This document shows, piece by piece, positions 1 to 64,000 of a DNA stretch of 64,000 nt (within the stretch, counting starts at the first letter, position 1; each line of letters begins with the position of its first letter). Source of the stretch: Janibacter sp. Soil728 (lineage in GTDB: Bacteria > Actinomycetota > Actinomycetes > Actinomycetales > Dermatophilaceae); contig NZ_LMRZ01000003.1 of assembly GCF_001428305.1 (NCBI RefSeq), positions 196,225 to 260,224 on the forward strand, given 5' to 3'. The notes under the pieces were generated by a model. The model saw only the letters and a program-made list of their open reading frames with translations, was not told the origin of the DNA and did not search any database. Made by a program: the position numbers and the translations under genes.

Positions 1-741
1 GATCCGGTCCAGGGCCACGGGGATCGCTCGGGCCCAGCCTGCAAGCTCCTCGTTGACCTCGATGCGCAGCGCTTGGAAGGTCCGCTTGGCCGGGTGCCCG
101 CCATTGCGCTGAGAGGCCATCGGGATGGTTGCGCGCAGCAGCTCCACGAGGCGGCCGGACCGATCGAAGGGAGCGGCCTCCCGCTCCCTGACGACCGCGC
201 GGGCGATCTTCTGCGCGAAGCGCTCCTCGCCGTACTGGGACAGCACCCGGGCGAGCTCACGCCCGTCGTAGGTGTTGAGCACCTCGGCCGCGGTCATCCC
301 GGTCGTCGGGTCCATCCGCATGTCCAGTGGCGCGTCGTGGGCGTAGGCGAAGCCGCGCTCGGTCTCGTCGAGCTGCAGCGAGGAGACCCCGAGGTCGAAG
401 AAGGCAGAGGTCACGGTCTCGATGCCGAGGTCGTCGAGGACCGAGCCGATCTCGTCGTTGACCGCGTGCACGAGCGTGGCCCGCTCGCCGAACCGGGCGA
501 GCCGCTCCCCCGCGAGGCGCAGCGCCTGCGGGTCGCGGTCGATGCCGATGAGGCGCACCTGCGGGTCGGCCTCGAGGACGGCTTCTGCGTGCCCACCCAT
601 GCCGAGGGTCCCGTCGACGTGGATCGCGCCCGGCGTGGAGAGCGCGGGCGCGAGCAGGTCGAGGACCTCGGTGAGCATGACGGGGACGTGCCGGGAGGCG
701 GCGTCGCGACCCTGCTGGGGTCGGGCGTCTGCGTCGTCCAC
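1..741 (-). CDS. rsmH: 16S rRNA (cytosine(1402)-N(4))-methyltransferase RsmH, 3' end beyond window
   Basis: Methylates N4 of C1402 in 16S rRNA using S-adenosylmethionine; it is the second gene of the division/cell-wall (dcw) cluster. Read on the minus strand the protein begins VDDADARPQ and continues with the RsmH opening [13 protein letters not shown], then the SAM-binding stretch [16 protein letters not shown] and the motif GIDRDPQAL, followed by [12 protein letters not shown] and LDMRMD. I chose the GTG at 741 because a GGGAG ribosome-binding site lies 6 bases upstream; a second GTG at 747 is too close to it. About 247 codons are visible, so the C-terminal part is missing off the window edge. 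It follows mraZ on the same strand, the usual mraZ-rsmH order. Confidence 0.93.
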
Positions 742-907
742 GGGCACTCCCTTCGTCTCGGCTCGGTGGTTGTGGTGGTCGTGGTGCGGTGTCGGGGGTG
801 ATCTCCGGGTCTGTCCTGCAGCTGCCACCTGGTCCCCATCCGGGACGATCCGGCCCGGGGGAAGTCGGGTCGGCGCCGTCACGGCTGGAGGCCGGATGGC
901 AGCTGCC

Positions 908-1339
908 TCACATGAGTCCGGGGATCACCTCCTCGGACTGGTCGGCGAAGGCCTGCTCGGTGCTGGCGAGGTAGTCGTTCCACGCAGTGGTGTCCCAGAC
1001 CTCGACGCGCGAGCCGGTGCCGATGACCGTGCAGTCACGGTCCAGGCCGGCGTACTGACGCAGCGCGGCGGGCACGGTGACCCGGCCCTGCTTGTCGGGG
1101 ATCTCGTCGCTGGCGCCGGAGAGGAAGACGCGCATGTAGTCACGTGCGGCCTTGCTGGAGGTGGGCGCCTCCTGGAACTTCTGCGTGACCTTGACGAACT
1201 CCTCCATCGGGAAGACGTAGAGGCAGCGCTCCTGGCCGCGGGTCATGACCAGACCGCCGGCGAGCTTGTCGCGGAACTTGGCGGGGAGGAACAGGCGGCC
1301 CTTGTCGTCGAGCTTCGGGGTGTGGGTACCGAGAAACAT
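908..1339 (-). CDS. mraZ: Transcriptional regulator MraZ
   Basis: First gene of the dcw cluster and a DNA-binding repressor of its own operon. The 143-aa protein has the two tandem SpoVT/AbrB-like repeats of the family: the first carries [14 protein letters not shown] and the second [13 protein letters not shown], each with the diagnostic GR-(L/V)-x-(L/V)-P core. The start at 1339 gives the canonical N-terminus [10 protein letters not shown] and has a GGGGAGG ribosome-binding site about 8 bases upstream; an upstream in-frame ATG would add 20 untypical residues. rsmH follows about 165 bases downstream on the same strand. Direct GTGG repeats in the upstream region are likely its own binding sites. 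Confidence 0.95.
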
Positions 1340-1662
1340 CGCGCCCACCTCCCCTTCGTGTCGACCCTCATGGCTCCCTGCTCTTCCTTGTTCCACCACT
1401 TTACTCCACTACTGCTCCCAAGCACACCCCAGACGGCCCTCCTGAGCGAAAAATTTGCTGGGTTTTCCCTGATAAACAAGGGGTGGTGCAAAGTGGGGCA
1501 CTTTTTCACCATTCCGGGCCGAAGGGGGGTTCTCCCCCTCCTCTTGCGCCACCGTGACCGGCTGGTGACCGCATTTCCCGCGGTCCGGGGCGCTGCGCCC
1601 CTTAAGGTCGGGTGGACAGCGGAGCGAAGTGGGGCGGCGAGCTCGTCCGGATCGGAGACCTG
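1340..1662. other. Divergent intergenic region mraZ / moxR
   Basis: This 323-base gap separates the divergent mraZ and moxR genes. It contains the GTGG repeats next to mraZ and an AT-richer patch around 1445-1510 that is unusual for this genome and probably holds the mraZ promoter. No RNA gene or convincing small ORF was recognised. Confidence 0.5.
1390..1420 (-). promoter_or_regulatory. Probable MraZ-binding repeats upstream of mraZ
   Basis: On the minus strand GTGG or TGGG-type blocks recur at roughly 10-base spacing (GTGGAG, then AAAGTGGTGG, preceded by TGGGAG). MraZ proteins bind direct G-rich repeats of this period in front of their own gene. The assignment is by pattern and position only. 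Confidence 0.5.
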
Positions 1663-2658
1663 GTGACTCTCAGCAGAGAGAGCACGCCCTCGGTGACGCC
1701 ATCACCCAGCGCAGACCTCGAGGACGTCGTACGTGTCGGGGGTGCACTCGCCGACACGATGAACTCGGTCATCGAGGGCAAGCCCGATGTGGTGCTCACG
1801 GCCATCACCGCGCTTCTGGCGGAGGGGCACCTGCTCATCGAGGATGTCCCCGGCGTCGGCAAGACGATGCTCGCCAAGACCCTCGCGCGCAGCATCGACG
1901 TGTCGGTGCGCCGCGTGCAGTTCACTCCCGACCTGCTGCCGAGCGACATCACCGGCGTGAGCATCTACAACCAGGAGCGGCGCGACTTCGAGTTCCGTCC
2001 CGGGGCGGTCTTCGCCAATGTCGTCGTCGGCGACGAGATCAACCGCGCGTCACCCAAGGCGCAGTCGGCTCTCCTGGAGTGCATGGAGGAGTCGCAGGTG
2101 ACGGTCGACGGCCACACCTACGAGCTGCCGCACCCCTTCATGATCATGGCGACGCAGAACCCCGTGGAGATGGAGGGCACGTACCCGCTGCCCGAGGCCC
2201 AGCGCGACCGCTTCATGGCCCGCCTGTCGATGGGCTACCCGACAGCGGCTGCCGAGGTCGCGATGCTCGACCACCACGGCGCGAGCTCCCCGATCGAGCA
2301 GCTGCGGCCCGTCACCGACGCAGCGGGCATCAGCCGACTCATCCATGCGGTGCGCACCGTCCACACCTCGCCTGCCGTGCGGCAGTACATCGTCGACATC
2401 GCGGCGATGACGCGCACCAGCTCCCTGATCCGTCTGGGGGCCTCCCCGCGAGCGACCCTGCACCTGCTGCGCGCCGGCCGCTCCCGCGCTGCCCTGGCAG
2501 GACGTGACCACGTCCTGCCCGACGACATCCAGGCCATCGCCCCCATCGTGCTCGCCCACCGGTTGCTGCTCAGCAGCGAGGCCCAGCTGGCTCGCCGCGA
2601 GCCGCTGGAGATCGTCACCGAGCTCGTGCGCCGCACCCGGGTCCCGGCTGCGAGATGA
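1663..2658 (+). CDS. MoxR family AAA+ ATPase
   Basis: AAA+ chaperone-like ATPase, probably acting with the DUF58 protein encoded next. Taking the GTG at 1663, which has CGGAGA 6 bases upstream, the protein has 331 aa, typical of MoxR. Walker A is GVGKT at about 64-68, Walker B is VVVGDEINRAS at about 120, and sensor 1 lies in MATQNP near 160; LPEAQRDRF is another MoxR hallmark. An earlier in-frame GTG at 1612 would add 17 residues. The gene is followed after 10 bases by the DUF58 gene and then the transglutaminase gene, the widespread MoxR-DUF58-TgpA operon. Its cellular role here is inferred only from that context. Confidence 0.9.
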   Translation: MTLSRESTPSVTPSPSADLEDVVRVGGALADTMNSVIEGKPDVVLTAITALLAEGHLLIEDVPGVGKTMLAKTLARSIDVSVRRVQFTPDLLPSDITGVSIYNQERRDFEFRPGAVFANVVVGDEINRASPKAQSALLECMEESQVTVDGHTYELPHPFMIMATQNPVEMEGTYPLPEAQRDRFMARLSMGYPTAAAEVAMLDHHGASSPIEQLRPVTDAAGISRLIHAVRTVHTSPAVRQYIVDIAAMTRTSSLIRLGASPRATLHLLRAGRSRAALAGRDHVLPDDIQAIAPIVLAHRLLLSSEAQLARREPLEIVTELVRRTRVPAAR

Positions 2659-2668
2659 GGAGATCCCG

Positions 2669-3883
2669 GTGACGGCGCGAGGGCGACTCTTCCTCGGCGC
2701 CGGTGCGCTCGTCACCCTCGCCGGGCTCATCCTGGGCCTGCACGACCTGACCAAGATCGGTGTCCTGCTGCTCCTCCTCCCGGCCCTCGCGGCGACGCTC
2801 GCCCGACGCGACCTCGACCTGGAGGTCTCCCGGACGGTCGCGCCGGTCCGGGTCACGACCGACGCACACGCCGACGTCACGGTCCAGGTGCACAACTCCA
2901 GCCGCCTGCCCACACCTCTCCTGCGCGGCGAGGAGGGACTGGCCTTCGCCCTCGGCGACCGACCGCACCTGCTCATCCCGCGGCTCGATCGCGGCGAGAG
3001 CCGCCGGGTGACCTACCGAGTGCGCTCGCACGTGCGCGGGCACCACCGCATCGGCCCGCTGACGATCCGGGTCAACGACCCCTTCGGCCTGGCCACCCGG
3101 GCGGTCGACCTGCCGGGCGAGACCTCACTCGTCGTCCTGCCGCGAGTCCTCCCCCTGGGGTCGGTGCGTGGCGTCCCCGCGGGCGGCGGCGGCGAGACGT
3201 CGAGCTCACCGCGCGTCGCGCTCCACGGTGAGGAGGACGTGGGGGTTCGCGAGTACCGGGTCGGTGACGACCTGCGCCGCGTCCACTGGCGCTCGACGGC
3301 ACGGACGGGCGAGATGATGGTGCGCCAGGACGAGCAGCCCACCCGCCGCCGCGCACTGGTCCTGCTCGATGACCGGGAGTCGGTGCATGCCGGGACCGGC
3401 GACGGCGGCTCCTTCGAGTGGTCGGTGACGGCCGTGGCCTCCGTGGTGACGCTGCTGCTCGGCGAGGGCTTCCAGGTCCACCTGTGTCGCGCCTCCGACG
3501 AGTCCGGGGCCGTCGTGCCCGTCGCGAGCCTCGATCACGCGCTCGACGACCTCGCCGGTGTGCAGCCGAGCGGGACGACCTCACCCCGCGGCCTGTCAGA
3601 GGCCCTCGACGAGTTCACCCAGCACGGTGGCGGCATGGTCGTCGGAGTGCTCGGCGCCCTCGACGACGAGGTCGCGGCGCTCTTCACCGCCAGCAACCGC
3701 CGCGGGATCGCGATGGTCGTCGACCGGGGTGGCTTCACCGACCGACGCTCCGTGCCAGGTCCTGCGGACGCCACGGTGCACCGGCTGACGAGTGGCGGTT
3801 GGCGCGCCGAGGTCGTGCGGCCCGGTGCCGTCCTCGCCGAGATCTGGGCCCGGGCGAGCGTCGGTGTGGGGACGCTGCGATGA
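2669..3883 (+). CDS. DUF58 domain-containing membrane protein
   Basis: A 404-aa protein that starts at a GTG behind GAGGAG. Two hydrophobic helices near the N-terminus (about 8-45) anchor it to the membrane, and the rest is cytoplasmic with a DUF58 signature around residues 192-220 (VREYRVGDD, then RRVHW). DUF58 proteins carry a von Willebrand A-like fold and commonly partner MoxR ATPases. The stop codon overlaps the start of the transglutaminase gene as ATGA, so the two are probably translationally coupled. The family's biochemical activity is not established; a role in assembly or control of a cell-envelope complex is inference from the operon. Confidence 0.88.
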   Translation: MTARGRLFLGAGALVTLAGLILGLHDLTKIGVLLLLLPALAATLARRDLDLEVSRTVAPVRVTTDAHADVTVQVHNSSRLPTPLLRGEEGLAFALGDRPHLLIPRLDRGESRRVTYRVRSHVRGHHRIGPLTIRVNDPFGLATRAVDLPGETSLVVLPRVLPLGSVRGVPAGGGGETSSSPRVALHGEEDVGVREYRVGDDLRRVHWRSTARTGEMMVRQDEQPTRRRALVLLDDRESVHAGTGDGGSFEWSVTAVASVVTLLLGEGFQVHLCRASDESGAVVPVASLDHALDDLAGVQPSGTTSPRGLSEALDEFTQHGGGMVVGVLGALDDEVAALFTASNRRGIAMVVDRGGFTDRRSVPGPADATVHRLTSGGWRAEVVRPGAVLAEIWARASVGVGTLR

Positions 3884-6174
3884 GGCACGACCCCAAGATC
3901 ATCGCCGGGCTGCTCGCCGCCGCCGCGACCCTGGTCGTCATGCTCCCGATGCGGGGGCTCTTCGACGCCTCTCCCTGGCTCTACCCGTCCGTCCTCGGGG
4001 TCGTCGTGGTCGCCGCCTCAGGCATGATCCTGCGATCCCTGACCCACCGGTCCGGGGTGATCATCATCGGGCAGGCACTCGTGGCCGCCGCCTATGTGCT
4101 GGTCACGCAGCTGGGCGAGACCACCCGGCTGGTGGTGCTGCCCACGCCACGGTCGGTCACGGCGCTCGTCGACCACTTCGAGCAGGCCAGGGACACGATC
4201 ACGACCTACGCCGCTCCCGCTCCCGCCACTCCCGGCATCGTCGTCGCCCTCGTCATCATCGTCGTCGTCGTCGCCCTGGCCGTCGACCTGTCGAGCGTCA
4301 CCGCCGGCACCCCGGCGGTGGCGGGACTCCCCCTCCTGTCGCTCTTCCTCGTCTCGGCAGCCAACTCCGGAGGATCCCTCTACGGGCTCTGGTTCGTCGT
4401 CAGCGCCGCGCTGTGGCTGGCCATGGTCGCCCACCAGTCCGACATCGACCTGCGTGGGTGGGCGACGTCCATCCCTCTCATGGCACGGGGTGACGGCGAC
4501 GGGATCGCCTCGCGGTCACACCGCTGGCAAGCGGCCCGGGTGGGGGCCTTCGCTCTCGTGGCGGCCGTCGCGGTCGCGACCTTCGTCCCGCACCTGCCGC
4601 CGCGCTATGTCCTCGACGGGCTCGGCCGAGGCGGTGGCGGCGCAGGAGGCGGGGCCGGTCTGCGGCTGTCCTCCGAGCTCGACCTCAGGCGCAGCCTGGA
4701 GTCCCCCAGCGAGGTGCCCGTCCTGCGCTACACCACCGACGACCCGACACCGGGACCGCTGCGGGTCGCCGTCGTCGAGGACTTCGACGGGGGCCTGGGG
4801 CGGATGCGCTCGCGTGCCCTGGAGCCCCAGGAGGGATACTCCCCCGAAAACCCGGTGGCCAGGGTGCCGGACACGATCGGTCGCGACCTGCGCACCCTCG
4901 TCGTCGAGGACAACGGCATCGCCGCACCCCAGCTGCCCCTGCCGTGGCTGACCCGGTCGGCCGACCTGGGCGGCATCCCGTGGTCGCTGGGAGTCGATGG
5001 CACCGCGCAGGTCCAACGCACACCCGGGACCTACTCGGCGTCCTTCGTCGAGCTGGACCCGCAGGACGCAGACTTCGCCGTCCTTCCGCCGAGCAACCCG
5101 GACACCAATGTCGACAACACCGCCTACCGGGACGCCTACCTCAGTCTCGACAGCGGATCGATCGTCGAGGTCTCCCGGCTGGCCAACTCCTTGGCCGGGA
5201 TCGACGCCACCCCGATCGAGATCGCCCAGGCCATCCAGGAGTACCTGCGCGGCCCCGACTTCGAGTACGACCTGGAGCTGCCCGAGAGGCCACAGGGCCG
5301 CGACCCGGTCGTCCACTTCCTGCGGACCAAGGTCGGCTACTGCCAGCAGTTCGCCGCCACCATGACGCTGCTCGCCCGCGCCCGCGGCATCCCCGCCCGG
5401 GTCGTCATCGGCTTCCTCCCCGGCTCGAGCGCCAACGGCCGCGACCGGATCGTGCGGGCCAGCGACGCTCACGCCTGGCCGGAGCTGTACTTCGAAGGAG
5501 TCGGTTGGACGCGCTTCGAGCCGACACCGGGCCAACGGGCGGCCAGCGTGCCCGGGTACTCGATCAGCATCGACGACTCCACCAGCACCGACACGACCAC
5601 GAGCACCAGCGAGCCGACGAGCACCTCGAGCACGGCGCCCTCGCAGACCGACGAGACCGTCGTCGCCGACCCAGCCGCCGCAGCGCAGGCGGGCACCCCG
5701 CGATGGGTCTGGTGGCTCCTCGGCCTGGCGGGTCTGCTCGCGGTGCTCGCGATCCTGCCGGCCACCGCGTGGTTCGCCCGACGACGTGAACGGCGCACCG
5801 CCCGAGACTCTGCGGAGCGGGTCGAGCGCGAGTGGCGCGAGCTGGTCACCCAGCTCGAGGACCTGGGCATCCGGGCACCGGTGGGCGCCACGCCTCGCCA
5901 GTCGGGGCGTTGGATCGGCCACCGGATGCACCTGGAGGCACCGATGCAGGAACAGCTCGACCACGTCGTGGCCACCCTGGAGCGGGCTCGCTACGGCACG
6001 CCCGGGCAGGACCTGCCCGATGTCTCCCGCGAGGTCGACGCGCTCGTGGGCCGGGTCCGCTCCAGCCGTCAGCGGTCGGCGCAGCTGCGCTCGATCCTGT
6101 GGCCGCAGGACGGCCTCGACGTCTGGCGGTCGTGGGGGCGGGCGGTCCTCGACCGCCTCCCCGGGCGGAGGTAG
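3880..6174 (+). CDS. TgpA-like transmembrane transglutaminase-family protein
   Basis: A 764-aa membrane protein. The first ~240 residues form a block of six or so hydrophobic helices. An extracytoplasmic transglutaminase-like cysteine-protease domain follows, with catalytic Cys in VGYCQQFA and His in SDAHAWPEL; the third acidic position lies in GWTRFEPTP, where Glu is common in actinobacterial members. A Ser/Thr-rich linker (STSTDTTTSTSEPTS) leads to a last transmembrane helix (WVWWLLGLAGLLAVLAIL) and a charged cytoplasmic tail. The ATG at 3880 overlaps the DUF58 stop by four bases. It is the third gene of the MoxR-DUF58-transglutaminase operon. The substrate is unknown; work on envelope proteins or peptidoglycan is inferred from topology. 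Confidence 0.9.
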   Translation: MRHDPKIIAGLLAAAATLVVMLPMRGLFDASPWLYPSVLGVVVVAASGMILRSLTHRSGVIIIGQALVAAAYVLVTQLGETTRLVVLPTPRSVTALVDHFEQARDTITTYAAPAPATPGIVVALVIIVVVVALAVDLSSVTAGTPAVAGLPLLSLFLVSAANSGGSLYGLWFVVSAALWLAMVAHQSDIDLRGWATSIPLMARGDGDGIASRSHRWQAARVGAFALVAAVAVATFVPHLPPRYVLDGLGRGGGGAGGGAGLRLSSELDLRRSLESPSEVPVLRYTTDDPTPGPLRVAVVEDFDGGLGRMRSRALEPQEGYSPENPVARVPDTIGRDLRTLVVEDNGIAAPQLPLPWLTRSADLGGIPWSLGVDGTAQVQRTPGTYSASFVELDPQDADFAVLPPSNPDTNVDNTAYRDAYLSLDSGSIVEVSRLANSLAGIDATPIEIAQAIQEYLRGPDFEYDLELPERPQGRDPVVHFLRTKVGYCQQFAATMTLLARARGIPARVVIGFLPGSSANGRDRIVRASDAHAWPELYFEGVGWTRFEPTPGQRAASVPGYSISIDDSTSTDTTTSTSEPTSTSSTAPSQTDETVVADPAAAAQAGTPRWVWWLLGLAGLLAVLAILPATAWFARRRERRTARDSAERVEREWRELVTQLEDLGIRAPVGATPRQSGRWIGHRMHLEAPMQEQLDHVVATLERARYGTPGQDLPDVSREVDALVGRVRSSRQRSAQLRSILWPQDGLDVWRSWGRAVLDRLPGRR

Positions 6175-6224
6175 AACCGCCCACGAGTCGTCCGCGCGTC
6201 GACCTCCACCCAGAGCAGTGACGA

Positions 6225-6266
6225 CGAAGGGAGGCACCCACCATCTGGTGGGTGCCTCCCTTCGTG
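6225..6266. terminator. Bidirectional terminator between transglutaminase gene and rpoD
   Basis: A perfect 20-base inverted repeat (arms 6225-6244 and 6247-6266, arm beginning ACGAAGGGAGGC) lies between two convergent genes, so it can end transcription from both sides. There is no long T-run, as usual in high-GC actinobacteria. Confidence 0.85.
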
Positions 6267-6290
6267 CCATCCGGCCGCGCTGTCTCGACC

Positions 6291-7862
<1,572 letters not shown>

Positions 7863-7966
7863 CAACAACCTTTCGTCACGGGAGATGTCGCCGGGCACGT
7901 GATGAGGTTGGCGTGAGAGCCTCATCCACCCGACTCGCCCGGACGCTGTGCGTTGGGCTCATCACC

Positions 7967-7972
7967 ATTATA
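7967..7972 (-). promoter_or_regulatory. Putative -10 box of rpoD promoter
   Basis: The minus strand reads TATAAT here, in a short AT-rich stretch that stands out in this genome, about 105 bases before the rpoD start. The hexamer expected 17 bases upstream is a poor -35 match, so the promoter call rests on the -10 element. Confidence 0.5.
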
Positions 7973-7997
7973 AAACGACATGTCGGCAAACACCGCA

Positions 7998-8021
7998 GCG
8001 GGCGCCCCGAAGGGCGCCCGC
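7998..8021 (-). terminator. Hairpin terminator after universal stress protein gene
   Basis: A 10-base perfect stem (GCGGGCGCCC with its complement) and a CGAA loop sit 17 bases beyond the stop codon of the universal stress gene and upstream of rpoD. Confidence 0.75.
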
Positions 8022-8038
8022 GATGGTCGAGATGGGGT

Positions 8039-8437
8039 TCAGCGCGCCTTGACGGCGAGCACGTCGCAGGGCGCATCGAGCAGCACCCGCTGGGCGTTGG
8101 AGCCCAGGATGAGCTTGCCGACGGGGGTGCGCTTGCGCAGCCCGATGATGATCAGGCTGGCGTCGGTCTCCTCGGCGACGACGATGAGGTCCTCGGCCGG
8201 CTCCTTGCCACGCACGAGTCCGCGGACCTCGCCCTCGACACCTGCCTCCTCGAGGCGGCTGCGCACCTGCTTGAGGTCATCTTCGTTCTTGCGGGCGCTG
8301 TCGCCGCTCAGACCGGCACCCCCGCGGTCGGAGTGGATGACGACGAGGTTGTCCTTCCGTAGGCGGCACTCCTCGAAGGCTCGCTCGAGCGCGGCCTCGC
8401 CTTCCTTGGTGGACACATATCCCACGACGATTGTCAT
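8039..8437 (-). CDS. Universal stress protein (UspA family)
   Basis: A single-domain Usp of 132 aa. It opens with the beta-strand TIVVGYVSTKEGEAALERAF and ends with the nucleotide-binding segment GLRKRTPVGKLILGSNAQRV followed by LLDAPCDVLAVK, which fits the ATP-binding G-x2-G-x9-G-(S/T) pattern of the ATP-binding Usp subfamily. It stands alone between metX and rpoD with its own terminator. The client or stress is not readable from the sequence; members of this subfamily act in stress survival and in adenine nucleotide sensing. Confidence 0.88.
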   Translation of the reverse strand: MTIVVGYVSTKEGEAALERAFEECRLRKDNLVVIHSDRGGAGLSGDSARKNEDDLKQVRSRLEEAGVEGEVRGLVRGKEPAEDLIVVAEETDASLIIIGLRKRTPVGKLILGSNAQRVLLDAPCDVLAVKAR

Positions 8438-8510
8438 CGTTGCTCCTCGGCAGTTCTACTGGTGCGGATGGACCTGCGCCAGACGCTACACCGCGGCGGC
8501 GTGACCTGTC

Positions 8511-9671
8511 TCACTCCGCCTCCACCGTGTCGGGCGGGCCCACGCCCGAGACGGCCTCGCGCAGCAGCATGGCCACCTGGTCGACCTCGGTGAGGAAGCC
8601 GTCGTGCCCGACCCTCGAGCTGATCGTGGCCAGCTCGGCGCCGAGGTGGGCCTGCGCCACCTCGTGCGACAGCCGCGGCGGGTAGAGCCGGTCGGAGTCG
8701 ACGGGGACGAGCACGAGACGACCGGCGAAGGGAGCCAGTGCCGCGGTCAGCCCACCTCGCCCTCGACCGATGTCGTGGGAGTTCATCGCCTCCGAGAGCA
8801 CGATGTAGGAGTTGGCGTCGAAGCGCCCGGCGAGCTTGCCGCCGTGGTGGTCGAGGTAGCTCTCGATCGCGTAGCGCGGCCGGCCGTCCTCCCCCGGGAC
8901 CTCGTCCTGCTCGTCGCGACCGAAGCGCTCGTGCAGCTCGAGCTCGCTGCGGTAGGTGACGTGGGCGATGCGCCGCGCGATCCCCAGCCCGACCTCGGGG
9001 CCGTGCGGGTTGTCGTAGTAGTCGCCGCCGGCGAACCACGGGTCATTGCGGATCGCGAGGATCTGGGTCTGGCTCCAGGCGATCTGCTCCGCCGTCGCGT
9101 ACCCGCTGGAGGCCAGCGCCACCGCGGTCCGCACGCGGTCGGGGAAGGACGCGACCCACTCGAGCGTGCGCATGCCGCCCATGGACCCGCCGACGACGGT
9201 GTGCCACTGGGCGATCCCCAGGGCGTCGGCCAGTCGCGCCTCTGCGGCGACCTGATCACGGATCGTGACGCGAGGGAAGCGGCTGCCCCAGGGGCGACCG
9301 TCGGCGGCAGATGTCCCCGGACCCGTGCTCCCCTGGCAGCCACCCAGGACGTTGACCGCCACGACGAAGTACTCGTCGGTGTCGAGCAGCGCTCCGGGCC
9401 CGACGAGGTCGGGCCACCAGCCGACCGTGGGATGGCCCGGACCGGACGGGCCGACGACATGGCTGTCTCCGGTGAGCGCGTGCTCGACGAGGACGGCGTT
9501 GTCGCGGGCCGGGTTGAGCGCGCCCCAGGTCTCGTAGGCGAGTACGACGTCGGGCAGGTGGTCGCCGGACTCGAGGGTGAGATCACCGATCGCCTGGAAG
9601 ATGCGGTCGCCGGGCGGGTCGCCGTCGCGCCACAGCGCGGTGCCCGTGGGGGGTGTGGTGGTAACACTCAT
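8511..9671 (-). CDS. metX: Homoserine O-acetyltransferase MetX
   Basis: Transfers the acetyl group from acetyl-CoA to homoserine in methionine synthesis. The 386-aa alpha/beta-hydrolase fold protein shows the nucleophile elbow GGSMGGMRTLEW (catalytic Ser), the early motif VLVEHALTGDSHV, an Asp in LVLVPVDSDRLYPP and the His in SRVGHDGFLTEV. The ATG at 9671 is chosen because GGGAG lies 7 bases upstream and because upstream codons overlap the riboswitch. The partner enzyme metY lies 12 kb away on the same strand and both are preceded by the same riboswitch class, so the acetylhomoserine route to homocysteine is jointly controlled by S-adenosylmethionine. Confidence 0.95.
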   Translation of the reverse strand: MSVTTTPPTGTALWRDGDPPGDRIFQAIGDLTLESGDHLPDVVLAYETWGALNPARDNAVLVEHALTGDSHVVGPSGPGHPTVGWWPDLVGPGALLDTDEYFVVAVNVLGGCQGSTGPGTSAADGRPWGSRFPRVTIRDQVAAEARLADALGIAQWHTVVGGSMGGMRTLEWVASFPDRVRTAVALASSGYATAEQIAWSQTQILAIRNDPWFAGGDYYDNPHGPEVGLGIARRIAHVTYRSELELHERFGRDEQDEVPGEDGRPRYAIESYLDHHGGKLAGRFDANSYIVLSEAMNSHDIGRGRGGLTAALAPFAGRLVLVPVDSDRLYPPRLSHEVAQAHLGAELATISSRVGHDGFLTEVDQVAMLLREAVSGVGPPDTVEAE

Positions 9672-9679
9672 CAGGATGA

Positions 9680-9795
9680 CTCCCGGCTCGCCTTGCCACA
9701 TCACTGCGATGCAGCCTGGTCATCACCCGGGGCACCCCGTCGCGAGGAGGGTTGCCGGCCAGCGAGCCGGGGCTTGACGCTGGCGCTCATGACCT
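9680..9795 (-). promoter_or_regulatory. SAM-IV riboswitch controlling metX
   Basis: The minus strand begins GGTCATGAGCGCCAGCG, continues through CAAGCCCCGGCTCGCTGG and CCGGCAACCCTCCTCGCGA and closes with GGTGATGACC, which pairs with the opening GGTC (P1). A short hairpin and a GGCAAGGCGAGCC pseudoknot-type segment follow, as in actinobacterial SAM-IV elements. It ends just before the metX ribosome-binding site. SAM binding is expected to lower metX expression. Confidence 0.93.
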
Positions 9796-9856
9796 GGCAA
9801 CCATGCTAGCCGCAGGAGCAGCCCTCGATCGAGCCCGGTCCGGTGTGCGGACCGAC

Positions 9857-10924
9857 TCAGGCAGCCGAGTCCGGCACGGCCCCGGGCCCGGTCAGCTCCC
9901 ACGGACGCACTCCCTCGGACAGCAGGCTGAGCAGCAGGTCCGACAGACGGTGCCCGGGCTCGACCTCGAGGGCACGCTCGAGGCAGATCCCGGCGACGGT
10001 CCCGTCACCGGTCCACCACGCGAGGAGCGCCGTGACGGCGAGGAGCGAAGGGGTCAGCTCCACTGGCACGAGTCGCGTCAGCTCACCCAGGCGCAGCCGC
10101 ACGGCCATCAGGTCCTCCTGGTGCTGGCCGCGGGGCGTGCCCGGTCCCGCCCAGGTGCACCGGGAGCAGGCGCGACGGGCCCGGGCGATGTGCGGAGCGG
10201 ACAAGGCCGAGCACGGCATGGTGCCGGGGCACAGGACGGCCAGGAGCGCGTCTCGCCAGTCGACGTCGAGCACGGACGCAGCCAGGAGGTGCAGCTCGTC
10301 ATCGCCCAGGTCGGCCACGGCGAGCGCCTCGCGGGAGGGGTCGAGGACCCGTCCCCAGGCGTGCGCGACCGCATCGTCGTCGGCCGGCATGCCCGACGGG
10401 TGCCGCGCTGTGGCCACGGCTGCGGCGCGCAGCTCGTCGCGCTCGGGCAGCGCGCCCCTGACGAGGTGGTCGCGGCTCGGCAGCGGGTACACCCCGGCGT
10501 GCACGAAGGGAGCGACCGCCGGGACGTCCTCCGGCGGCGGCAAAGGGCGCACGATCGTCGGCCCGCGCTGACCGGCCAGGTGGCCGTGACCGTCCCGGAC
10601 GACGAGCTGCAGATCGACCTCGAGGGCCACCTGGTCGGCGGCAGCGGTGAGTGCCTCCGCGAGCGGCACGGACTGCCCTGCGTCGTCCTCGAAGGCGATG
10701 AGCAGGATGCTCGTCGCACCCTCACGCACGGCGACCGACAGGGCGTGGCGGGCGCTGTGGAGACAGTCGTCCGGGTCCGCTGGCAGGTCATGGCGTTGCA
10801 GCATGCCGAAGCGAGCACCGTGCATCACGACGAGGACGATGGACGGGCCCGGGTGGTACCCGAGCTGGTACGGGAGCACGACAGCGAGCTCGAGCGGGTT
10901 GCGTGGTCTGGCGATGGTTGTCAT
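9857..10924 (-). CDS. DUF4192 domain-containing protein
   Basis: An actinobacterial conserved protein of 355 aa. The N-terminal motif LPYQLGYHPGPSIVLVVMHG is the hallmark of DUF4192 proteins, which have no assigned biochemical role. The middle shows alternating hydrophobic strands and no recognised catalytic motif; a Cys pair (ARRACSRCTWAG) sits near residue 250. The C-terminal LLAVTALLAWWTGDGTVAGICLERALEV looks like a helical repeat. It is preceded by a terminator of the upstream gene and stands as its own unit. I cannot assign a function. Confidence 0.8.
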   Translation of the reverse strand: MTTIARPRNPLELAVVLPYQLGYHPGPSIVLVVMHGARFGMLQRHDLPADPDDCLHSARHALSVAVREGATSILLIAFEDDAGQSVPLAEALTAAADQVALEVDLQLVVRDGHGHLAGQRGPTIVRPLPPPEDVPAVAPFVHAGVYPLPSRDHLVRGALPERDELRAAAVATARHPSGMPADDDAVAHAWGRVLDPSREALAVADLGDDELHLLAASVLDVDWRDALLAVLCPGTMPCSALSAPHIARARRACSRCTWAGPGTPRGQHQEDLMAVRLRLGELTRLVPVELTPSLLAVTALLAWWTGDGTVAGICLERALEVEPGHRLSDLLLSLLSEGVRPWELTGPGAVPDSAA

Positions 10925-10931
10925 GCAACGA

Positions 10932-10968
10932 ATCTGGCCCCTGCCGAGGTGCTCGGCTGGGGCCAGAT
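10932..10968 (-). terminator. Hairpin terminator after DUF1232 gene
   Basis: Arms ATCTGGCCCC and GGGGCCAGAT enclose a second nested stem (GCCGAG/CTCGGC). It lies 43 bases downstream of the DUF1232 stop and just before the DUF4192 start. Confidence 0.75.
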
Positions 10969-11010
10969 CTTTGCTGTGCAGGGCCCTTGTGGCGACCCCT
11001 GGGCTGTGGA

Positions 11011-11433
11011 TCAGTCAGGCACGACGTACGACGGGATGGGCTGCTCCCACTGGGCGTGGGCCGACGGCTGCTGCGTCTGCTGGGCGGTCCACTCCTCGCG
11101 CGCGGCCATCCCGTGCTCCCAGGCGATGAAGTCCTCGGTCTCGCGCACGAGCGTGGCCGCGACCCAGCCCATGACCATCACGTCATCGACGAGGCCGAGC
11201 ACGAGGAAGAGCCCCTCGGGCACCACATCGATGGGCGAGACGATGTATCCGACACCTGCGAGCAGCATGAGCAGGCGGCCCGAGGAGAGCCCGTGGTACT
11301 CCCCCGAGCGCACGGCGCGGATCATCCGTGGCACGGCGCGCAGACGCTGCCACAGGCTGGGCCCACCGGGGCGGGCAGCCGTGCGGACGGCCGACGCGAG
11401 GTGGGCGGCGTTGCGGATGCGGTGTGTGGCCAT
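11011..11433 (-). CDS. DUF1232 (YkvA-type) membrane protein
   Basis: A 140-aa protein with the YkvA/DUF1232 core GVGYIVSPIDVVPEGLFLVLG followed by LVDDVMVMGWVAATL, a hydrophobic hairpin. The start at 11433 places AGGAG 6 bases upstream; an ATG at 11439 directly abuts that site and is less likely. The ~45 N-terminal residues are basic. Its C-terminus EEWTAQQTQQPSAHAQWEQ is polar. The role of the family is unknown; it is a small membrane protein often encoded singly. Confidence 0.82.
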   Translation of the reverse strand: MATHRIRNAAHLASAVRTAARPGGPSLWQRLRAVPRMIRAVRSGEYHGLSSGRLLMLLAGVGYIVSPIDVVPEGLFLVLGLVDDVMVMGWVAATLVRETEDFIAWEHGMAAREEWTAQQTQQPSAHAQWEQPIPSYVVPD

Positions 11434-11614
11434 GGACATCTCCTGACGCTCGGGCGCTCCCGGTCCGGGCGCGCTCCCGCATGACCCAACGTAGCGCGCC
11501 CGTCCGGGATTCCCCACGGCCAGGCAGCCGCTCCGGTCACTCCCGGGAGGCGACTCTCTCGTCGGGCGCGCCCCCGTGTCAGCGCGAAGGGCGCCGTCGT
11601 CCTGACGAGCGCCC

Positions 11615-12355
11615 TCAGGCCCCGGGCGTGTTCGTGATCGCGCGCGGGAACTCCTTGCGCACGTGCTCCGCCAGCTGCCGCATCAGCCACACGTCCATCC
11701 CGGCGCCGACGGCGCCGCCGACGACGGGGACGGCCTTGCCGAACCGGGCGAAGACGCCCTTGCCTGCCGAGGAGAGGATCCGGAAGCCGACGGCCTTGTT
11801 GACGACCATCAGGGCGGGCCCGGGCAGCCGCTGGGCGGCCAGCCCGGCCAGCCGCCCGGTGGGCGCGACCATGCCGGCCTTGGCGAGCAGGTCCTGGGCA
11901 TCGGCACCGACGAGGCTGAGCAGCACCGCGGAGCGGATCTCGGGCTGCGTGAGGTCGTGGCCACGCAGTGCGGCGACGGACGCGGACATGCGCGTCGCGA
12001 GGACGTAGAAGCCCAGGACATTGGCGGGCAGGGCGACGATCATCGTCGCAAAGCCACCGAGGTTGGTGACGAAGCCGGCCGCCCCGGCGAGCTTGAGGTG
12101 GTCGGAGACGACCTCGTCGACGGCCTTGTCCACGTCACCCGCGTGCTTGGCGCGGGCCTTGTCGGCGACCTTGGCCGCGGAGTCGAAGGGCCCGCGTCCG
12201 TCGATGCCGGTGTCGAGCAGGTTTTCGACGAGCTTGAGCGACGACGACGCGAGCGCGCCCTCGTTCTTCGGGTCCTTGGCCTGCTCCAAGGCGGTGCGCG
12301 TGTCCTTGACCTGCTTCTTGCGGCCGAATCCGAGACGATCGGAGATGAATCCCAT
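11615..12355 (-). CDS. EcsC family protein
   Basis: A 246-aa protein with a Gly/Ala-rich core GAAGFVTNLGGFATMIVALPANVLGFYVLATRM typical of EcsC-like proteins, and a second hydrophobic stretch FGKAVPVVGGAVGAGMDVWL near the C-terminus. The start MGFISDRLGFG has a purine-rich GAGAGGA about 9 bases upstream. EcsC takes its name from the Bacillus ecs operon but its biochemistry is unresolved. The gene is monocistronic here and divergent from the polymerase gene. Confidence 0.8.
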   Translation of the reverse strand: MGFISDRLGFGRKKQVKDTRTALEQAKDPKNEGALASSSLKLVENLLDTGIDGRGPFDSAAKVADKARAKHAGDVDKAVDEVVSDHLKLAGAAGFVTNLGGFATMIVALPANVLGFYVLATRMSASVAALRGHDLTQPEIRSAVLLSLVGADAQDLLAKAGMVAPTGRLAGLAAQRLPGPALMVVNKAVGFRILSSAGKGVFARFGKAVPVVGGAVGAGMDVWLMRQLAEHVRKEFPRAITNTPGA

Positions 12356-12470
12356 GTGCCGTCCTCTCTCCTGATGCAGTGGTGGTCCTGGCGGGCATCC
12401 TGTCACGGCAGACGGGCGCCTCGCGTCCTCACGACCGGAGCGTCGGTGCTCCCCGGTAGCCTCACGCAAC

Positions 12471-14147
12471 GTGGGTGCAGCCGAGCCGGGAGCCGTCGTC
12501 GTCGGAGTCGACGGCGTGGGCGCCCTGCTGCCCCCGCAGGGCCCCGCAGTGCTGACACGGGACCTCCCTTCGCTCATCGCCGCTCTCTCCCCCGGGACCC
12601 GCTATGTCACCTGGTCGGCCACGTCGGTCGCTCCCCTGATCGCCGCCGGCGCCGCCCTCGACCGCACCTGGGACCTCGCGGAGGTCCACCGACTCGTCCA
12701 CGGAGGTTGGGCGGCGGGGCCCGAGCGGACCTGGGCCGCCGTCCACGGCCTGGACCCCTCGGCCGCGCCGAGCGCGCCGAGCGGCGACCTCTTCGACCTC
12801 CTCGCCGACGAGGTGCCCCCCGAGCAGCTGGTCCTCGACGACGGGTACCTGCGCGCCGATGCCGTCACGGGGGCCTGGCTGACGACGCCGCAGCGGTGCG
12901 CGGCCTTCGCCGAGGCGGCTCGGCAGGTCGCCACCGCACAGCACGAAGGGATGAGCGCCCGCGGTCCTCGCGTGCTCGCCACCGCGTACGCCGAGTCAGC
13001 GGCCGCGGTGCTCTGCGTCGAGCTCGAGCAGGGCGGTCTGCCGATCGACCGGGACACCGCGAGAGCGTTGGTCGCGGACGCGGCCGGCGACGAGCCGCAC
13101 ACGATCGAGGAGGAGCTGGCCTCCCGGGTGACCCGCGACGCGCCGGTCCTCGCGGCGCTGCCCGGCACGGGCCACGTCGACCTGCGCAACCCCGCCCAGG
13201 TCAAGGCGATGCTCGCCCGCGCCGGCATCGACGTGCCCTCCACCCGCAAGTGGGTCCTGGAGGCCCATGTCAGCACGCACCCCGTCGTCCCGGCCCTCCT
13301 CGAGTGGCGCAAGCGCGAGCGGATCGCCACGACCTACGGCTGGCGGTGGCTGCGCGAGCACGTGGGCACCGACGACCGCCTGCGCGGCGCATGGGCGGCC
13401 TGCGACGGGGCCGCCGGCCGGATGACTGCCCAGGCGGGCCTGCACAACCTCCCTTCAGAGCTGCGACCCGCGGTCGCCGCCGACGACGGGTACGTCCTCG
13501 TGCGCGCCGACCTCGGGCAGGTCGAGCCGCGGGTGCTCGCTGCGGTCTCCCGGGACGAGGCCTTCGCGGCGGCCACGCGGGAGGACGACCTCTATGCCCC
13601 CGTCGCGGCGCGGTTGGGCGTCGAACGGCCGGTGGCCAAGATCGCGGTCCTCGCCGCGATGTACGGCCAGCGGTCGGGACCGGCGGCCGAGGCACTCAAG
13701 GGCCTGGAGCGTGAGTACCCGGTCGCCATGGCCCACCTGCAGCGCGCTCAGGACCGCGGACGGCGTGGTGAGCCGGTGCGCACCTTCGGCGGTCGGCTCG
13801 TGCGTACCGACTTCGGAGTGGGTGGCCTCGACGACGAGGGCCGCGACGGGCTGGCTGCCTCTCGCGGGCGCTTTGCCCGCAATGCCGTCATCCAGGGGTC
13901 GGCGGCCGAGCTCTTCAAGGCCTGGGCCGCGACGGTGCGCGTGGCCGTGCGCCCTCTCGGCGGCCGGATCGTGCTCTGCCTGCACGACGAGCTGCTCGTC
14001 CACGTGCCGCAGGAGCACGCGGACGAGGCGGCTGCCGTGGTGGACCGCGTGCTCACCGACGCCGCACGACGCTGGCTCGGCGGCGAGCAGGTGCGCTTCG
14101 TCTCCGACACCTCGATCGTGCGGCGCTGGTCGGAGGCGAAGGACTAG
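12471..14147 (+). CDS. Bifunctional 3'-5' exonuclease-like / family A DNA polymerase
   Basis: A 558-aa PolA-related polymerase that lacks the 5'-3' exonuclease domain. The N-terminal ~200 residues align in layout with a DnaQ-like 3'-5' exonuclease fold but I cannot point to an intact DEDD set. The polymerase half shows motif A RADLGQVEPRVLA at about 345-357, motif B RPVAKIAVLAAMYGQ, and motif C CLHDELLVHVP near 503, with HNLPSELR just before motif A. Such a second PolA-like protein is common in actinobacteria and is annotated as bifunctional exonuclease/polymerase. The start is a GTG. Its stop overlaps the convergent PAC2 gene by four bases. Confidence 0.88.
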   Translation: MGAAEPGAVVVGVDGVGALLPPQGPAVLTRDLPSLIAALSPGTRYVTWSATSVAPLIAAGAALDRTWDLAEVHRLVHGGWAAGPERTWAAVHGLDPSAAPSAPSGDLFDLLADEVPPEQLVLDDGYLRADAVTGAWLTTPQRCAAFAEAARQVATAQHEGMSARGPRVLATAYAESAAAVLCVELEQGGLPIDRDTARALVADAAGDEPHTIEEELASRVTRDAPVLAALPGTGHVDLRNPAQVKAMLARAGIDVPSTRKWVLEAHVSTHPVVPALLEWRKRERIATTYGWRWLREHVGTDDRLRGAWAACDGAAGRMTAQAGLHNLPSELRPAVAADDGYVLVRADLGQVEPRVLAAVSRDEAFAAATREDDLYAPVAARLGVERPVAKIAVLAAMYGQRSGPAAEALKGLEREYPVAMAHLQRAQDRGRRGEPVRTFGGRLVRTDFGVGGLDDEGRDGLAASRGRFARNAVIQGSAAELFKAWAATVRVAVRPLGGRIVLCLHDELLVHVPQEHADEAAAVVDRVLTDAARRWLGGEQVRFVSDTSIVRRWSEAKD

Positions 14148-15055
14148 GGGTTGTCGGTCTCGTCGACCGTGCGCAGGAAGTCCTCGAAGTCGGCGCCGAT
14201 CTCGTCGGCGGACGGGAGGTCATCCCCTTCGCCAGCGAGCAGGCTGGGCCGCTCGAGCCCGCGCAGGTGGACGTCGTACTGACGCTCGAGCGCCTGCACG
14301 GCCTCCTTGACCTCCTCGTTCTCCTCGACCTCGCGCTCGATCTGCAGCCGGCCCTCGCCCGCTGCCTCGGCGAGCGCGTCGTTGGGCAGGTTGAGCCCGG
14401 TGACGTCGACGATGGCGTTGAGCGCGGTGAGCGCGGCGTCGTGGAAGGTCGACTGCGCCAGGTAGTGGGGCACGTGGATGCTGAAGCCGACGGCGTCGCG
14501 GGAGGACTCCCCCAACCGCATCTCGAGCAGCGCCGCGAGGGAGGCCGGGACCTGCACCGTGCCGAAGACCGGCTTGTGATCACCGATGAGGCGCTCGTCG
14601 GAGCCGTGGACGGTCATGCCGACCGGGCGCGTGTGCGGGACGGCCATCGGGATGCCGTGGGCGTGCACCGCGATCGAGATGCCGATCTCGTCCATGAGGC
14701 TGGTGACCGCGTCGATGACCGCCTCCCACCGGAAGTCCGGCTCGGGACCGGTGAGGATGTAGTACGTCTGACCGTCCCGGTCGAGCAGGTGGTACAGGAT
14801 CAGGGCGGGGTCGTTGTAGTCCGTGTACCGGTTGGCGTCGAAGGTGATGACGGGTCGTCGGCTGCGGTAGTCGATGAGCGAGTCCACGTCGAACGATGCG
14901 ACGACGCTCGCGTCGCTCGCCTCGAGGAGGTGGTCGACGAGCAGCCGCTGGGCCATGCCCGCGTCGAAGAAGCCGTCGAAGGCCACGATCATCGGCCCGG
15001 GCTGGAGCAGCGCGGGGTCGGTGTCGGCCTCGTAACGGTAGAGACGCTCGGTCAC
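14144..15055 (-). CDS. PAC2 family protein
   Basis: A 303-aa PAC2 protein: MIVAFDGFFDAGMAQRLLVDHLL near the N-terminus, then GIPMAVPHTRPVGMTVHG and SIHVPHYLAQSTFHDAALTAL, the ordered motifs of the family related to archaeal and eukaryotic proteasome-assembly chaperone 2. Many actinobacteria have a proteasome, so a chaperone link is possible, but bacterial members are uncharacterised. The C-terminus is highly acidic (EREVEENEEVKEAV). The GTG at 15055 has AGGAGG 8 bases upstream. The 3' end overlaps the polymerase gene on the other strand. Confidence 0.87.
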   Translation of the reverse strand: MTERLYRYEADTDPALLQPGPMIVAFDGFFDAGMAQRLLVDHLLEASDASVVASFDVDSLIDYRSRRPVITFDANRYTDYNDPALILYHLLDRDGQTYYILTGPEPDFRWEAVIDAVTSLMDEIGISIAVHAHGIPMAVPHTRPVGMTVHGSDERLIGDHKPVFGTVQVPASLAALLEMRLGESSRDAVGFSIHVPHYLAQSTFHDAALTALNAIVDVTGLNLPNDALAEAAGEGRLQIEREVEENEEVKEAVQALERQYDVHLRGLERPSLLAGEGDDLPSADEIGADFEDFLRTVDETDNP

Positions 15056-15122
15056 GTCAGGACCTCCTGGTCGGTGAAGCATTCATTGTGGCAACGACCG
15101 GGGCGATCCGGCCATTCCCCCC

Positions 15123-18100
15123 TCAGGTCGAGACGGCGGCGATGGCGGATCGCACCCGCTTGGCCGAGACCGAGCGCGCCGTCCCGATGGACTGCGCGAA
15201 GAGCGAGATCCGCAGCTCCTCGATCATCCACCCGATGTCCACGACGTCCGGTGAGCGTCTGCGCAGGGGTGGCAGCTTGTCGAGGAGGTCGGCGTAGGCG
15301 CCTTCGACCCCGTCGACGGCCTCCTGGTGGGTGGCATCGCGTCGCGGGTTCTCGGCCGCACGCTCCAGACGAAGGGAGATCCCCCGCAGGTAGCGCCGCA
15401 GGTCCGGCAGCCGCTCCAGCCCGGTGTCGGCGATGAAGCCGGGGCGCACCAGCCCGTCGAGCTGGGCCCGCACGTCGGCGACGGTGACGCCGAGCGCGGG
15501 AGCGCTCATCCGGGCCAGCAGCGCGAGGACCTCGGTGCGCTGCGCGAGGACCGGCTCGACCTCGGAGACGGCCGTCAGCACCCGCTGCGCGACGTGGGTG
15601 CGAGTGGCAGCGAGTGCCCGGTCGAAGTCGGCGCGCGTGCGCACCGCCCCGGTGACGTGCTGCAGGACGATGTCGTCGACGGCGGCCGCGAGGGCGTCGT
15701 CGAGGAGCTTCGGGACGGAGCCGTGGGGGTTGTCCGCGAGCGCCAGCTTCTGCGCATTGGTCAGCCGCGCGAGCACCCGCTTCCACGGCGGGCTGGTGCT
15801 CAGCAGGAGGAGGCGGCGCACGCCGGAGCGGTGGGCGGCGATCGCCTGCTGCTCGTCCGGCAGCACGCGGACGGCGACGCTGCTCCCTTCGTCCACGAGG
15901 GCCGGGTACCCGATGACGGTGTGCTTGCCGGTCCTCGTGGTGAAGGTGCTCGGCAGCTCGTCGAGGTCCCACGTCGTCAGGCCGGTGCGCTCGATGGAGG
16001 CGCCGGCGCGTGACATGCCCTGCTGGACGTGCCCGGCGAGGCTCTCCCGCAGGGCTTCGAGGTCCTTGCCATGGCCCAGGCGGCGTCGGCGGTCGTCCTC
16101 GACGGTGAAGCTGACCCGCAGGTGGTCGGGCACCTTGGCCCAGTCCCACTCCCCCTCGTCGATGCGGATGCCACCGCGCCGGCCGAGCACTGTCGACAGC
16201 TGCGAGGTGATCGTCGTCCCGGCCTCGGCGTCGAGCTCGGCCAGCGCTGCCCGGGCGTGGTCGGGCGCGGGGACGAGATGGCGGCGGGTCGCCTTGGGCA
16301 GCGACTTGATGAGCGCGGTCACCAGGTCGGCGCGCAACCCGGGCACCTGCCAGTCGAAGCCGTCGACGGTCAGTCGGTTGAGCACGGCGACGGGCACGTG
16401 CACGGTGACACCGTCGTCCTCGGTGCCGGGCTCGAACTGGTAGGTGACGGCCAGCTCCAGCCCGTCGGTGCGCCAGCGCCGCGGGTAGTCCCGCTGGTCG
16501 ACCTGGGCCGCGTCGTCGCGGGTCAGGAGGTCCTCGGTGAGGGTGAGCAGGTCGGGCTGCTCCCGGCGGGCGGACTTCCACCACGAGTCGAAGTGCGCGC
16601 CGGACACGACGTCGGCGGGGATCCGCGCGTCGTAGAAGGCGATGACGTCCTCGTCGTCGACGAGCAGGTCGCGGCGGCGGGCCCGCTCCTCGAGCTGCTC
16701 GAGTCGACGGATCAGCTTGCGGTTGGCGGCGAGGAACTCGTGCCGGCCCTCCCACTCCCCCTCGAGCAGCGCGTGCCGGATGAAGAGCTCGCGGCTGACG
16801 ACGGGGTCGATCCTGCCGTAGGACACCGATCGGCCGACGACGAGCGGAACACCGAAGAGGGTGACCCGCTCGGTCGCCATGACGGACGCCGCCTTCTTGC
16901 TCCACCGCGGCTCGGAGTAGGTGCGCTTGACGAGGTGGGCCCCCGCCCGCTCGGCCCACACCGGGTCGATGCGGGCCGACGAGCGCGCCCACAGTCGCGA
17001 GGTCTCGACGAGCTCACCTGCCATGACGAAGGGGGGTTGCCGCTTGAAGTTCGTGGTGCCGGGTTGGATCGAGAAGCGCGCTCCGCGCGCTCCGAGGTAG
17101 TCGCGCTTGTCCTCGTCGCGCAGACCGATGTGGCTGAGCAGACCGGTGAGCAGCGCCTGGTGGATCCGGTCCCAGTCGGGCTCGGCATCCTCGGCCGAGG
17201 TGCGCTGCCTGGTGTCGATCTTGTGCTGCTTGGCGGCGCGCACGAGCTGGGAGTGCAGGTCCTGCCACTCACGGATCCGTAGGAAGTGCAGGTACTCGCG
17301 CTTGCACATCCGGCGGAAGGCGCTGCCGGACAATGTCTTCTGCTGTTCCTTGAGATAGACCCACAGGTGCCACCAGCTGGCGAAGTCCGAGCCCTCCTGG
17401 CGGAATCGGGCATGCTGCTGGTCGGCCTGGGGCCGCTTGTCGACCGGTCGCTCGCGCGGGTCCTGGATCGACATGGCGGAGATGATGACGAGGACCTCGG
17501 TGGTGCAGCCGAGCGTGTCGGCCTCGATGAGCATCCGCCCAAGCCGCGGGTCGACGGGCAGGCGCGCGAGCGTCTTGCCGGTGGGGGTGAGCCGACGACC
17601 ACCGCCACGGCGTCCTCCCTTCGCCTGCGTGGTCTCGCGGGCGGCCGCGGTCTCGGTGTCGAAGGCCTGCAGCTCCTGCAGCAGGCGGACTCCGTCGGTG
17701 ATCTGGCGGGAGTCCGGCGGCTCGAGGAAGGGGAAGCGCGCCACGTCGCCGAGGCCGAGCGAGGTCATCTGGAGGATGACGCTCGCGAGGTTGGTGCGCA
17801 GGATCTCGGGGTCGGTGAACTCAGGACGTGACTCGTAGTCCTCCTGCGAGTACAGGCGGATGCAGATGCCTTCGGCGATGCGACCGCACCGGCCGGCACG
17901 CTGGTTGGCGGAGGCCTGCGAGACGCGCTCGATGGGTAGGCGCTGGACCTTGGTCCGTTGGCTGTACCTGGAGATGCGGGCGGTGCCGACGTCGATGACG
18001 TAGCGGATCCCCGGGACGGTCAGGGAGGTCTCGGCGACGTTGGTGGACAACACGATTCGCCGTCCTGAGTGCCGCGCGAAGACGCGGTGCTGCTCGGCCG

Positions 18101-18944
18101 CGGACAGGCGGGCGTAGAGCGGGATGATCTCGGTGTCGGGCAGCTGCATCGAGGTCAGGGCCTCTTGCGCGTCGCGGATCTCTCGCTCCCCGGAGAGGAA
18201 GACGAGCGTGTCGCGAGGGCCGCCGTCGTCGGGCTCGGTCCACAGCTCCTCGACGGCCTTGCAGATGCCGGTCACCTGGTCGCCGTCACCGTCGTCCTCC
18301 TCGTCGTCACCGAGTGGCCGGTACCGCACCTCGACCGGGTAGGTGCGACCCGAGACCTCGATGATCGGCGCGGGCTCGCCGTCGGGTCCGGCGAAGTGCG
18401 CGGCGAAGCGCTCCGGGTCGATCGTGGCGGAGGTGATGACGACCTTGAGGTCGGGGCGGCGCGGAAGCAGCTGCTTGAGGTACCCGAGGATGAAGTCGAT
18501 GTTGAGCGAGCGCTCGTGCGCCTCGTCGATGATGATCGTGTCGTAGCGGCGCAGGTCGCGGTCGCGTTGCATCTCGTTGAGCAGGATGCCGTCGGTCATG
18601 ACCTTGACGCGGGTGTCGGCGCTGCTGTGGTCGGCGAAGCGCACCTGGTAACCGATGAGCCCCCCGAGCTCGCCCCGCAGCTCCTCGGCGATCCGCTCCG
18701 CGACCGCGCGGGCGGCGATGCGGCGGGGCTGGGTGTGACCGATCTGGCCGGTGCGTCCGCGCCCGATCTCGAGCGCGATCTTGGGCAGCTGGGTCGTCTT
18801 GCCCGACCCGGTCTCCCCCGCGACGATGACGACCTGATGGTCGCGCATCGCTGCTGCGATGTCGTCCCTGCGCGCGACGACCGGCAGGTCCTGCGGGTAG
18901 TACAGCTCCTCCGCGGGGATGGCTTCGCGAAGGGGGGTGGGCAT
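15123..18944 (-). CDS. hrpA: ATP-dependent RNA helicase HrpA
   Basis: A DEAH-box helicase of 1273 aa, close to the usual ~1300. Walker A GETGSGKT is at 43-50, the DEAH box at 140-143, motif III SAT follows, and motif VI reads QRAGRCGR. The long C-terminal HA2, OB-fold and DUF3418 region (DYPRRWRTDGLELAVTYQFEPG) is specific to HrpA rather than HrpB. Bacterial HrpA resolves stalled or collided ribosomes. A repeat element lies directly upstream. Confidence 0.95.
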   Translation of the reverse strand: MPTPLREAIPAEELYYPQDLPVVARRDDIAAAMRDHQVVIVAGETGSGKTTQLPKIALEIGRGRTGQIGHTQPRRIAARAVAERIAEELRGELGGLIGYQVRFADHSSADTRVKVMTDGILLNEMQRDRDLRRYDTIIIDEAHERSLNIDFILGYLKQLLPRRPDLKVVITSATIDPERFAAHFAGPDGEPAPIIEVSGRTYPVEVRYRPLGDDEEDDGDGDQVTGICKAVEELWTEPDDGGPRDTLVFLSGEREIRDAQEALTSMQLPDTEIIPLYARLSAAEQHRVFARHSGRRIVLSTNVAETSLTVPGIRYVIDVGTARISRYSQRTKVQRLPIERVSQASANQRAGRCGRIAEGICIRLYSQEDYESRPEFTDPEILRTNLASVILQMTSLGLGDVARFPFLEPPDSRQITDGVRLLQELQAFDTETAAARETTQAKGGRRGGGRRLTPTGKTLARLPVDPRLGRMLIEADTLGCTTEVLVIISAMSIQDPRERPVDKRPQADQQHARFRQEGSDFASWWHLWVYLKEQQKTLSGSAFRRMCKREYLHFLRIREWQDLHSQLVRAAKQHKIDTRQRTSAEDAEPDWDRIHQALLTGLLSHIGLRDEDKRDYLGARGARFSIQPGTTNFKRQPPFVMAGELVETSRLWARSSARIDPVWAERAGAHLVKRTYSEPRWSKKAASVMATERVTLFGVPLVVGRSVSYGRIDPVVSRELFIRHALLEGEWEGRHEFLAANRKLIRRLEQLEERARRRDLLVDDEDVIAFYDARIPADVVSGAHFDSWWKSARREQPDLLTLTEDLLTRDDAAQVDQRDYPRRWRTDGLELAVTYQFEPGTEDDGVTVHVPVAVLNRLTVDGFDWQVPGLRADLVTALIKSLPKATRRHLVPAPDHARAALAELDAEAGTTITSQLSTVLGRRGGIRIDEGEWDWAKVPDHLRVSFTVEDDRRRRLGHGKDLEALRESLAGHVQQGMSRAGASIERTGLTTWDLDELPSTFTTRTGKHTVIGYPALVDEGSSVAVRVLPDEQQAIAAHRSGVRRLLLLSTSPPWKRVLARLTNAQKLALADNPHGSVPKLLDDALAAAVDDIVLQHVTGAVRTRADFDRALAATRTHVAQRVLTAVSEVEPVLAQRTEVLALLARMSAPALGVTVADVRAQLDGLVRPGFIADTGLERLPDLRRYLRGISLRLERAAENPRRDATHQEAVDGVEGAYADLLDKLPPLRRRSPDVVDIGWMIEELRISLFAQSIGTARSVSAKRVRSAIAAVST

Positions 18945-18972
18945 GGCGGTCAGGATACGTGCCCACCTCTCC

Positions 18973-19013
18973 TCGCTCCCCGAGGAGGTTGCGCAGCAAC
19001 CGTCTCGAGGGGT
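18973..19013. repeat. Intergenic GGTTGC-GCAACC hairpin repeat, copy 1
   Basis: CCCCGAGGAGGTTGCGCAGC is followed by AACCGTCTCGAGGGG. The core GGTTGC and GCAACC form a small hairpin. The same element occurs near 21945 and 31610-31712. It fills the gap between hrpA and the acetyltransferase gene. Confidence 0.75.
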
Positions 19014-20275
19014 CAGAAGTCGATGGTCCCGACGGGGCCGAGCGGCGTGCGCAGCGCGGCGTCGAGGGCCGCGACCGCGGCGGTCTCGCCGGTCACGTAG
19101 CCGGCGGCGGCCCGAGCCGCGATCGACTGCCCGCCGAGCCAGACCGCGCCGAGGTCACCGATGTCGAGGCTGACCGCGGCAGCGTCGTCGGTGCGGCTCA
19201 GCCGGCCGATGCCGTCGCGCGCGGTCCAGCGCCACCGCCCCGCCTGCTCGGTGAGGATCTCGTCGCGCACCTGCACGACGACGTCGACGTCCACCGCGTG
19301 ACCACGCTCGGCGACGGCGGTCGGCAGGTCGACGAGACGGACCCACAGGTTGTCGGCCACGCCGCTGACGCTCATCGACCGGAGCGACGGCTGCCAGAGG
19401 GCGAGGACGTCGTCGGGTGCGACCCAGTACTCGGTGCTGCCCATCAGGTCGAGGTCGACAAGCCGCTCGGCCAGTGCGAGGCGTGCCCCCGCGTCCACCG
19501 ACAGGAGGAAGAAGACCCCAACCTTGCCCGCAGCGCTGCCGTCGTCCCACTTGGGCGTGCGGTGGAAGTACGCGCACCCGACGTCCCGGCCGTCGCGGGT
19601 CGCCCACAGCAGCCGCGCCGGCTCTCGCTCGCCGCGGCTCTCCGGGGTGTCGGTGAGCAGCCGCTGGTTGTCCTCGGCGCTGCGCACGAGGTGCCCTGGC
19701 AGGGTGGTTGCGCACGCGCGCGCGAGGGCGTGCCATCGCTCGCCCTGGTCCGGGCTCGCCGTCGTGGTCCTCAAGGTGGTGACCTCGGCGACATCGCGGA
19801 CCGACTGCGGCGCAGCGAACTTCGTCCCCCGCGCGAAGCTCGACATCAGCTCGGAGCTGGCGACGCCGTAGCCGAACCGGCCGTAGATCCCCGGCTCGGA
19901 CGCCTTGAGCACGGAGATGGACCGCCCCTGCTCGTCCCTGGTCCACCGCAGGTGGTGCGCCATCATCGCGCCGAGCACGCCCCGCCGTCGGTGGTCGGGG
20001 TGCACCCCCACCCAGGTCAGGCCCTCTGCGGGGCGAAGGGAGGCGCCCCCCTTCGCCGCCGGGACCGACAGCTCGACGTCCCACGAGCCCGCGATGCCCG
20101 CCGGCTCGCCGTCACGGGTGGCGACGAAGCCGGCCCGTCGTGGGGTGTCGCGCAACGCATCCGCCCGCGGCACCCGGCCCGATGCGGACCAGACGAGCTC
20201 GTCGAGGTCGAGGATCTGCTGGACGGCTGCGTCGTCGGCGGGATCGATGCGGGTGACGTGGATGTCGGAGGGCAT
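19013..20275 (-). CDS. Eis-like GNAT family N-acetyltransferase
   Basis: A 420-aa protein with the tripartite Eis architecture: an N-terminal GNAT domain with acetyl-CoA loop VGVHPDHRRRGVLGAMM (about 95-112), a degenerate central GNAT domain (LFWA-like RLLWATRDGRDVGCAYF), and a C-terminal SCP2-like domain ending VGTIDF. The free C-terminal carboxylate after Phe is a feature of Eis catalysis. Mycobacterial Eis acetylates aminoglycosides and protein lysines; which substrate applies here cannot be read from the sequence. It is a single gene between two intergenic elements. Confidence 0.87.
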   Translation of the reverse strand: MPSDIHVTRIDPADDAAVQQILDLDELVWSASGRVPRADALRDTPRRAGFVATRDGEPAGIAGSWDVELSVPAAKGGASLRPAEGLTWVGVHPDHRRRGVLGAMMAHHLRWTRDEQGRSISVLKASEPGIYGRFGYGVASSELMSSFARGTKFAAPQSVRDVAEVTTLRTTTASPDQGERWHALARACATTLPGHLVRSAEDNQRLLTDTPESRGEREPARLLWATRDGRDVGCAYFHRTPKWDDGSAAGKVGVFFLLSVDAGARLALAERLVDLDLMGSTEYWVAPDDVLALWQPSLRSMSVSGVADNLWVRLVDLPTAVAERGHAVDVDVVVQVRDEILTEQAGRWRWTARDGIGRLSRTDDAAAVSLDIGDLGAVWLGGQSIAARAAAGYVTGETAAVAALDAALRTPLGPVGTIDF

Positions 20276-20327
20276 GCCGTCACGCTCGCACCCGGCCGAG
20301 GGCGCCGCAACGGAGTTTTGGCAGCGT

Positions 20328-21575
20328 TCACGGGATCGGACTCGCGACCGGCCGCGTCGTCAGGTCATCGACCGCTGCATCCCGGCGCTGCTGGTCGGCC
20401 ACCTTCCGACGCTCGGCGGCCTCCTCCTGCTGCTGTCGGGCCGTGCGCTCCGAGGAGGTCTCGGTGAGCCGGTCGTAGCTCTCCTTGTGCTTCTTGACGG
20501 CGGCGACCTGCTCGACAGTGTGGTTCGTCGCCCTCACCGAGTACTTGATGACCACGCCACCCTTGCGCACCCGGCCCGAGCCGGCGACCGCCGCCCAGTC
20601 GGTCGCGAAGTCGTCGATGAGCCGGGCACCGGACTTCTGCGCCACGATGTCGCTGACCTTGTCCTTCAGCCAGACCTTCGACGTGGCCACCTGGTGTCTC
20701 GCGGATACCTTGGCATTGGCCACGATCCGCTTGCGTGCGATGGGGTTCGTGGACTTGTCGGCTGCCTTGATCCCCCGGAGATGCTCTGCACGGCCACTCG
20801 CGCGGAAGGTGTTCTTGGCGGCCACCCTCTTGCTCACGGGGAGGGCTGTGTTCAGGCCCGCGAGGAGGGTGCTCGCACCGACGTCCTTGTAGCTGCCCTC
20901 GCCGTACACGACGCGGCGACCGAGCTTGCCGACGGGATCTCCCACGCCGAGGACGGACATCGGCCTGAAGACGGGGAGCCAGTCGACGACCGGGTTGTGG
21001 ACCAGTGAGCTGGTGCCCACCCGGCTCGACTTCTCGAAGGCGTTGTAGGCCCTCGGGTCGGTCAGGTCCGGCGCCACGTCACCCAGCCGGGTCGCCACGG
21101 CCCGCTCGTCGACACTGGCCTCCTCGGCCTCACGGGTGAACTCGCGCTTGTTGGTCTGTCGCGCGTTGCTTGCCGCCCGGTACTCCCGGTCCACCCTCGC
21201 GTACTGCGGGTCCTCGGGCGTCATCGTCGCCAGCGTCGCCTTGCGGTCCTGCGAGGTCGTGACGTTGGCGTCGTAGCGGGCACGGATGCGCGTGAGCGCG
21301 GCCTGGCTCGTCTCGAGCCGCTCCGCGTACGGACGGATGATCCGCTCGGTCCCGGCCAGCCGGTTGGCGATGGCCACGAGGTCGTCAGGGGTCGCGCCGA
21401 CCTCGGCGTCGAAGGTGGTCCCCGCGCAGGAGTCCCACACCCCCTTCGTCGAGACCGTGCGCAGCATCGCGGCCACCGTGTGGATGTTGGCGGCAACGGT
21501 CTTCAGCTCGTCGGCCTCCGCACGGATCATGACGGGGTCGCCCTCCTCGATGGTCCCCGGGTCGTAGAGAGCCAT
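20328..21575 (-). CDS. Putative type VII-type secreted protein with WXG-like N-terminus
   Basis: A 415-aa protein with no signal peptide or membrane helix. Residues ~15-115 are helical, with GVWDSCAGTTFD resembling a WXG-type turn, followed by a coiled-coil-like stretch rich in R, E, Q (RVDREYRAASNARQTNKREF). The C-terminal ~200 residues are basic (RRVVYGEGSYKDVGAS) and then very polar and Q/E-rich (ERTARQQQEEAAERRKVADQQ). I do not recognise a toxin active site. Its start codon overlaps the stop of the WXG100-like gene (TGATG), so the two proteins are made in step, as expected for a heterodimeric secretion pair. No ESX machinery gene is in the window. Confidence 0.6.
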   Translation of the reverse strand: MALYDPGTIEEGDPVMIRAEADELKTVAANIHTVAAMLRTVSTKGVWDSCAGTTFDAEVGATPDDLVAIANRLAGTERIIRPYAERLETSQAALTRIRARYDANVTTSQDRKATLATMTPEDPQYARVDREYRAASNARQTNKREFTREAEEASVDERAVATRLGDVAPDLTDPRAYNAFEKSSRVGTSSLVHNPVVDWLPVFRPMSVLGVGDPVGKLGRRVVYGEGSYKDVGASTLLAGLNTALPVSKRVAAKNTFRASGRAEHLRGIKAADKSTNPIARKRIVANAKVSARHQVATSKVWLKDKVSDIVAQKSGARLIDDFATDWAAVAGSGRVRKGGVVIKYSVRATNHTVEQVAAVKKHKESYDRLTETSSERTARQQQEEAAERRKVADQQRRDAAVDDLTTRPVASPIP

Positions 21576-21877
21576 CAGAGGATCCCCCGATTGCGCTGGT
21601 CGACGAGGTCCTCGGTGTCGACGTACCAGGACCCGGCGTCCTTGGCCAGGCGGGCGAGCTCGCGCAGCTGCTTGCACACCCGCGTGCGCTCCAGCTCGTA
21701 GTCCCCGAGCGCTTCCTCGTACGCGTTGGTGCCCTCCCAGCTCGGGAAGCCGAAGGTCTCCACGAGGTCGTTGTTGGCCTTGGCCGCCTTCTCCTCCAGG
21801 TAGTCGGCGATGCTGGACAGCTGCCGCCCCAACCCCTCGATGCCCGCGCTGTCGATCGATATGCGTTGTCCGCCCAT
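21575..21877 (-). CDS. WXG100-like small protein
   Basis: A 100-aa, mostly helical protein with a central FPSWEGTNAYEEAL, i.e. a Trp-x-Gly turn between two helices (IEGLGRQLSSIADYLEEKAAK before and ERTRVCKQLRELARLAKDAG after). That is the ESAT-6/WXG100 hairpin layout. The start MGGQRISIDS at 21877 is preferred over one 16 codons upstream because that region is part of the terminator of metY. The stop overlaps the next start by one base. Probably the secretion partner or chaperone of the downstream protein; the ESX system used is elsewhere. Confidence 0.6.
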   Translation of the reverse strand: MGGQRISIDSAGIEGLGRQLSSIADYLEEKAAKANNDLVETFGFPSWEGTNAYEEALGDYELERTRVCKQLRELARLAKDAGSWYVDTEDLVDQRNRGIL

Positions 21878-21898
21878 GCCCCGAACGCTACGAAAGAA

Positions 21899-21938
21899 CG
21901 CCGCTGGGCCCGTGGAGATTTCCACAGGCCCAGCGGCG
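21899..21938 (-). terminator. Hairpin terminator downstream of metY
   Basis: Arms CGCCGCTGGGCC and GGCCCAGCGGCG with an inner stem GTGGA/TCCAC. It stands between the repeat after metY and the start of the WXG100-like gene. Confidence 0.75.
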
Positions 21939-21940
21939 CG

Positions 21941-22027
21941 GACCCTTCGAGACGGTTGCTTCGCAACCTCCTCAGGGAGCGAGGAGGATCAGGCCTTCGC
22001 AACGTCCTCAGGGAGCGAGGAGGATCA
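21941..22027. repeat. GGTTGC-GCAACC repeat copy 2 with tandem duplication at the metY 3' end
   Basis: CCTTCGAGACGGTTGCTTCG followed by CAACCTCCTCAGGGAGC is another copy of the intergenic repeat. Directly after it a ~36-base unit (beginning CCTCAGGGAGCGAGGAGGAT) occurs twice in tandem. The second copy runs into the metY stop codon, so the first is a duplicate of the metY 3' end. Confidence 0.75.
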
Positions 22028-23344
22028 GGCCTTCGCGGCGGCGAAGCCCTCCTCGAGGTCGGCGATGATGTCCTTGGTGTCCTCGAGACCGACCGACAGA
22101 CGCACCAGGCCGGGGGTGACGCCGGCAGCGAGCCGGTCCTCCTCCGGACCCTGCGAGTGGGTCGTCGACGCGGGGTGGATGACGAGCGAGCGCACGTCGC
22201 CGATGTTGGCCAGGTGGCTGTGCAGCGTCAGACCCTCGACGAACTTCTTGCCCGCCTCGAGACCACCGGAGATCTCGAAGGAGATGACCGAGCCGGCCCC
22301 CTTCGGCGTGTACTTCTGCGCGGTGTCGTAGCTGGCGCTGGTCGGCAGCGAGGCCCAGGTGACCTTGTCGACCTGCGCGTGACCACCGAGGAACTCGGCG
22401 ATCTTCGCGGTGTTGGACAGGTGACGGTCCATCCGCAGCGAGAGGGTCTCGATGCCCTGCCCGATGAGGAAGGCGTTGAAGGGCGAGATCGCCGGACCGA
22501 GGTCGCGCAGCAGCTGCACGCGGGCCTTGAGGATGAAGGAGAGGTTGGCGCCCATGACGCCGTTGATCCCCAGGTCCGGGCCGTAGCGCAGGCCGTGGTA
22601 GCCCGGGTCCGGCTCGTTGTAGTTGGGGAACTTCTCCGGGTCGGCCGCGTAGTCGAACTTCCCTGCGTCGACGATGACACCGGCGATCGAGTTGCCGTGG
22701 CCACCGAGGAACTTGGTCGCGGCGTGCACGACGATGTCGGCGCCGTGCTCGATCGGGCGCAGCACGTAGGGCGTGGCGATCGTGTTGTCCACGACCAGCG
22801 GGACACCGGCGGCGTGGGCGGCATCGGCGATGGCGGCGATGTCCAGGACGATGTCCTTGGGGTTGCCGATGGTCTCGCCGAAGAAGGCCTTGGTGTTGGG
22901 CTTGACCGCGGCCTTCCACTGCTCGATGTCGTGCGGGTCCTCGACGAGCGTGACCTCGATACCGTACTTGGGCAGGGTGTGCTGCAGGAGGTTGACCGTG
23001 CCGCCGTAGAGCGCGGCGCTGGCGACGATGTGGTCACCGGCCTCGGCGAGGTTCATCAGCGCGAGGGTGGTCGCGGACATGCCGGAGGCGGTCATCAGGG
23101 CCGCGATGCCACCCTCGAGCGCCGCGATCTTCTGCTCGACCGCGTCCTGGGTCGGGTTCATGATCCGCGTGTAGATGTTGCCGAGCTCCTTGAGCCCGAA
23201 GAGGTTGGCGGCGTGCTCGGTGTCCTTGAAGACGTACGACGTCGTCTGGTAGATCGGCAGGTTGCGGGCGCCCGTGGTCGGGTCGGGGGCCTGGCCGGCG
23301 TGGATCTGCTTCGTCTCGAAGCTCCACGTGGACTGATCGGTCAT
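22025..23344 (-). CDS. metY: O-acetylhomoserine aminocarboxypropyltransferase/sulfhydrylase MetY
   Basis: PLP-dependent enzyme making homocysteine from O-acetylhomoserine and sulfide. The 439-aa protein shows the Cys/Met metabolism family signature: [22 protein letters not shown] near residue 65, [34 protein letters not shown] with the PLP-binding Lys in ATKF, and the C-terminal [19 protein letters not shown]. The ATG at 23344 ([13 protein letters not shown]) has AGGAG 8 bases upstream; longer readings run into the riboswitch. Paired functionally with metX through a shared SAM-IV switch. Confidence 0.95.
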
Positions 23345-23362
23345 GGGTTCACTCCTGTGCAT

Positions 23363-23476
23363 GGTGCGCGCTTGACCGTGACGGACGCCACGGACCGGGT
23401 CGTCTCCCGGGGCACCCCACCGCGGAGGAGGGTTGCCGGCCAGCAAGCCGGGGCTGTGCGCTGGCGCTCAAGACCT
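23363..23476 (-). promoter_or_regulatory. SAM-IV riboswitch controlling metY
   Basis: The minus strand starts GGTCTTGAGCGCCAGCG, then CAGCCCCGGCTTGCTGG, CCGGCAACCCTCCTCCGCG and GGGAGACGACC closing P1. A CCGTG/CACGG hairpin and a TCAAGCGCGCACC segment complete the 3' part. It is almost identical in its core to the element before metX, with compensated differences in the peripheral hairpin. Confidence 0.92.
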
Positions 23477-23522
23477 GCTCCGATGATAGGAAATCAGCCG
23501 CGGGCCACCAGCCCTGTCTCAC

Positions 23523-23936
23523 CTAGCGGGCGGAGTGTCCAGATCGTGCACGGTGGATCCACCACAGGCCGACGAAGGGGAGGACCAGCGGCAGGTAGCC
23601 GTAGCCGGACCCGAAGTGGGACCAGACGGTCTTGTCCGGGAAGAGGTCCGGTTGCAGATAGGACAGCGTGCCCACCGTGAGGACGCCGACGGCCTCCACG
23701 AGGATCGCCCCGGTCGCCACGCGGGCGCCGGAGGCTCCCCCCTTCGCCAGGGCAACGGTCGCGACGATGTAGACCACGGCCGCGAGCGCCGAGAGCACGT
23801 ACGCCAGCGGCGCCCGGTCGAGGTACTCGGTGATCTGCAGGACCGAGCGGCCCGTCGCGGCGAGCGCGAGGACGCCGTAGACGGCGACGACGATGCGGCC
23901 CGGCCCGGTGCCGGTGCTGACCTCAGGCGGGGCCAC
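23523..23936 (-). CDS. Small membrane protein of unknown function
   Basis: A 137-aa protein with about four hydrophobic helices (IVVAVYGVLALAATGRSVLQ, YVLSALAAVVYIVATVALA, ATGAILVEAVGVLTVGTLSYL and YLPLVLPFVGLWWIHRA). The start is a GTG and overlaps the end of the preceding membrane-protein gene by 14 bases, so the pair is co-translated and may form one complex. Family not recognised with certainty; neighbours (metY, carboxyltransferase) do not suggest a role. Confidence 0.7.
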   Translation of the reverse strand: MAPPEVSTGTGPGRIVVAVYGVLALAATGRSVLQITEYLDRAPLAYVLSALAAVVYIVATVALAKGGASGARVATGAILVEAVGVLTVGTLSYLQPDLFPDKTVWSHFGSGYGYLPLVLPFVGLWWIHRARSGHSAR

Positions 23937-24291
23937 TGGTCTGCCAGATCTGCAGGATGCGGTAGGTCATGACGCCCACGGTGAAGGCGCCGGCGATGAC
24001 GACGCCCATCGCCCAGCGGGTCTTCTCCTTCAGGGCGATGAAGACGACGATCGGCGGCAGGATCGGCAGGGTGAGGGCGTAGGCGAGCATCGTCGCGCCC
24101 TCCCCCGTGCCGGTGATCTGCCGGTGGACGACCGCGGTCACGACCGCGAGCACGATCAGGCCGAGCTCGACGACGGCGGTCACGAGGAGCAGCCCGTCGT
24201 CGACGAAGCGGTCGATCGCGAGGTACCCCAGGGCGATGAGCCCGAGTACGGCGACGGCGATCATCACGAAGGTGGTCAGGGGCACAAGCAC
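23923..24291 (-). CDS. Small membrane protein of unknown function
   Basis: A 122-aa protein with four predicted membrane helices (FVMIAVAVLGLIALGYLAID, LLLVTAVVELGLIVLAVVTAVV, LAYALTLPILPPIVVFIAL and WAMGVVIAGAFTVGVMTYRI). It starts with GTG (24291, alternative GTG at 24285) without a strong ribosome-binding site. Only 41 bases separate it from the divergent carboxyltransferase gene. It overlaps the next gene on the same strand. I cannot name a function. Confidence 0.68.
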   Translation of the reverse strand: MLVPLTTFVMIAVAVLGLIALGYLAIDRFVDDGLLLVTAVVELGLIVLAVVTAVVHRQITGTGEGATMLAYALTLPILPPIVVFIALKEKTRWAMGVVIAGAFTVGVMTYRILQIWQTSGPA

Positions 24292-24332
24292 CGGGCAAGG
24301 TTACCCAGCCTCCGCGGTGGGAGCATCACGGC

Positions 24333-25805
24333 ATGAGTACGTCGCGTCCTGGTGCCCAGCAGCTCATCGCCTCCGTGGTCGATGCCGACAGCTTTGTCTC
24401 GTGGGACGAGCCCCTCGACCTGGGCGGGCTCGACGAGACCTACCGCGCGACGATGGCCAAGGCCGCCGAGCGCGCTGGCACCGACGAGTCGATCCTCACC
24501 GGAGCGGCCAGCATCCGCGGCCACGAGGTCGCCCTCATCGTCGGCGAGTTCCGCTTCCTCGGTGGCTCGATCGGCCGGGCAGCCGCCGGTCGGATCGTCT
24601 CCGCCATCCGCCGGGCGACCACCGAGCGCCTCCCCCTCGTGGCGGCGACCGCCAGCGGTGGCACGCGGATGCAGGAGGGCACGCCGGCCTTCATGACGAT
24701 GGTCGACATCTCGGCGGCGGTCGTCGCGCACAAGGCTGCCGGGCTGCCGTATCTCGTCTACCTGCGCCACCCCACGACCGGCGGCGTCTTCGCGTCGTGG
24801 GGCTCGCTCGGTCACATGACGATCGCCGAGCCGGGAGCGCTCATCGGCTTCCTCGGCCCGGTCGTCTACGAGACGGTCAACGGCGTGCCCTTCCCCGAAG
24901 GGGTCCAGCTCGCGGAGAACCTCGTGGACAAGGGCATCGTCGACGCCGTCGTGCCGGTCGAGGGACTGGCCGACATCGCGGCCCGCGCCTTGACCCTGCT
25001 GTCCGCGACGACCGAAGGGAGCACTGCCGACCCGTCGGACCACCCCGCCTGGCCGGTCGCCCCCTTCGTCTCCCGCCCGGAGCCGAGCGAGCAGGAGATC
25101 GCCGAGCTGTGGTCGGCGATCGAGACGACGCGAAGGGAGGACCGTCCCGGCGTGCGCGAGCTGCTCAGGCACGCCGCCGACGACGTCATCCCGCTCAACG
25201 GCACCGGGTTCGGCGAGTCCGACAAGGGCGTGATGCTGGCCCTGACGTCCTTCGGCGGGCGTCCCTGCGTGCTCGTGGGCCAGGACCGTCGCTACCAGGT
25301 GTCGGAGTCGATGGGTCCGGCAGCGCTGCGTGAAGCCCGACGCGGCATGCGCATGGCGAGCGAGCTCGGGCTGCCGCTGGTCACCGTCATCGACACCCCC
25401 GGGGCGGACCTCTCCCCGCGCGCGGAGGAAGGCGCGCTGGCCGGTGAGATCGCCCGGTGCATCGCGGACATGACCTCACTGACGGTGCCGAGCGTCTCGG
25501 TGCTGCTCGGGGAGGGCACCGGCGGTGGGGCCCTCGCCCTGCTGCCCGCCCGTCGGGTCATCGCGGCCGGCAATGGCTGGCTCTCGCCGCTGCCGCCGGA
25601 GGGGGCGAGCGCCATCCTCTTCAAGGACACCGTCCATGCTCCGCTGCTCGCTGCCCGTCAGCGGGTCGGCGCCCGGCAGATGCTCGAGGACGGGCTGGTC
25701 GACGTCATCGTGCCGGAGTCCCCGGCCGCCCACGAGGACCCGCAAGCCTTCGCCGTCGCGATCGGGTCGGCGATCACCGCCGAGATCGAGGGTCTGCTGC
25801 TCTAG
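24333..25805 (+). CDS. Acyl-CoA carboxylase carboxyltransferase (fused beta/alpha type, AccD3-like)
   Basis: A 490-aa crotonase-fold protein with beta-type and alpha-type halves fused. The N-half has LPLVAATASGGTRMQEGTPA and TTGGVFASWGSLGHMTIAEPGALIGFLGP, the acetyl-CoA carboxylase beta signature, but lacks the Cys4 zinc finger of E. coli AccD. The C-half has TVIDTPGADLSPRAEEG and VSVLLGEGTGGGALALLPA, the alpha signature forming the oxyanion hole for carboxybiotin. Length and layout match the mycobacterial AccD3 type. No biotin carboxylase is adjacent. Its 3' end overlaps the convergent hypothetical gene by four bases. Confidence 0.88.
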   Translation: MSTSRPGAQQLIASVVDADSFVSWDEPLDLGGLDETYRATMAKAAERAGTDESILTGAASIRGHEVALIVGEFRFLGGSIGRAAAGRIVSAIRRATTERLPLVAATASGGTRMQEGTPAFMTMVDISAAVVAHKAAGLPYLVYLRHPTTGGVFASWGSLGHMTIAEPGALIGFLGPVVYETVNGVPFPEGVQLAENLVDKGIVDAVVPVEGLADIAARALTLLSATTEGSTADPSDHPAWPVAPFVSRPEPSEQEIAELWSAIETTRREDRPGVRELLRHAADDVIPLNGTGFGESDKGVMLALTSFGGRPCVLVGQDRRYQVSESMGPAALREARRGMRMASELGLPLVTVIDTPGADLSPRAEEGALAGEIARCIADMTSLTVPSVSVLLGEGTGGGALALLPARRVIAAGNGWLSPLPPEGASAILFKDTVHAPLLAARQRVGARQMLEDGLVDVIVPESPAAHEDPQAFAVAIGSAITAEIEGLLL

Positions 25806-26239
25806 GCCGGCATGGACAGCTGGTCCCACCTGGGCATCTCGGCGACCGCGTGGGCGGTGGCCAGGTAGGTGCCGAGCAGCGGCACCCCGTGATCACGACA
25901 CCCGGCGATGGCTGCCGCGTGCCACGCACGGGCCTCGTCGTCCGGGGCGTGCCCGAGGGGCCGGCCGATGGCGACGACCACCCCGCCCAGGCGCTCGGCG
26001 AACTGCCCGACGACGAGGTCGAAGGGCCGCTGGTACTCCCCCGGTTCGGGTCCGACGATGTCCAGGTCGGTGATCGAGATCGGTTGGATCATCCGCAGGG
26101 TGTCGTCGCACAGCAGGATGCTCAGACACCCCGTGGCTCGGTCGCTCTCACGCACGACGAGATCGATGACGTCGGCCGTCAGGCGCGGGTCGGTGAGGGG
26201 TCGGGTGGGCCAGTCGTGGGGCAGGTCCTTGTAGGTCAT
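25802..26239 (-). CDS. Conserved hypothetical protein
   Basis: A 145-aa soluble protein beginning MTYKDLPHDWPTRPL. It has a regular alternation of strands (ATGCLSILLCDDTLRMIQPI and LGGVVVAIGRPLG) and a conserved-looking HAAAIAGCRDHGVPLLGTYLAT, which resembles JAB/Mov34-like regions only superficially (no JAMM set). It overlaps the end of the carboxyltransferase gene on the other strand and is divergent from sdaA with a 158-base gap. Related proteins occur widely in actinobacteria to my knowledge, without function. Confidence 0.65.
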   Translation of the reverse strand: MTYKDLPHDWPTRPLTDPRLTADVIDLVVRESDRATGCLSILLCDDTLRMIQPISITDLDIVGPEPGEYQRPFDLVVGQFAERLGGVVVAIGRPLGHAPDDEARAWHAAAIAGCRDHGVPLLGTYLATAHAVAEMPRWDQLSMPA

Positions 26240-26397
26240 GGCATCGAGGATGGCCCGATCTCGCAGACGCGCCGCGGGCTTTTCCACAGGGTGCGAATCC
26301 CCTCGACCCGGGTGGGTAGTGTGATCTGTGGCACGACGCCCCACCCAGCGCGTCCGCCGTTCCGTGCGCCCACCCCCAGCACCCAGGAGAGCCACCC

Positions 26398-27771
26398 GTG
26401 GCACTGAGCGTCTTCGACCTTTTTTCGATCGGCATCGGGCCTTCGAGCTCGCACACCGTCGGCCCCATGCGCGCCGCGGTGCTCTTCGCGGAGGGGTTGC
26501 GCGACGAGCGCCTGCTCCCGGACGTGCGTCGGGTCAAGGCCGAGCTCTTCGGGTCCCTGGGCGCGACCGGTCACGGCCACGGCTCCAACACCGCGGTCCT
26601 CCTGGGCCTGTCCGGCGAGCGCCCTGAGCTGTGCGACCCGCGCTCCGTCACGGGCAAGCTCGAGCGGATCCGTGGTGCCCGACGCGTGAGCATCCTGGGC
26701 GAGCACGAGATCGACTTCGTCGAGGACGACGACCTGGTGCTGCACCGGCGCAAGTCGCTGCCCCTGCACCCCAACGGCATGACCTTCACCGCGTGGGGCG
26801 AGGGCGAGGAGCCGATCAGCAGCCACACCTACTACTCGGTCGGTGGCGGCTTCGTCGTCGGCGAGGACGCCTCCGGGTCGACCAAGATCGTCGCGGACAC
26901 CACGCCCGTCGCCCACGCCTTCACCACCGGTGACCAGCTCCTCGCGATCTGTCGTGAGACCGGCCTGTCGATCGCCCAGGTGATGATGGACAACGAGAAG
27001 TCCTGGCGCACCGAGGACGAGGTCCGCAGCGAGCTGCTGCACATCTGGTCGGTCATGGTCGAGTGCATCGACAACGGCACCCGCACAGAGGGCGTCCTGC
27101 CCGGCGGGCTCAAGGTCCGCCGCCGCGCACCCCAGCTGAACCAGCGTCTGCGGTCAGAGGGCGACAGCACCGACCCCCTGCGCGGCATGGACTGGCTGAC
27201 GCTCTACGCGCTGGCCGTCAACGAGGAGAATGCCGCCGGTGGCCGGGTCGTCACGGCTCCCACCAACGGAGCGGCCGGCATCATCCCCGCGGTCCTGCGC
27301 TACTACGTCGACTTCGTCCCGGGCGCCGACGACGACGGCATCATCCGCTTCCTGCTCACCGCCGCCGCGATCGGCGTGATCTACAAGGAGAATGCGTCGA
27401 TCTCCGGCGCCGAGGTCGGCTGCCAGGGCGAGGTCGGGTCGGCCTGCTCGATGGCTGCTGGTGCCATGGCCGCCGTCATGGGCGGCAGCCCGGGTCAGGT
27501 GGAGAATGCCGCCGAGATCGGCATGGAGCACAACCTGGGGCTGACCTGCGACCCGGTGGGCGGCCTCGTGCAGATCCCCTGCATCGAGCGCAATGCCGTG
27601 GCCTCGGTCAAGGCGATCACTGCCGCCCGGACCGCCATGCGCGGCGACGGCTCGCACGTCGTCTCCCTCGACAAGGTCGTCAAGACCATGCGTGAGACCG
27701 GACGAGACATGAAGGTGAAGTACAAGGAGACCGCCCGCGGCGGTCTCGCGGTCAACGTCATCGAGTGCTGA
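26398..27771 (+). CDS. sdaA: L-serine ammonia-lyase (iron-sulfur type)
   Basis: Deaminates L-serine to pyruvate and ammonia with an oxygen-labile [4Fe-4S] cluster. The 457-aa single-chain enzyme carries the N-terminal beta domain ([20 protein letters not shown]) and the C-terminal alpha domain with [19 protein letters not shown], the cluster cysteines in [17 protein letters not shown] and [19 protein letters not shown]. The GTG start follows GGAGAG by 7 bases. The gene is alone and ends in a strong hairpin shared with the convergent DUF2510 gene. Confidence 0.95.
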
Positions 27772-27789
27772 GCGTCCGCTCCCTTCGCC

Positions 27790-27849
27790 GGGCATGACGA
27801 AGGCGCCGGGCATGACGAAGGCGCCGTCCCATCGGGACGGCGCCTTCGT
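27790..27849. terminator. Bidirectional terminator with duplicated 5' arm
   Basis: Arms 27815-27830 and 27834-27849 (ACGAAGGCGCCGTCCC and its exact complement) form a 16-base stem with a 3-base loop between convergent genes. An 18-base segment GGGCATGACGAAGGCGCC occurs twice in tandem at 27790-27825, so one arm is partly duplicated. Confidence 0.85.
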
Positions 27850-27869
27850 GCTGCTCGCGGGTCAGGAGA

Positions 27870-29201
27870 TCACTTCTTGGTGATCGTCCAGTCGCCCGAT
27901 GCATTGACGACCAGGTACTTCGTGCCGTCCTGGACGGTCGAGGTGCCCTCGTAGCTGTCGTACTCGCTGACGAGACGGTCCGGGTAGTCCTCGGCGCCGA
28001 CGGCCTGGATCTTGATGTCACCCATGAAGGAGTCCTTGGGCTGCGTGTACTTCACGCCGATGTCGGACTTCTTGCCGTCCCACTTGAAGACCTTGGCGCC
28101 ATCGCCCTTCTCGGACGTGCCGAAGGTCGGAGCCTCGCCGATCTTCTTGAAGGTGACGGTCCACGAGCCCTTGGTGTCCATCTCGATCTGGGTGGTGCTC
28201 GTGTTGTAGCCCGTCAGGTTGTACGCGACGGTGCCCTTCTTGCTGTCGGTCGAGGAGATGATGTACTCGGAGTTCTTGCCGTTGTAGTCCAAGCCCTTGA
28301 CCGTCAGGCTGTCGTACTTCTGCCCGTCGTAGGTGTACTCCACCAGACCCGGACCGTCACCGGCCGGGACCTTGAGCGTCTCAGCGCCCTTGCCCTTGTA
28401 CGTGGTGTTCCACTTGGCGGCCTTGCCGTCGGCCGTCTGGGTCGGGCCGTCCGTGGTGGTCGAGGTCGTCGGGTCGGACGTCGTGCTGGAGGTCGGGTCG
28501 GACGTCGTGCTGTCCGTCGGGTCGCTCGACGTGGCGTCCGTCGGCTGGCTCGTCGTCGACGGCGGCGCCGCGGTGGTGGGGTCATCGTCGCTGCCACCAA
28601 TGAGCTTGAAGCCGAGGAAACCCAGGACGAGCAGGAGCACGAGACCCAGGACGCCGAGACCGGCGATCAGCGGGAGCTTGCTCTTGCTGGCCGGCTGGCC
28701 GGCGGCGTAGGACGGCTGCTGGCCATAGCCACCGGCCTGCTGCCCGTAACCGGGCTGCTGCTGGCCGTAGCCACCCGCCTGCTGACCGTATGCGCTGGAC
28801 TGGTCGTAGCCCTGCTGGCCGTAACCGGACTGCTGGCCGTAGGCGCCGGACTGGTCGTAGCCCTGCTGCCCGTAGCCCTCCTGGCCGTAGGCCGAGGCAC
28901 CGTAACCGGCGGCACCTGCGGCGCCGGCCGAGTCACCGAAGCTCGTGCTGTCGGTGGAGATGGCCTCCGTCTCGGGCGAACGGTCGGCGTTGGGGCGCAC
29001 GCGCGTGGCCTCGTCGACCTCGCTCGTGGAACCGACAGTGTCCTGCCGGGTGCCGGCACCCGACGAGTCGGGGCCCGGCGCACCGGTGCCGAAACCGTCA
29101 GGCGTGGCCTGCCGGTGCTCGGTCCATCCGTTGCCGTCCCAATAGCGAATCTGACCCTGATTGTCAGGGTCCTGATACCAACCGGCAGCCCAGTTGCTCA
29201 T
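27870..29201 (-). CDS. DUF2510 membrane protein with Gln/Tyr/Gly-rich repeats and extracellular domain
   Basis: A 443-aa single-pass protein. Residues ~7-35 are a DUF2510 module ([20 protein letters not shown]). Next comes a low-complexity stretch of YGQQGYDQS-type repeats (~95-165), a membrane helix ([25 protein letters not shown]), a Ser/Thr/Asp/Pro linker and a ~170-aa beta-rich C-terminal region that looks like two related halves (each with ...YDS or GDW near its end). DUF2510 is an actinobacterial cytoplasmic module often fused to membrane parts. The start at 29201 has GAGAGGG upstream. The sequence suggests an inside-to-outside scaffold or sensor; function unknown. Confidence 0.78.
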
Positions 29202-29312
29202 CGCAGGCCCTCTCCCGTTTCTTGTGAATGTCATCGTCTTGTGCGGGGCCCAGACTACCTGCGCTGCACCCCCGTGCCATGGGGAGAACTCCCCATGCCG
29301 TGCCGACTTTCG

Positions 29313-29885
29313 TCAGTTCTGGTAACCGGCTCTCCGGTTGAAATCGACGGCGCCCTGATAGGCGTGGTACATGCCCCAGCCCCAGGCCACGAGCATCATC
29401 GGCAGCCCGATGAAGCCGATGATGATCCAACCGAGGCAGATCACCAGGACGAGGCCGAAGATGTAGAGGCCGAGGAACCCGGCCCCTGCGCCCACGTCGC
29501 CGTTCATCATCGACCCGACGCCGGGGATGAGGAAGGAGATGAGCAGGGCGATGGCCGGCTCCTTGCGAGCGGCCGGCAGCCCACCCGGGTAGGGCGGCTG
29601 CGGCGAGCCGAAGGGAGGCTGCGCGGCACCGAAGGGAGGCTGCGCGGCACCGAAGGGTGGCTGCGCGGCACCGAAGGGTGGCGCACCCGCTCCGTGCACC
29701 GGCGTCGGCGCGTAGGGCACGACCTGGCTCGCGGCAGGCGGTGCGGACAGCGGTGCCGGTGGCGTGGGCGGTGGTGGTGGCGTCGGCGATGCCGCGGGCG
29801 CCGACGACGAATGCGTCCACTGGGAGCCGTCCCAGTAGCGTCGTTCACCCTCGTGCTCGTACCAGCCGGGCGCGTGTTCGTTCAT
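29313..29885 (-). CDS. DUF2510 membrane protein with proline-rich repeat
   Basis: A 190-aa protein: DUF2510 module at the N-terminus (GWYEHEGERRYWDGSQW), a proline-rich segment with four 7-residue PFGAAQP-type repeats, then a hydrophobic region of two to three helices (IALLISFLIPGVGSMMNGDV, FLGLYIFGLVLVICLGWIII and LPMMLVAWGWGMYHAYQ) that resembles a TM2-type domain. It precedes the larger DUF2510 gene on the same strand by ~110 bases and follows the NERD-helicase gene by 14 bases. A function cannot be assigned. Confidence 0.75.
   Translation of the reverse strand: MNEHAPGWYEHEGERRYWDGSQWTHSSSAPAASPTPPPPPTPPAPLSAPPAASQVVPYAPTPVHGAGAPPFGAAQPPFGAAQPPFGAAQPPFGSPQPPYPGGLPAARKEPAIALLISFLIPGVGSMMNGDVGAGAGFLGLYIFGLVLVICLGWIIIGFIGLPMMLVAWGWGMYHAYQGAVDFNRRAGYQN
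29607..29690. repeat. Four tandem 21-bp repeats inside a DUF2510 gene
   Basis: Unit CCGAAGGGAGGCTGCGCGGC (21 bases with the last A) repeated four times with A/T variation after GGG. It is in frame and encodes PFGAAQP repeats. Confidence 0.8.
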
Positions 29886-29899
29886 GTTCTCCCCTGTGT

Positions 29900-31585
29900 C
29901 TACGGGGAGATGCTACCTGCGGACTGCAGTGCTCGCGCCACGTGCTCCTCTGCGGCGGCGATCACATCGAGGTCGCCGACGACCACCAGACGGTCGGTCG
30001 CACGGGAGAGCCCCACGTACAGACGCTCGCGGAAGCGGCCCGTGGTCCCGCTCTCGTTGACGCAGAGCACGACGGCGCGACGCTCCATCCCCTTCGCCCC
30101 GAGGACGTGCCCGTAGAAGACGTCGTCGTTGTCCCAGAAGGTGTCCCAGTAACCGCGCTGCCCGAGCTCTTCCTGCCTCTCGGCCTGCACAGGGTGCCGT
30201 CTGCCGGTGGTGAGGAGGGCGACGTGGCTGGGGTTCCACCCTTCGTCCAGCAGGAGGTCGACCTGGTCGTCGGCGACCTCGAGGGCGTCCTGCGAGGCCG
30301 CTTGGACGAAGACGACGTCGCGCCCGTCGCCGCCCTCGAGGCGCATCCGCAGCGGCGCGAGCGGACGGAAGACCTCCGCGATCTGCTTGGTGTTGCGCAG
30401 GTTGTGGTCGAGGACGAGGGGCACGAGCGGGACCGGCGGGCGGCCGAATCGGTTGAAGAGGCGCTGGTTCTCGTCGGAGTAGATGTAGAGGCCGCCGTCG
30501 CTCTCGTCGACGAGCGCGCCGATCAGCGGCTGCCACCACGACTCGGCGAAGTCCTGCGCCTCGTCGACGACGAAGGAGTCGAAGCGCTCCCCCGGCGGCA
30601 GCTCGGCGGCCTTGTCCGCCATGAGGCGGGGGAAGGTCTCCTCCCAGTAGTCGGGGTCGTCGCGGGTCCCCGAGGGGACGCCCCAGAGGTTGCCGAGCTC
30701 TTCGAAGGTGCCGACGAAGGCGGGCCGTCGGCGGCGCGGCCAGGTCGCCACCTCGCGCCCCAAGTAGGTCGCGAGGCCGATCGAGTAGCAGAGCAATGCG
30801 ACTCGCTCGGCCTGGCGGGGCATCTCGCCGGTGCGGCCGGCGCTCAGCTGGGCGGCCTGGGTGAGCGCGAGGACGGTCTTGCCACTGCCGGCTCCCCCGC
30901 GGATCTCGACCCGCCGCAGGAGCCGGGTGACGTCGAGGATCAGTCCCTGCTCCTGGGTGAGCCGGTCGGCTCGGGCCTCGCGCTCGTCGGCCTCACCGAC
31001 GACCGTGGTGATGGCGTCGGTCCCGCGGGCGGTGAGGATGTCGACGATGCTGTCGCAGTCAGTCTCGTCCGGGACCCGCAGGTGGGTGTCGAAGCCGAGC
31101 GGGATGTCGGCCAGCCGCTCGGCGAGCGTCGCCATGTCCTCACGGTCGTGGATCATCCAGCGCGGGCAGTCGGGCAGGTCGAAGTCCAGACCGAGACTGA
31201 CGAAGGGGGTGACCACCGCGTGCGCGATCCGCACCCTCGAGCGTGAGGAGTCGGCCCACCGACGGTCGGGCTCGATGTACTGACGGATCGCGTAGCGCGT
31301 GCTACGCACCTGGTCCACCGGATCGATGCGCTTGCGCTGGCCGCCGCGCTGGATCGACCACTGGCCGTCCTCGATGCGCACCCCGCTCCCCTTGACCTCG
31401 ACGACGACCACCCCGACGTCCGGCATGACGACCACCAGATCGGCCTCGTGGTCCTTGCGGGTGTCGGTCAGGCGGAAGTTGGCGATCAGCGTGTCCTGCG
31501 GGCGAAGGGAGTCCCTCAGGTTTGTCCACACGACGCGCTCGGACTCGTTGGCGAACCTCGGGTCCTGCGGGATCAGGTGTGGCAT
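29900..31585 (-). CDS. NERD nuclease-domain / UvrD-like helicase fusion
   Basis: A 561-aa protein. The N-terminal ~150 residues are a NERD domain (nuclease-related): LRPQDTLIANFRL, HEADLVVVMPDVGVVVVEVK with the D...E-x-K nuclease pattern. From about residue 230 an SF1 helicase follows: Walker A GGAGSGKTVLALTQA, Walker B FVVDEAQDFAESWW, and C-terminal VLGAKGMERRAVVLCVNE with GLSRATDRLVVVGD. The start at 31585 is the first Met of the conserved part; the region further upstream is repeat DNA. Such fusions act on DNA ends in repair or phage defence; which applies is not known. It neighbours a broken NERD gene and the restriction-like operon. Confidence 0.85.
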   Translation of the reverse strand: MPHLIPQDPRFANESERVVWTNLRDSLRPQDTLIANFRLTDTRKDHEADLVVVMPDVGVVVVEVKGSGVRIEDGQWSIQRGGQRKRIDPVDQVRSTRYAIRQYIEPDRRWADSSRSRVRIAHAVVTPFVSLGLDFDLPDCPRWMIHDREDMATLAERLADIPLGFDTHLRVPDETDCDSIVDILTARGTDAITTVVGEADEREARADRLTQEQGLILDVTRLLRRVEIRGGAGSGKTVLALTQAAQLSAGRTGEMPRQAERVALLCYSIGLATYLGREVATWPRRRRPAFVGTFEELGNLWGVPSGTRDDPDYWEETFPRLMADKAAELPPGERFDSFVVDEAQDFAESWWQPLIGALVDESDGGLYIYSDENQRLFNRFGRPPVPLVPLVLDHNLRNTKQIAEVFRPLAPLRMRLEGGDGRDVVFVQAASQDALEVADDQVDLLLDEGWNPSHVALLTTGRRHPVQAERQEELGQRGYWDTFWDNDDVFYGHVLGAKGMERRAVVLCVNESGTTGRFRERLYVGLSRATDRLVVVGDLDVIAAAEEHVARALQSAGSISP

Positions 31586-31603
31586 GAGGTCAAGGTAGCG
31601 ACC

Positions 31604-31712
31604 CTCGTGCTCCCGGAGGACGTTGTGCAGCAACCGTCTCCACGTTCCCAGCGCGAAGCAACCGTCTCCACGGTCCCTGAGGAGGTTGCGAAGCAACCGT
31701 CTCGAAGGGAGC
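31604..31712. repeat. GGTTGC-GCAACC repeats, copies 3-5
   Basis: Three partial or full copies: GGACGTTGTGCAGCAACCGT, GCGAAGCAACCGTCTCCACG and GAGGAGGTTGCGAAGCAACC followed by GTCTCGAAGGGAG. They fill the gap between the two NERD genes. Confidence 0.72.
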
Positions 31713-31715
31713 CCC

Positions 31716-32562
31716 TCACGCGGGCGGTAGCCGCGCGGCGAGCGCGGCGTGGACCTCGGCGACGTCGAGGAGCGGCTGCGTGTGCCGGGTCAGGAGCTTG
31801 GACAGCTTCTTCGGCCCGAGCACGTGGGCGCCACGGGTCATGAAGTCACCACCGATCAACGGCCAGTCGGCATCGACGAAGCACAGGACGCCGGTCACGG
31901 GGGCCTCGCCCACGACGTCCTGCACGATGCCAACCTGCTTACACGCCGTCGACAGTCGTGGTGCAGCTGCGTCGACCGACGATGAGCTTGTCGACACGAG
32001 GACGCAGGATCCCCCCTTCGATCTCGAGTCGTGGGCGCCCCTTGTAGCGCTTGGCGTCGACGACCCAGATCCTGCTCGGAGTGATGACGAGGTGATCGAT
32101 GTTGGCTCGAGTGCCGGGGATGCGGCGGTCGTGGAGCACCGCGATCGACGACGAGGCGAGGCCGTCCAGGTGGGCGCCGAGACGTTCCTCGCCGACCGCG
32201 CCCGTGACCCATGCCTTGGTGCTCTGCCTTTCGTCCGACAAGGCGACGGCGACGCCGCCGAGCCGACCCCACTTCTGGCGCAGTCGCTCCTCGTCCTTGG
32301 TCTTGCGACGTTCGTACTCACGGCGCGCGGACGAGCCGGCCCTCGAGGTGACCACGGGTGCCGGGAGAGGTTCCGAAGCAATAGACGCTGGAGCACAGTC
32401 GATGCAGCGGACGGTCTTGGTGGTCTTGTCATAGATCGCGGCCGTGTGCGCAGGAAGGTGGCTGCCGCACCGTCGACACACCCCGGCGTACCGCAGACGC
32501 ATCCTCTTGTCCGTTGAGGGTGGGCCTGTTGTCTCGGGCACCTCTGAAGCGTCCATCCACAT
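31716..32562 (-). pseudogene. NERD domain protein disrupted by a one-base frameshift
   Basis: The 5' part starts at 32562 (MWMDASEVPETTG), has a zinc ribbon (CRRCG...CIDC), a basic linker (RREYERRKTKDEERLRQKW) and a NERD domain (GAVGEERLGAHLDGL, then TRANIDHLVITPSRIWVVDAKRYKG with its D...D-x-K core). The frame ends at TAA (31939-31941) after TTTVDGV, but KQVGIVQDVVGEAPVTGVLC continues immediately in the next frame to a stop at 31716. Deleting one T from GTGTAAGCAG restores a continuous ~281-aa protein. It is either a real inactivating mutation or a sequencing error. The remaining upstream half keeps the likely catalytic residues. Confidence 0.8.
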
Positions 32563-32643
32563 CGTCCTCGACTCCCCCAGCACCCACGCTGCTGATGTCG
32601 CGTGAGCATAGAACTGAATGCCGTGGCGCGACAGGCCCCGCGA

Positions 32644-32667
32644 TTCGCCCCCTTCAGAGGGGGCGAA
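32644..32667. repeat. 24-bp palindrome, copy 1
   Basis: TTCGCCCCC, a 6-base spacer and GGGGGCGAA. It lies in the gap before the S51 peptidase stop codon. Three further copies lie within 1.65 kb. Confidence 0.85.
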
Positions 32668-32669
32668 GG

Positions 32670-33341
32670 TCACGCCGGGTCGAGCCGCTCCCACCGTCCT
32701 TCGGACACGACTTCTACGACGCCGTCGACCACGCAGATGGCTGTCTGGTCGTCGATGACGTACGCCGTGTTGGGGAGCCTGGCCGCCCACCGCCGTGCGG
32801 TCTCCATGGTGTTGTCCGGCAGGTCCGGGTTGTCGAGGTGCGGGAAGATCGAGAAGTCGACGATCCCGAGCGTCTCGTCCCCGCCCTCGGGCTGCTCCCA
32901 CTCGACGAAGTCGCGGCCGATGCGTGGCGTCATCACCATGCTGCCGGCGCTCAACCCGACCCACACCGTGTCGTCCAAGGTGTCGAGGAGGTCGGCGAGG
33001 CCGGACGCGCACATCCAGTGGTGGAGGTACATCGCATCGCCTCCGTTGACGAGCAGGACGTCGGCAGCGCGCACCCACGAGACCCAACGGTCGTCACCGA
33101 TGCTGGGCAGCGCGGTGAGCTCGAGGACGCCCACGGACTTCCACCCGAGATCGGTCATCGCGCCCTCGTCGTGACCGCTGATGAACCTCCAGGCAGCGTC
33201 GGGCCGGACCATCGGGTGCCCGTAACCCGCGGTGGGGATACACAGCGCATCGCACTCCTCGATGGGCTTGCCGAGGAGCTCGACCAGCCGAGCGCGGATG
33301 GTCGGGTTCTTCACTCCTGCGGAGGTCAGCAGCAGACGCAT
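32670..33341 (-). CDS. Peptidase S51 family protein (peptidase E-like)
   Basis: A 223-aa protein of the class I glutamine amidotransferase-like fold. VLLVNGGDAMYLHHWM and VWVGLSAGSMVMTPRIG carry the S51 features: the nucleophile Ser in GLSAGS at about residue 123, with the GGD turn before it. The N-terminus MRLLLTSAGVKNPTIRARLVELL is the typical family opening. S51 enzymes (peptidase E, cyanophycinase) cleave Asp-containing peptides; no cyanophycin genes are near, so peptidase E-like activity is the safer guess. Palindromic repeats flank the gene on both sides. Confidence 0.85.
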   Translation of the reverse strand: MRLLLTSAGVKNPTIRARLVELLGKPIEECDALCIPTAGYGHPMVRPDAAWRFISGHDEGAMTDLGWKSVGVLELTALPSIGDDRWVSWVRAADVLLVNGGDAMYLHHWMCASGLADLLDTLDDTVWVGLSAGSMVMTPRIGRDFVEWEQPEGGDETLGIVDFSIFPHLDNPDLPDNTMETARRWAARLPNTAYVIDDQTAICVVDGVVEVVSEGRWERLDPA

Positions 33342-33420
33342 GACGTTCCCTTCGTGGGCGGCTTCGTGGTCGAAGGGAGCCTGTCACGCAACCGCTGGAC
33401 CTCGCCTCCCCTTCGCCCGG

Positions 33421-33444
33421 TTCGCCCCCTCCAGAGGGGGCGAA
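33421..33444. repeat. 24-bp palindrome, copy 2
   Basis: TTCGCCCCCT, 4-base spacer, AGGGGGCGAA. It lies in the gap between the S51 peptidase start and the HNH gene stop and could act as a terminator hairpin. Confidence 0.85.
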
Positions 33445-33454
33445 GGTGGCCTCG

Positions 33455-35155
33455 TCAGAAGGACGGCTCGCCCGCGAGGGCCAGCTCGCGCTCCTCCGGA
33501 CTCCCAGACCGTCCACGCAGCTCGGCCAAGCGCGCGGCTCGCAAGGCTTCGTCCTCCTCGTCCTCGTCGCAGATGTACCGCGGCTTCGAGTCGTTCGCCC
33601 CCTCTGAAGGGGGCGAGTCCTCGTCGTCGGTGTGTACCCACAGGCTCGGGAAGGTGCCCGTCGCGACGCCCGCCGGGCTGATCCACTCGGTGCGCCCGTC
33701 CTCGTGCAGCCGGTGCGTCCAGCCCGGGGTGTGCTTGAGGCGGTGGTGGTGCCGGCACAGCCCCGACAGGTTGGCCGGGCAGGACTCGCCCTGTGGCCAT
33801 TCCGTCGCGTGGTCGAGGTCGCCGTTGGTCAGCGAGCACCCTTGATCGATCGCGCGGTTGCAGCCCCACATGCGGCAGGTCTCGTCCCGTGCCTGGACGA
33901 AGTCGCGCATCCCCTCCGTCACGACGTACCTCGGGTTGCTCGTCTCCACGAGGGTCCCGGTGCGGGCGTCGACCAGCGCCCGCGAGACCTTGGTCTCCAG
34001 GTTGCTCGTCAGTGCCGCGACCACGTCCGCCGGGATGAACCCGACACCCGGGATCTCGCAGCCGCTGATCCAGCACTCCTGCCCACCCGGGCCCAGGCTC
34101 GCGGGCACCTGTGAGGTCACCGCGTCGCCCGCCCACTCCTCGGGGATCACGTCGACCGCGTCGGCGCCCTCCCCGGTGACGAAGCGCCCTTCGCGGGCGG
34201 TCGGGCCGTGCAGGTCTTGGCCGACGGTGGTCCCACGCTGGTCGAGGTGCGACGAAGGAGTCTCGTGACCTTCGCCCCCTTCGTAGGGGGCGAAGGTCAG
34301 TCGGGAGGCGGCAGACGTGATGACCGGGATGCCTAGGCGGATACTCGCCCGGACCTCCACTCCCCGCAGCGCGAGGTCGGCGAGCCCGTAGGCGCGTGAG
34401 GCGCCGGCGGTCAACGTCGGATCGGACTCGCGGCGCAGTTTCGCCGCCACCTCGATGGCCTCCTTGAGGGCGACCGCCATCTCGGAGGGCAAGGTCGCAA
34501 ACATCTGCGCCGTGCCCACCGGACCCTCGGCGAAGCTCACGTCCGTCTGCTCGCGACGGTTGCGACGTGCCTTCGCCGCGAGGATCTCCGGCTCGACGCG
34601 CTGCAAGACCCGTCGGATCGCCTTGCGCAGCGCACGCTCCTCGAGCTCACCGATGCGGACCGACCCGGGCTTGCCGCGAAGGGGGGCGAGCAGGTGAGCA
34701 AGGACTGCCGCCACAGCTTCGGGGCTGGCCCGCTTGGTCTCCTTTGCCACGATGCTGAGCACCCTGGTCGGGACACGGCCCTCCGCGACCAGATCGGCAA
34801 TGGGCAGCAGATCCGTCACCGCTCGGGCTGCCAGATCGCACCGCTCCCCCGCCGCCCAGGTGCTGGCGTGCGTGACCATCGCGACCGCTTCCTCGGCGAA
34901 CTCGGCCACCTCGCCCTCGCGCAGGTGAACCTGACGGTAGATGCCGTCCGGGCCACGCTCCTCGCCCCAGCGCACGACCTGCCCCAGCACGGACAGCTCC
35001 AGGGCATCAGCCGCGCGTCTGAGTCGCTCGGTCGCCTGCAAGACGCACGTCAGGCTCGTCTGGTCAGCACGTCCGCCGCGCTCACTCACCCCCGCTCGCG
35101 CCTGCCCCAGCCCTCGGAAGGACTCCTCCACCACGGTCAGCTCATCGTCGAACAT
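33455..35155 (-). CDS. DUF222 / HNH endonuclease domain protein (13E12 type)
   Basis: A 566-aa protein of the actinobacterial 13E12 repeat family: N-terminal DUF222 helical region (ERLRRAADALELSVLGQVVRW onward) and an HNH domain near residues 430-475 with MWGCNRAIDQGC, DLDHATEWPQGESCPANLSGLCRHHHRLKH, where the HNH metal-binding His and the second Cys/His set are visible. Two 24-bp palindromes lie in frame inside it, encoding FAPYEGGEG (about residue 288-296) and SPPSEGAN (about 513-520), which look like insertions in linker regions. These proteins are multi-copy and of unknown biological role; mobile or defence-related activity is suspected. Confidence 0.85.
   Translation of the reverse strand: MFDDELTVVEESFRGLGQARAGVSERGGRADQTSLTCVLQATERLRRAADALELSVLGQVVRWGEERGPDGIYRQVHLREGEVAEFAEEAVAMVTHASTWAAGERCDLAARAVTDLLPIADLVAEGRVPTRVLSIVAKETKRASPEAVAAVLAHLLAPLRGKPGSVRIGELEERALRKAIRRVLQRVEPEILAAKARRNRREQTDVSFAEGPVGTAQMFATLPSEMAVALKEAIEVAAKLRRESDPTLTAGASRAYGLADLALRGVEVRASIRLGIPVITSAASRLTFAPYEGGEGHETPSSHLDQRGTTVGQDLHGPTAREGRFVTGEGADAVDVIPEEWAGDAVTSQVPASLGPGGQECWISGCEIPGVGFIPADVVAALTSNLETKVSRALVDARTGTLVETSNPRYVVTEGMRDFVQARDETCRMWGCNRAIDQGCSLTNGDLDHATEWPQGESCPANLSGLCRHHHRLKHTPGWTHRLHEDGRTEWISPAGVATGTFPSLWVHTDDEDSPPSEGANDSKPRYICDEDEEDEALRAARLAELRGRSGSPEERELALAGEPSF
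33594..33617. repeat. 24-bp palindrome, copy 3 (inside HNH gene)
   Basis: TTCGCCCCCT, 4-base spacer, AGGGGGCGAG, with one mismatch at the outer end. It lies within the C-terminal coding part of the DUF222/HNH gene without breaking its frame. Confidence 0.8.
34271..34294. repeat. 24-bp palindrome, copy 4 (inside HNH gene)
   Basis: TTCGCCCCCT, TCGT spacer, AGGGGGCGAA, within the linker between the DUF222 and HNH parts of the gene; frame is kept. Confidence 0.82.
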
Positions 35156-35235
35156 GTGTCCACGATTCCAGCGAGGTGTGACAACGGTCTGGGCCGAGCG
35201 CGGGGCAACGCCCGAACCGTCAGGGCTACCCTCCT

Positions 35236-38200
35236 CTACTCCGGCGCGATGAGTTGCCAGAAAGGCACCTCACGGATGAAGCGAGTTGGCGACAGGTCGG
35301 ATCGATACAAGGACTCATGAACCTTCAGGCCACGGATACGTTCGGCCATATCAAAGTTTGCATCTTTAATACCCAGAGCTGACAGCTCCGTGTGAATAGC
35401 ATTTGGCACCTTGTGGATGAACCACGTCGAGAGCGTCTCTGCGTAGTTCGCCCCTTGGACCTTGAAGTGACTCAGGTACTGCGACGAAAGAATCGTTCCA
35501 ACGCCAAACTCACGCCCTTCTTTCAGGAGACTGTCCAACACGTCGAACTTGTATTTCATGATATTGGACGCCTCGTCAACCAAGAGGTACGACGAGATGT
35601 TTCTGACCGTAACTCCGTCATCCGTGTGACGCGGCGGGACCTTCTTCATCCGCTTCATCCGCTCATAGAACATGTCGAGGTAGAAGACGACGATTGCGTT
35701 CTTCGTATAGGAGTCTGCTCCGAGCGAGTTCAGATCAATAACGAGCACAGTGTCTCTCATCGCCTCGTCGAGGGAGATGACTTCGTCGCGGTCCTCGGTG
35801 AAGACTTCGCCCAGGACGAAAGCGTTTAGGATCGACGTCACAGAGTCTCCTGCCGCCTCTTCACGGTACGTCTCCAGAACCTCACCGAGCGTTGGCGCGG
35901 CACCGGAACGCTGCTCATACAAACCCATAATGACGGCAATTAGCGCATCACGCTGCACTGGACCGACGCCCTTGTAGATCCTCCCCAGCATGGTCGAGAA
36001 GGCCGCTGCGCGTCTGTATGCCGCCGCCTTTGTGTATGCCTCGTGGAGGTCTAGAACATTGAGTGGCATGCGAGACGGCTGCCAGACGGTCGCCCCAACA
36101 GAATCCACGAACTCCTTGTCTTGGAAGTCTCGCTTGTAATCGAAGACCAAACAATCCACCGGGTCCTGCTGGACTTCGCGTGAGACCTTGCGAAGGTTCA
36201 GCATGAGAGCCTTCAACAACTGGGTCTTCCCAGTGCCAAGGTCTCCGACAACACCCATGTTGAGCTGGGTGGTCTCGGAATTACCTGGCCAGTACTCACC
36301 CAACTGCCCTGCAAGGGAGCCAGGCAGCGACCCGACGGTGAAGCGGACTCCGTGGTTGATTGCCTCCGTCTCCCGCGACTCAGCACCCGTAGGCGGAGAT
36401 GCCACAGACGAGGTCTCATGAATAGGGCTGACGACCTCCGCCGCTCCGGTATCAACACCTGTGAATATCGCCGGCGGCACCGGCCGCGAGGACAGCGGTG
36501 GCGGTGGCGGTGGCGGTGGCGAAGAGGAAGAAGAAGAGGAAGAAGAGTCCGGCGAGTGGCTAACCGCCCCGCCTGGCTCCTCCTCCTGCCGCGTGCCAGC
36601 AGTGCGCCGGTACGTCAGGGGAAGCCCGGCCAAATCTGAACGCACGATCACCGGCGTATCGCGTACATCCGTCTCGAATCGCGCACCCAGCCCCGCCTCC
36701 TCGTCGAGCCTTGGCGACTCCGTCTCCGAGTTCGCCGCCTCGCGAGGCTTCCTGCTGCCCACATCGACCTCGCGGACCGGATGTGTAAGAGCCCACTCGA
36801 CAAGGCTCGCCCACTTTGCAAGCACCTGTGCCTCGCCGTCGAACGCGCCGGCCTGCTCCTCCAAGGCATAGCGCGGCCGAACAGCCATAGCCCCGTAGGC
36901 CGACATCACATCGTGTCCGTCGAGGGAGCCCTCGCGATAAGTCTCAATCTCGTCGCCTGCATCGACTTGATGCTTAAAGAAGAGGATGAGAGGTCGTCCA
37001 AGGGCGACTGTGCGATTGCCTTGAGCAAGCCCTTCGAGGGCATCTCGAACTGTGTCCGGTCCGGAGTCCTGATTGGGCGACAACCGCAGTCCAGCCTCGA
37101 AGAGCGTCGCCATCGCGGAATCCCAGAGCGCGGCATCATGGCTCAAATGGTTCGAACGCAGTCGCTTCCTCTCCATCTGCATCTTCTTGAGAAGGCTGAC
37201 TGTGGCGTCAAGTTGCTCGAGCGGTTCGGCGAACTCCGGCCCCGGGCCGGGCAGACTCCCGCCCTCGCCACCGGCGCCATAGAACTTGATCTCGACGGGG
37301 GCCAAAGTGACCTCCTCGCCGACGACTCGCACAATCAGGAGGTCTGCGCGCCGTCGCGTCTCGGAAACACCACTATCTGGCGCCAGCGCATCGAGGAAGG
37401 TCTGGCAGGAGTCCAAAGGCAGTACGGCCTGGACGCTGCCACTCGGCACCGGCATATCTCCGATGAGACGAAGAGCAAGGTAAAAGCCCAGCGCCCCGCT
37501 CGCATGCTGACCGCCCATCGATAGTAGCGACGATAGCCCAATGCCTCGCGTACCCAGTGTCCGGAAGATGTCATCCACCAGAGCAGGGACGGCAGTTGCG
37601 TTCGAATCGCTGACGATGCCTCGTACTTGTGAACTGACCTGCTCCACCAAGGACCCAGCGACGCGAGCGATCGTTACATAAGGACGGCGACTGAGTGGTG
37701 ATTGGTCCTTCGTCGGGCGGAGAAAGGGGGGACGCCACTCCCAAAGCATCCGATCCGTCGCGTTCCCACCGTGGTTGGCGATCATATGCGCGAGCGCCGT
37801 GGGTGAAAGGAAGGACTCTCCTGAAATGGTCCAGTCCGAAGCATCGTTGAGCAGTGCAGAAACAGCGGTCTGCAGCCGGATCCTCGGCGCGAAGTCGGGC
37901 CCTTCCACCGCCCTGAGTGCACGGGTGAACGCATGGGGGCCCGCAGGCACCCCTGGCTCGAGGGTCGTCGAGGTCGAGTTTTCTGAAACGCTAGCCGTCT
38001 CATACCGACGCACGCTGGCCTGGGCCAGCACGCCGCCGTCTCTACCAGGCTTAGGAATGTACCCAATCTGCACCCCGCTGTCTTGGAGCAGACGCAGATT
38101 GCTTCGTGGACGGGAGCCCGGCGTTGTCGCATGAAGTGAAGCCGGATAACGGCTCCAGCTCACCGACGTCGTCAAATCGTCCTTGAACAGTCCGGACAGC

Positions 38201-40944
38201 AGGTCACGCGGCAAATCGCCTTCCCGCGTCAATTGATCCAGAACCCTGACTCCGAGGAGGGGCTGTTCCCGCTTTGACCACTCACCAACAGCACGGATGA
38301 CACTGGAATCAATCTCCGTCAAGCGTGGGCCCGGAGCCGAGCTCGCGAGGTCGACAGTGACACTGGGCAAGTGTTGGTTCGCGCGGATGAAGTCGCGCAT
38401 CGCCGCATCTGCTGCCGTGCCGGTGAGCCCACTCGGCGCGCTGCCCGGCATCGCATAACCTGCCGCTCGAGACGGGGCCCTCAAGTGCAGGGTCTTGCCC
38501 GTGGCAAGCAGCACCAGCATCGACCACCCCACGAAGAGCTGGTCTGTGCCGGAATCAATCGGCACAGCCACCATACGATCGATGCCTGCGCGGCCAGGGC
38601 CGACCATCGGGAACCGCCAGCCTTCGACCACGCCAGCCAGATCCCGCGCACGTTCCGCCCCCCACAGGACTTCCTCCGTCTGAGCCAGCCATGCCATGCG
38701 GAGCGGATGCCAAGGGGACAGAAGCACTGCTGTGCATTCGACACCTCCCGTCACTTCACCCCACACAGAGGCCGAGAACGGAAATGCAGCGCGGAATCTC
38801 ACCATCTCGTCGAGCTCCGCGCATGCGTCAAGGAGGTCGGCGTAGCGCTCAAGGAGTCGGTCAATAGATCCGTCCTGAACCAGATGACGCAAGGATCGCT
38901 TAGATGGCCAGACCCCACTGCGGCCAAGTTCCGTACAGTCTGTCCGTGTCACACACTCTCGCCATTGGGCAACGAAGGCGTCGTGAGCCTGACGCGCGGG
39001 AGAGTCGAATGAGACGTCGGCATCGAGGGCGACTCCTTGATCCCAATAGTTAACCGTCTCGCTCGCCATCTGAAGGCCCCGATGGCTGATGTTTACGTCC
39101 GGAATAGCAGCGGTGCGATCTTCTGGGAGCACCACGTGCCCCAAACAACTGGTGAAGTCGTCATCTTCAACGCGCGCAGCGTAGAGGCTTTCGAGTTGCC
39201 CGCGCAGAGAGTTCAGGACGTCCGCGTCGGGGTCTTCTGGGTTGACAGGGGTCTTGTAAATCGCGGCTACAAGCAAGGAATGTGGAGCCTCGGACGCGCC
39301 TCCAGCTGCCAAGGACCACTCACGCGACCCAACCTTGAGAGAGCCACCTGCATTAGGCAGGAGATCTCCTACGTACCACCCGGACCGGTCATCCATCGGC
39401 TCGAGGGAGAACCCTGACGACGCAGGCACGCCATCATGAGCCCAGACAACCACGCGGTAGTGCTTGTCCGGTTTCAGCTCGACGCCGAAAGCGTCCTCAT
39501 CATCTGACCTAGATGCTGGCCCCTCGTACCGAGGCAAGCGAAGGCCCGTCCGCTTTCCGGAGTTCCACTCGATGGCGACGACGCCTTCATCGACGGGCGG
39601 CACAACGTGCACCGCAACACTGCCGGACCCGAGATACCCGAAGAGGGGATCCATGGAGTCCACCTCGAGAGAGAGCCCTACCTTCTTGAGGCTAAACGTC
39701 TTGGCTGGCCGCACCCTGAGCACCACATCAAACATCAGCTCCTGACCAGATATCCTGAGAGACCGCACGGTTTCTACCTGTGCAGCCGCCGAAGCCTTCA
39801 CTCTGACTGACGTTGCACGCATGAGATCTTCAGGAGGACGGGAGTGCAGCGGAGCGACGATCGTGACCTGTTCCGTCTGCAGACGGCCGTCAGGCATCTC
39901 CGTCGAGGCAACCAAAGAAACCGTAGGCTGCGTCTGGCTTGCGGAAAGCAACGCAGCGCTTGAGTCGAGCACGTAGAGCGCCTTGGCGGGTGGCGCGCCT
40001 CGAAGGAAGGAGTCCTCAGATATCTCACTGAAGGCCCTAAGCCGTTCGCCGTCTTTCGTCACAGTGGCCTGGAGACCGAGGAGTCCACTGCCGGAGCCAA
40101 CCACCTCGTCATCCAGTCCGTCCCAACCCGCCTGACGGCACGCATCGAGAGCGCTTGCCTCGACACCACCTGTCAAGACCATTTCGCGGGTATAGAGATC
40201 AATTGCCTCCTCCGAACTCCAGATTTCCTGCAAACTCAGCACGAAGTCGGATGCCTTGTGGCGCTTTTTCCACGCGACCATGTCGGCTGGCCGGGGTAGG
40301 CCGAAGGCTGCCCACACATACTCAGTCAGGGCTTCTGCGAAGGTCGAGATGTGCGGCACAGTGTGCGCACTAGCGACAGCTTCGATGAGCGCATCTGCTC
40401 CCCTATCGACAGCCAGGAACCATTTGGCGTTCCACCCAGCGCCACCGTCTTGTTCCACCACCAGAATGTCAGCAACTGCACGCAGGCAGCGCGCCAACTG
40501 TTCAGAGAGTTCGTCCACGGGAAGCTCGCGGACGTCCACACGTGATGCCTCTGCGATGAGGACAAGGAGTTCCCGCGCCAAGGCGGTCACGTCAAACGAC
40601 TGCAACGCCGTCTCCGGGAAGCCAGGGCCGACGAGCTCACGAAAGGCACCGTCGAACGACGCCAAGTCCACGCTTGTAGCCGAAACCACAGCCAATCGAT
40701 CCCCTTGCCGGTACCGAATGGATTCCGAGCGAGATACAACGGGAAGGTTCCGCTGCGACTCCCCCTCACCTACGAGTATCGCGAAAGGGGTCTGGCTCGG
40801 CCTACGTAGATTTGCCTCGCGTACGGCGGCAGCACCGACGGATGGGGCAGCGTCCGAAGGCAAGTAGATGGCGTTGAGGCCAGAGAGCCCTGACGCCAGC
40901 CTTCCGATGGAACGTCCAGTCAGGCTATCCGTTGCTCTCTGCAT
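35236..40944 (-). CDS. DptH-like giant protein: PD-(D/E)xK-like region plus C-terminal HerA/FtsK-type ATPase
   Basis: A 1902-aa protein, last gene of the operon. Residues ~1-1150 match no family I can name. Around 1202-1221 ADLLIVRVV...LAPVEIKFYG has the spacing of a PD-(D/E)xK nuclease core (D, then E-x-K). Residues ~1465-1490 are a poly-Ser/poly-Pro linker. From ~1562 a HerA/FtsK-superfamily ATPase follows: Walker A GDLGTGKT at 1567-1574, LVFDYKRDF after it, Walker B YLLVDEAS near 1790, and an arginine-rich EGREFGVGTILSSQ sensor segment. Size, nuclease-ATPase order and the final PFWQLI recall DptH of phosphorothioate-dependent restriction; this homology is my reading, untested. Its ATG overlaps the previous stop by one base (TGATG). 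Predicted role: DNA translocation and cleavage. Confidence 0.7.
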   Translation of the reverse strand: MQRATDSLTGRSIGRLASGLSGLNAIYLPSDAAPSVGAAAVREANLRRPSQTPFAILVGEGESQRNLPVVSRSESIRYRQGDRLAVVSATSVDLASFDGAFRELVGPGFPETALQSFDVTALARELLVLIAEASRVDVRELPVDELSEQLARCLRAVADILVVEQDGGAGWNAKWFLAVDRGADALIEAVASAHTVPHISTFAEALTEYVWAAFGLPRPADMVAWKKRHKASDFVLSLQEIWSSEEAIDLYTREMVLTGGVEASALDACRQAGWDGLDDEVVGSGSGLLGLQATVTKDGERLRAFSEISEDSFLRGAPPAKALYVLDSSAALLSASQTQPTVSLVASTEMPDGRLQTEQVTIVAPLHSRPPEDLMRATSVRVKASAAAQVETVRSLRISGQELMFDVVLRVRPAKTFSLKKVGLSLEVDSMDPLFGYLGSGSVAVHVVPPVDEGVVAIEWNSGKRTGLRLPRYEGPASRSDDEDAFGVELKPDKHYRVVVWAHDGVPASSGFSLEPMDDRSGWYVGDLLPNAGGSLKVGSREWSLAAGGASEAPHSLLVAAIYKTPVNPEDPDADVLNSLRGQLESLYAARVEDDDFTSCLGHVVLPEDRTAAIPDVNISHRGLQMASETVNYWDQGVALDADVSFDSPARQAHDAFVAQWRECVTRTDCTELGRSGVWPSKRSLRHLVQDGSIDRLLERYADLLDACAELDEMVRFRAAFPFSASVWGEVTGGVECTAVLLSPWHPLRMAWLAQTEEVLWGAERARDLAGVVEGWRFPMVGPGRAGIDRMVAVPIDSGTDQLFVGWSMLVLLATGKTLHLRAPSRAAGYAMPGSAPSGLTGTAADAAMRDFIRANQHLPSVTVDLASSAPGPRLTEIDSSVIRAVGEWSKREQPLLGVRVLDQLTREGDLPRDLLSGLFKDDLTTSVSWSRYPASLHATTPGSRPRSNLRLLQDSGVQIGYIPKPGRDGGVLAQASVRRYETASVSENSTSTTLEPGVPAGPHAFTRALRAVEGPDFAPRIRLQTAVSALLNDASDWTISGESFLSPTALAHMIANHGGNATDRMLWEWRPPFLRPTKDQSPLSRRPYVTIARVAGSLVEQVSSQVRGIVSDSNATAVPALVDDIFRTLGTRGIGLSSLLSMGGQHASGALGFYLALRLIGDMPVPSGSVQAVLPLDSCQTFLDALAPDSGVSETRRRADLLIVRVVGEEVTLAPVEIKFYGAGGEGGSLPGPGPEFAEPLEQLDATVSLLKKMQMERKRLRSNHLSHDAALWDSAMATLFEAGLRLSPNQDSGPDTVRDALEGLAQGNRTVALGRPLILFFKHQVDAGDEIETYREGSLDGHDVMSAYGAMAVRPRYALEEQAGAFDGEAQVLAKWASLVEWALTHPVREVDVGSRKPREAANSETESPRLDEEAGLGARFETDVRDTPVIVRSDLAGLPLTYRRTAGTRQEEEPGGAVSHSPDSSSSSSSSSPPPPPPPPLSSRPVPPAIFTGVDTGAAEVVSPIHETSSVASPPTGAESRETEAINHGVRFTVGSLPGSLAGQLGEYWPGNSETTQLNMGVVGDLGTGKTQLLKALMLNLRKVSREVQQDPVDCLVFDYKRDFQDKEFVDSVGATVWQPSRMPLNVLDLHEAYTKAAAYRRAAAFSTMLGRIYKGVGPVQRDALIAVIMGLYEQRSGAAPTLGEVLETYREEAAGDSVTSILNAFVLGEVFTEDRDEVISLDEAMRDTVLVIDLNSLGADSYTKNAIVVFYLDMFYERMKRMKKVPPRHTDDGVTVRNISSYLLVDEASNIMKYKFDVLDSLLKEGREFGVGTILSSQYLSHFKVQGANYAETLSTWFIHKVPNAIHTELSALGIKDANFDMAERIRGLKVHESLYRSDLSPTRFIREVPFWQLIAPE

Positions 40945-42344
40945 CAGTACGCGCTCCTCACTCGAACTCCACGGTCAGCGTCTGCGCTTCCCTGAGCCAG
41001 ACCAGCGGCCTCAAGCGCTTTGACAAGCTCAAGCAATTCCGGGCGCAAACCAAGTTGGCCAAGAGTGGCTAGTACCTGTCCAAGATTCGTTTCCCCGCTT
41101 GGTTCATCACAGGCAAGGCTCGCGATAACAGCGATCCACTCTGTACCGGGTTGAATCACCGAGTAGCGGTTCCCGTGTTTCCGCAAAAGGCCGTAGTAGT
41201 CAACCTCGGTAGACGAGTCACGCTGCTGGAGGGAGTACAAAATGGTCTCATACATGTTTTTGCACGAACCCGGCCAAGACCTGCCGCTCAGCGCGTCCCG
41301 AACTGCTTGCTTCAGCTCGGGGTCTCGCCGCGCCTGCTGAAGAGCGTCCTGCAAGGTGACGTCAGAGCCGCTTCCAAAGTAGTCCTGAAGGGCAGCCCGC
41401 GTCAGCACCCCACCCCCTACCATACGGCGCATTTGAGGCTTGTTGTTTCGTGAACTCACGGGGAGTCTTGCACCCGGCCATTGCAGGAGGGGCGCAGAAG
41501 AATCGAGCATGCTGAGCGGCACGTCATCGCCAGATAGGATGCTCCTTCCAACCGCCTCAAACCAGCGGCTTTCAAAGAGAAATCCGAACGCAATTCCCAT
41601 CCTGAGGACTGTGGTGCACCAGTCGGTCCAGACCCGTGGCGGAAGTGCTTCGACCCACTCAGGACTCGTCAATTTGACCCACTGGTCGTGGAGCCATCCG
41701 TATGGAGTCTCTCGCAACTGACCCCGCCAGGGTGCAAGTGACGACTCGTCGAGAGATACCCGATCCGTGCCCGTAGACTTGAGGCCGAGCCCGCTGGCCA
41801 TTGCTGTGTCTGTTGCCCTGAGGACCGGGTCGTCAACCATCCGCAGATCTGCTGCCAGCACCCACCGGCTAGCCATCGAAATTCTAGGCCCCCCGGGCCG
41901 TGACTCGGATTCGCCCAAGGCAAACATCGTCTCGAGGACGCCCGCCATGTCCGGCGGATTCTTGGCGCCGAGAACTCCTCGGAGACTCTGCGCAAGGGCC
42001 AGATGTGTGGTCATAGGGCTGACCGGAACCGTCTTGGCCTTCGCCGACCTCACGCCGGTGATGCCGCTAACCACCGCCCGCACAAGGACTTCGTCGGATG
42101 CCTCGGTCTGCATGCCATAGCTGCGCAAAACTTTGGCGAACGCTATTTGCTTTTCGCTGGTATTAGGTGCCGATATAACGACACCCTCCTTGTCGGACTC
42201 GCCTAGAAAGCGACTGGCATGGACATTATCGTCACCATAAGCCCACCGTCCACTTCCCCAGACCAGCGCAGATACGAGAACCTCGGCAGCCGGAACATAT
42301 TGCGGGCGGTTGAGTGGGAAAAAGAGAGGTGCCTCTTGGTTCAT
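40944..42344 (-). CDS. Orphan protein of the methyltransferase/ATPase operon (DptG position)
   Basis: A 466-aa soluble protein with no motif I recognise. The N-terminus PLFFPLNRPQYVPAAEVLVSAL and the middle YGWLHDQWVKLTSPEWVEALPPRVWTDW are rich in Trp and aromatic residues. The C-terminal ~90 residues (YYGLLRKHGNRYSVIQPGTEWIAVIASLAC, then LGQVLATLGQLGLRPELLELVKALEAAGL) look like a winged-helix-type unit. It overlaps the upstream gene by ATGA and the downstream gene by TGATG, so all three are produced in fixed ratio. By order and size it corresponds to DptG of DptFGH modules, where DptG bridges the two ATPases; sequence homology is unproven. Confidence 0.65.
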   Translation of the reverse strand: MNQEAPLFFPLNRPQYVPAAEVLVSALVWGSGRWAYGDDNVHASRFLGESDKEGVVISAPNTSEKQIAFAKVLRSYGMQTEASDEVLVRAVVSGITGVRSAKAKTVPVSPMTTHLALAQSLRGVLGAKNPPDMAGVLETMFALGESESRPGGPRISMASRWVLAADLRMVDDPVLRATDTAMASGLGLKSTGTDRVSLDESSLAPWRGQLRETPYGWLHDQWVKLTSPEWVEALPPRVWTDWCTTVLRMGIAFGFLFESRWFEAVGRSILSGDDVPLSMLDSSAPLLQWPGARLPVSSRNNKPQMRRMVGGGVLTRAALQDYFGSGSDVTLQDALQQARRDPELKQAVRDALSGRSWPGSCKNMYETILYSLQQRDSSTEVDYYGLLRKHGNRYSVIQPGTEWIAVIASLACDEPSGETNLGQVLATLGQLGLRPELLELVKALEAAGLAQGSADADRGVRVRSAY

Positions 42345-44749
42345 GCCTGCTCCTTCATGCTGAGGGCGATGTCGCTGGCAGACGTTGCGATACGCAGATC
42401 CTTGGCACCCCTATTCTTTGGGATGAGCCTCAGGGACCTGAACCTTTCCAGCCGTGGGGCCGTCGAGTCCGTCGCGTCAGTCATTCCCGCCCAACCTCCA
42501 TGCGACGCCAATGCCTCCCGAATCAACTGAAGATCAAGCACCACCGCCCCCAGTCGATTATTCCCCTCAGTCAGGTAGAGGAGCAGCTTTTCGCCATCGG
42601 CGTGTGTCCGGAATTTGACGTCCTCAACGACCACGCTCAAGGTCGGAGAGGAAGTGCGCCCCCTCAAAGGCTCTGTACGGCTCGCGAAAAGAGGGATCAG
42701 AGACTTGCTCTGTGAATCATCCGGTTCCCGACGTGGGCTAACCAGCGTAGTCAGCGCAGTCTCCAGCTCAGGCGGAAGTGCCGGTGCCAGTGCGCGCGCC
42801 TGAGTCCAGGTATGGATCTCCGAGCCAAAGGCGGGGTATCCGTGAGCGAGAGCCATCATTCGGGTCAAGTACCTGCCATACCACGACGTGGCCTGCGCCC
42901 TCTGCTTGGCGTCGGATTCTTCGTTGATCCACCGGACGTACGATGCGTCCAGCAACTGATCGAACGGCGTCACCATGTCGTCAAGTGCTCGCGTAGGGGC
43001 AGAGGCAATGAGCCGTTCAAGCGGCGATGCGCCCAACTCTGCTCCTGCGAATGCCTCCATAACCGGTGTCGCCCAGCCAGAGTCATCCGTTTCAGGCGCC
43101 CCCGGAACCATGTCACGAGCCGGGTCCACTGCGGTCGTCGCCCGCAAGATTGGATGCCTCCCAACCCTGTCTTCAGCGAAGAGCGCCTCATGCAGACGGA
43201 CGGCAGCCAACTGCCTCATGTGATCAAAGCTGGGGACCCCGCCTTCGGACAACTTTGCAGCTTGCTCGTCATACCAATGACACAACTGGGACTTCGCCAA
43301 GGTTTCTGGGAGTGGTCCCGCGATCACACGAGCCATTGCGCCCCAGATCTCTCTGTATGAAAGCAACTGGGAGGAAGCAATCTCTGACGCGCGCAGCACC
43401 GACAAGAGTCCGTTCCGTACCCTCGACGAAGCGAGGGAATCGAGGTTCGCTGCGATCGGATCCCAGACACCCGTCGATTCCCATTTGAGTTCCCCCGCGA
43501 CTCTGGACGCCAGAAGGCCAGCTGGCGTCGCTGTTCGGTCATGGCTGGGCGAGAAGACTGCGACCTCGTAGTCGGATGCGGACACCACCTCTTCGGAGAG
43601 GTGGGACTCGGGACGCTCCTCCAGCAGGGAGCATACGTCAACGAAGACAGCCAGAACATCGATATCAGGCATGTCGGATCCACCCACCGCTAGCCCCTGA
43701 CGAACAAAGTTTCGAGGAGTCCCAATAGCGCTCACTCTCGGCCCGGTCGGGGACTCGCGAGCAACTGGCTCCGTGGGCGCGTCCGTGCGCCTCAACCAGG
43801 TCGTGATTGCGCTGCCCAGAGAGTCCTGCGGTTCCTCGGGGGCCTCGTCTACCAAGACCCCCCGGTTGACGCAAGCGACAACAAAATCCTCCGTGCTCGC
43901 GTCCAACTCCGTAGCAATGGTCATCGGCGACGCCCAATCCTCTGGGGGTATGGTCGCGTCATTGATGACGCGCAGAGAACCTCCCGGCGCTCGGTAGGTA
44001 TACGAGCGATGCGCCAGACCGTCGTCGCGCCCGGACACTGGTTCGAGGCCAGCAGTCAACGATGCCGCGACGTGGGACTTGCCGCCGCCTGGACCACCAA
44101 CGAGGAAGAGGATCCTCCGCGCACCTGCCCCTTCCAACAATGCGGTGCGCATCCATTCGACACCAGCATCCACCGCTGCCGGCGACGGAGCACGCAGAGC
44201 AGTTCGGCGCTTGCCGGGTAGCGCTGCGACGTCGGCGCCCCCAGTGGCAAAGTCCCAAAGGGTTGATACGCCGAACAGTTCCGTCGCGTCGGCCACCTCG
44301 TCACCACTGGGCTGGACCGGTGTTGACGCGGCGCTTGGCTCGGCCGACAGAGCTGCTTCGCTCGAGATGATCCCGTTGTCAGCAGCCCGGTCGTCCACGA
44401 TCGTCCCTCTGATACCTCCGGAGACCTGATGTATTGCCTCGGCACCCCGGAGGTACATGGCAGCAACAGGCCGCACCTCCAATTCTCGCCTAACGACCTC
44501 AGTCAAAGAGGCCTGAAAATTGTGGGCTGGGGCCAGACCCAACGGAAAGCCATAGCCCAGCGATACCAGCACGCCCGAAACATTCAGCATCTTGAACTCG
44601 ACGCTCTTGGGCACGCGTCCGATGCGCTCTGAAACGTGACGGTATACATGAGTCTTGACGACCGGCTTCCCGGCGGCTAGGGACTCGACCAACTCCATGT
44701 AAGCCGCAACGAGTACAGAGTTCTCATCATTAGTCCACGCATCCGCCAT
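42341..44749 (-). CDS. P-loop ATPase with restriction-associated N-terminal domain (DptF position)
   Basis: An 802-aa protein. Residues ~1-90 fit a domain I know from the N-termini of several restriction-type proteins: VLVAAYMEL, then KSVEFKMLNVSGVL and PAHNFQASLTEVV. A variable linker follows to ~190. The P-loop reads FLVGGPGGGKSHVAASL with Walker A at about 218-225; INDATIP near 263 is a candidate Walker B segment, and VACVNRGVLVDE follows at ~291. The rest is helical without known motifs. It starts 10 bases after the methyltransferase stop and its own stop overlaps the next start (ATGA). Proposed role: nucleotide-dependent switch or target sensing in a restriction complex with the next two proteins. 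Confidence 0.68.
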   Translation of the reverse strand: MADAWTNDENSVLVAAYMELVESLAAGKPVVKTHVYRHVSERIGRVPKSVEFKMLNVSGVLVSLGYGFPLGLAPAHNFQASLTEVVRRELEVRPVAAMYLRGAEAIHQVSGGIRGTIVDDRAADNGIISSEAALSAEPSAASTPVQPSGDEVADATELFGVSTLWDFATGGADVAALPGKRRTALRAPSPAAVDAGVEWMRTALLEGAGARRILFLVGGPGGGKSHVAASLTAGLEPVSGRDDGLAHRSYTYRAPGGSLRVINDATIPPEDWASPMTIATELDASTEDFVVACVNRGVLVDEAPEEPQDSLGSAITTWLRRTDAPTEPVARESPTGPRVSAIGTPRNFVRQGLAVGGSDMPDIDVLAVFVDVCSLLEERPESHLSEEVVSASDYEVAVFSPSHDRTATPAGLLASRVAGELKWESTGVWDPIAANLDSLASSRVRNGLLSVLRASEIASSQLLSYREIWGAMARVIAGPLPETLAKSQLCHWYDEQAAKLSEGGVPSFDHMRQLAAVRLHEALFAEDRVGRHPILRATTAVDPARDMVPGAPETDDSGWATPVMEAFAGAELGASPLERLIASAPTRALDDMVTPFDQLLDASYVRWINEESDAKQRAQATSWYGRYLTRMMALAHGYPAFGSEIHTWTQARALAPALPPELETALTTLVSPRREPDDSQSKSLIPLFASRTEPLRGRTSSPTLSVVVEDVKFRTHADGEKLLLYLTEGNNRLGAVVLDLQLIREALASHGGWAGMTDATDSTAPRLERFRSLRLIPKNRGAKDLRIATSASDIALSMKEQA

Positions 44750-44759
44750 GAATCGGACC

Positions 44760-46385
44760 TTACCGGCTGCGGGCGATGGAACCTGCGGCAGTCAACGCCA
44801 ATTCGGAGTCAGGTCCACGTCCCGCCTCGGACGTCTGGAGAAGCTCTGAAAGAACCAGCCCGATTGCATAGCCAAGAAGCGGCGGAACCGCGTTGCCCAC
44901 CTGGGTGTACTGCGGCACTTGGTACTTCCGCCGCGGCCCACCAGTCGTCGGCAGCGAACGGAACTCAAAGTCGTCAGGGAACGACTGGATCCTGGCCATC
45001 TCACGGACGCTCAGTGTGCGCGGTACGTCGTAGTGGCAAGCGTCGTCTGGAATCGACAGGGCAGCTGGTGCAGGGTGACCAGCACGGAGAGCTCGCTGTG
45101 TCCGCTTCCGCGTCCGGAGCCCCTCGACGGCGCGCTTCGCTTCCGACACGGACCGGACCTGACGCCCATCTACCCCATGAAGCCCGACTGCCATGAGCTT
45201 CGCCAACGCCGTATGACCGGGCGGGGCAACGTCACTGTTGGCCGACTTGAGGTACTGACGGACAGAGTGCGCCTCCCCCTCGTCGCCTGCAGCGATCAGG
45301 GCTTCAAGGGCCTGATAGAGCACGAAGCGGGCCTCGACCCTCACAGTGTGGCTGCGGTGCTCATTGTTCAGCGTCTGGCCATCGGGCCTCGGTCGTGCGC
45401 GGTTCAGTTTCGGGTTGAAGCGGTGGTTGATGTCCTGCACGTACTCGGATGGCGTTCCGCCTGACTCAAGGTCGTCGATAGCGTCTCGGACAGACACCGG
45501 CGTGGCCGATTTCAGTGACAGATTCCCCAACGGGGATGCTCTGTACCGTTCGATGACGTCGGGCTTGGTCAGGTCCACAATTTCGTGGCGCTCTGGGTCG
45601 AAGGGCACGTCACGGTGAATGTCCTCCAAGAGTTGCTTACCCATGGACAAGGCTCCACGTGCTGTCCCGAGCGCGCGTGCCACGCTTTCCACGAGGTCCG
45701 ACCTCACGGCGATCATGAGGTACCGGGGGCGGTTCTGAGCCACCCCAACGTTGCGGGCATTGACCTGCAAGCAGATTGGCGCATAGCCGATGGCTGCGAA
45801 GGCCTTGGCCACCTCAAACCACGCGTGGATGCGCCCGCTTCCCTCGGTGAATGGCCTGAGGATTCCAGACACGTTCTCCAGCAGGGCCACCTTTGGCTGG
45901 TGCACCTCCACGAACTTGGCGAACTCCCAGGGTAGTCGATTCCTGCCGTTGCCAAACTCTCTGAGTCCCGCCATCGAGAAGCTCTGGCAAGGTGGCCCGC
46001 CCGAGACGATGTCCACGTCCTCTACAAGCTTCCCGCGTGAGCCCACGACCTCATTCAGGTGGCGAATGTCTCCGACGAGCAGGCGGCCTTCGAAGTCGTC
46101 TACGTCCTGCAGTTCCTTCGTATAGGGAGAGCCTCCGTAGGTCATGGGGTCCTCGAGCAACCGACGCCGATCGAAGGGGTCCTCGTATGCGCTCCGGAGC
46201 CACAGTGCCTTGCGTTCGCGGGCGCCCCCACCATCTGAGGACAGGTCCAGCCCAAGGAGGTTGTACGCGTAAGACTCGGCTGCCATGGGAGACAGTTCGT
46301 TGGCGAGGCGGCGCTCGTGGCCAGCAGCTTGCAGGCCCAGCGACAGCCCTCCACAGCCTGCGAACAACTCTACATACCCGCCCAT
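44760..46385 (-). CDS. DNA (cytosine-5-)-methyltransferase
   Basis: Methylates C5 of cytosine in a DNA target using SAM. The ATG at 46385 gives 541 aa; a TTG at 46403 would add six. Motif I is FAGCGGLSLGL at 7-17, motif IV GGPPCQSFSMAG near 130 with the catalytic Cys, motif VI ALLENVSG, motif VIII QNRPRYLMIAVR, and motifs IX-X RTLSVREMARIQSFPDDF and QVGNAVPPLLGYAIG. There are insertions between motifs I and IV and a long target-recognition region (~250-450). It opens the operon of the three restriction-like genes and is divergent from vsr, which fits protection of host DNA by 5mC. The target sequence cannot be predicted. Confidence 0.93.
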   Translation of the reverse strand: MGGYVELFAGCGGLSLGLQAAGHERRLANELSPMAAESYAYNLLGLDLSSDGGGARERKALWLRSAYEDPFDRRRLLEDPMTYGGSPYTKELQDVDDFEGRLLVGDIRHLNEVVGSRGKLVEDVDIVSGGPPCQSFSMAGLREFGNGRNRLPWEFAKFVEVHQPKVALLENVSGILRPFTEGSGRIHAWFEVAKAFAAIGYAPICLQVNARNVGVAQNRPRYLMIAVRSDLVESVARALGTARGALSMGKQLLEDIHRDVPFDPERHEIVDLTKPDVIERYRASPLGNLSLKSATPVSVRDAIDDLESGGTPSEYVQDINHRFNPKLNRARPRPDGQTLNNEHRSHTVRVEARFVLYQALEALIAAGDEGEAHSVRQYLKSANSDVAPPGHTALAKLMAVGLHGVDGRQVRSVSEAKRAVEGLRTRKRTQRALRAGHPAPAALSIPDDACHYDVPRTLSVREMARIQSFPDDFEFRSLPTTGGPRRKYQVPQYTQVGNAVPPLLGYAIGLVLSELLQTSEAGRGPDSELALTAAGSIARSR

Positions 46386-46508
46386 GTACCACCCGTTCCT
46401 CAAGCCACAACCGTCTGGACGTCACTCTAGGCGCAGGGCGTGGAAGCTCCGGTATCGACTCACAGGCCATTCCGTGTGAACATGAAAGTCCCAACGGAAG
46501 GCTGACCA
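46386..46508. promoter_or_regulatory. Divergent promoter region of methyltransferase operon and vsr
   Basis: A 123-base gap between head-to-head genes must hold both promoters. On the minus strand TTCACA and GATACC with an 18-base spacer are a weak candidate for -35/-10. No clear operator was found. Confidence 0.4.
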
Positions 46509-46976
46509 ATGGTTGACGCCGTTGAGTCAGGACGAGTTCCACCGTCGCCAGCGATCAGCGCAAAGTTCGCGGCACTTAGACGGTCGGATACTGTGCCCGA
46601 GATCCGTCTGCGCCGTGAGTTGCACGGACTTGGTCTGCGCTATCGAGTCCAGTACCGCGTTCCAGGACTGCCACGACGTCGCGTCGACATTGCATTCACG
46701 CGCGCACGCCTTGTCGTCTTGGTGGACGGCTGCTTCTGGCATGGCTGCCCCGAGCATGGGCCGATACCCAAGACCAACACCCAGTGGTGGCTGGAGAAGT
46801 TCGAGAGAAACCGACTCCGCGACCGGGACACAGATCAACGACTTGCCCTTCTCGGGTGGACCGTTGTCCGGGTCTGGGAGCACGAGCCTTCTGAGGCGGC
46901 GGCCAGTGAGATCGAACGGGTCTACCGGGCACTCATCAGACAGGGGATGCATCCACCTCGTCCCTCCAATCGATGA
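46509..46976 (+). CDS. vsr: Very short patch repair endonuclease Vsr
   Basis: Nicks beside T in T:G mismatches that arise when 5-methylcytosine deaminates. The 155-aa protein has the family order: SDTVPEIRLRRELHGLGLRYR (25-45), PGLPRRRVDIAF with the catalytic Asp at 60, VDGCFWHGCPEH with His 78 and Cys ligands, KTNTQWWLEKFERNRLRD and LGWTVVRVWEHE. ATG 46509 has GGAAGG about 10 bases upstream. It lies head-to-head with the cytosine methyltransferase, the usual pairing, so it should repair the sites that enzyme methylates. Its ending is rich in Arg/Pro. Confidence 0.94.
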   Translation: MVDAVESGRVPPSPAISAKFAALRRSDTVPEIRLRRELHGLGLRYRVQYRVPGLPRRRVDIAFTRARLVVLVDGCFWHGCPEHGPIPKTNTQWWLEKFERNRLRDRDTDQRLALLGWTVVRVWEHEPSEAAASEIERVYRALIRQGMHPPRPSNR

Positions 46977-47003
46977 CCGCGAGGATCACCACCAGCCCCC
47001 AAG

Positions 47004-47041
47004 AAAGGGGGCCCACCGGCAAAGCCGGTGGGCCCCCTTCG
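47004..47041. terminator. Bidirectional terminator between vsr and nrdJ
   Basis: Arms AAGGGGGCCCACCGGC and GCCGGTGGGCCCCCTT with an AAA loop between convergent genes. It marks the right edge of the lower-GC block. Confidence 0.88.
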
Positions 47042-47055
47042 ATCACTTACTCAGA

Positions 47056-49968
47056 TCAGCTGCAACCGCTGGTCGAGCCGCAGCCCTCGCAGACGTAGCA
47101 GGAGCCGGCGGGACGCATCTTGGTGCCGCAGGTCATGCACATCGGGGCGTCCGAGGCCTTGCCCTGGAACTTCTCCATGAGCTCGGCCGAGGAGTGGACG
47201 GTGGCGTCGACCGTGCGGGCAGAAGCGGCACCAGCACCGGACTGGTCGGCGATGGTCTCGTCCTTGGCAACCGCCTCGGGCTTGGCCTCCTTGACCTCAC
47301 TGGTCGCGACACCCTGGCTGTAGCTGTCGTCGTCGTAGTCCGAGTCGCTGTCGTCCGAGGACGAGGCCTCGTACGACCCGGTCTCGAGCTGACGGGCACG
47401 CTCCTCAGCGGTGTGGATGCCCATGAAGGACCGCGTGTCGAAGTCCAGGTAGTCCAGCGCCAGGCGACGGAAGACGTAGTCCATGATCGACTGCGCCATC
47501 CGCACGTCCGGGTCGTCCGTCATGCCGGCCGGCTCGAAGCGCAGGTTGGTGAACTTCTCGACGTAGGTCTCCAGCGGCACACCGTGCTGCAGCGCGATCG
47601 AGATCGCGATGGAGAAGGCGTCCATCAGACCGGCCAGGGTCGAGCCCTGCTTGCCGAACTTCAGGAAGAGCTCGCCGAGGTCACCGTCCTCGTAGGTACC
47701 AGCGGTCAGGTAACCCTCGGCCCCACCGACGGCGAAGCTCGTCGTCTGCGAGGAACGACGCTTGGGCATCCGGCGACGCAGCGGGCGGTACTCGACGACC
47801 TTCTCGACGGGCGCGGCATCGGCGGCGTCCTTCGCGGTCTTCGCATCCTTGGCGGTCGAGCCACCGTCAGACAGCGGCTGACCGACCTTGCAGTTGTCGC
47901 GGTAGACCGCGAGCGCCTTCAGGCCGAGCTTCCAGCCCTGCATGTAGACGTCCTCGATCTCCTCGACCGACGCCGTCTCCGGCAGGTTGACCGTCTTGGA
48001 GATGGCACCGGAGAGGAAGGGCTGGACCGCAGCCATCATCCGCACGTGACCCATCGGGGCGATCGCACGCGCACCCATGGCGGTGTCGAAGATCTCGTAG
48101 TGGTCCTGCTTCAGACCCGGGGCGTCGATGACGTGACCCTTGTCGGCGATGTACTCGACGATCGCCTCGATGGTCTCCTCGGTGTACCCGAGCTTCTTCA
48201 GCGCACGCGGGATCGTCAGGTTGACGATCTGCATCGAGCCGCCACCGACGAGCTTCTTGAACTTCACCAGCGAGAAGTCCGGCTCGATGCCGGTGGTGTC
48301 GCAGTCCATCATGAAGCCGATGGTCCCGGTCGGGGCGAGCACCGACGCCTGGGCGTTGCGGTAGCCGTTCTTCTCGCCGACCTTGACGACCGCGTCCCAC
48401 GCCTTGGTGGCGACGGCGTGGATGTCCTTGTCCATCGTCTGCAGGGTGCGGATCTGGTCGTTGGCCGCCTGGTGCTTGCGCATGACCCGCTTGTGGGCGT
48501 CAGCGTTGCGGGCGTAACCGTTGTAGGCGCCGACGATCCCGGCGAGCTCGGCGGAGCGCTTGTAGGACGCACCGGTGAGCAGCGAGGTGATCGACGCGGC
48601 CAGCGCGCGGCCACCGTCGGAGTCGTAGCCGTGGCCCGTCGCCATGAGCAGTGCGCCGAGGTTGGCGTAACCGATACCCAGCTGGCGGTAGTCGCGGGTG
48701 GTGTCGCCGATCGACTCGGTCGGGAAGTCCGCGAAGCAGATCGAGATGTCCATCGCGGTGATGACCAGCTCGGCGACCGCCTGGAAACGCGCAGCGTCGA
48801 AGGTGTCGTCGTCCTTGAGGAACTTCAGCAGGTTGAGCGACGCCAGGTTGCAGGAGGAGTTGTCCAAGGACATGTACTCGCTGCACGGGTTGGACGCGGT
48901 GATCCGGCCCGTCTCCGGGTTGGTGTGCCAGTCGTTGATCGTGCCGTCGTACTGGATGCCCGGGTCGGCGCACTCCCACGCGGCCTTGGCGATCTTGCCC
49001 ATGAGCTCACGGGCGTCGACGGTCTCGATGACCGAGCCGTCCTTGCGGGAGGTCAGACCGAACTCGGTGCCCTCGTCGACCGCGCGCATGAACTCGTCGT
49101 TGACCCGCACCGAGTTGTTGGCGTTCTGGTACTGGACCGAGGTGATGTCGGACCCACCGAGGTCCATGTCGAAGCCCGCGTCGCGCAGCGCACGGATCTT
49201 GTGCTCCTCGCGCGCCTTGGTCTCGACGAACTCCTCGATGTCCGGGTGGTCGACGTCCAGGACGACCATCTTGGCCGCACGACGGGTCGCGCCACCGGAC
49301 TTGATGGTGCCCGCCGAGGCGTCGGCACCACGCATGAAGGAGACCGGGCCGGAGGCGGTGCCACCGGAGGAGAGCAGCTCCTTGGAGGAGCGGATGCGGG
49401 AGAGGTTGAGGCCGGCGCCGGAGCCGCCCTTGAAGATGAAGCCCTCCTCCTTGTACCAGTTGAGGATCGAGTCCATCGAGTCGTCGACCGAGAGGATGAA
49501 GCAGGCGCTGACCTGCTGCGGGCTGGCCGTGCCGACGTTGAACCACACCGGGGAGTTGAAGCTGAAGATCTGGTGCAGCAGCGCGTAGGTCAGCTCGTGC
49601 TCGAAGACCTCGGCGTCGGTGTCCGCGGCGAAGTAGCCGTGGTCCTTGCCCGCCTTGACGTAGGTCAGGACGACCCGGTCGATGAGCTGCTTGAGACCGG
49701 ACTCGCGCTCCGGCGCACCGACCGCACCGCGGAAGTACTTGGTCGTGACGATGGTCGAGGCGTTGACCGACCAGAAGTCGGGGAACTCGACACCGCGCTG
49801 CTCGAAGATCGTCTCGCCGGTCTTCCAGTTCTGCTGGACGACGTCACGCTTCTCCCAGGTGACCTCGTCATAAGGGTGCACGCCCTCGGTGGTGTGGATG
49901 CGCTCGATGGTCAGGCCCTTGGGGCGGGACCCGCGACGGGTGCTGGGCTTGCCGGCGGTCTCGGTCAT
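47056..49968 (-). CDS. nrdJ: Vitamin B12-dependent ribonucleoside-diphosphate reductase (class II)
   Basis: Makes deoxyribonucleotides using adenosylcobalamin. The single-chain 970-aa length, TASNPCSEYMSLDNSSCNLASLNLL (with the N-x-C-x-E active-site set) and the C-terminal zinc/redox tail MCMTCGTKMRPAGSCYVCEGCG are those of NrdJ. The ATG at 49968 has AGGAG 7 bases upstream; an earlier reading would add 16 residues. It follows nrdR by 95 bases on the same strand, and both are probably controlled by the NrdR boxes upstream of nrdR. The gap between the two genes has no recognisable cobalamin riboswitch. Confidence 0.95.
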   Translation of the reverse strand: MTETAGKPSTRRGSRPKGLTIERIHTTEGVHPYDEVTWEKRDVVQQNWKTGETIFEQRGVEFPDFWSVNASTIVTTKYFRGAVGAPERESGLKQLIDRVVLTYVKAGKDHGYFAADTDAEVFEHELTYALLHQIFSFNSPVWFNVGTASPQQVSACFILSVDDSMDSILNWYKEEGFIFKGGSGAGLNLSRIRSSKELLSSGGTASGPVSFMRGADASAGTIKSGGATRRAAKMVVLDVDHPDIEEFVETKAREEHKIRALRDAGFDMDLGGSDITSVQYQNANNSVRVNDEFMRAVDEGTEFGLTSRKDGSVIETVDARELMGKIAKAAWECADPGIQYDGTINDWHTNPETGRITASNPCSEYMSLDNSSCNLASLNLLKFLKDDDTFDAARFQAVAELVITAMDISICFADFPTESIGDTTRDYRQLGIGYANLGALLMATGHGYDSDGGRALAASITSLLTGASYKRSAELAGIVGAYNGYARNADAHKRVMRKHQAANDQIRTLQTMDKDIHAVATKAWDAVVKVGEKNGYRNAQASVLAPTGTIGFMMDCDTTGIEPDFSLVKFKKLVGGGSMQIVNLTIPRALKKLGYTEETIEAIVEYIADKGHVIDAPGLKQDHYEIFDTAMGARAIAPMGHVRMMAAVQPFLSGAISKTVNLPETASVEEIEDVYMQGWKLGLKALAVYRDNCKVGQPLSDGGSTAKDAKTAKDAADAAPVEKVVEYRPLRRRMPKRRSSQTTSFAVGGAEGYLTAGTYEDGDLGELFLKFGKQGSTLAGLMDAFSIAISIALQHGVPLETYVEKFTNLRFEPAGMTDDPDVRMAQSIMDYVFRRLALDYLDFDTRSFMGIHTAEERARQLETGSYEASSSDDSDSDYDDDSYSQGVATSEVKEAKPEAVAKDETIADQSGAGAASARTVDATVHSSAELMEKFQGKASDAPMCMTCGTKMRPAGSCYVCEGCGSTSGCS

Positions 49969-50063
49969 GCTGATTCTCCTGGTCAGGTCTGGCTGGTCGT
50001 GCGGGCTACTACTCACGGTGTCACCGGGTACCGACAGCCCACTCGCATGTCGGCACCCGGGGT

Positions 50064-50525
50064 CTAGGGGGTGGTGGCGGCGTGCTCGCGACGCAGGGTC
50101 GCGATCGCCGACTCGAAGTCCTCGAGCGAGTCGAAGGACTGGTAGACGGAGGCGAAGCGCAGGTACGCCACCTCGTCCAGGTCACGCAGCGGCACCAAGA
50201 TCGCCATACCTACCTCGTGGGCATCGATCTCGGCGCTCCCCTGCGATCGGATGCTCTCCTCCACGCGCTGGGCGAGGAGGGCGAGCTGGTCCTCGGTGAC
50301 CGGTCGACCTTGGCAGGCCTTGCGGACACCGGCCAGCACCTTGGCCCGGCTGAAGGGCTCGGCCGCCCCCGATCGCTTCGTCACGGTCAGGCTGGCGCTC
50401 TCGAGCGTCGTGAAGCGACGGCTGCACTCGGGGCACTGACGACGACGCCGGATGGCGCTGCCGTCATCGGTCGTGCGGCTGTCGATGACCCGGGAGTCGG
50501 TGTGACGGCAAAACGGGCAGTGCAC
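50064..50525 (-). CDS. nrdR: Transcriptional repressor NrdR
   Basis: Represses ribonucleotide reductase genes in response to ATP/dATP. The 153-aa protein starts with GTG at 50525 ([17 protein letters not shown]), giving the canonical MHCPFC-type zinc ribbon with Cys 3 and 6 and the second pair in [15 protein letters not shown] lies ~9 bases upstream. The ATP-cone follows: [26 protein letters not shown]. It lies directly upstream of nrdJ, the arrangement known from Streptomyces. Confidence 0.95.
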
Positions 50526-50613
50526 GGCCGGATCTCCCTTCGCCTGTGGATGGTGCGGTGGACAGAACTGGGGATCAACCCCGATTTCTGTGGACAACTG
50601 CCGTCAGCCTGTG

Positions 50614-50659
50614 CACTAGATGTGGACGAATGACAACTGTGTAACCACAAGATGTAGTG
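50614..50659 (-). promoter_or_regulatory. Putative NrdR boxes upstream of nrdR-nrdJ
   Basis: Two related palindromic sites, CACTAGATGTGG (50614-50625) and CCACAAGATGTAGTG (50645-50659), lie 90-135 bases before the nrdR start with centres about 32 bases apart, i.e. three helical turns. The second resembles actinobacterial NrdR boxes. Called from pattern and position. Confidence 0.5.
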
Positions 50660-50722
50660 ACCATTAGACGCCTCCGCACAAGAGGACGCAAGTCCTGCGG
50701 CCAGACCCGTCGGTGAACGGCA

Positions 50723-50759
50723 CATCGGCCACCTCCGAGGGGGACGGAGATGGCCGATG
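50723..50759 (-). terminator. Hairpin terminator after LysM gene
   Basis: Arms CATCGGCCACCTCCG and CGGAGATGGCCGATG with one mismatch, 62 bases downstream of the LysM gene stop. Between it and nrdR lie the NrdR boxes. Confidence 0.7.
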
Positions 50760-50821
50760 GCCGGCCCGGGCTGGGTCGGTGGGCCCGGAAGGAAGGGGGT
50801 CGCCGTCGCCGGCGAGCGGGG

Positions 50822-51196
50822 TCAGCGCGTCGGGATCGTCAGCGTCTGACCGGCGTGGATGTGGGTCGTGGAGAGCCCGTTGGCCACCTGGATGCTGGCC
50901 ACGGCCTTGGCCGTCGGCACGCCCACGAGCTCGCTCGAGGCGATCTGGCTCAGCGTCTGCCCGGGCTCGACGGTGATCTCCTGCGGCGCGGCGGCGGGCC
51001 CGGCGAAGGCGAAGGTCGCACCGGCGATGCTCGCGGCGGCGAGCACGGAGGTGGTGATGGCCAGGCGGCCGCGACGGGTCAGCCGCGTGCGAGGGGTCGG
51101 GCGTGCGACTACTGCGTCACCGGTGGGCAGGGAGACGAGGTGGCGCGAGCGCGCGGGGACGTCGATGCGGATCGGGGTGGCGGTGAGAGCGGTCAT
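50822..51196 (-). CDS. SOS-controlled LysM domain protein (Rv2719c/YneA-like)
   Basis: A 124-aa protein with a basic N-terminal cytoplasmic stretch, one membrane helix (LAITTSVLAAASIAGATFAFAG) and a LysM domain at the C-terminus (EITVEPGQTLSQIASSEL, QVANGLSTTHIHAGQTLTIP). AGGAGG precedes the ATG by 6 bases. It is divergent from lexA with two LexA boxes between. LysM proteins in this place (YneA in Bacillus, Rv2719c in mycobacteria) slow division or modify the wall during DNA damage, so an SOS division inhibitor is likely. Confidence 0.82.
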   Translation of the reverse strand: MTALTATPIRIDVPARSRHLVSLPTGDAVVARPTPRTRLTRRGRLAITTSVLAAASIAGATFAFAGPAAAPQEITVEPGQTLSQIASSELVGVPTAKAVASIQVANGLSTTHIHAGQTLTIPTR

Positions 51197-51221
51197 GCGA
51201 ATCCTCCTCGGTGCGGTTCTG

Positions 51222-51237
51222 TCGAACCGGTGTTCGA
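51222..51237. promoter_or_regulatory. LexA binding site (SOS box) 1
   Basis: TCGAACCGGTGTTCGA is a perfect palindrome matching the actinobacterial/Bacillus-type SOS box CGAACN4GTTCG. It lies 26 bases upstream of the LysM gene start. Confidence 0.88.
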
Positions 51238-51291
51238 TAGAACGTCTGTACGATGTCTAGCACGGGTGTTCGAAGAAAATCAACAACACGC

Positions 51292-51307
51292 TCGAACAGA
51301 TGTTTGA
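51292..51307. promoter_or_regulatory. LexA binding site (SOS box) 2
   Basis: TCGAACAGATGTTTGA matches the SOS box with one change (GTTTG for GTTCG). It lies about 110 bases before lexA and probably serves lexA autoregulation. Confidence 0.75.
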
Positions 51308-51418
51308 AATGCCTGTTCGAACGCCCTACTGTCTTCACTACCGAGAAGTTGACCAGCGAGCACCGACAACGCTGGCGAGACCTCGGTCCAACCGGACACG
51401 GACGAAGGGGTCGAGAGC

Positions 51419-52168
51419 ATGAGCGGCACGGACGAGGACAACATCCACCAGCTGCCCGAGCGAGACACGGGCGATGGTCTGACCGTCCGCCAGCGCAAGG
51501 TGCTGGAGGTCATCCGCAATGCCGTGGCGACCCGTGGCTACCCGCCGAGCCTGCGCGAGATCGGTGAGCTCGTCGGCCTGACCAGCCCCAGCTCCGTGGC
51601 CCACCAGCTCTCCTCCCTCGAGCGCAAGGGCTACCTGCGCCGCGACCCCAACCGGCCCCGCGCCATCGAGGTCATCTCTCCCGACGGCCACGCCGCTCCC
51701 CCGGCCGAGGTCACCGACCTGGGCGGCATGCGCGGCGGCGCCAGCACCGCCGACGAGGTCGTCGACCCCACCGGCTCCGGCGACGACCGCCCCGAGGCCA
51801 GCTATGTCCCCGTCCTGGGTCAGATCGCCGCCGGTGTGCCGATCACCGCCGAGCAGGTCGTCGACGACGTCTTCCCCCTGCCGAAGCAGATCGTCGGCGA
51901 GGGCTCCCTCTTCCTGCTCAAGGTCGTCGGCGACTCGATGATCGACGCGGCCATCTGCGACGGCGACTGGGTCGTCGTGCGTCAGCAGCCCAATGCCGAC
52001 AACGGCGACATCGTCGCGGCGATGCTCGACAACGAGGCAACGGTCAAGACCTTCAAGCGCACCGACGGCCACCTGTGGCTGATGCCCCACAACCCCGCCT
52101 TCGACCCGATCGACGGCGACCACGCGACGATCCTGGGCAAGGTCACCGCGGTCCTGCGCAGCCTCTGA
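51419..52168 (+). CDS. lexA: SOS repressor LexA
   Basis: Represses DNA damage genes and cleaves itself when RecA forms filaments. The 249-aa protein has an N-terminal winged helix ([40 protein letters not shown]), an acidic linker ~85-125, and the S24 peptidase domain: cleavage site Ala138-Gly139 in GQIAAGVP, Ser173 in GDSMID, Lys210 in [15 protein letters not shown] lies 8 bases before the ATG. Two SOS boxes lie upstream. Confidence 0.97.
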
Positions 52169-52196
52169 GACGCCGACTCTCTGGGACGCTGACTGC

Positions 52197-52616
52197 ATGA
52201 GTCGATGGTGGCCGGCGCTGACCGGCGTGATCGCGAGCGTCCTGCTCGTCGTGCAGTCGTCGCTCACGGGTGACCTGTCGAGACTCGTGCTCGCCGTGGG
52301 CTTCCTCGTCCTCGCGTGGTGGCTCTCACCCCTCAACGGGCGTCGCGGCCCGCGGCACGCCGACATCGACACCCACCGTGAGGACTTCCCGGTCGTCATC
52401 TACTGGCGACCGGGGTGCGTCTACTGCCTGCGGCTGCGTGGCGCCCTGGGCAAGGACAAGGGCAAGGCGACCTGGGTCAGCATCTGGGCCGACGAGGAGG
52501 CCGCCGCCTTCGTCCGCTCGATCAATGACGGCAACGAGAGCGTGCCGACCGTGCGCATCGGCGAGCAGGTGCACACCAACCCCGAGCCCGAGCTCGTCAG
52601 GGCCGCGTTGCGCTGA
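52197..52616 (+). CDS. Membrane-anchored glutaredoxin/mycoredoxin-like protein
   Basis: A 139-aa protein. Two N-terminal membrane helices (WPALTGVIASVLLVVQSSL and LVLAVGFLVLAWWLS) are followed by a glutaredoxin fold: VVIYWRPGCVYCLRLRGAL with the CxxC redox centre CVYC, and ESVPTVRIG with the conserved cis-Pro loop. Actinobacteria use mycothiol, so a mycoredoxin-type reductase is likely. It follows lexA by 28 bases on the same strand, and its 3' end overlaps the convergent sirtuin gene by 20 bases. Confidence 0.85.
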   Translation: MSRWWPALTGVIASVLLVVQSSLTGDLSRLVLAVGFLVLAWWLSPLNGRRGPRHADIDTHREDFPVVIYWRPGCVYCLRLRGALGKDKGKATWVSIWADEEAAAFVRSINDGNESVPTVRIGEQVHTNPEPELVRAALR

Positions 52617-53451
52617 CCCCGCGCCCGCTGACGTCAGCGCTGGACAGGAGCTCCACGAGCGAGCGAAGGGAGTCCCCCAGCTCCTCGTCGACGCGGTGGT
52701 CGACGAGGTCGTCACCCCTCGTCGGACCGCGCGTGATCAGGGAGACCGGGATCCCCCGCTTGGCCGCGTGCCGGACAAATCGCAGCCCCGACATCACCTG
52801 CAGGGAGCTGCCGAGCACGAGCAGGCTGGGCGCCGTGTCGACCAGGTCGTAGCAGTGCTGCACGAGCGGTTTGGCGACCGCTCCGCCGAAGAAGACGACA
52901 TCCGGCTTGAGGGTGTCGGCCCCGCACGCCTGGCAGAGCGGTGTGTGGAACCGCTCCACGTCCACGCTGTCCAGACGCACGTCACCATCAGGGCGGATCT
53001 CGTCGCTGTCGACGTCGAAGCCGGGGTTGTCCGCAGCCATCCGCGCATCGAGCGTCGGACGATCGACGCGAGCCTCGCAGGTCAGGCAGACGACCTCGAC
53101 GAGGTTGCCGTGCAGCTCCACGACGTCGCTCGTCCCGGCGGCCTGGTGCAGGCCGTCGACATTCTGGGTGATGAGCGGACCGACCGTGCCGAGCTGCTGC
53201 AGGCGGGTGACCAGGTGGTGCGAGATGTTGGGCCGCGCCGCGTGGAAGCGGCGCCAGCCGACAAAGCTGCGCGCCCAGTACCGCTGCCGTGCCTCGCTGC
53301 TGCCGACGAACTCCGAGTAGTGCATCGGGGTGACCCTGCGCGTGCCGTCGGGCCCGCGATAGTCAGGGATCCCGCTGTCGGTCGACATGCCGGCGCCGGT
53401 CAGCACGAGAGCCGGTCCGGCCGTCAGCACACGGGCGATGTCCTCGATCAC
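52597..53451 (-). CDS. Sirtuin, NAD-dependent protein deacylase
   Basis: Removes acyl groups from lysine using NAD. The 284-aa SIR2 protein has LTGAGMSTDSGIPDYRGPDG (NAD loop, 17-36), TQNVDGLHQAAG (95-106), catalytic His114 in ELHGN, four zinc ligands (CLTC at 122-125 and CQAC), and GSSLQV near 225. The extended N-terminal MIEDIARVL and Thr-Arg-Arg-Val before PMHY suggest the bacterial class II/III group; no Ala-Thr-Tyr-Arg desuccinylase signature (Y..R) was confidently seen. It is divergent from the LysR gene with a 46-base gap. Confidence 0.93.
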   Translation of the reverse strand: MIEDIARVLTAGPALVLTGAGMSTDSGIPDYRGPDGTRRVTPMHYSEFVGSSEARQRYWARSFVGWRRFHAARPNISHHLVTRLQQLGTVGPLITQNVDGLHQAAGTSDVVELHGNLVEVVCLTCEARVDRPTLDARMAADNPGFDVDSDEIRPDGDVRLDSVDVERFHTPLCQACGADTLKPDVVFFGGAVAKPLVQHCYDLVDTAPSLLVLGSSLQVMSGLRFVRHAAKRGIPVSLITRGPTRGDDLVDHRVDEELGDSLRSLVELLSSADVSGRGVSATRP

Positions 53452-53497
53452 CCGACCAGTATGGGCGCCTGGGGCGGGCCCGACCTACGATGGCCCC

Positions 53498-54412
53498 ATG
53501 ATCGACGCCGCAGGGCTGCGCGTGATGCGGGCCATCTCCGAGGAGGGCAGCTTCACCGCGGCCGCTCTTGCCCTCGGATACTCCCAGCCCGCCGTCTCCC
53601 AGATGGTCAAGCGCCTCGAGCAGCGCACCGGAACCGTCCTCGTCGAGAAGGTCGGCCGCTCGGTCCGGCTCACGGAGGCGGGCGCCGTCCTCGCCCGGCA
53701 CGCCGCCCCGGTCCTCGCAGCCCTCGACGCCGCCGAGGAAGAGGTCGCCGCCATCGCTGGCCTGCGCGCCGGGCGGGTGCGCCTGATGGCCTTCCCCTCC
53801 TCTTCCGTCACTGTCGTCCCCCGGGCGCTGGCCGCCGTGCGCGCCGAGCACCCCGACCTGTCGGTGCAGTTCGCCGAGGCCGAGCCTCCGGAGTCGCTGA
53901 CCGCACTGCGCGCCGGGGAGGTCGACCTGGCCGTCGCCTTCACCTACGACGGCAGTGACCTGGGCCGTGGTGAGGACCTCGAGGGCTTCGTCGTCCACCC
54001 CCTGCTCGACGAAGAGGTGCGTGTCGCCCTGCCGCGCGACCATCCCCTCGCCGCCAAGGAGACGGTCTCGATGACCGACCTCACCGACGAGGACTGGATC
54101 GCCGGGTGCGCCCGCTGTCGCGGCCACCTCCTCAAGATCGCGCATGACGCCGGCTTCGCCCCCAAGGTCGCCTTCGAGACCGAGGACTACGTCGCGGTGC
54201 AGGGCTTCGTCGCGGCCGGCCTCGGCGTCGCACTCATCCCCGACCTCATCCGGGCCGCGACGTCCAACCCTGATGTCGTCATCCGGCCGCTCGACCCGCA
54301 GAGCCGCCGGCGCATCCACGTCGTCACCACCGAGGACCTGCTCAAGGTCCCGGCCGTCGCCGCGACGCTCCAGGCCCTCATCGCCTCGTCCAAGGTGGCC
54401 CTGCCGGCCTGA
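53498..54412 (+). CDS. LysR family transcriptional regulator
   Basis: A 304-aa LysR-type regulator. The N-terminal winged helix-turn-helix reads LRVMRAISEEGSFTAAALAL, then YSQPAVSQMVKRLEQRTG; the effector-binding periplasmic-binding-like domain follows, with LDEEVRVALPRDHPLA and AAGLGVALIPDL as typical segments. The ATG at 53498 is favoured because it begins right at the DNA-binding domain. The nearest divergent gene is the sirtuin; no metabolic operon is adjacent, so the target and ligand are unknown. Confidence 0.9.
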   Translation: MIDAAGLRVMRAISEEGSFTAAALALGYSQPAVSQMVKRLEQRTGTVLVEKVGRSVRLTEAGAVLARHAAPVLAALDAAEEEVAAIAGLRAGRVRLMAFPSSSVTVVPRALAAVRAEHPDLSVQFAEAEPPESLTALRAGEVDLAVAFTYDGSDLGRGEDLEGFVVHPLLDEEVRVALPRDHPLAAKETVSMTDLTDEDWIAGCARCRGHLLKIAHDAGFAPKVAFETEDYVAVQGFVAAGLGVALIPDLIRAATSNPDVVIRPLDPQSRRRIHVVTTEDLLKVPAVAATLQALIASSKVALPA

Positions 54413-54431
54413 CCTGCACCCTGACCCACGG

Positions 54432-56051
54432 TCAGTCCTGCAGGCCCCACTCCCGCCAGCCCCGCTCGGCGTCCAACAGCTCCTGCGGACGGTCCGTCGC
54501 AAGGACGACCACGCCCGGGTAGTCGGCGAGCTGCGCGCGCAGCATCGCCCGGCCGTCGGTGCCCAGGTCGTCGTCGACATGGTCGAGGACGAGGAGCGGC
54601 GGCTGGCCGAGCATGGCCCGCGCCACCCACAGGCGGGCGATCTCCTGCCGGGTCAACGGCTCACCCCCACGCCGAAGGGAGGTCCGCTCACCCTGCGGCA
54701 GCTCGGCCACCCGCTGCCCAAGACCGACCGCGGCGAGGGCCGCAGCGCCCTCCCCTTCGTCGAGGTCGGGCCTGCGGTAGCGCACCGCGCGGCTGATCGC
54801 TCCTCGCTCCAGGCGCGCGCCGACTCGGGCGTGCCCGACGCGGCGGCGGCGGTTCTTGGGGCCGGTGTGGGCGAGGTCCTTGCCGTCGACGCAGACGCTG
54901 GTCCGACCATCGAGCGATGGCAGGACGAGCTGGTCGAGGATCTCCCGCGCGTGCCAGGGAGCGGCGCTGCGCACGAGGACGCGCTCCCCCGGCTCGACCA
55001 CAAGCGCCGGGAGGGGCCGCTCGCCGACCTGCAGACCGCTCACGAGAACCCGCCCACCTGCGCTGGGGGCGGGATCCTGCACGGGTGCGGTGCGCGCCGG
55101 GCTCGTCTCGGCGAGCAGGGGCGCGATGATGCGGCGGGCAGCCCGGTGGTTCTGCCGGTACTCCACGACCCGCCCCATCTCGGAGACCGGCCCCGCGAGG
55201 ATGCCGATGATCGTCAGGGCCACGGCGACGGCTGCGGTGCCGACCACCCCCAGGGCACCGAGCATGGCCGCGCCTGCCGACCCGGCGACCGGGGCGACCA
55301 AGGCCGCGGCGCGCAGGGCTCCCGCGGTCCGCGATCGGTGGACGGCAGCATCGACCACCCTGGACCCGGTCCGGTCAAGGGCACGCAGCTCGCGCTCGAC
55401 ACCGCCGGCGGCGGCGATGCCCGGTGCGGCCGTCACCGTGTCGGCGACCCGCGCGGCCAACGATCCCCGGTGACGACGCAGCTCACGGGCCCGCTCGTAG
55501 GCCGGCCCGGAGATGAGCGCGAAGATGATGACGAGCACGATGAGGGGCGCGGCGACGACGACCGCCAGCTGCCAGCCGACGACGACGAGCGCAGCGATGC
55601 ATCCGAGCGCCAGTGGCACGAGGGCGATGAGCGGCGCGATGCCGAGGGAGACCCAGTTGCGCACGCTCGCCAGATCGTTGGTCGAGCGGGCGATGGTGAT
55701 ACCGAGTGAAGGAGCCGAGGCCGAGGTCATCGCGTGGCCGACGAGGCCGCGGCGGATCTCTTGGACGTAGTCCTGGCCCAGCCTCTCGGCGGCAACCCGG
55801 TCGACATAGCGGGTGGCGCCGAGCCCGACGAGGGCCAGCAGGAGGATGCCCAGGTCGACGAGGATCTCGGGGGTGGGCCGGCCGACGTCACCGAGCAGCT
55901 CACCGACGAGCAGCCCTGCCCCGACGGCGCAGGTGCTGTGGGCCAGTGCAGTGGCGACGAGCAGGGCCATGGTCCCCCGCCGGTCCCCACGCAGGAGCGG
56001 GGGCATCGGCGGGGTTGTCTCGACCTCGATCTGCTCGGTGTCGTCAGTCAC
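54432..56051 (-). CDS. ABC-type exporter fusion with degenerate ATPase motifs
   Basis: A 539-aa protein laid out as an ABC exporter half-transporter. Residues ~25-300 are a six-helix membrane domain (TMALLVATALAHSTCAVGAG, LAVVVAAPLIVLVIIFALIS and others). The C-terminal ~210 residues occupy the ATPase place but the motifs are lost: the Walker A position reads VEPGERVLVRSAAPWHAREI with no G-x4-GK(S/T), the signature loop reads LRRGGEPLTRQEIARLWVARA instead of LSGGQ, and Walker B VLDHVDDDL has His for the catalytic Glu. Its ATG overlaps the P-loop gene stop (ATGA). It may rely on a partner ATPase or act without ATP hydrolysis. Confidence 0.78.
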   Translation of the reverse strand: MTDDTEQIEVETTPPMPPLLRGDRRGTMALLVATALAHSTCAVGAGLLVGELLGDVGRPTPEILVDLGILLLALVGLGATRYVDRVAAERLGQDYVQEIRRGLVGHAMTSASAPSLGITIARSTNDLASVRNWVSLGIAPLIALVPLALGCIAALVVVGWQLAVVVAAPLIVLVIIFALISGPAYERARELRRHRGSLAARVADTVTAAPGIAAAGGVERELRALDRTGSRVVDAAVHRSRTAGALRAAALVAPVAGSAGAAMLGALGVVGTAAVAVALTIIGILAGPVSEMGRVVEYRQNHRAARRIIAPLLAETSPARTAPVQDPAPSAGGRVLVSGLQVGERPLPALVVEPGERVLVRSAAPWHAREILDQLVLPSLDGRTSVCVDGKDLAHTGPKNRRRRVGHARVGARLERGAISRAVRYRRPDLDEGEGAAALAAVGLGQRVAELPQGERTSLRRGGEPLTRQEIARLWVARAMLGQPPLLVLDHVDDDLGTDGRAMLRAQLADYPGVVVLATDRPQELLDAERGWREWGLQD

Positions 56052-57232
56052 GATGCGAGGAGTCCGCTCGCCAGCAGGCCCTTCGGCAGGAGGCCGAGCG
56101 CGGTGTGCGGCTCGCGCAGGTCGAAGGTGCCGATGACGGGGACGGAGAGGACCTGGCCGGCCTCGCTGGTGGCCAGCGGCGACGAGGTCACGACGCCCGA
56201 GACCGCGGAGGTGGTGACCCCGGCCGCGTCCAGCACCTGCATGCCGGCGACGGCACCGAGCGCGTCCTGCGAGGCGAAGACGACGCGGTCGACCCGCTCG
56301 TGGAAGGCGGGGTCCTCGAGGAGGCGACGGGTCTCCTCCTGGTAGACGCCGTCAGCGACCTCGATGATGACGACGTCCGGGCCGGTGGCGGCGAGCTCGT
56401 CGACCATGTCGACGAAGATCTCCCGGATCCGCTGATCGCCGAGGCGGTAGGTCGTGGCGTGGCCGAAGTCGGTGAAGTCAAGGACGGTCGACGCCCCCGC
56501 GTCGCGGAAGTGGTGGGGGTCGTTGCCCGCGCCGGTGCCCGTCGACTTGCCTGCGGCGACCTGCAGGCCCGCGGTGACGAAGCCGTTGACGATGGAGCCG
56601 AGGACGGTGGACTTGCCGGAGTTCATCGACGAGCCGAAGACGGCGATCACGGGCGGTCGGCCGGCGGTCGGCGCCGGCGCCCTGGTGGCGGTGGACCCGA
56701 GCGGGGCGAAGCGGTCGAGGGTGACCCGGCCATGGCGGTCGGCGAGGAGGCCGAGCGGCTCGATGCGGGTGGCGCCGTCGATGCTCGCGTGCATCTCGAT
56801 GACCTGTGAGGCGAGGCCACCACCGGCGACGAGGTCGGCCGGCGCGAGCGACTCGGGGACGTGCGCGAGGAACTGGTCGGGGGCGTAGCGGTCGCCGTAT
56901 GCGACGAGGATCTCGCGCCCGGGGAAGAGCAGCTGGCGACGCGAGACGGGGCTCTCGAGGCGGGTGTGCTTGCCGATCTCGACCACGCGGGCGAGGACGA
57001 CGTCACCGGCCCGCGGGACGACGTCGCTGCCGAGCTCCAGGTGGTAGCCGTCGGCGGAGGACTCGATCGCGACGGCGACGAAGCGGGTCGTGTACGCCTT
57101 GAGCACCCGGCGCAGCCGCATCGGGTCCATGGACTGCGTGTGGCGGCCCGGCTGCATCGCGGTGGTCGACCGGTCGGCCGGGGCGGTCTGCACGTCGGTG
57201 GTCTCGCTCGGGATGAGGTGGGTCGTCGTCAT
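56048..57232 (-). CDS. P-loop NTPase of unknown function
   Basis: A 394-aa protein. The N-half has an OB/S1-like strand pattern (GDVVLARVVEIGKHTRLES), then LLFPGREILVAYGDRYAPDQF. The C-half is a P-loop domain: IAVFGSSMNSGKSTVLGSIV (Walker A GSSMNSGKST near residue 205), GAGNDPHHFRDAGASTVLDF, VVIIEVADGVYQEET and RVVFASQDALG. This combination resembles cobyrinic-acid-synthase or dethiobiotin-synthetase-like P-loop proteins (DUF1611-type), without a firm match. AGGAG lies before ATG 57232. Its stop overlaps the ABC gene start. An inverted repeat ~110 bases upstream may be an operator. Confidence 0.75.
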   Translation of the reverse strand: MTTTHLIPSETTDVQTAPADRSTTAMQPGRHTQSMDPMRLRRVLKAYTTRFVAVAIESSADGYHLELGSDVVPRAGDVVLARVVEIGKHTRLESPVSRRQLLFPGREILVAYGDRYAPDQFLAHVPESLAPADLVAGGGLASQVIEMHASIDGATRIEPLGLLADRHGRVTLDRFAPLGSTATRAPAPTAGRPPVIAVFGSSMNSGKSTVLGSIVNGFVTAGLQVAAGKSTGTGAGNDPHHFRDAGASTVLDFTDFGHATTYRLGDQRIREIFVDMVDELAATGPDVVIIEVADGVYQEETRRLLEDPAFHERVDRVVFASQDALGAVAGMQVLDAAGVTTSAVSGVVTSSPLATSEAGQVLSVPVIGTFDLREPHTALGLLPKGLLASGLLAS

Positions 57233-57339
57233 CGTGGGCTCCTGTGGGTGCGCCGCCGGGGCGGTCTCGGTGCGGTCGAGGGGGGTCCTGCGGCCACGAG
57301 GTACAGACAATCGCGCCGCCGTGAAGCGATGATGAGGTC

Positions 57340-57361
57340 TGGATGAGAACCTCCTCATCCA
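57340..57361. promoter_or_regulatory. Inverted repeat upstream of the P-loop/ABC operon
   Basis: TGGATGAG, a 6-base spacer and CTCATCCA form a perfect 8-base inverted repeat in the 183-base gap between comEC and the P-loop gene. It could be an operator for that operon or part of a comEC terminator. Confidence 0.45.
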
Positions 57362-57415
57362 CCGGACACCCGCCGTTCGCCTTGCCCTGCGGGACTACCG
57401 AGAGATGCTGCAGGA

Positions 57416-59812
57416 CTACTGGGAGGTGAGGACGGCCGGCCCGTCAAGGACCGCGATGTCCCCGTCCTGATCGGTCCGCAGGACTCGCGCCCCGTGATCG
57501 CGTGCCCAGCGCAGCGCCGTCGGCGTCGGGTGGCCGTAGGTGTTGTCCTCGCCGACGCTGATGATCGCCACCGGGGCGGCCACCTCGTCCATGAGCTCTT
57601 CGTCAAGATTGCTCGACCCGTGGTGGGGCATCTTGACCAGATCCAGGTCGGCCGCCGCGGCAGCCATCGTCGGATCGCGCCTCATCGCCAGCAGCATCGC
57701 GTGCCCGGCCTCCCGCTCGACATCACCCAGGAGGAGCGCCGAGAGGTCGCCCACCCGCACGTGCAGGACGAGGCTCGCGTTGTTGGCCGCCGAGCCGCCG
57801 CCGACCACCCGCGCCGGCCACCACGCCGTGGCGCTCACCTCTCCCAGCTCGACGTGGTCGCCTGCGACGACGGGCGTCACCGGGATCGAGCGGTCGGCGG
57901 CCAGGGCGCGGACCTGCCGCGCGGCCCACTGCGGCTCCTCGACAGGCGTGACGAAGATCCGCCCGACCGGCCGGTCACCGATCGCTGCCTCGAGGTCGCC
58001 GACGTGGTCGTCGTGGAAGTGCGTGAGCACCACGGCGTCGAGCGTGCGCACCCCCAGTCGACTCAGGCAGCCGTCGATGCCGCCGCCCTCGGGACCGACG
58101 TCGACGAGCACCGCGCGCCCGGGGCCGGAGGCGAGGACCAGCCCGTCGCCCTGACCGACATCGCAGGCGACGATGCGCCAGTCCGGTGGCGGCCAGACAA
58201 GAGTGCGTTGTGGCAGGGAAGAGATGGCGACCACGACGACGAGCGCGAGGGCCACGAGTGGGCTGGCTCGCGAGCGCCGGATCGTCCACGGGCCGGCCAG
58301 GATCGCGAGCGTCGTGACCACCGTGAGGAGCACCGCACCGAGCGCGCCGTCGGGCCACGGGAGGGCACCACCGGGCACGTCGGCGCCCACCCTCGCCGTC
58401 CACGCGATGGCCAGGGCGAAGGGGGCCCCGCACCATCCCACGAGCGTCGCCAGGGTCGTGCTGAGCACCGCGACGAGTGCGATGCTCACGCCGAGGACCG
58501 TGGCCGGGGCGACGAAGGGGGCGGCCACGAGGTTGGCGACGACCGCGATGAGGCTGACATTGCCCTGGAGCAGGACGATCACCGGTCCGCAGACGAGCTG
58601 GGCAGCGAGCGGGATGGCGATCGCGGGGCCGATGAGGTGCAGTCGCGGCGGCAGGTGGGCGTTGATCGCGGCCGACCACGGCCGGACGAAGAGCAGCAGC
58701 CCCAGCGTCGCGAGCGAGGACAGCACGAAGCCGTAGGACCGGGCCAGCCACGGATCGAAGGCCAGCAGCACGAGGATTGCCGCGCAGAGCGCGGGGGTGC
58801 CGGATCCCCGGCGGGAGGAGCTCATGCCCAGCAGGCCGATGGCGCCCATCGTCGCGGCGCGGATGACGCTCGGCTCGGGGCGGGCCAGGACGACGAAGAA
58901 GGCCAGCCCGGCTCCGGCCACCCACGGCCGCCACCGCCGGCGCACACCACCGACTCGACAAGCACCCACCAGTGCCGCGAGGACGACCGCGACATTGGAG
59001 CCGCTGACGGCGGACAGGTGCGACATCCCGGTGACGAGCATGTCGTCGGTGAGCTCCTGCGGGGTGAGCGAGGTGTCGCCGATGACGAGCGCGGGCAGCA
59101 GGGCTCGGGCATCGCTCGGGAGCGGCTCGACCGCTTCACGCATCCCACTGCGGAGGTGCTCGGCTGCGGTCCGCACCAGCGACCGCTCTCCCATCGGCTC
59201 TGGTGGACCTCGGGGACTGAGCAGGGCCACCTCCGGGTCCGCCGGGTCCGCGGGAGAGAGCTTGCCGGTCAGCGAGATCCGGTCGTGCCAACCCACGTCA
59301 GCCCACGCCTCCTTGGCCCGGACGAAGACCGGTGCGCTCACCGACGTCGTCACCCCGCGCGCGGTCACCGACTCCAGGCGTACCCGGAGCAGGACCTGCC
59401 GGGGCGGGTCGCTGCCCGAGTCACCACGCGCCCGACCGGCGCGCACGACCGGCTCGGTGAGGACCACCCCGTGCGCCTGCACCATCGCCCCCTGCGCGAC
59501 GAGCTCGTCGATCGGCCCGACCCGACGAGTGGCCTCGTGGGCCGCCGACGAGCCCAGGACCAGCACCGCCGCGACGAGCCCCAGGGCCACCGCCCCCGGG
59601 CCGTCACGCCGCCACGACGGCCGAGCGTGCCGACCTCGATGTCGCACCCCTGCAGCGAGCGCGACCAGCAGGAGTGCCACGGCGGCGAGCGCGCCCACGA
59701 TCCGCTGCTGCCCCGACCAGGACAGGGCCCAGGCGCCGAGACCCCAGGCGCTCAGGCACGGCAGGAGGAGCCGTAGGTCGAGGACGGGCGGCTCCTGCTG
59801 CGCGGCACTCAC
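57416..59812 (-). CDS. comEC: DNA uptake channel ComEC/Rec2
   Basis: Inner-membrane channel for single-stranded DNA in transformation. The 798-aa protein has an N-terminal region with helices and a DUF4131-type OB domain, the Competence domain with about eight helices (SGSNVAVVLAALVGACRVGG, PWVAGAGLAFFVVLA and others) and a C-terminal metallo-beta-lactamase fold with THFHDDHVGDLEAA near residue 597 and KMPHHGS. The GTG start overlaps the comEA stop (GTGA). It is the second gene of the comEA-comEC pair; holA, which often follows in other actinobacteria, is not next. Confidence 0.94.
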   Translation of the reverse strand: MSAAQQEPPVLDLRLLLPCLSAWGLGAWALSWSGQQRIVGALAAVALLLVALAAGVRHRGRHARPSWRRDGPGAVALGLVAAVLVLGSSAAHEATRRVGPIDELVAQGAMVQAHGVVLTEPVVRAGRARGDSGSDPPRQVLLRVRLESVTARGVTTSVSAPVFVRAKEAWADVGWHDRISLTGKLSPADPADPEVALLSPRGPPEPMGERSLVRTAAEHLRSGMREAVEPLPSDARALLPALVIGDTSLTPQELTDDMLVTGMSHLSAVSGSNVAVVLAALVGACRVGGVRRRWRPWVAGAGLAFFVVLARPEPSVIRAATMGAIGLLGMSSSRRGSGTPALCAAILVLLAFDPWLARSYGFVLSSLATLGLLLFVRPWSAAINAHLPPRLHLIGPAIAIPLAAQLVCGPVIVLLQGNVSLIAVVANLVAAPFVAPATVLGVSIALVAVLSTTLATLVGWCGAPFALAIAWTARVGADVPGGALPWPDGALGAVLLTVVTTLAILAGPWTIRRSRASPLVALALVVVVAISSLPQRTLVWPPPDWRIVACDVGQGDGLVLASGPGRAVLVDVGPEGGGIDGCLSRLGVRTLDAVVLTHFHDDHVGDLEAAIGDRPVGRIFVTPVEEPQWAARQVRALAADRSIPVTPVVAGDHVELGEVSATAWWPARVVGGGSAANNASLVLHVRVGDLSALLLGDVEREAGHAMLLAMRRDPTMAAAAADLDLVKMPHHGSSNLDEELMDEVAAPVAIISVGEDNTYGHPTPTALRWARDHGARVLRTDQDGDIAVLDGPAVLTSQ

Positions 59813-60612
59813 ACGGTGACCTTGGGCGAGAGCTGGGCATAGGTCTTGTCCCCGATGCCGCTCACCTCGCCGAGCTCCTCGACTGCGGTGAACTGCCCGT
59901 GCTCGGTGCGCCAGTCGAGGATCCGCTGGGCCAGTACCGGCCCGACACCGGGCAGGGTCTCGAGGGTGGCGAGGTCGGCGGTGTTGAGGTTGACCGGGCC
60001 GTCGCTCGCGCCCGGTCCTGCTGCGCCCGCACCTGTCGGCCCCCCGGCCCCCGTCGGCGCGGCACCCACGACGCTCTCCCCCGGCGCCGGCACGACGACC
60101 TGCTCGCCGTCGACGAGCTGCCGGGCGAGGTTGACGCCCGTCAGGTCCGCCCCGGAGGTGGCACCGCCCGCCTCCTCGAGCGCATCGTCCACGCGCGAGC
60201 CTGCGGGCAAGGTGATGACCCCCGGTCGCCGCACCTTGCCGACGATGTGGACCGTCACCCGTGCTGGCGTCGACGTGCCCGCCGCAGCCGTTGCTGGCGT
60301 CGTAGTGGCCCCGGGGAGCGTGCCGGTACTCGGCGCACCCGCACCCGCAGTCGCACCCGCACGCGGCGCACCGGCGTCGCTCCCTTCGCCCATCGTCACC
60401 GGCTCGGGTGCCGCATCACCTCGCGCCAGGACATACCGCCCAGCCAACATCGCCACGGCGAGTGCGACCACGAGCGCCACACCGATGATCGCCTGCCGAC
60501 TGACGCCATAACGGCCGGTCGCGAGCGTCGAGGGCAGCTCCAGAGGGCGGGGGTCGCGGTCCCCGTCGAGGATCTCGGTCACCCGGACGGAGGGTTCGCT
60601 GGCGCGGCTCAT
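59809..60612 (-). CDS. comEA: Competence DNA-binding protein ComEA
   Basis: Binds double-stranded DNA at the outer face of the membrane for uptake. The 267-aa protein has one membrane helix (AIIGVALVVALAVAMLAGRYVL), a Gly/Ala/Thr/Pro spacer, an SLBB domain (VTVHIVGKVRRPGVITLPAG) and a C-terminal helix-hairpin-helix pair (VNLNTADLATLETLPGVGPV and GEVSGIGDKTYAQL). Length with an SLBB domain is typical of actinobacterial ComEA. It is translationally coupled to comEC. Confidence 0.94.
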   Translation of the reverse strand: MSRASEPSVRVTEILDGDRDPRPLELPSTLATGRYGVSRQAIIGVALVVALAVAMLAGRYVLARGDAAPEPVTMGEGSDAGAPRAGATAGAGAPSTGTLPGATTTPATAAAGTSTPARVTVHIVGKVRRPGVITLPAGSRVDDALEEAGGATSGADLTGVNLARQLVDGEQVVVPAPGESVVGAAPTGAGGPTGAGAAGPGASDGPVNLNTADLATLETLPGVGPVLAQRILDWRTEHGQFTAVEELGEVSGIGDKTYAQLSPKVTV

Positions 60613-60702
60613 GGCAGCGACGCTAGGGAGCCTCCCCGGCCCCGGGATGCACCCTGCCCCCGATGTGGATCACCGCGACGACGGGGCCGCGGGTGTGGAT
60701 CG

Positions 60703-61560
60703 TCAGTCGCGGATGCGCGGGACCGCCGCGACACCGATCGTCCCGAGACCGACGTGCGAGGCGACCGTCGCGCTGAGCCGCGTCGTCTCCACCCGAGTGC
60801 TCAGGGCATCGGCCAGGGTCCTCGCCAGACCCTGCGCGCGCTCACCGGCGTCGACGTGCTGCACGGCGATGTCGACACCGTTGGCCCACTCGGGCAGGTT
60901 GTCGTAGTAGTCCACGGTGAGCGCCTGCAACCGGGCGATCGCCTTACCGGCCGTGCGCACCCTCTCCAGCGGCTCGACCTGGCCGTCCTGCACGTGCAGG
61001 ACCGGCTTGAGCGCGAGGGCCGAGCCCAGCAGCGCCGCGGCACCGCCGATGCGTCCGCCCCGTCGCAGCCGCTCGAGGCTGTGCACGAGCAGCCGCACGG
61101 AGGACCCGTCCAGGCGCCGCTCCAGGCGCTCCAGCACGTCCTCGACGTCGCGCCCGGCGGCCGCATCCCGGCTGGCCTCCACTGCGGCAAAACCGACCGC
61201 CATCCCGATCGTCCGCGAGTCGACGACGTGCACCGGGACGGGTGACTCCAGGGCTGCCGAGCGCGCGGAGTCGGCCGTCCCTGACATCGCGGTGCTCAGG
61301 TGCACGGAGATGATCGCGTCGGCTCCCCCCTTCGCTGCCTTCTCGTAGGCCCTCAAGAAGCTGATCGGGGCCGGCCGCGACGTGGAGATGTCGACCTTGC
61401 GGCGCAACGCGTCGACGACCCAGTCGGTCCCCACGTCATCGCCCTCGACCTGGTCCTGCCCGTCGACGACCACGTGCAGGGGCACGACGGCGATCCCGTG
61501 CTCGCTGCGCAGCTCGTGCGGCAGCGAGGCGGTCGAGTCGGTGACGACGGCGATACTCAC
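60703..61560 (-). CDS. DegV family fatty-acid binding protein
   Basis: A 285-aa DegV protein: VVTDSTASLPHELRSEHGIAVVPLHVVVDG at the N-terminus, TSRPAPISFLRAYEKAAKGGADAIISVHLST (the lipid-headgroup Ser of the loop), and VDSRTIGMAVGFAAVEASR. Members bind fatty acids and in Firmicutes (FakB) serve fatty-acid kinase FakA; no FakA gene is in the window. It lies between comEA and leuS, its usual place in actinobacteria, with a 90-base gap to comEA. Confidence 0.92.
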   Translation of the reverse strand: MSIAVVTDSTASLPHELRSEHGIAVVPLHVVVDGQDQVEGDDVGTDWVVDALRRKVDISTSRPAPISFLRAYEKAAKGGADAIISVHLSTAMSGTADSARSAALESPVPVHVVDSRTIGMAVGFAAVEASRDAAAGRDVEDVLERLERRLDGSSVRLLVHSLERLRRGGRIGGAAALLGSALALKPVLHVQDGQVEPLERVRTAGKAIARLQALTVDYYDNLPEWANGVDIAVQHVDAGERAQGLARTLADALSTRVETTRLSATVASHVGLGTIGVAAVPRIRD

Positions 61561-61622
61561 GAGGCGAGCGTATCGACCGCGCGCCGACGAGGCATCGGAC
61601 GTCCGCGGCTAGCCTGACGAGC

Positions 61623-62090
61623 ATGTCCACGACCCAGCGTCTGCCCTACCTCGACAAGACCGTGCCGGAGGCGTGGAAGGCCCTCAACGCCCTCGCCCTC
61701 AAGGTCTCCGCCGCCGCCGAGGCCGCCGGCCTGGAGCGCGAGACGATCGAGCTGATGAATGTGCGGATCTCGCAGCTCAACGGCTGCGCCTTCTGCCTCG
61801 ACATGCACACCCGGATGGCGCTGGAGGCTGGCGCCACGATCCAGCGGATCGCCCAGCTGCCCGCGTGGCAGGAGTCGGCGATCTTCGACACCGTCGAGTG
61901 CGCGGTCCTGCACGTCGCCGAGGTGACCACGACCCTGCCCGACGCGCAGGAGCGAAGGGCGGCGCTCGCCTCCGCGCGCGACCTGCTGGGCGAGGAGGCC
62001 TTCGCGGCCATCGAGTGGGCAGCCGTGACGATGAACGCCTTCAACCGGGTGTCGATCCTCTCCGAGCACCCGGTGCGGTCACGCGCCTGA
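61623..62090 (+). CDS. Carboxymuconolactone decarboxylase/AhpD family protein
   Basis: A 155-aa alkylhydroperoxidase-like protein with the CxxC redox centre in LNGCAFCLDMHTRMAL (Cys 54 and 57 approx.) and the following His, the AhpD core. AhpD-like proteins act as disulfide-relay peroxidases or decarboxylases; the CxxCxxxH pattern favours the peroxidase type. It is flanked by convergent leuS and divergent degV and stands alone. Confidence 0.88.
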   Translation: MSTTQRLPYLDKTVPEAWKALNALALKVSAAAEAAGLERETIELMNVRISQLNGCAFCLDMHTRMALEAGATIQRIAQLPAWQESAIFDTVECAVLHVAEVTTTLPDAQERRAALASARDLLGEEAFAAIEWAAVTMNAFNRVSILSEHPVRSRA

Positions 62091-62110
62091 GCGGCGCGTG
62101 ACCGGCCACC

Positions 62111-64000
<1,890 letters not shown>

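Follow-up and report, generated by a model that had tools for sequence, protein, structure and literature searches.

The window analysed here, a 64,000-nt stretch of DNA from Janibacter sp. Soil728, contains an operon that is likely to be a divergent DndFGH restriction subtype licensed by cytosine-5 methylation, and not by phosphorothioation (PT). Three of its proteins, called F, G and H, form a trio that is homologous to DndFGH/DptFGH in the case of F and H, and probably in the case of G, and a C5-methyltransferase (MTase) is encoded beside them. The initial annotation had read this block as a DptFGH-like module in which 5mC replaces PT, and that reading is supported by the present analysis.

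Operon layout and its proteins

The operon occupies bp 35,236 to bp 46,403 on the reverse strand. Its first gene encodes the m5C-type DNA MTase (bp 44,760 to 46,403; 547 aa from a TTG start, with an in-frame ATG six codons later), followed by F (bp 42,341 to 44,749; 802 aa), G (bp 40,944 to 42,344; 466 aa) and H (bp 35,236 to 40,944; 1902 aa), with junctions of 10 (MTase-F), -4 (F-G) and -1 (G-H) bases. A gene for a Vsr-type mismatch nicking endonuclease (bp 46,509 to 46,976, forward strand; 155 aa) lies head-to-head with the MTase gene, and the 105 bases shared between them (bp 46,404 to 46,508) are a candidate promoter site. All five reading frames are open at these positions among the window ORFs, whose coordinates agree with the single operon and head-to-head vsr first described. 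A dip in G+C content covers the block, with values of 0.60 to 0.64 in 2-kb steps between 34 and 48 kb, compared to approximately 0.68 to 0.74 in most other steps. Since the F-G-H order is repeated in nine other loci, the operon is more than a chance arrangement.

The window MTase matched Pfam PF00145 (3.6e-50) and, in the PDB, M.HaeIII (8.2e-17), and carries the motifs GGPPCQ (residue 135), ENV and QNRPR. Vsr matched the NCBIfam vsr model (2.7e-32) and could be aligned with six other Vsr proteins from related loci; its matches in PADLOC, Pfam and NCBIfam were limited to Vsr, DUF559-type and very weak models. No separate cognate type II restriction endonuclease (REase) was found beside the window MTase, and F, G and H gave no type II REase match in PADLOC, Pfam or NCBIfam. 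The separate REase by which a type II restriction-modification (R-M) system would be recognized is therefore missing, and a predicted nuclease motif is found instead within H.

Profile-profile comparison identifies F as a relative of DptF, as had been proposed for the 802-aa P-loop protein: the ten-member F family aligned with canonical DptF using hhalign at E 2.8e-7, versus 0.8 for a reversed control. F begins with a PDC-S36-type domain (residues 2 to 98; PADLOC PDC-S36 model, 2.6e-21), which is followed by a P-loop kinase-like domain with a large lid. The motifs GGPGGGKS (residue 218), INDAT (262) and CVNRG (293) contain the DndF hallmarks, namely Walker A, the ND motif (IND 262) and the Walker B Asn (CVN 293); QD replaces ND in both of the Pseudomonadota F members aligned.

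G is probably a DptG relative, according to a low-confidence structural model (mean pLDDT 52.9; residues 211 to 466 mostly 58 to 89, with dips to 34 to 44). The top Foldseek hit of this model in the PDB was specific, being 7exx, 'structure of DndG' (probability 0.99, E 0.04, TM 0.33), while the next hit had an E of 0.62 and none reached E <= 0.001. The length of G (466 aa) compares with 450 to 500 aa for DndG, a protein with three winged helices. When both G subgroups were joined, hhalign against DptG gave E 0.014. Taken apart they gave 0.063 and 0.15, which does not improve on unrelated pairs (lowest E 0.078).

The PADLOC DndF and DndG models matched none of four m5C-linked F and none of four m5C-linked G proteins (window, L013, L016 and L018), and the NCBIfam DptF and DptG models matched none of three of each (window, L016 and L018). 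In Massilia controls, PADLOC DndF and DndG gave 5.3e-195 and 7.1e-165, and NCBIfam DptF and DptG gave 9.5e-134 and 5.1e-89. Because F and G escape the models applied here, counts of the subtype are probably too low.

The C-terminus of H is, from its sequence matches, a DptH-type HerA/FtsK ATPase, which bears out the HerA/DptH assignment of the initial annotation. This domain (residues 1551 to 1899; bp 35,248 to 36,294, reverse strand) has a Walker A motif, GTGKT, at residues 1570 to 1574, and the C-terminus matched the solved DptH ATPase (PDB 7es4, 4.4e-48) and PADLOC DndH (3e-62). Upstream of the ATPase is a predicted PD-(D/E)xK nuclease core (approximately residues 1190 to 1260; bp 37,165 to 37,377, reverse strand), of which D1201, E1218 and K1220 were invariant, as were the Walker residues, across six aligned H proteins. 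The REase region was co-linear with canonical DptH over window H residues 1034 to 1313 (hhalign E 1.2e-4, probability 55), with the nuclease motif RADLLIV...LAPVEIK aligned; the actinobacterial subgroup alone gave E 0.0015 and the other subgroup 7.3e-5. An SPxHP region was also aligned with DptH (E 1.3e-4, probability 54), and this was the only stretch of the DndH N-terminal region (iSWI2/SNF2, HTH, beta-sandwich, TRD and inactive DAM) to align. A model of H residues 560 to 1400 had a mean pLDDT of 41, too low for the TRD and inactive MTase domains of DndH to be recognized in it.

Related loci

A survey, which was not a census, revealed nine further F-G-H loci, spread over Actinomycetota and Pseudomonadota and including one on a viral contig. 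The order F-G-H was kept in 10/10 loci, and the F-G and G-H junctions measured -59 to 14 bases in nine of them, with start codons assumed; in L018, G and H are separated by an additional small gene. A C5-MTase gene adjoins the trio in every one of the nine loci where both flanks can be seen; it lies upstream of the trio in six of these and downstream of H in the other three (L013, L015 and L018), and catalytic motifs were found in the MTases of 9/9 loci. As the MTase is adjacent in each of these loci, yet occupies two positions, the pairing survives rearrangement. The remaining locus, L014, where the contig ends inside H, was omitted from the MTase counts, the H tree and the DndC search. DndC was detected in 0/9 system-bearing genomes or records and in 3/3 controls, using one query and with four plasmids and one viral contig searched as single records. 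The claim that a 5mC gene accompanies the trio in place of dnd genes is therefore upheld by this neighbourhood survey, and PADLOC, Pfam and NCBIfam gave no existing name for the trio. Between the window and L005 the MTases (38%) and the H proteins (35%) have diverged to a comparable extent, with no clear sign of MTase swapping in this pair.

The vsr gene was present in 7/10 loci, and tblastn of the available stretches did not find it in L013, L015 and L018. On the Shinella and Rhizobium plasmids the operon is compact, in the order MTase-F-G-H-vsr. The coupling of vsr to the operon first described thus holds for the window, where the genes are head-to-head, but not for these three loci, and Vsr is best read as an optional, accessory partner.

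The H ATPases of nine loci formed one clade in a small tree that also contained five dptFGH-type and three conjugative-type ATPases (support 96/99). The possibility that the likeness reflects a common HerA ATPase alone was rejected, as the UvrD/DUF87 proteins of conjugative plasmids, which have the same ATPase, group separately in the tree. The conjugative-type records L021 and L040 (mobI annotated) and L038 (classed by reading) have no F or G alongside in those tables. Fourteen plasmid records comprised five m5C-type (four distinct, CP002245 being a second record of strain GR64), five dptFGH and three conjugative-type, with NZ_AP019852 left unclassed. The DptH of L039 was omitted since its annotation does not show a single gene; phage record MT836369 (L034), a fragment resembling the Shinella locus, was uncounted, and MT836308 (L035) served as a dptFGH row. 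Against plasmids, tblastn of window G gave no match, and window F matched 6 records, only within its N-terminal domain. Viral-contig scans with queries A4, A6 and A8 each returned the same single contig, and the scan with query A11 returned no relatives.

The system is rare, occurring in 2/394 genomes of the class. Within 149 family genomes the PADLOC DndH model had 10 matches, and frames longer than 1,800 aa were found only in G000 and G048. Weak matches in G313, G221, G118, G435, G662 and G695 were discarded as chance, and the ORFs of L006, L007, L010 and L011 show no trio.

Proposed mechanism and alternative explanations

We infer that 5mC is the self mark; self-marking by 5mC with restriction of unmarked DNA fits the findings. 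The MTase, an enzyme class assigned by sequence, would methylate one sequence motif across the host chromosome. F may serve as a nucleotide-binding sensor or scaffold, G as a winged-helix DNA-binding subunit, and H as a PD-(D/E)xK nuclease joined to a HerA/FtsK translocase. By analogy with DndFGH, and given the conserved linkage, F, G and H would act together as one complex, engaging incoming DNA and nicking or cleaving it wherever the motif lacks methylation. The dcm/vsr combination is a known pairing, in which Vsr repairs T:G mismatches arising from 5mC deamination. From this pairing, Vsr, where present, would play the same repair role here and offset the mutational cost of the mark.

It is also conceivable that FGH is a standalone invader-sensing system, linked to an MTase (with or without Vsr) that acts independently as a solitary methylase and is retained, for instance, to shield against restriction or as an addiction unit. 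In the available text of PMC10853773, DndFGH is often decoupled from the PT modification genes and is proposed as a possible standalone system with predicted triggers such as nucleotides, so the MTase need not be the licence of FGH; where the MTase is downstream of H, gaps of 31 to 92 bases separate them, and there is no translational coupling. However, the C5-MTase is adjacent in 9/9 loci with both flanks in view, which span two phyla and have the gene on either side of the trio. This would be hard to explain if the two were unrelated, and in L016 the MTase-F gap is 3 bases, leaving this explanation unlikely. The same text predicts DndF to be a sensor of modified nucleotides (PMC10853773), which could instead make the trio a type IV-like system attacking modified DNA. 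Since a C5-MTase stands next to the trio in all nine loci with both flanks in view, targeting the 5mC made by that enzyme would kill the host, and we consider such a system highly improbable, although another modification could be its target.

A role for Vsr as part of the effector, nicking invader DNA in place of repair, would suit L016, L017, L020 and L036, where vsr closes the operon at -11 to 47 bases from H. It would also suit the weak match of NCBIfam ProA, an anti-phage protein, at the end of window Vsr (0.047). Such a role is quite doubtful, as vsr was not found in three of the ten loci and a nuclease motif is already present in H.

The same pairing of trio and C5-MTase recurs among distantly related bacteria. 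This suggests that the modification and restriction halves of defence systems are exchanged as modules. We lean slightly towards the broader view that DndFGH is a mark-agnostic engine, of which one clade was re-licensed from PT to cytosine-5 methylation, so that one F-G-H architecture would respond to missing marks of unrelated chemistry, with the target sequence set by the MTase. The clade would then be an unnamed defence subtype, found in Actinomycetota, in Pseudomonadota and on plasmids. With related complexes linked to a backbone mark or a base mark, the discrimination of marked from unmarked DNA by DndFGH becomes testable through swaps of MTases, dnd genes and FGH modules.

Comparison with known systems

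The trio shares with DndFGH/DptFGH its F-G-H order and sizes, a P-loop kinase-like F, a probably DndG-like G, and an H with an SPxHP motif, a predicted PD-(D/E)xK nuclease and a C-terminal HerA/FtsK ATPase. It differs in having a C5-MTase, often with vsr, instead of dnd genes, in the divergence of its F and G proteins, which left those tried beyond the reach of the PADLOC and NCBIfam models, and in its H ATPases, which fall into a clade of their own when a small tree is built. PT-dependent Dnd R-M systems differ in having dndC, which was detected here in 0/9 genomes or records (one query; five of them single records). In PT restriction, loss of dndF, dndG or dndH singly leaves part of the activity in place, according to the available text of PMC12707154.

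MADS is a methylation-associated defence system. PADLOC mad7 matched a canonical DptG (4.3e-72) and mad8 the window H ATPase (2.1e-15), and the DndG/H module therefore already has one relative linked to methylation. Unlike that DptG, the m5C-linked G proteins of the window, L013, L016 and L018 gave no mad7 match (0/4); none of the PADLOC mad models matched window F, G or Vsr, and none was among the best 25 of 61 PADLOC matches of the window MTase. Likeness to SspFGH was weak and non-significant (PADLOC SspH against window H residues 684 to 755, 0.017; SspF against the F of L013, 0.039), and SspFGH is PT-linked in the available text of PMC12707154. The CxC ABC-ATPase/DndE systems described in PMC10853773, as far as its available text goes, are Dnd-type systems in which a cytosine methylase likewise replaces the PT genes, but their methylase is coupled to the DNA-scanning core (DndD/CxC-DndE) and not to FGH. 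Together with MADS, the DndFGH modules that PMC10853773 reports to be often decoupled from PT genes are precedents for the reading favoured here. A solitary dcm and vsr pair has the same combination of C5-MTase and Vsr, whereas here both stand alongside a large restriction-like operon.

The operon in the window

The five genes occupy the positions assigned to them in the initial annotation, where all are open on ORF reading: four on the minus strand, encoding a C5-methyltransferase (MTase; 44760-46403), an 802-aa protein (F; 42341-44749), a 466-aa protein (G; 40944-42344) and a 1902-aa protein (H; 35236-40944), and one on the plus strand encoding a 155-aa product (46509-46976). The junctions of the first four, claimed to be 10, -4 and -1 bases, gave the same values when recomputed. 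The MTase matched PF00145 in Pfam (3.6e-50) and is a C5 enzyme, carrying the motifs GGPPCQ, ENV and QNRPR, and the 155-aa product (NCBIfam vsr, 2.7e-32) is clearly recognizable from its sequence as Vsr. The G+C content drops to 0.60-0.64 at 34-48 kb of the window; the host genome is 3.64 Mb in 10 contigs.

A long G+C-rich hairpin seen by eye at 47005-47039 separates the convergent vsr and nrdJ genes and is a probable terminator. Also by eye, the string FAP(S/F/Y)xGGE recurs in ORFs of several frames at 32600-34400, which points to interspersed, REP-like palindromic repeats. A gene for a protein with NERD nuclease and UvrD-type helicase parts lies 3.5 kb from the operon (29900-31696, minus strand); its product matched PF08378 (4.5e-12), PADLOC RTasNERD-Hel (1.4e-29) and, across the NERD part, NCBIfam MAD6 (1e-9), making it a candidate second defence gene of the window.

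Relationship of F, G and H to DndFGH

In direct searches only residues 1552-1899 of H found matches, to PADLOC DndH (3e-62) and DptH 7es4 (4.4e-48), bearing out the proposed likeness of its C-terminus to HerA/DptH. The sole PADLOC match of F was PDC-S36 (residues 2-98, 2.6e-21), and its P-loop matches in Pfam and NCBIfam were all sub-threshold. G gave a single sub-threshold Pfam match (0.095) and none in PADLOC or NCBIfam. Family profiles were compared using hhalign, with members from Actinomycetota and those from Pseudomonadota plus a viral contig run apart and then joined; cross-family controls of the joined profiles gave E values of at least 0.27. The two subgroups clearly matched each other, at 4.3e-15 for F, 5.1e-6 for G and 4.5e-18 for H.

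Against DptF, the Actinomycetota F profile gave an E value of 1.2e-6 and the other subgroup 1.2e-4, and joining them (10 sequences against 6 DptF) gave 2.8e-7 with a probability of 93, the reversed-profile control being 0.8. The window F retains the DndF hallmarks listed in passages of PMC10853773 (a Walker A motif, ND, and an Asn at the Walker B position), with QD replacing ND in both Pseudomonadota members aligned. H without its ATPase matched DptH at 0.0015 and 7.3e-5 with the subgroups apart; the joined profiles (9 against 5) matched in the nuclease region (E 1.2e-4, probability 55) and the SPxHP region (1.3e-4, probability 54). The nuclease and Walker residues are invariant in six H proteins. 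There is good support, at the level of sequence, for homology of F to DptF/DndF and of H to DptH/DndH. Modelling of H over residues 560-1400 gave a poor structure (mean pLDDT 41); passages of PMC10853773 assign TRD and inactive-DAM domains to DndH.

For G, E values against DptG were 0.063 and 0.15 with the subgroups apart, unsupported since an unrelated pair scored as low as 0.078. The joined profiles (10 against 5 DptG) gave 0.014 with a probability of 3 and a matching C-terminal position, against 0.56 for the reversed-profile control. An AlphaFold2 model of G built from five alignment rows had a mean pLDDT of 52.9, with the first 210 residues mostly below 45. Foldseek against the PDB ranked DndG 7exx first (probability 0.99, TM 0.33) at an E value of 0.04, which is not significant alone and draws its weight from the specificity of the match, the runner-up having an E value of 0.62 and a probability of 0.09. 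The initial reading of the trio as DptFGH-like stands for F and H, and homology of G to DndG/DptG is provisional.

The PDC-S36-type N-terminal domain of F also had matches in six plasmid records, in five cases within proteins annotated as DUF3883. This domain appears to be an optional addition, since F of L005 and L014 (two loci described below) and of both aligned Pseudomonadota members lacks it. Near residue 1468 of H a poly-Ser run followed by poly-Pro, likely a flexible linker, separates the nuclease and ATPase parts.

Related loci and their gene arrangement

Using F as query, 4 of 394 genomes of the class were matched, two of them weakly and spuriously, and the only full relative besides the window was in G048, a genome of another genus of the family (locus L005). 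Among 396 genomes of the phylum 6 were matched, four weakly, adding no relative, and an H alignment searched against the 394 class genomes again found only the window's genome and G048. A scan of genome contigs, which used two short patterns only and so is no census, gave loci in Arthrobacter sp. NIO-1057 (L013), an Aeromicrobium MAG (L014) and Glutamicibacter sp. PS (L015). A tblastn search of 72,556 plasmid records with the ATPase domain matched 14: five with a trio of the window's kind (m5C-type), five canonical dptFGH loci, three conjugative-type proteins and one unclassed. Four of the m5C-type plasmids are distinct: Rhizobium leguminosarum (L016), Sinorhizobium fredii (L017), Shinella oryzae (L020) and Pseudoalteromonas sp. 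HL-AS1 (L018). No locus was added on plasmids by Rhizobium H without its ATPase (5 records) or Pseudoalteromonas G (4 records). Two of 50,697 phage records matched, one a fragment resembling the Shinella locus and one dptFGH, and IMG/VR yielded one contig (L036), bringing the m5C-type loci to 10 with the window counted.

Gene order is MTase-F-G-H-vsr in L016, L017, L020 and L036, and MTase-F-G-H in the window, where vsr is divergent and upstream of the MTase, and in L005, where vsr lies past H on the opposite strand. L013 and L015 have the order F-G-H-MTase and L018 has F-G-x-H-MTase. In L014, whose contig ends in H, the order is F-G-H with vsr divergent upstream. A C5-MTase adjoins the trio in all nine loci with both ends visible, in line with the proposed coupling, the MTase motifs are present in all nine, and vsr is present in 7 of the 10 loci. 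A DndC query matched none of the nine system-bearing genomes or records (four genomes, four plasmid records and one viral contig) and all three phosphorothioate (PT) controls. Among the dptFGH loci, dnd genes lie alongside in L022 and L039 (annotation) and in L037 and L035 (ORF reading); none are annotated in the displayed stretches of L019 and L042. In L016-L018, F and G are annotated as hypothetical and H as an ATP-binding or DUF87 protein.

The nine complete m5C-type H proteins grouped by their ATPases in one clade (ultrafast bootstrap 96, SH-aLRT 99) of a tree that also included five dptFGH-type rows and three of conjugative type; the dptFGH rows were few and not one clade, L042 being a very long branch. 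The conjugative-type rows, in which the DptH-type ATPase is part of Vibrio plasmid proteins that are UvrD-like or contain DUF87 (L021, 10129-13140; L040, 8111-11047; L038, 8213-11095), represent an independent use of this ATPase; mobI adjoins its gene in L021 and L040.

The module lies directly 3' of nrdJ both in the window (47053-50016) and in G048 (L005, 16817-19501). The relative G313, without the trio in that stretch (L007, 8105-10992), aligns across nrdJ and the gene beyond the nrdJ start, and its sequence 3' of nrdJ does not align, suggesting a shared insertion hot spot.

Proposed action and comparison with known systems

As initially proposed, 5mC would be the self mark and an F-G-H complex would act on mark-free DNA, the HerA domain of H translocating and its PD-(D/E)xK domain cutting or nicking, while Vsr would mend deaminated 5mC. 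The sequences show the enzyme classes, the conserved operon, the MTase motifs and the invariant residues of H, and DndC was not found. The main rival is that FGH acts alone and the MTase is merely linked, as the standalone action suggested for DndFGH in passages of PMC10853773 would allow; that the MTase is kept beside the trio at either of two positions makes this less likely. On the methylation-marked reading, the m5C-type subtype would, by inference, work like DndFGH, with C5 methylation apparently in place of phosphorothioation.

PT restriction branches include dndFGH/sspFGH, sspE and pbeABCD according to passages of PMC12707154. Passages of PMC10853773 describe DndFGH as often decoupled from PT genes and cytosine methylases as accompanying CxC-DndE systems, and part of PMC12839542 describes a subset of Dnd systems in which cytosine methylases replace PT genes. 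No word in the main text of PMC10853773 begins with Vsr; some of the ten loci may be in its supplementary tables. Judged by title and abstract opening among the matches listed, in a scope outside which lay preprints and most subscription journals, no paper combined DndFGH, a C5-MTase and Vsr. The initial annotation had allowed that the trio might already be a named system with another modification partner; it is a real, conserved DndFGH subtype, unnamed in the sources searched. The methylation-associated defence system (MADS) sets a precedent for a relative linked to methylation: PADLOC mad7 matches a canonical DptG (4.3e-72) and mad8 matches the ATPase of the window H (2.1e-15).
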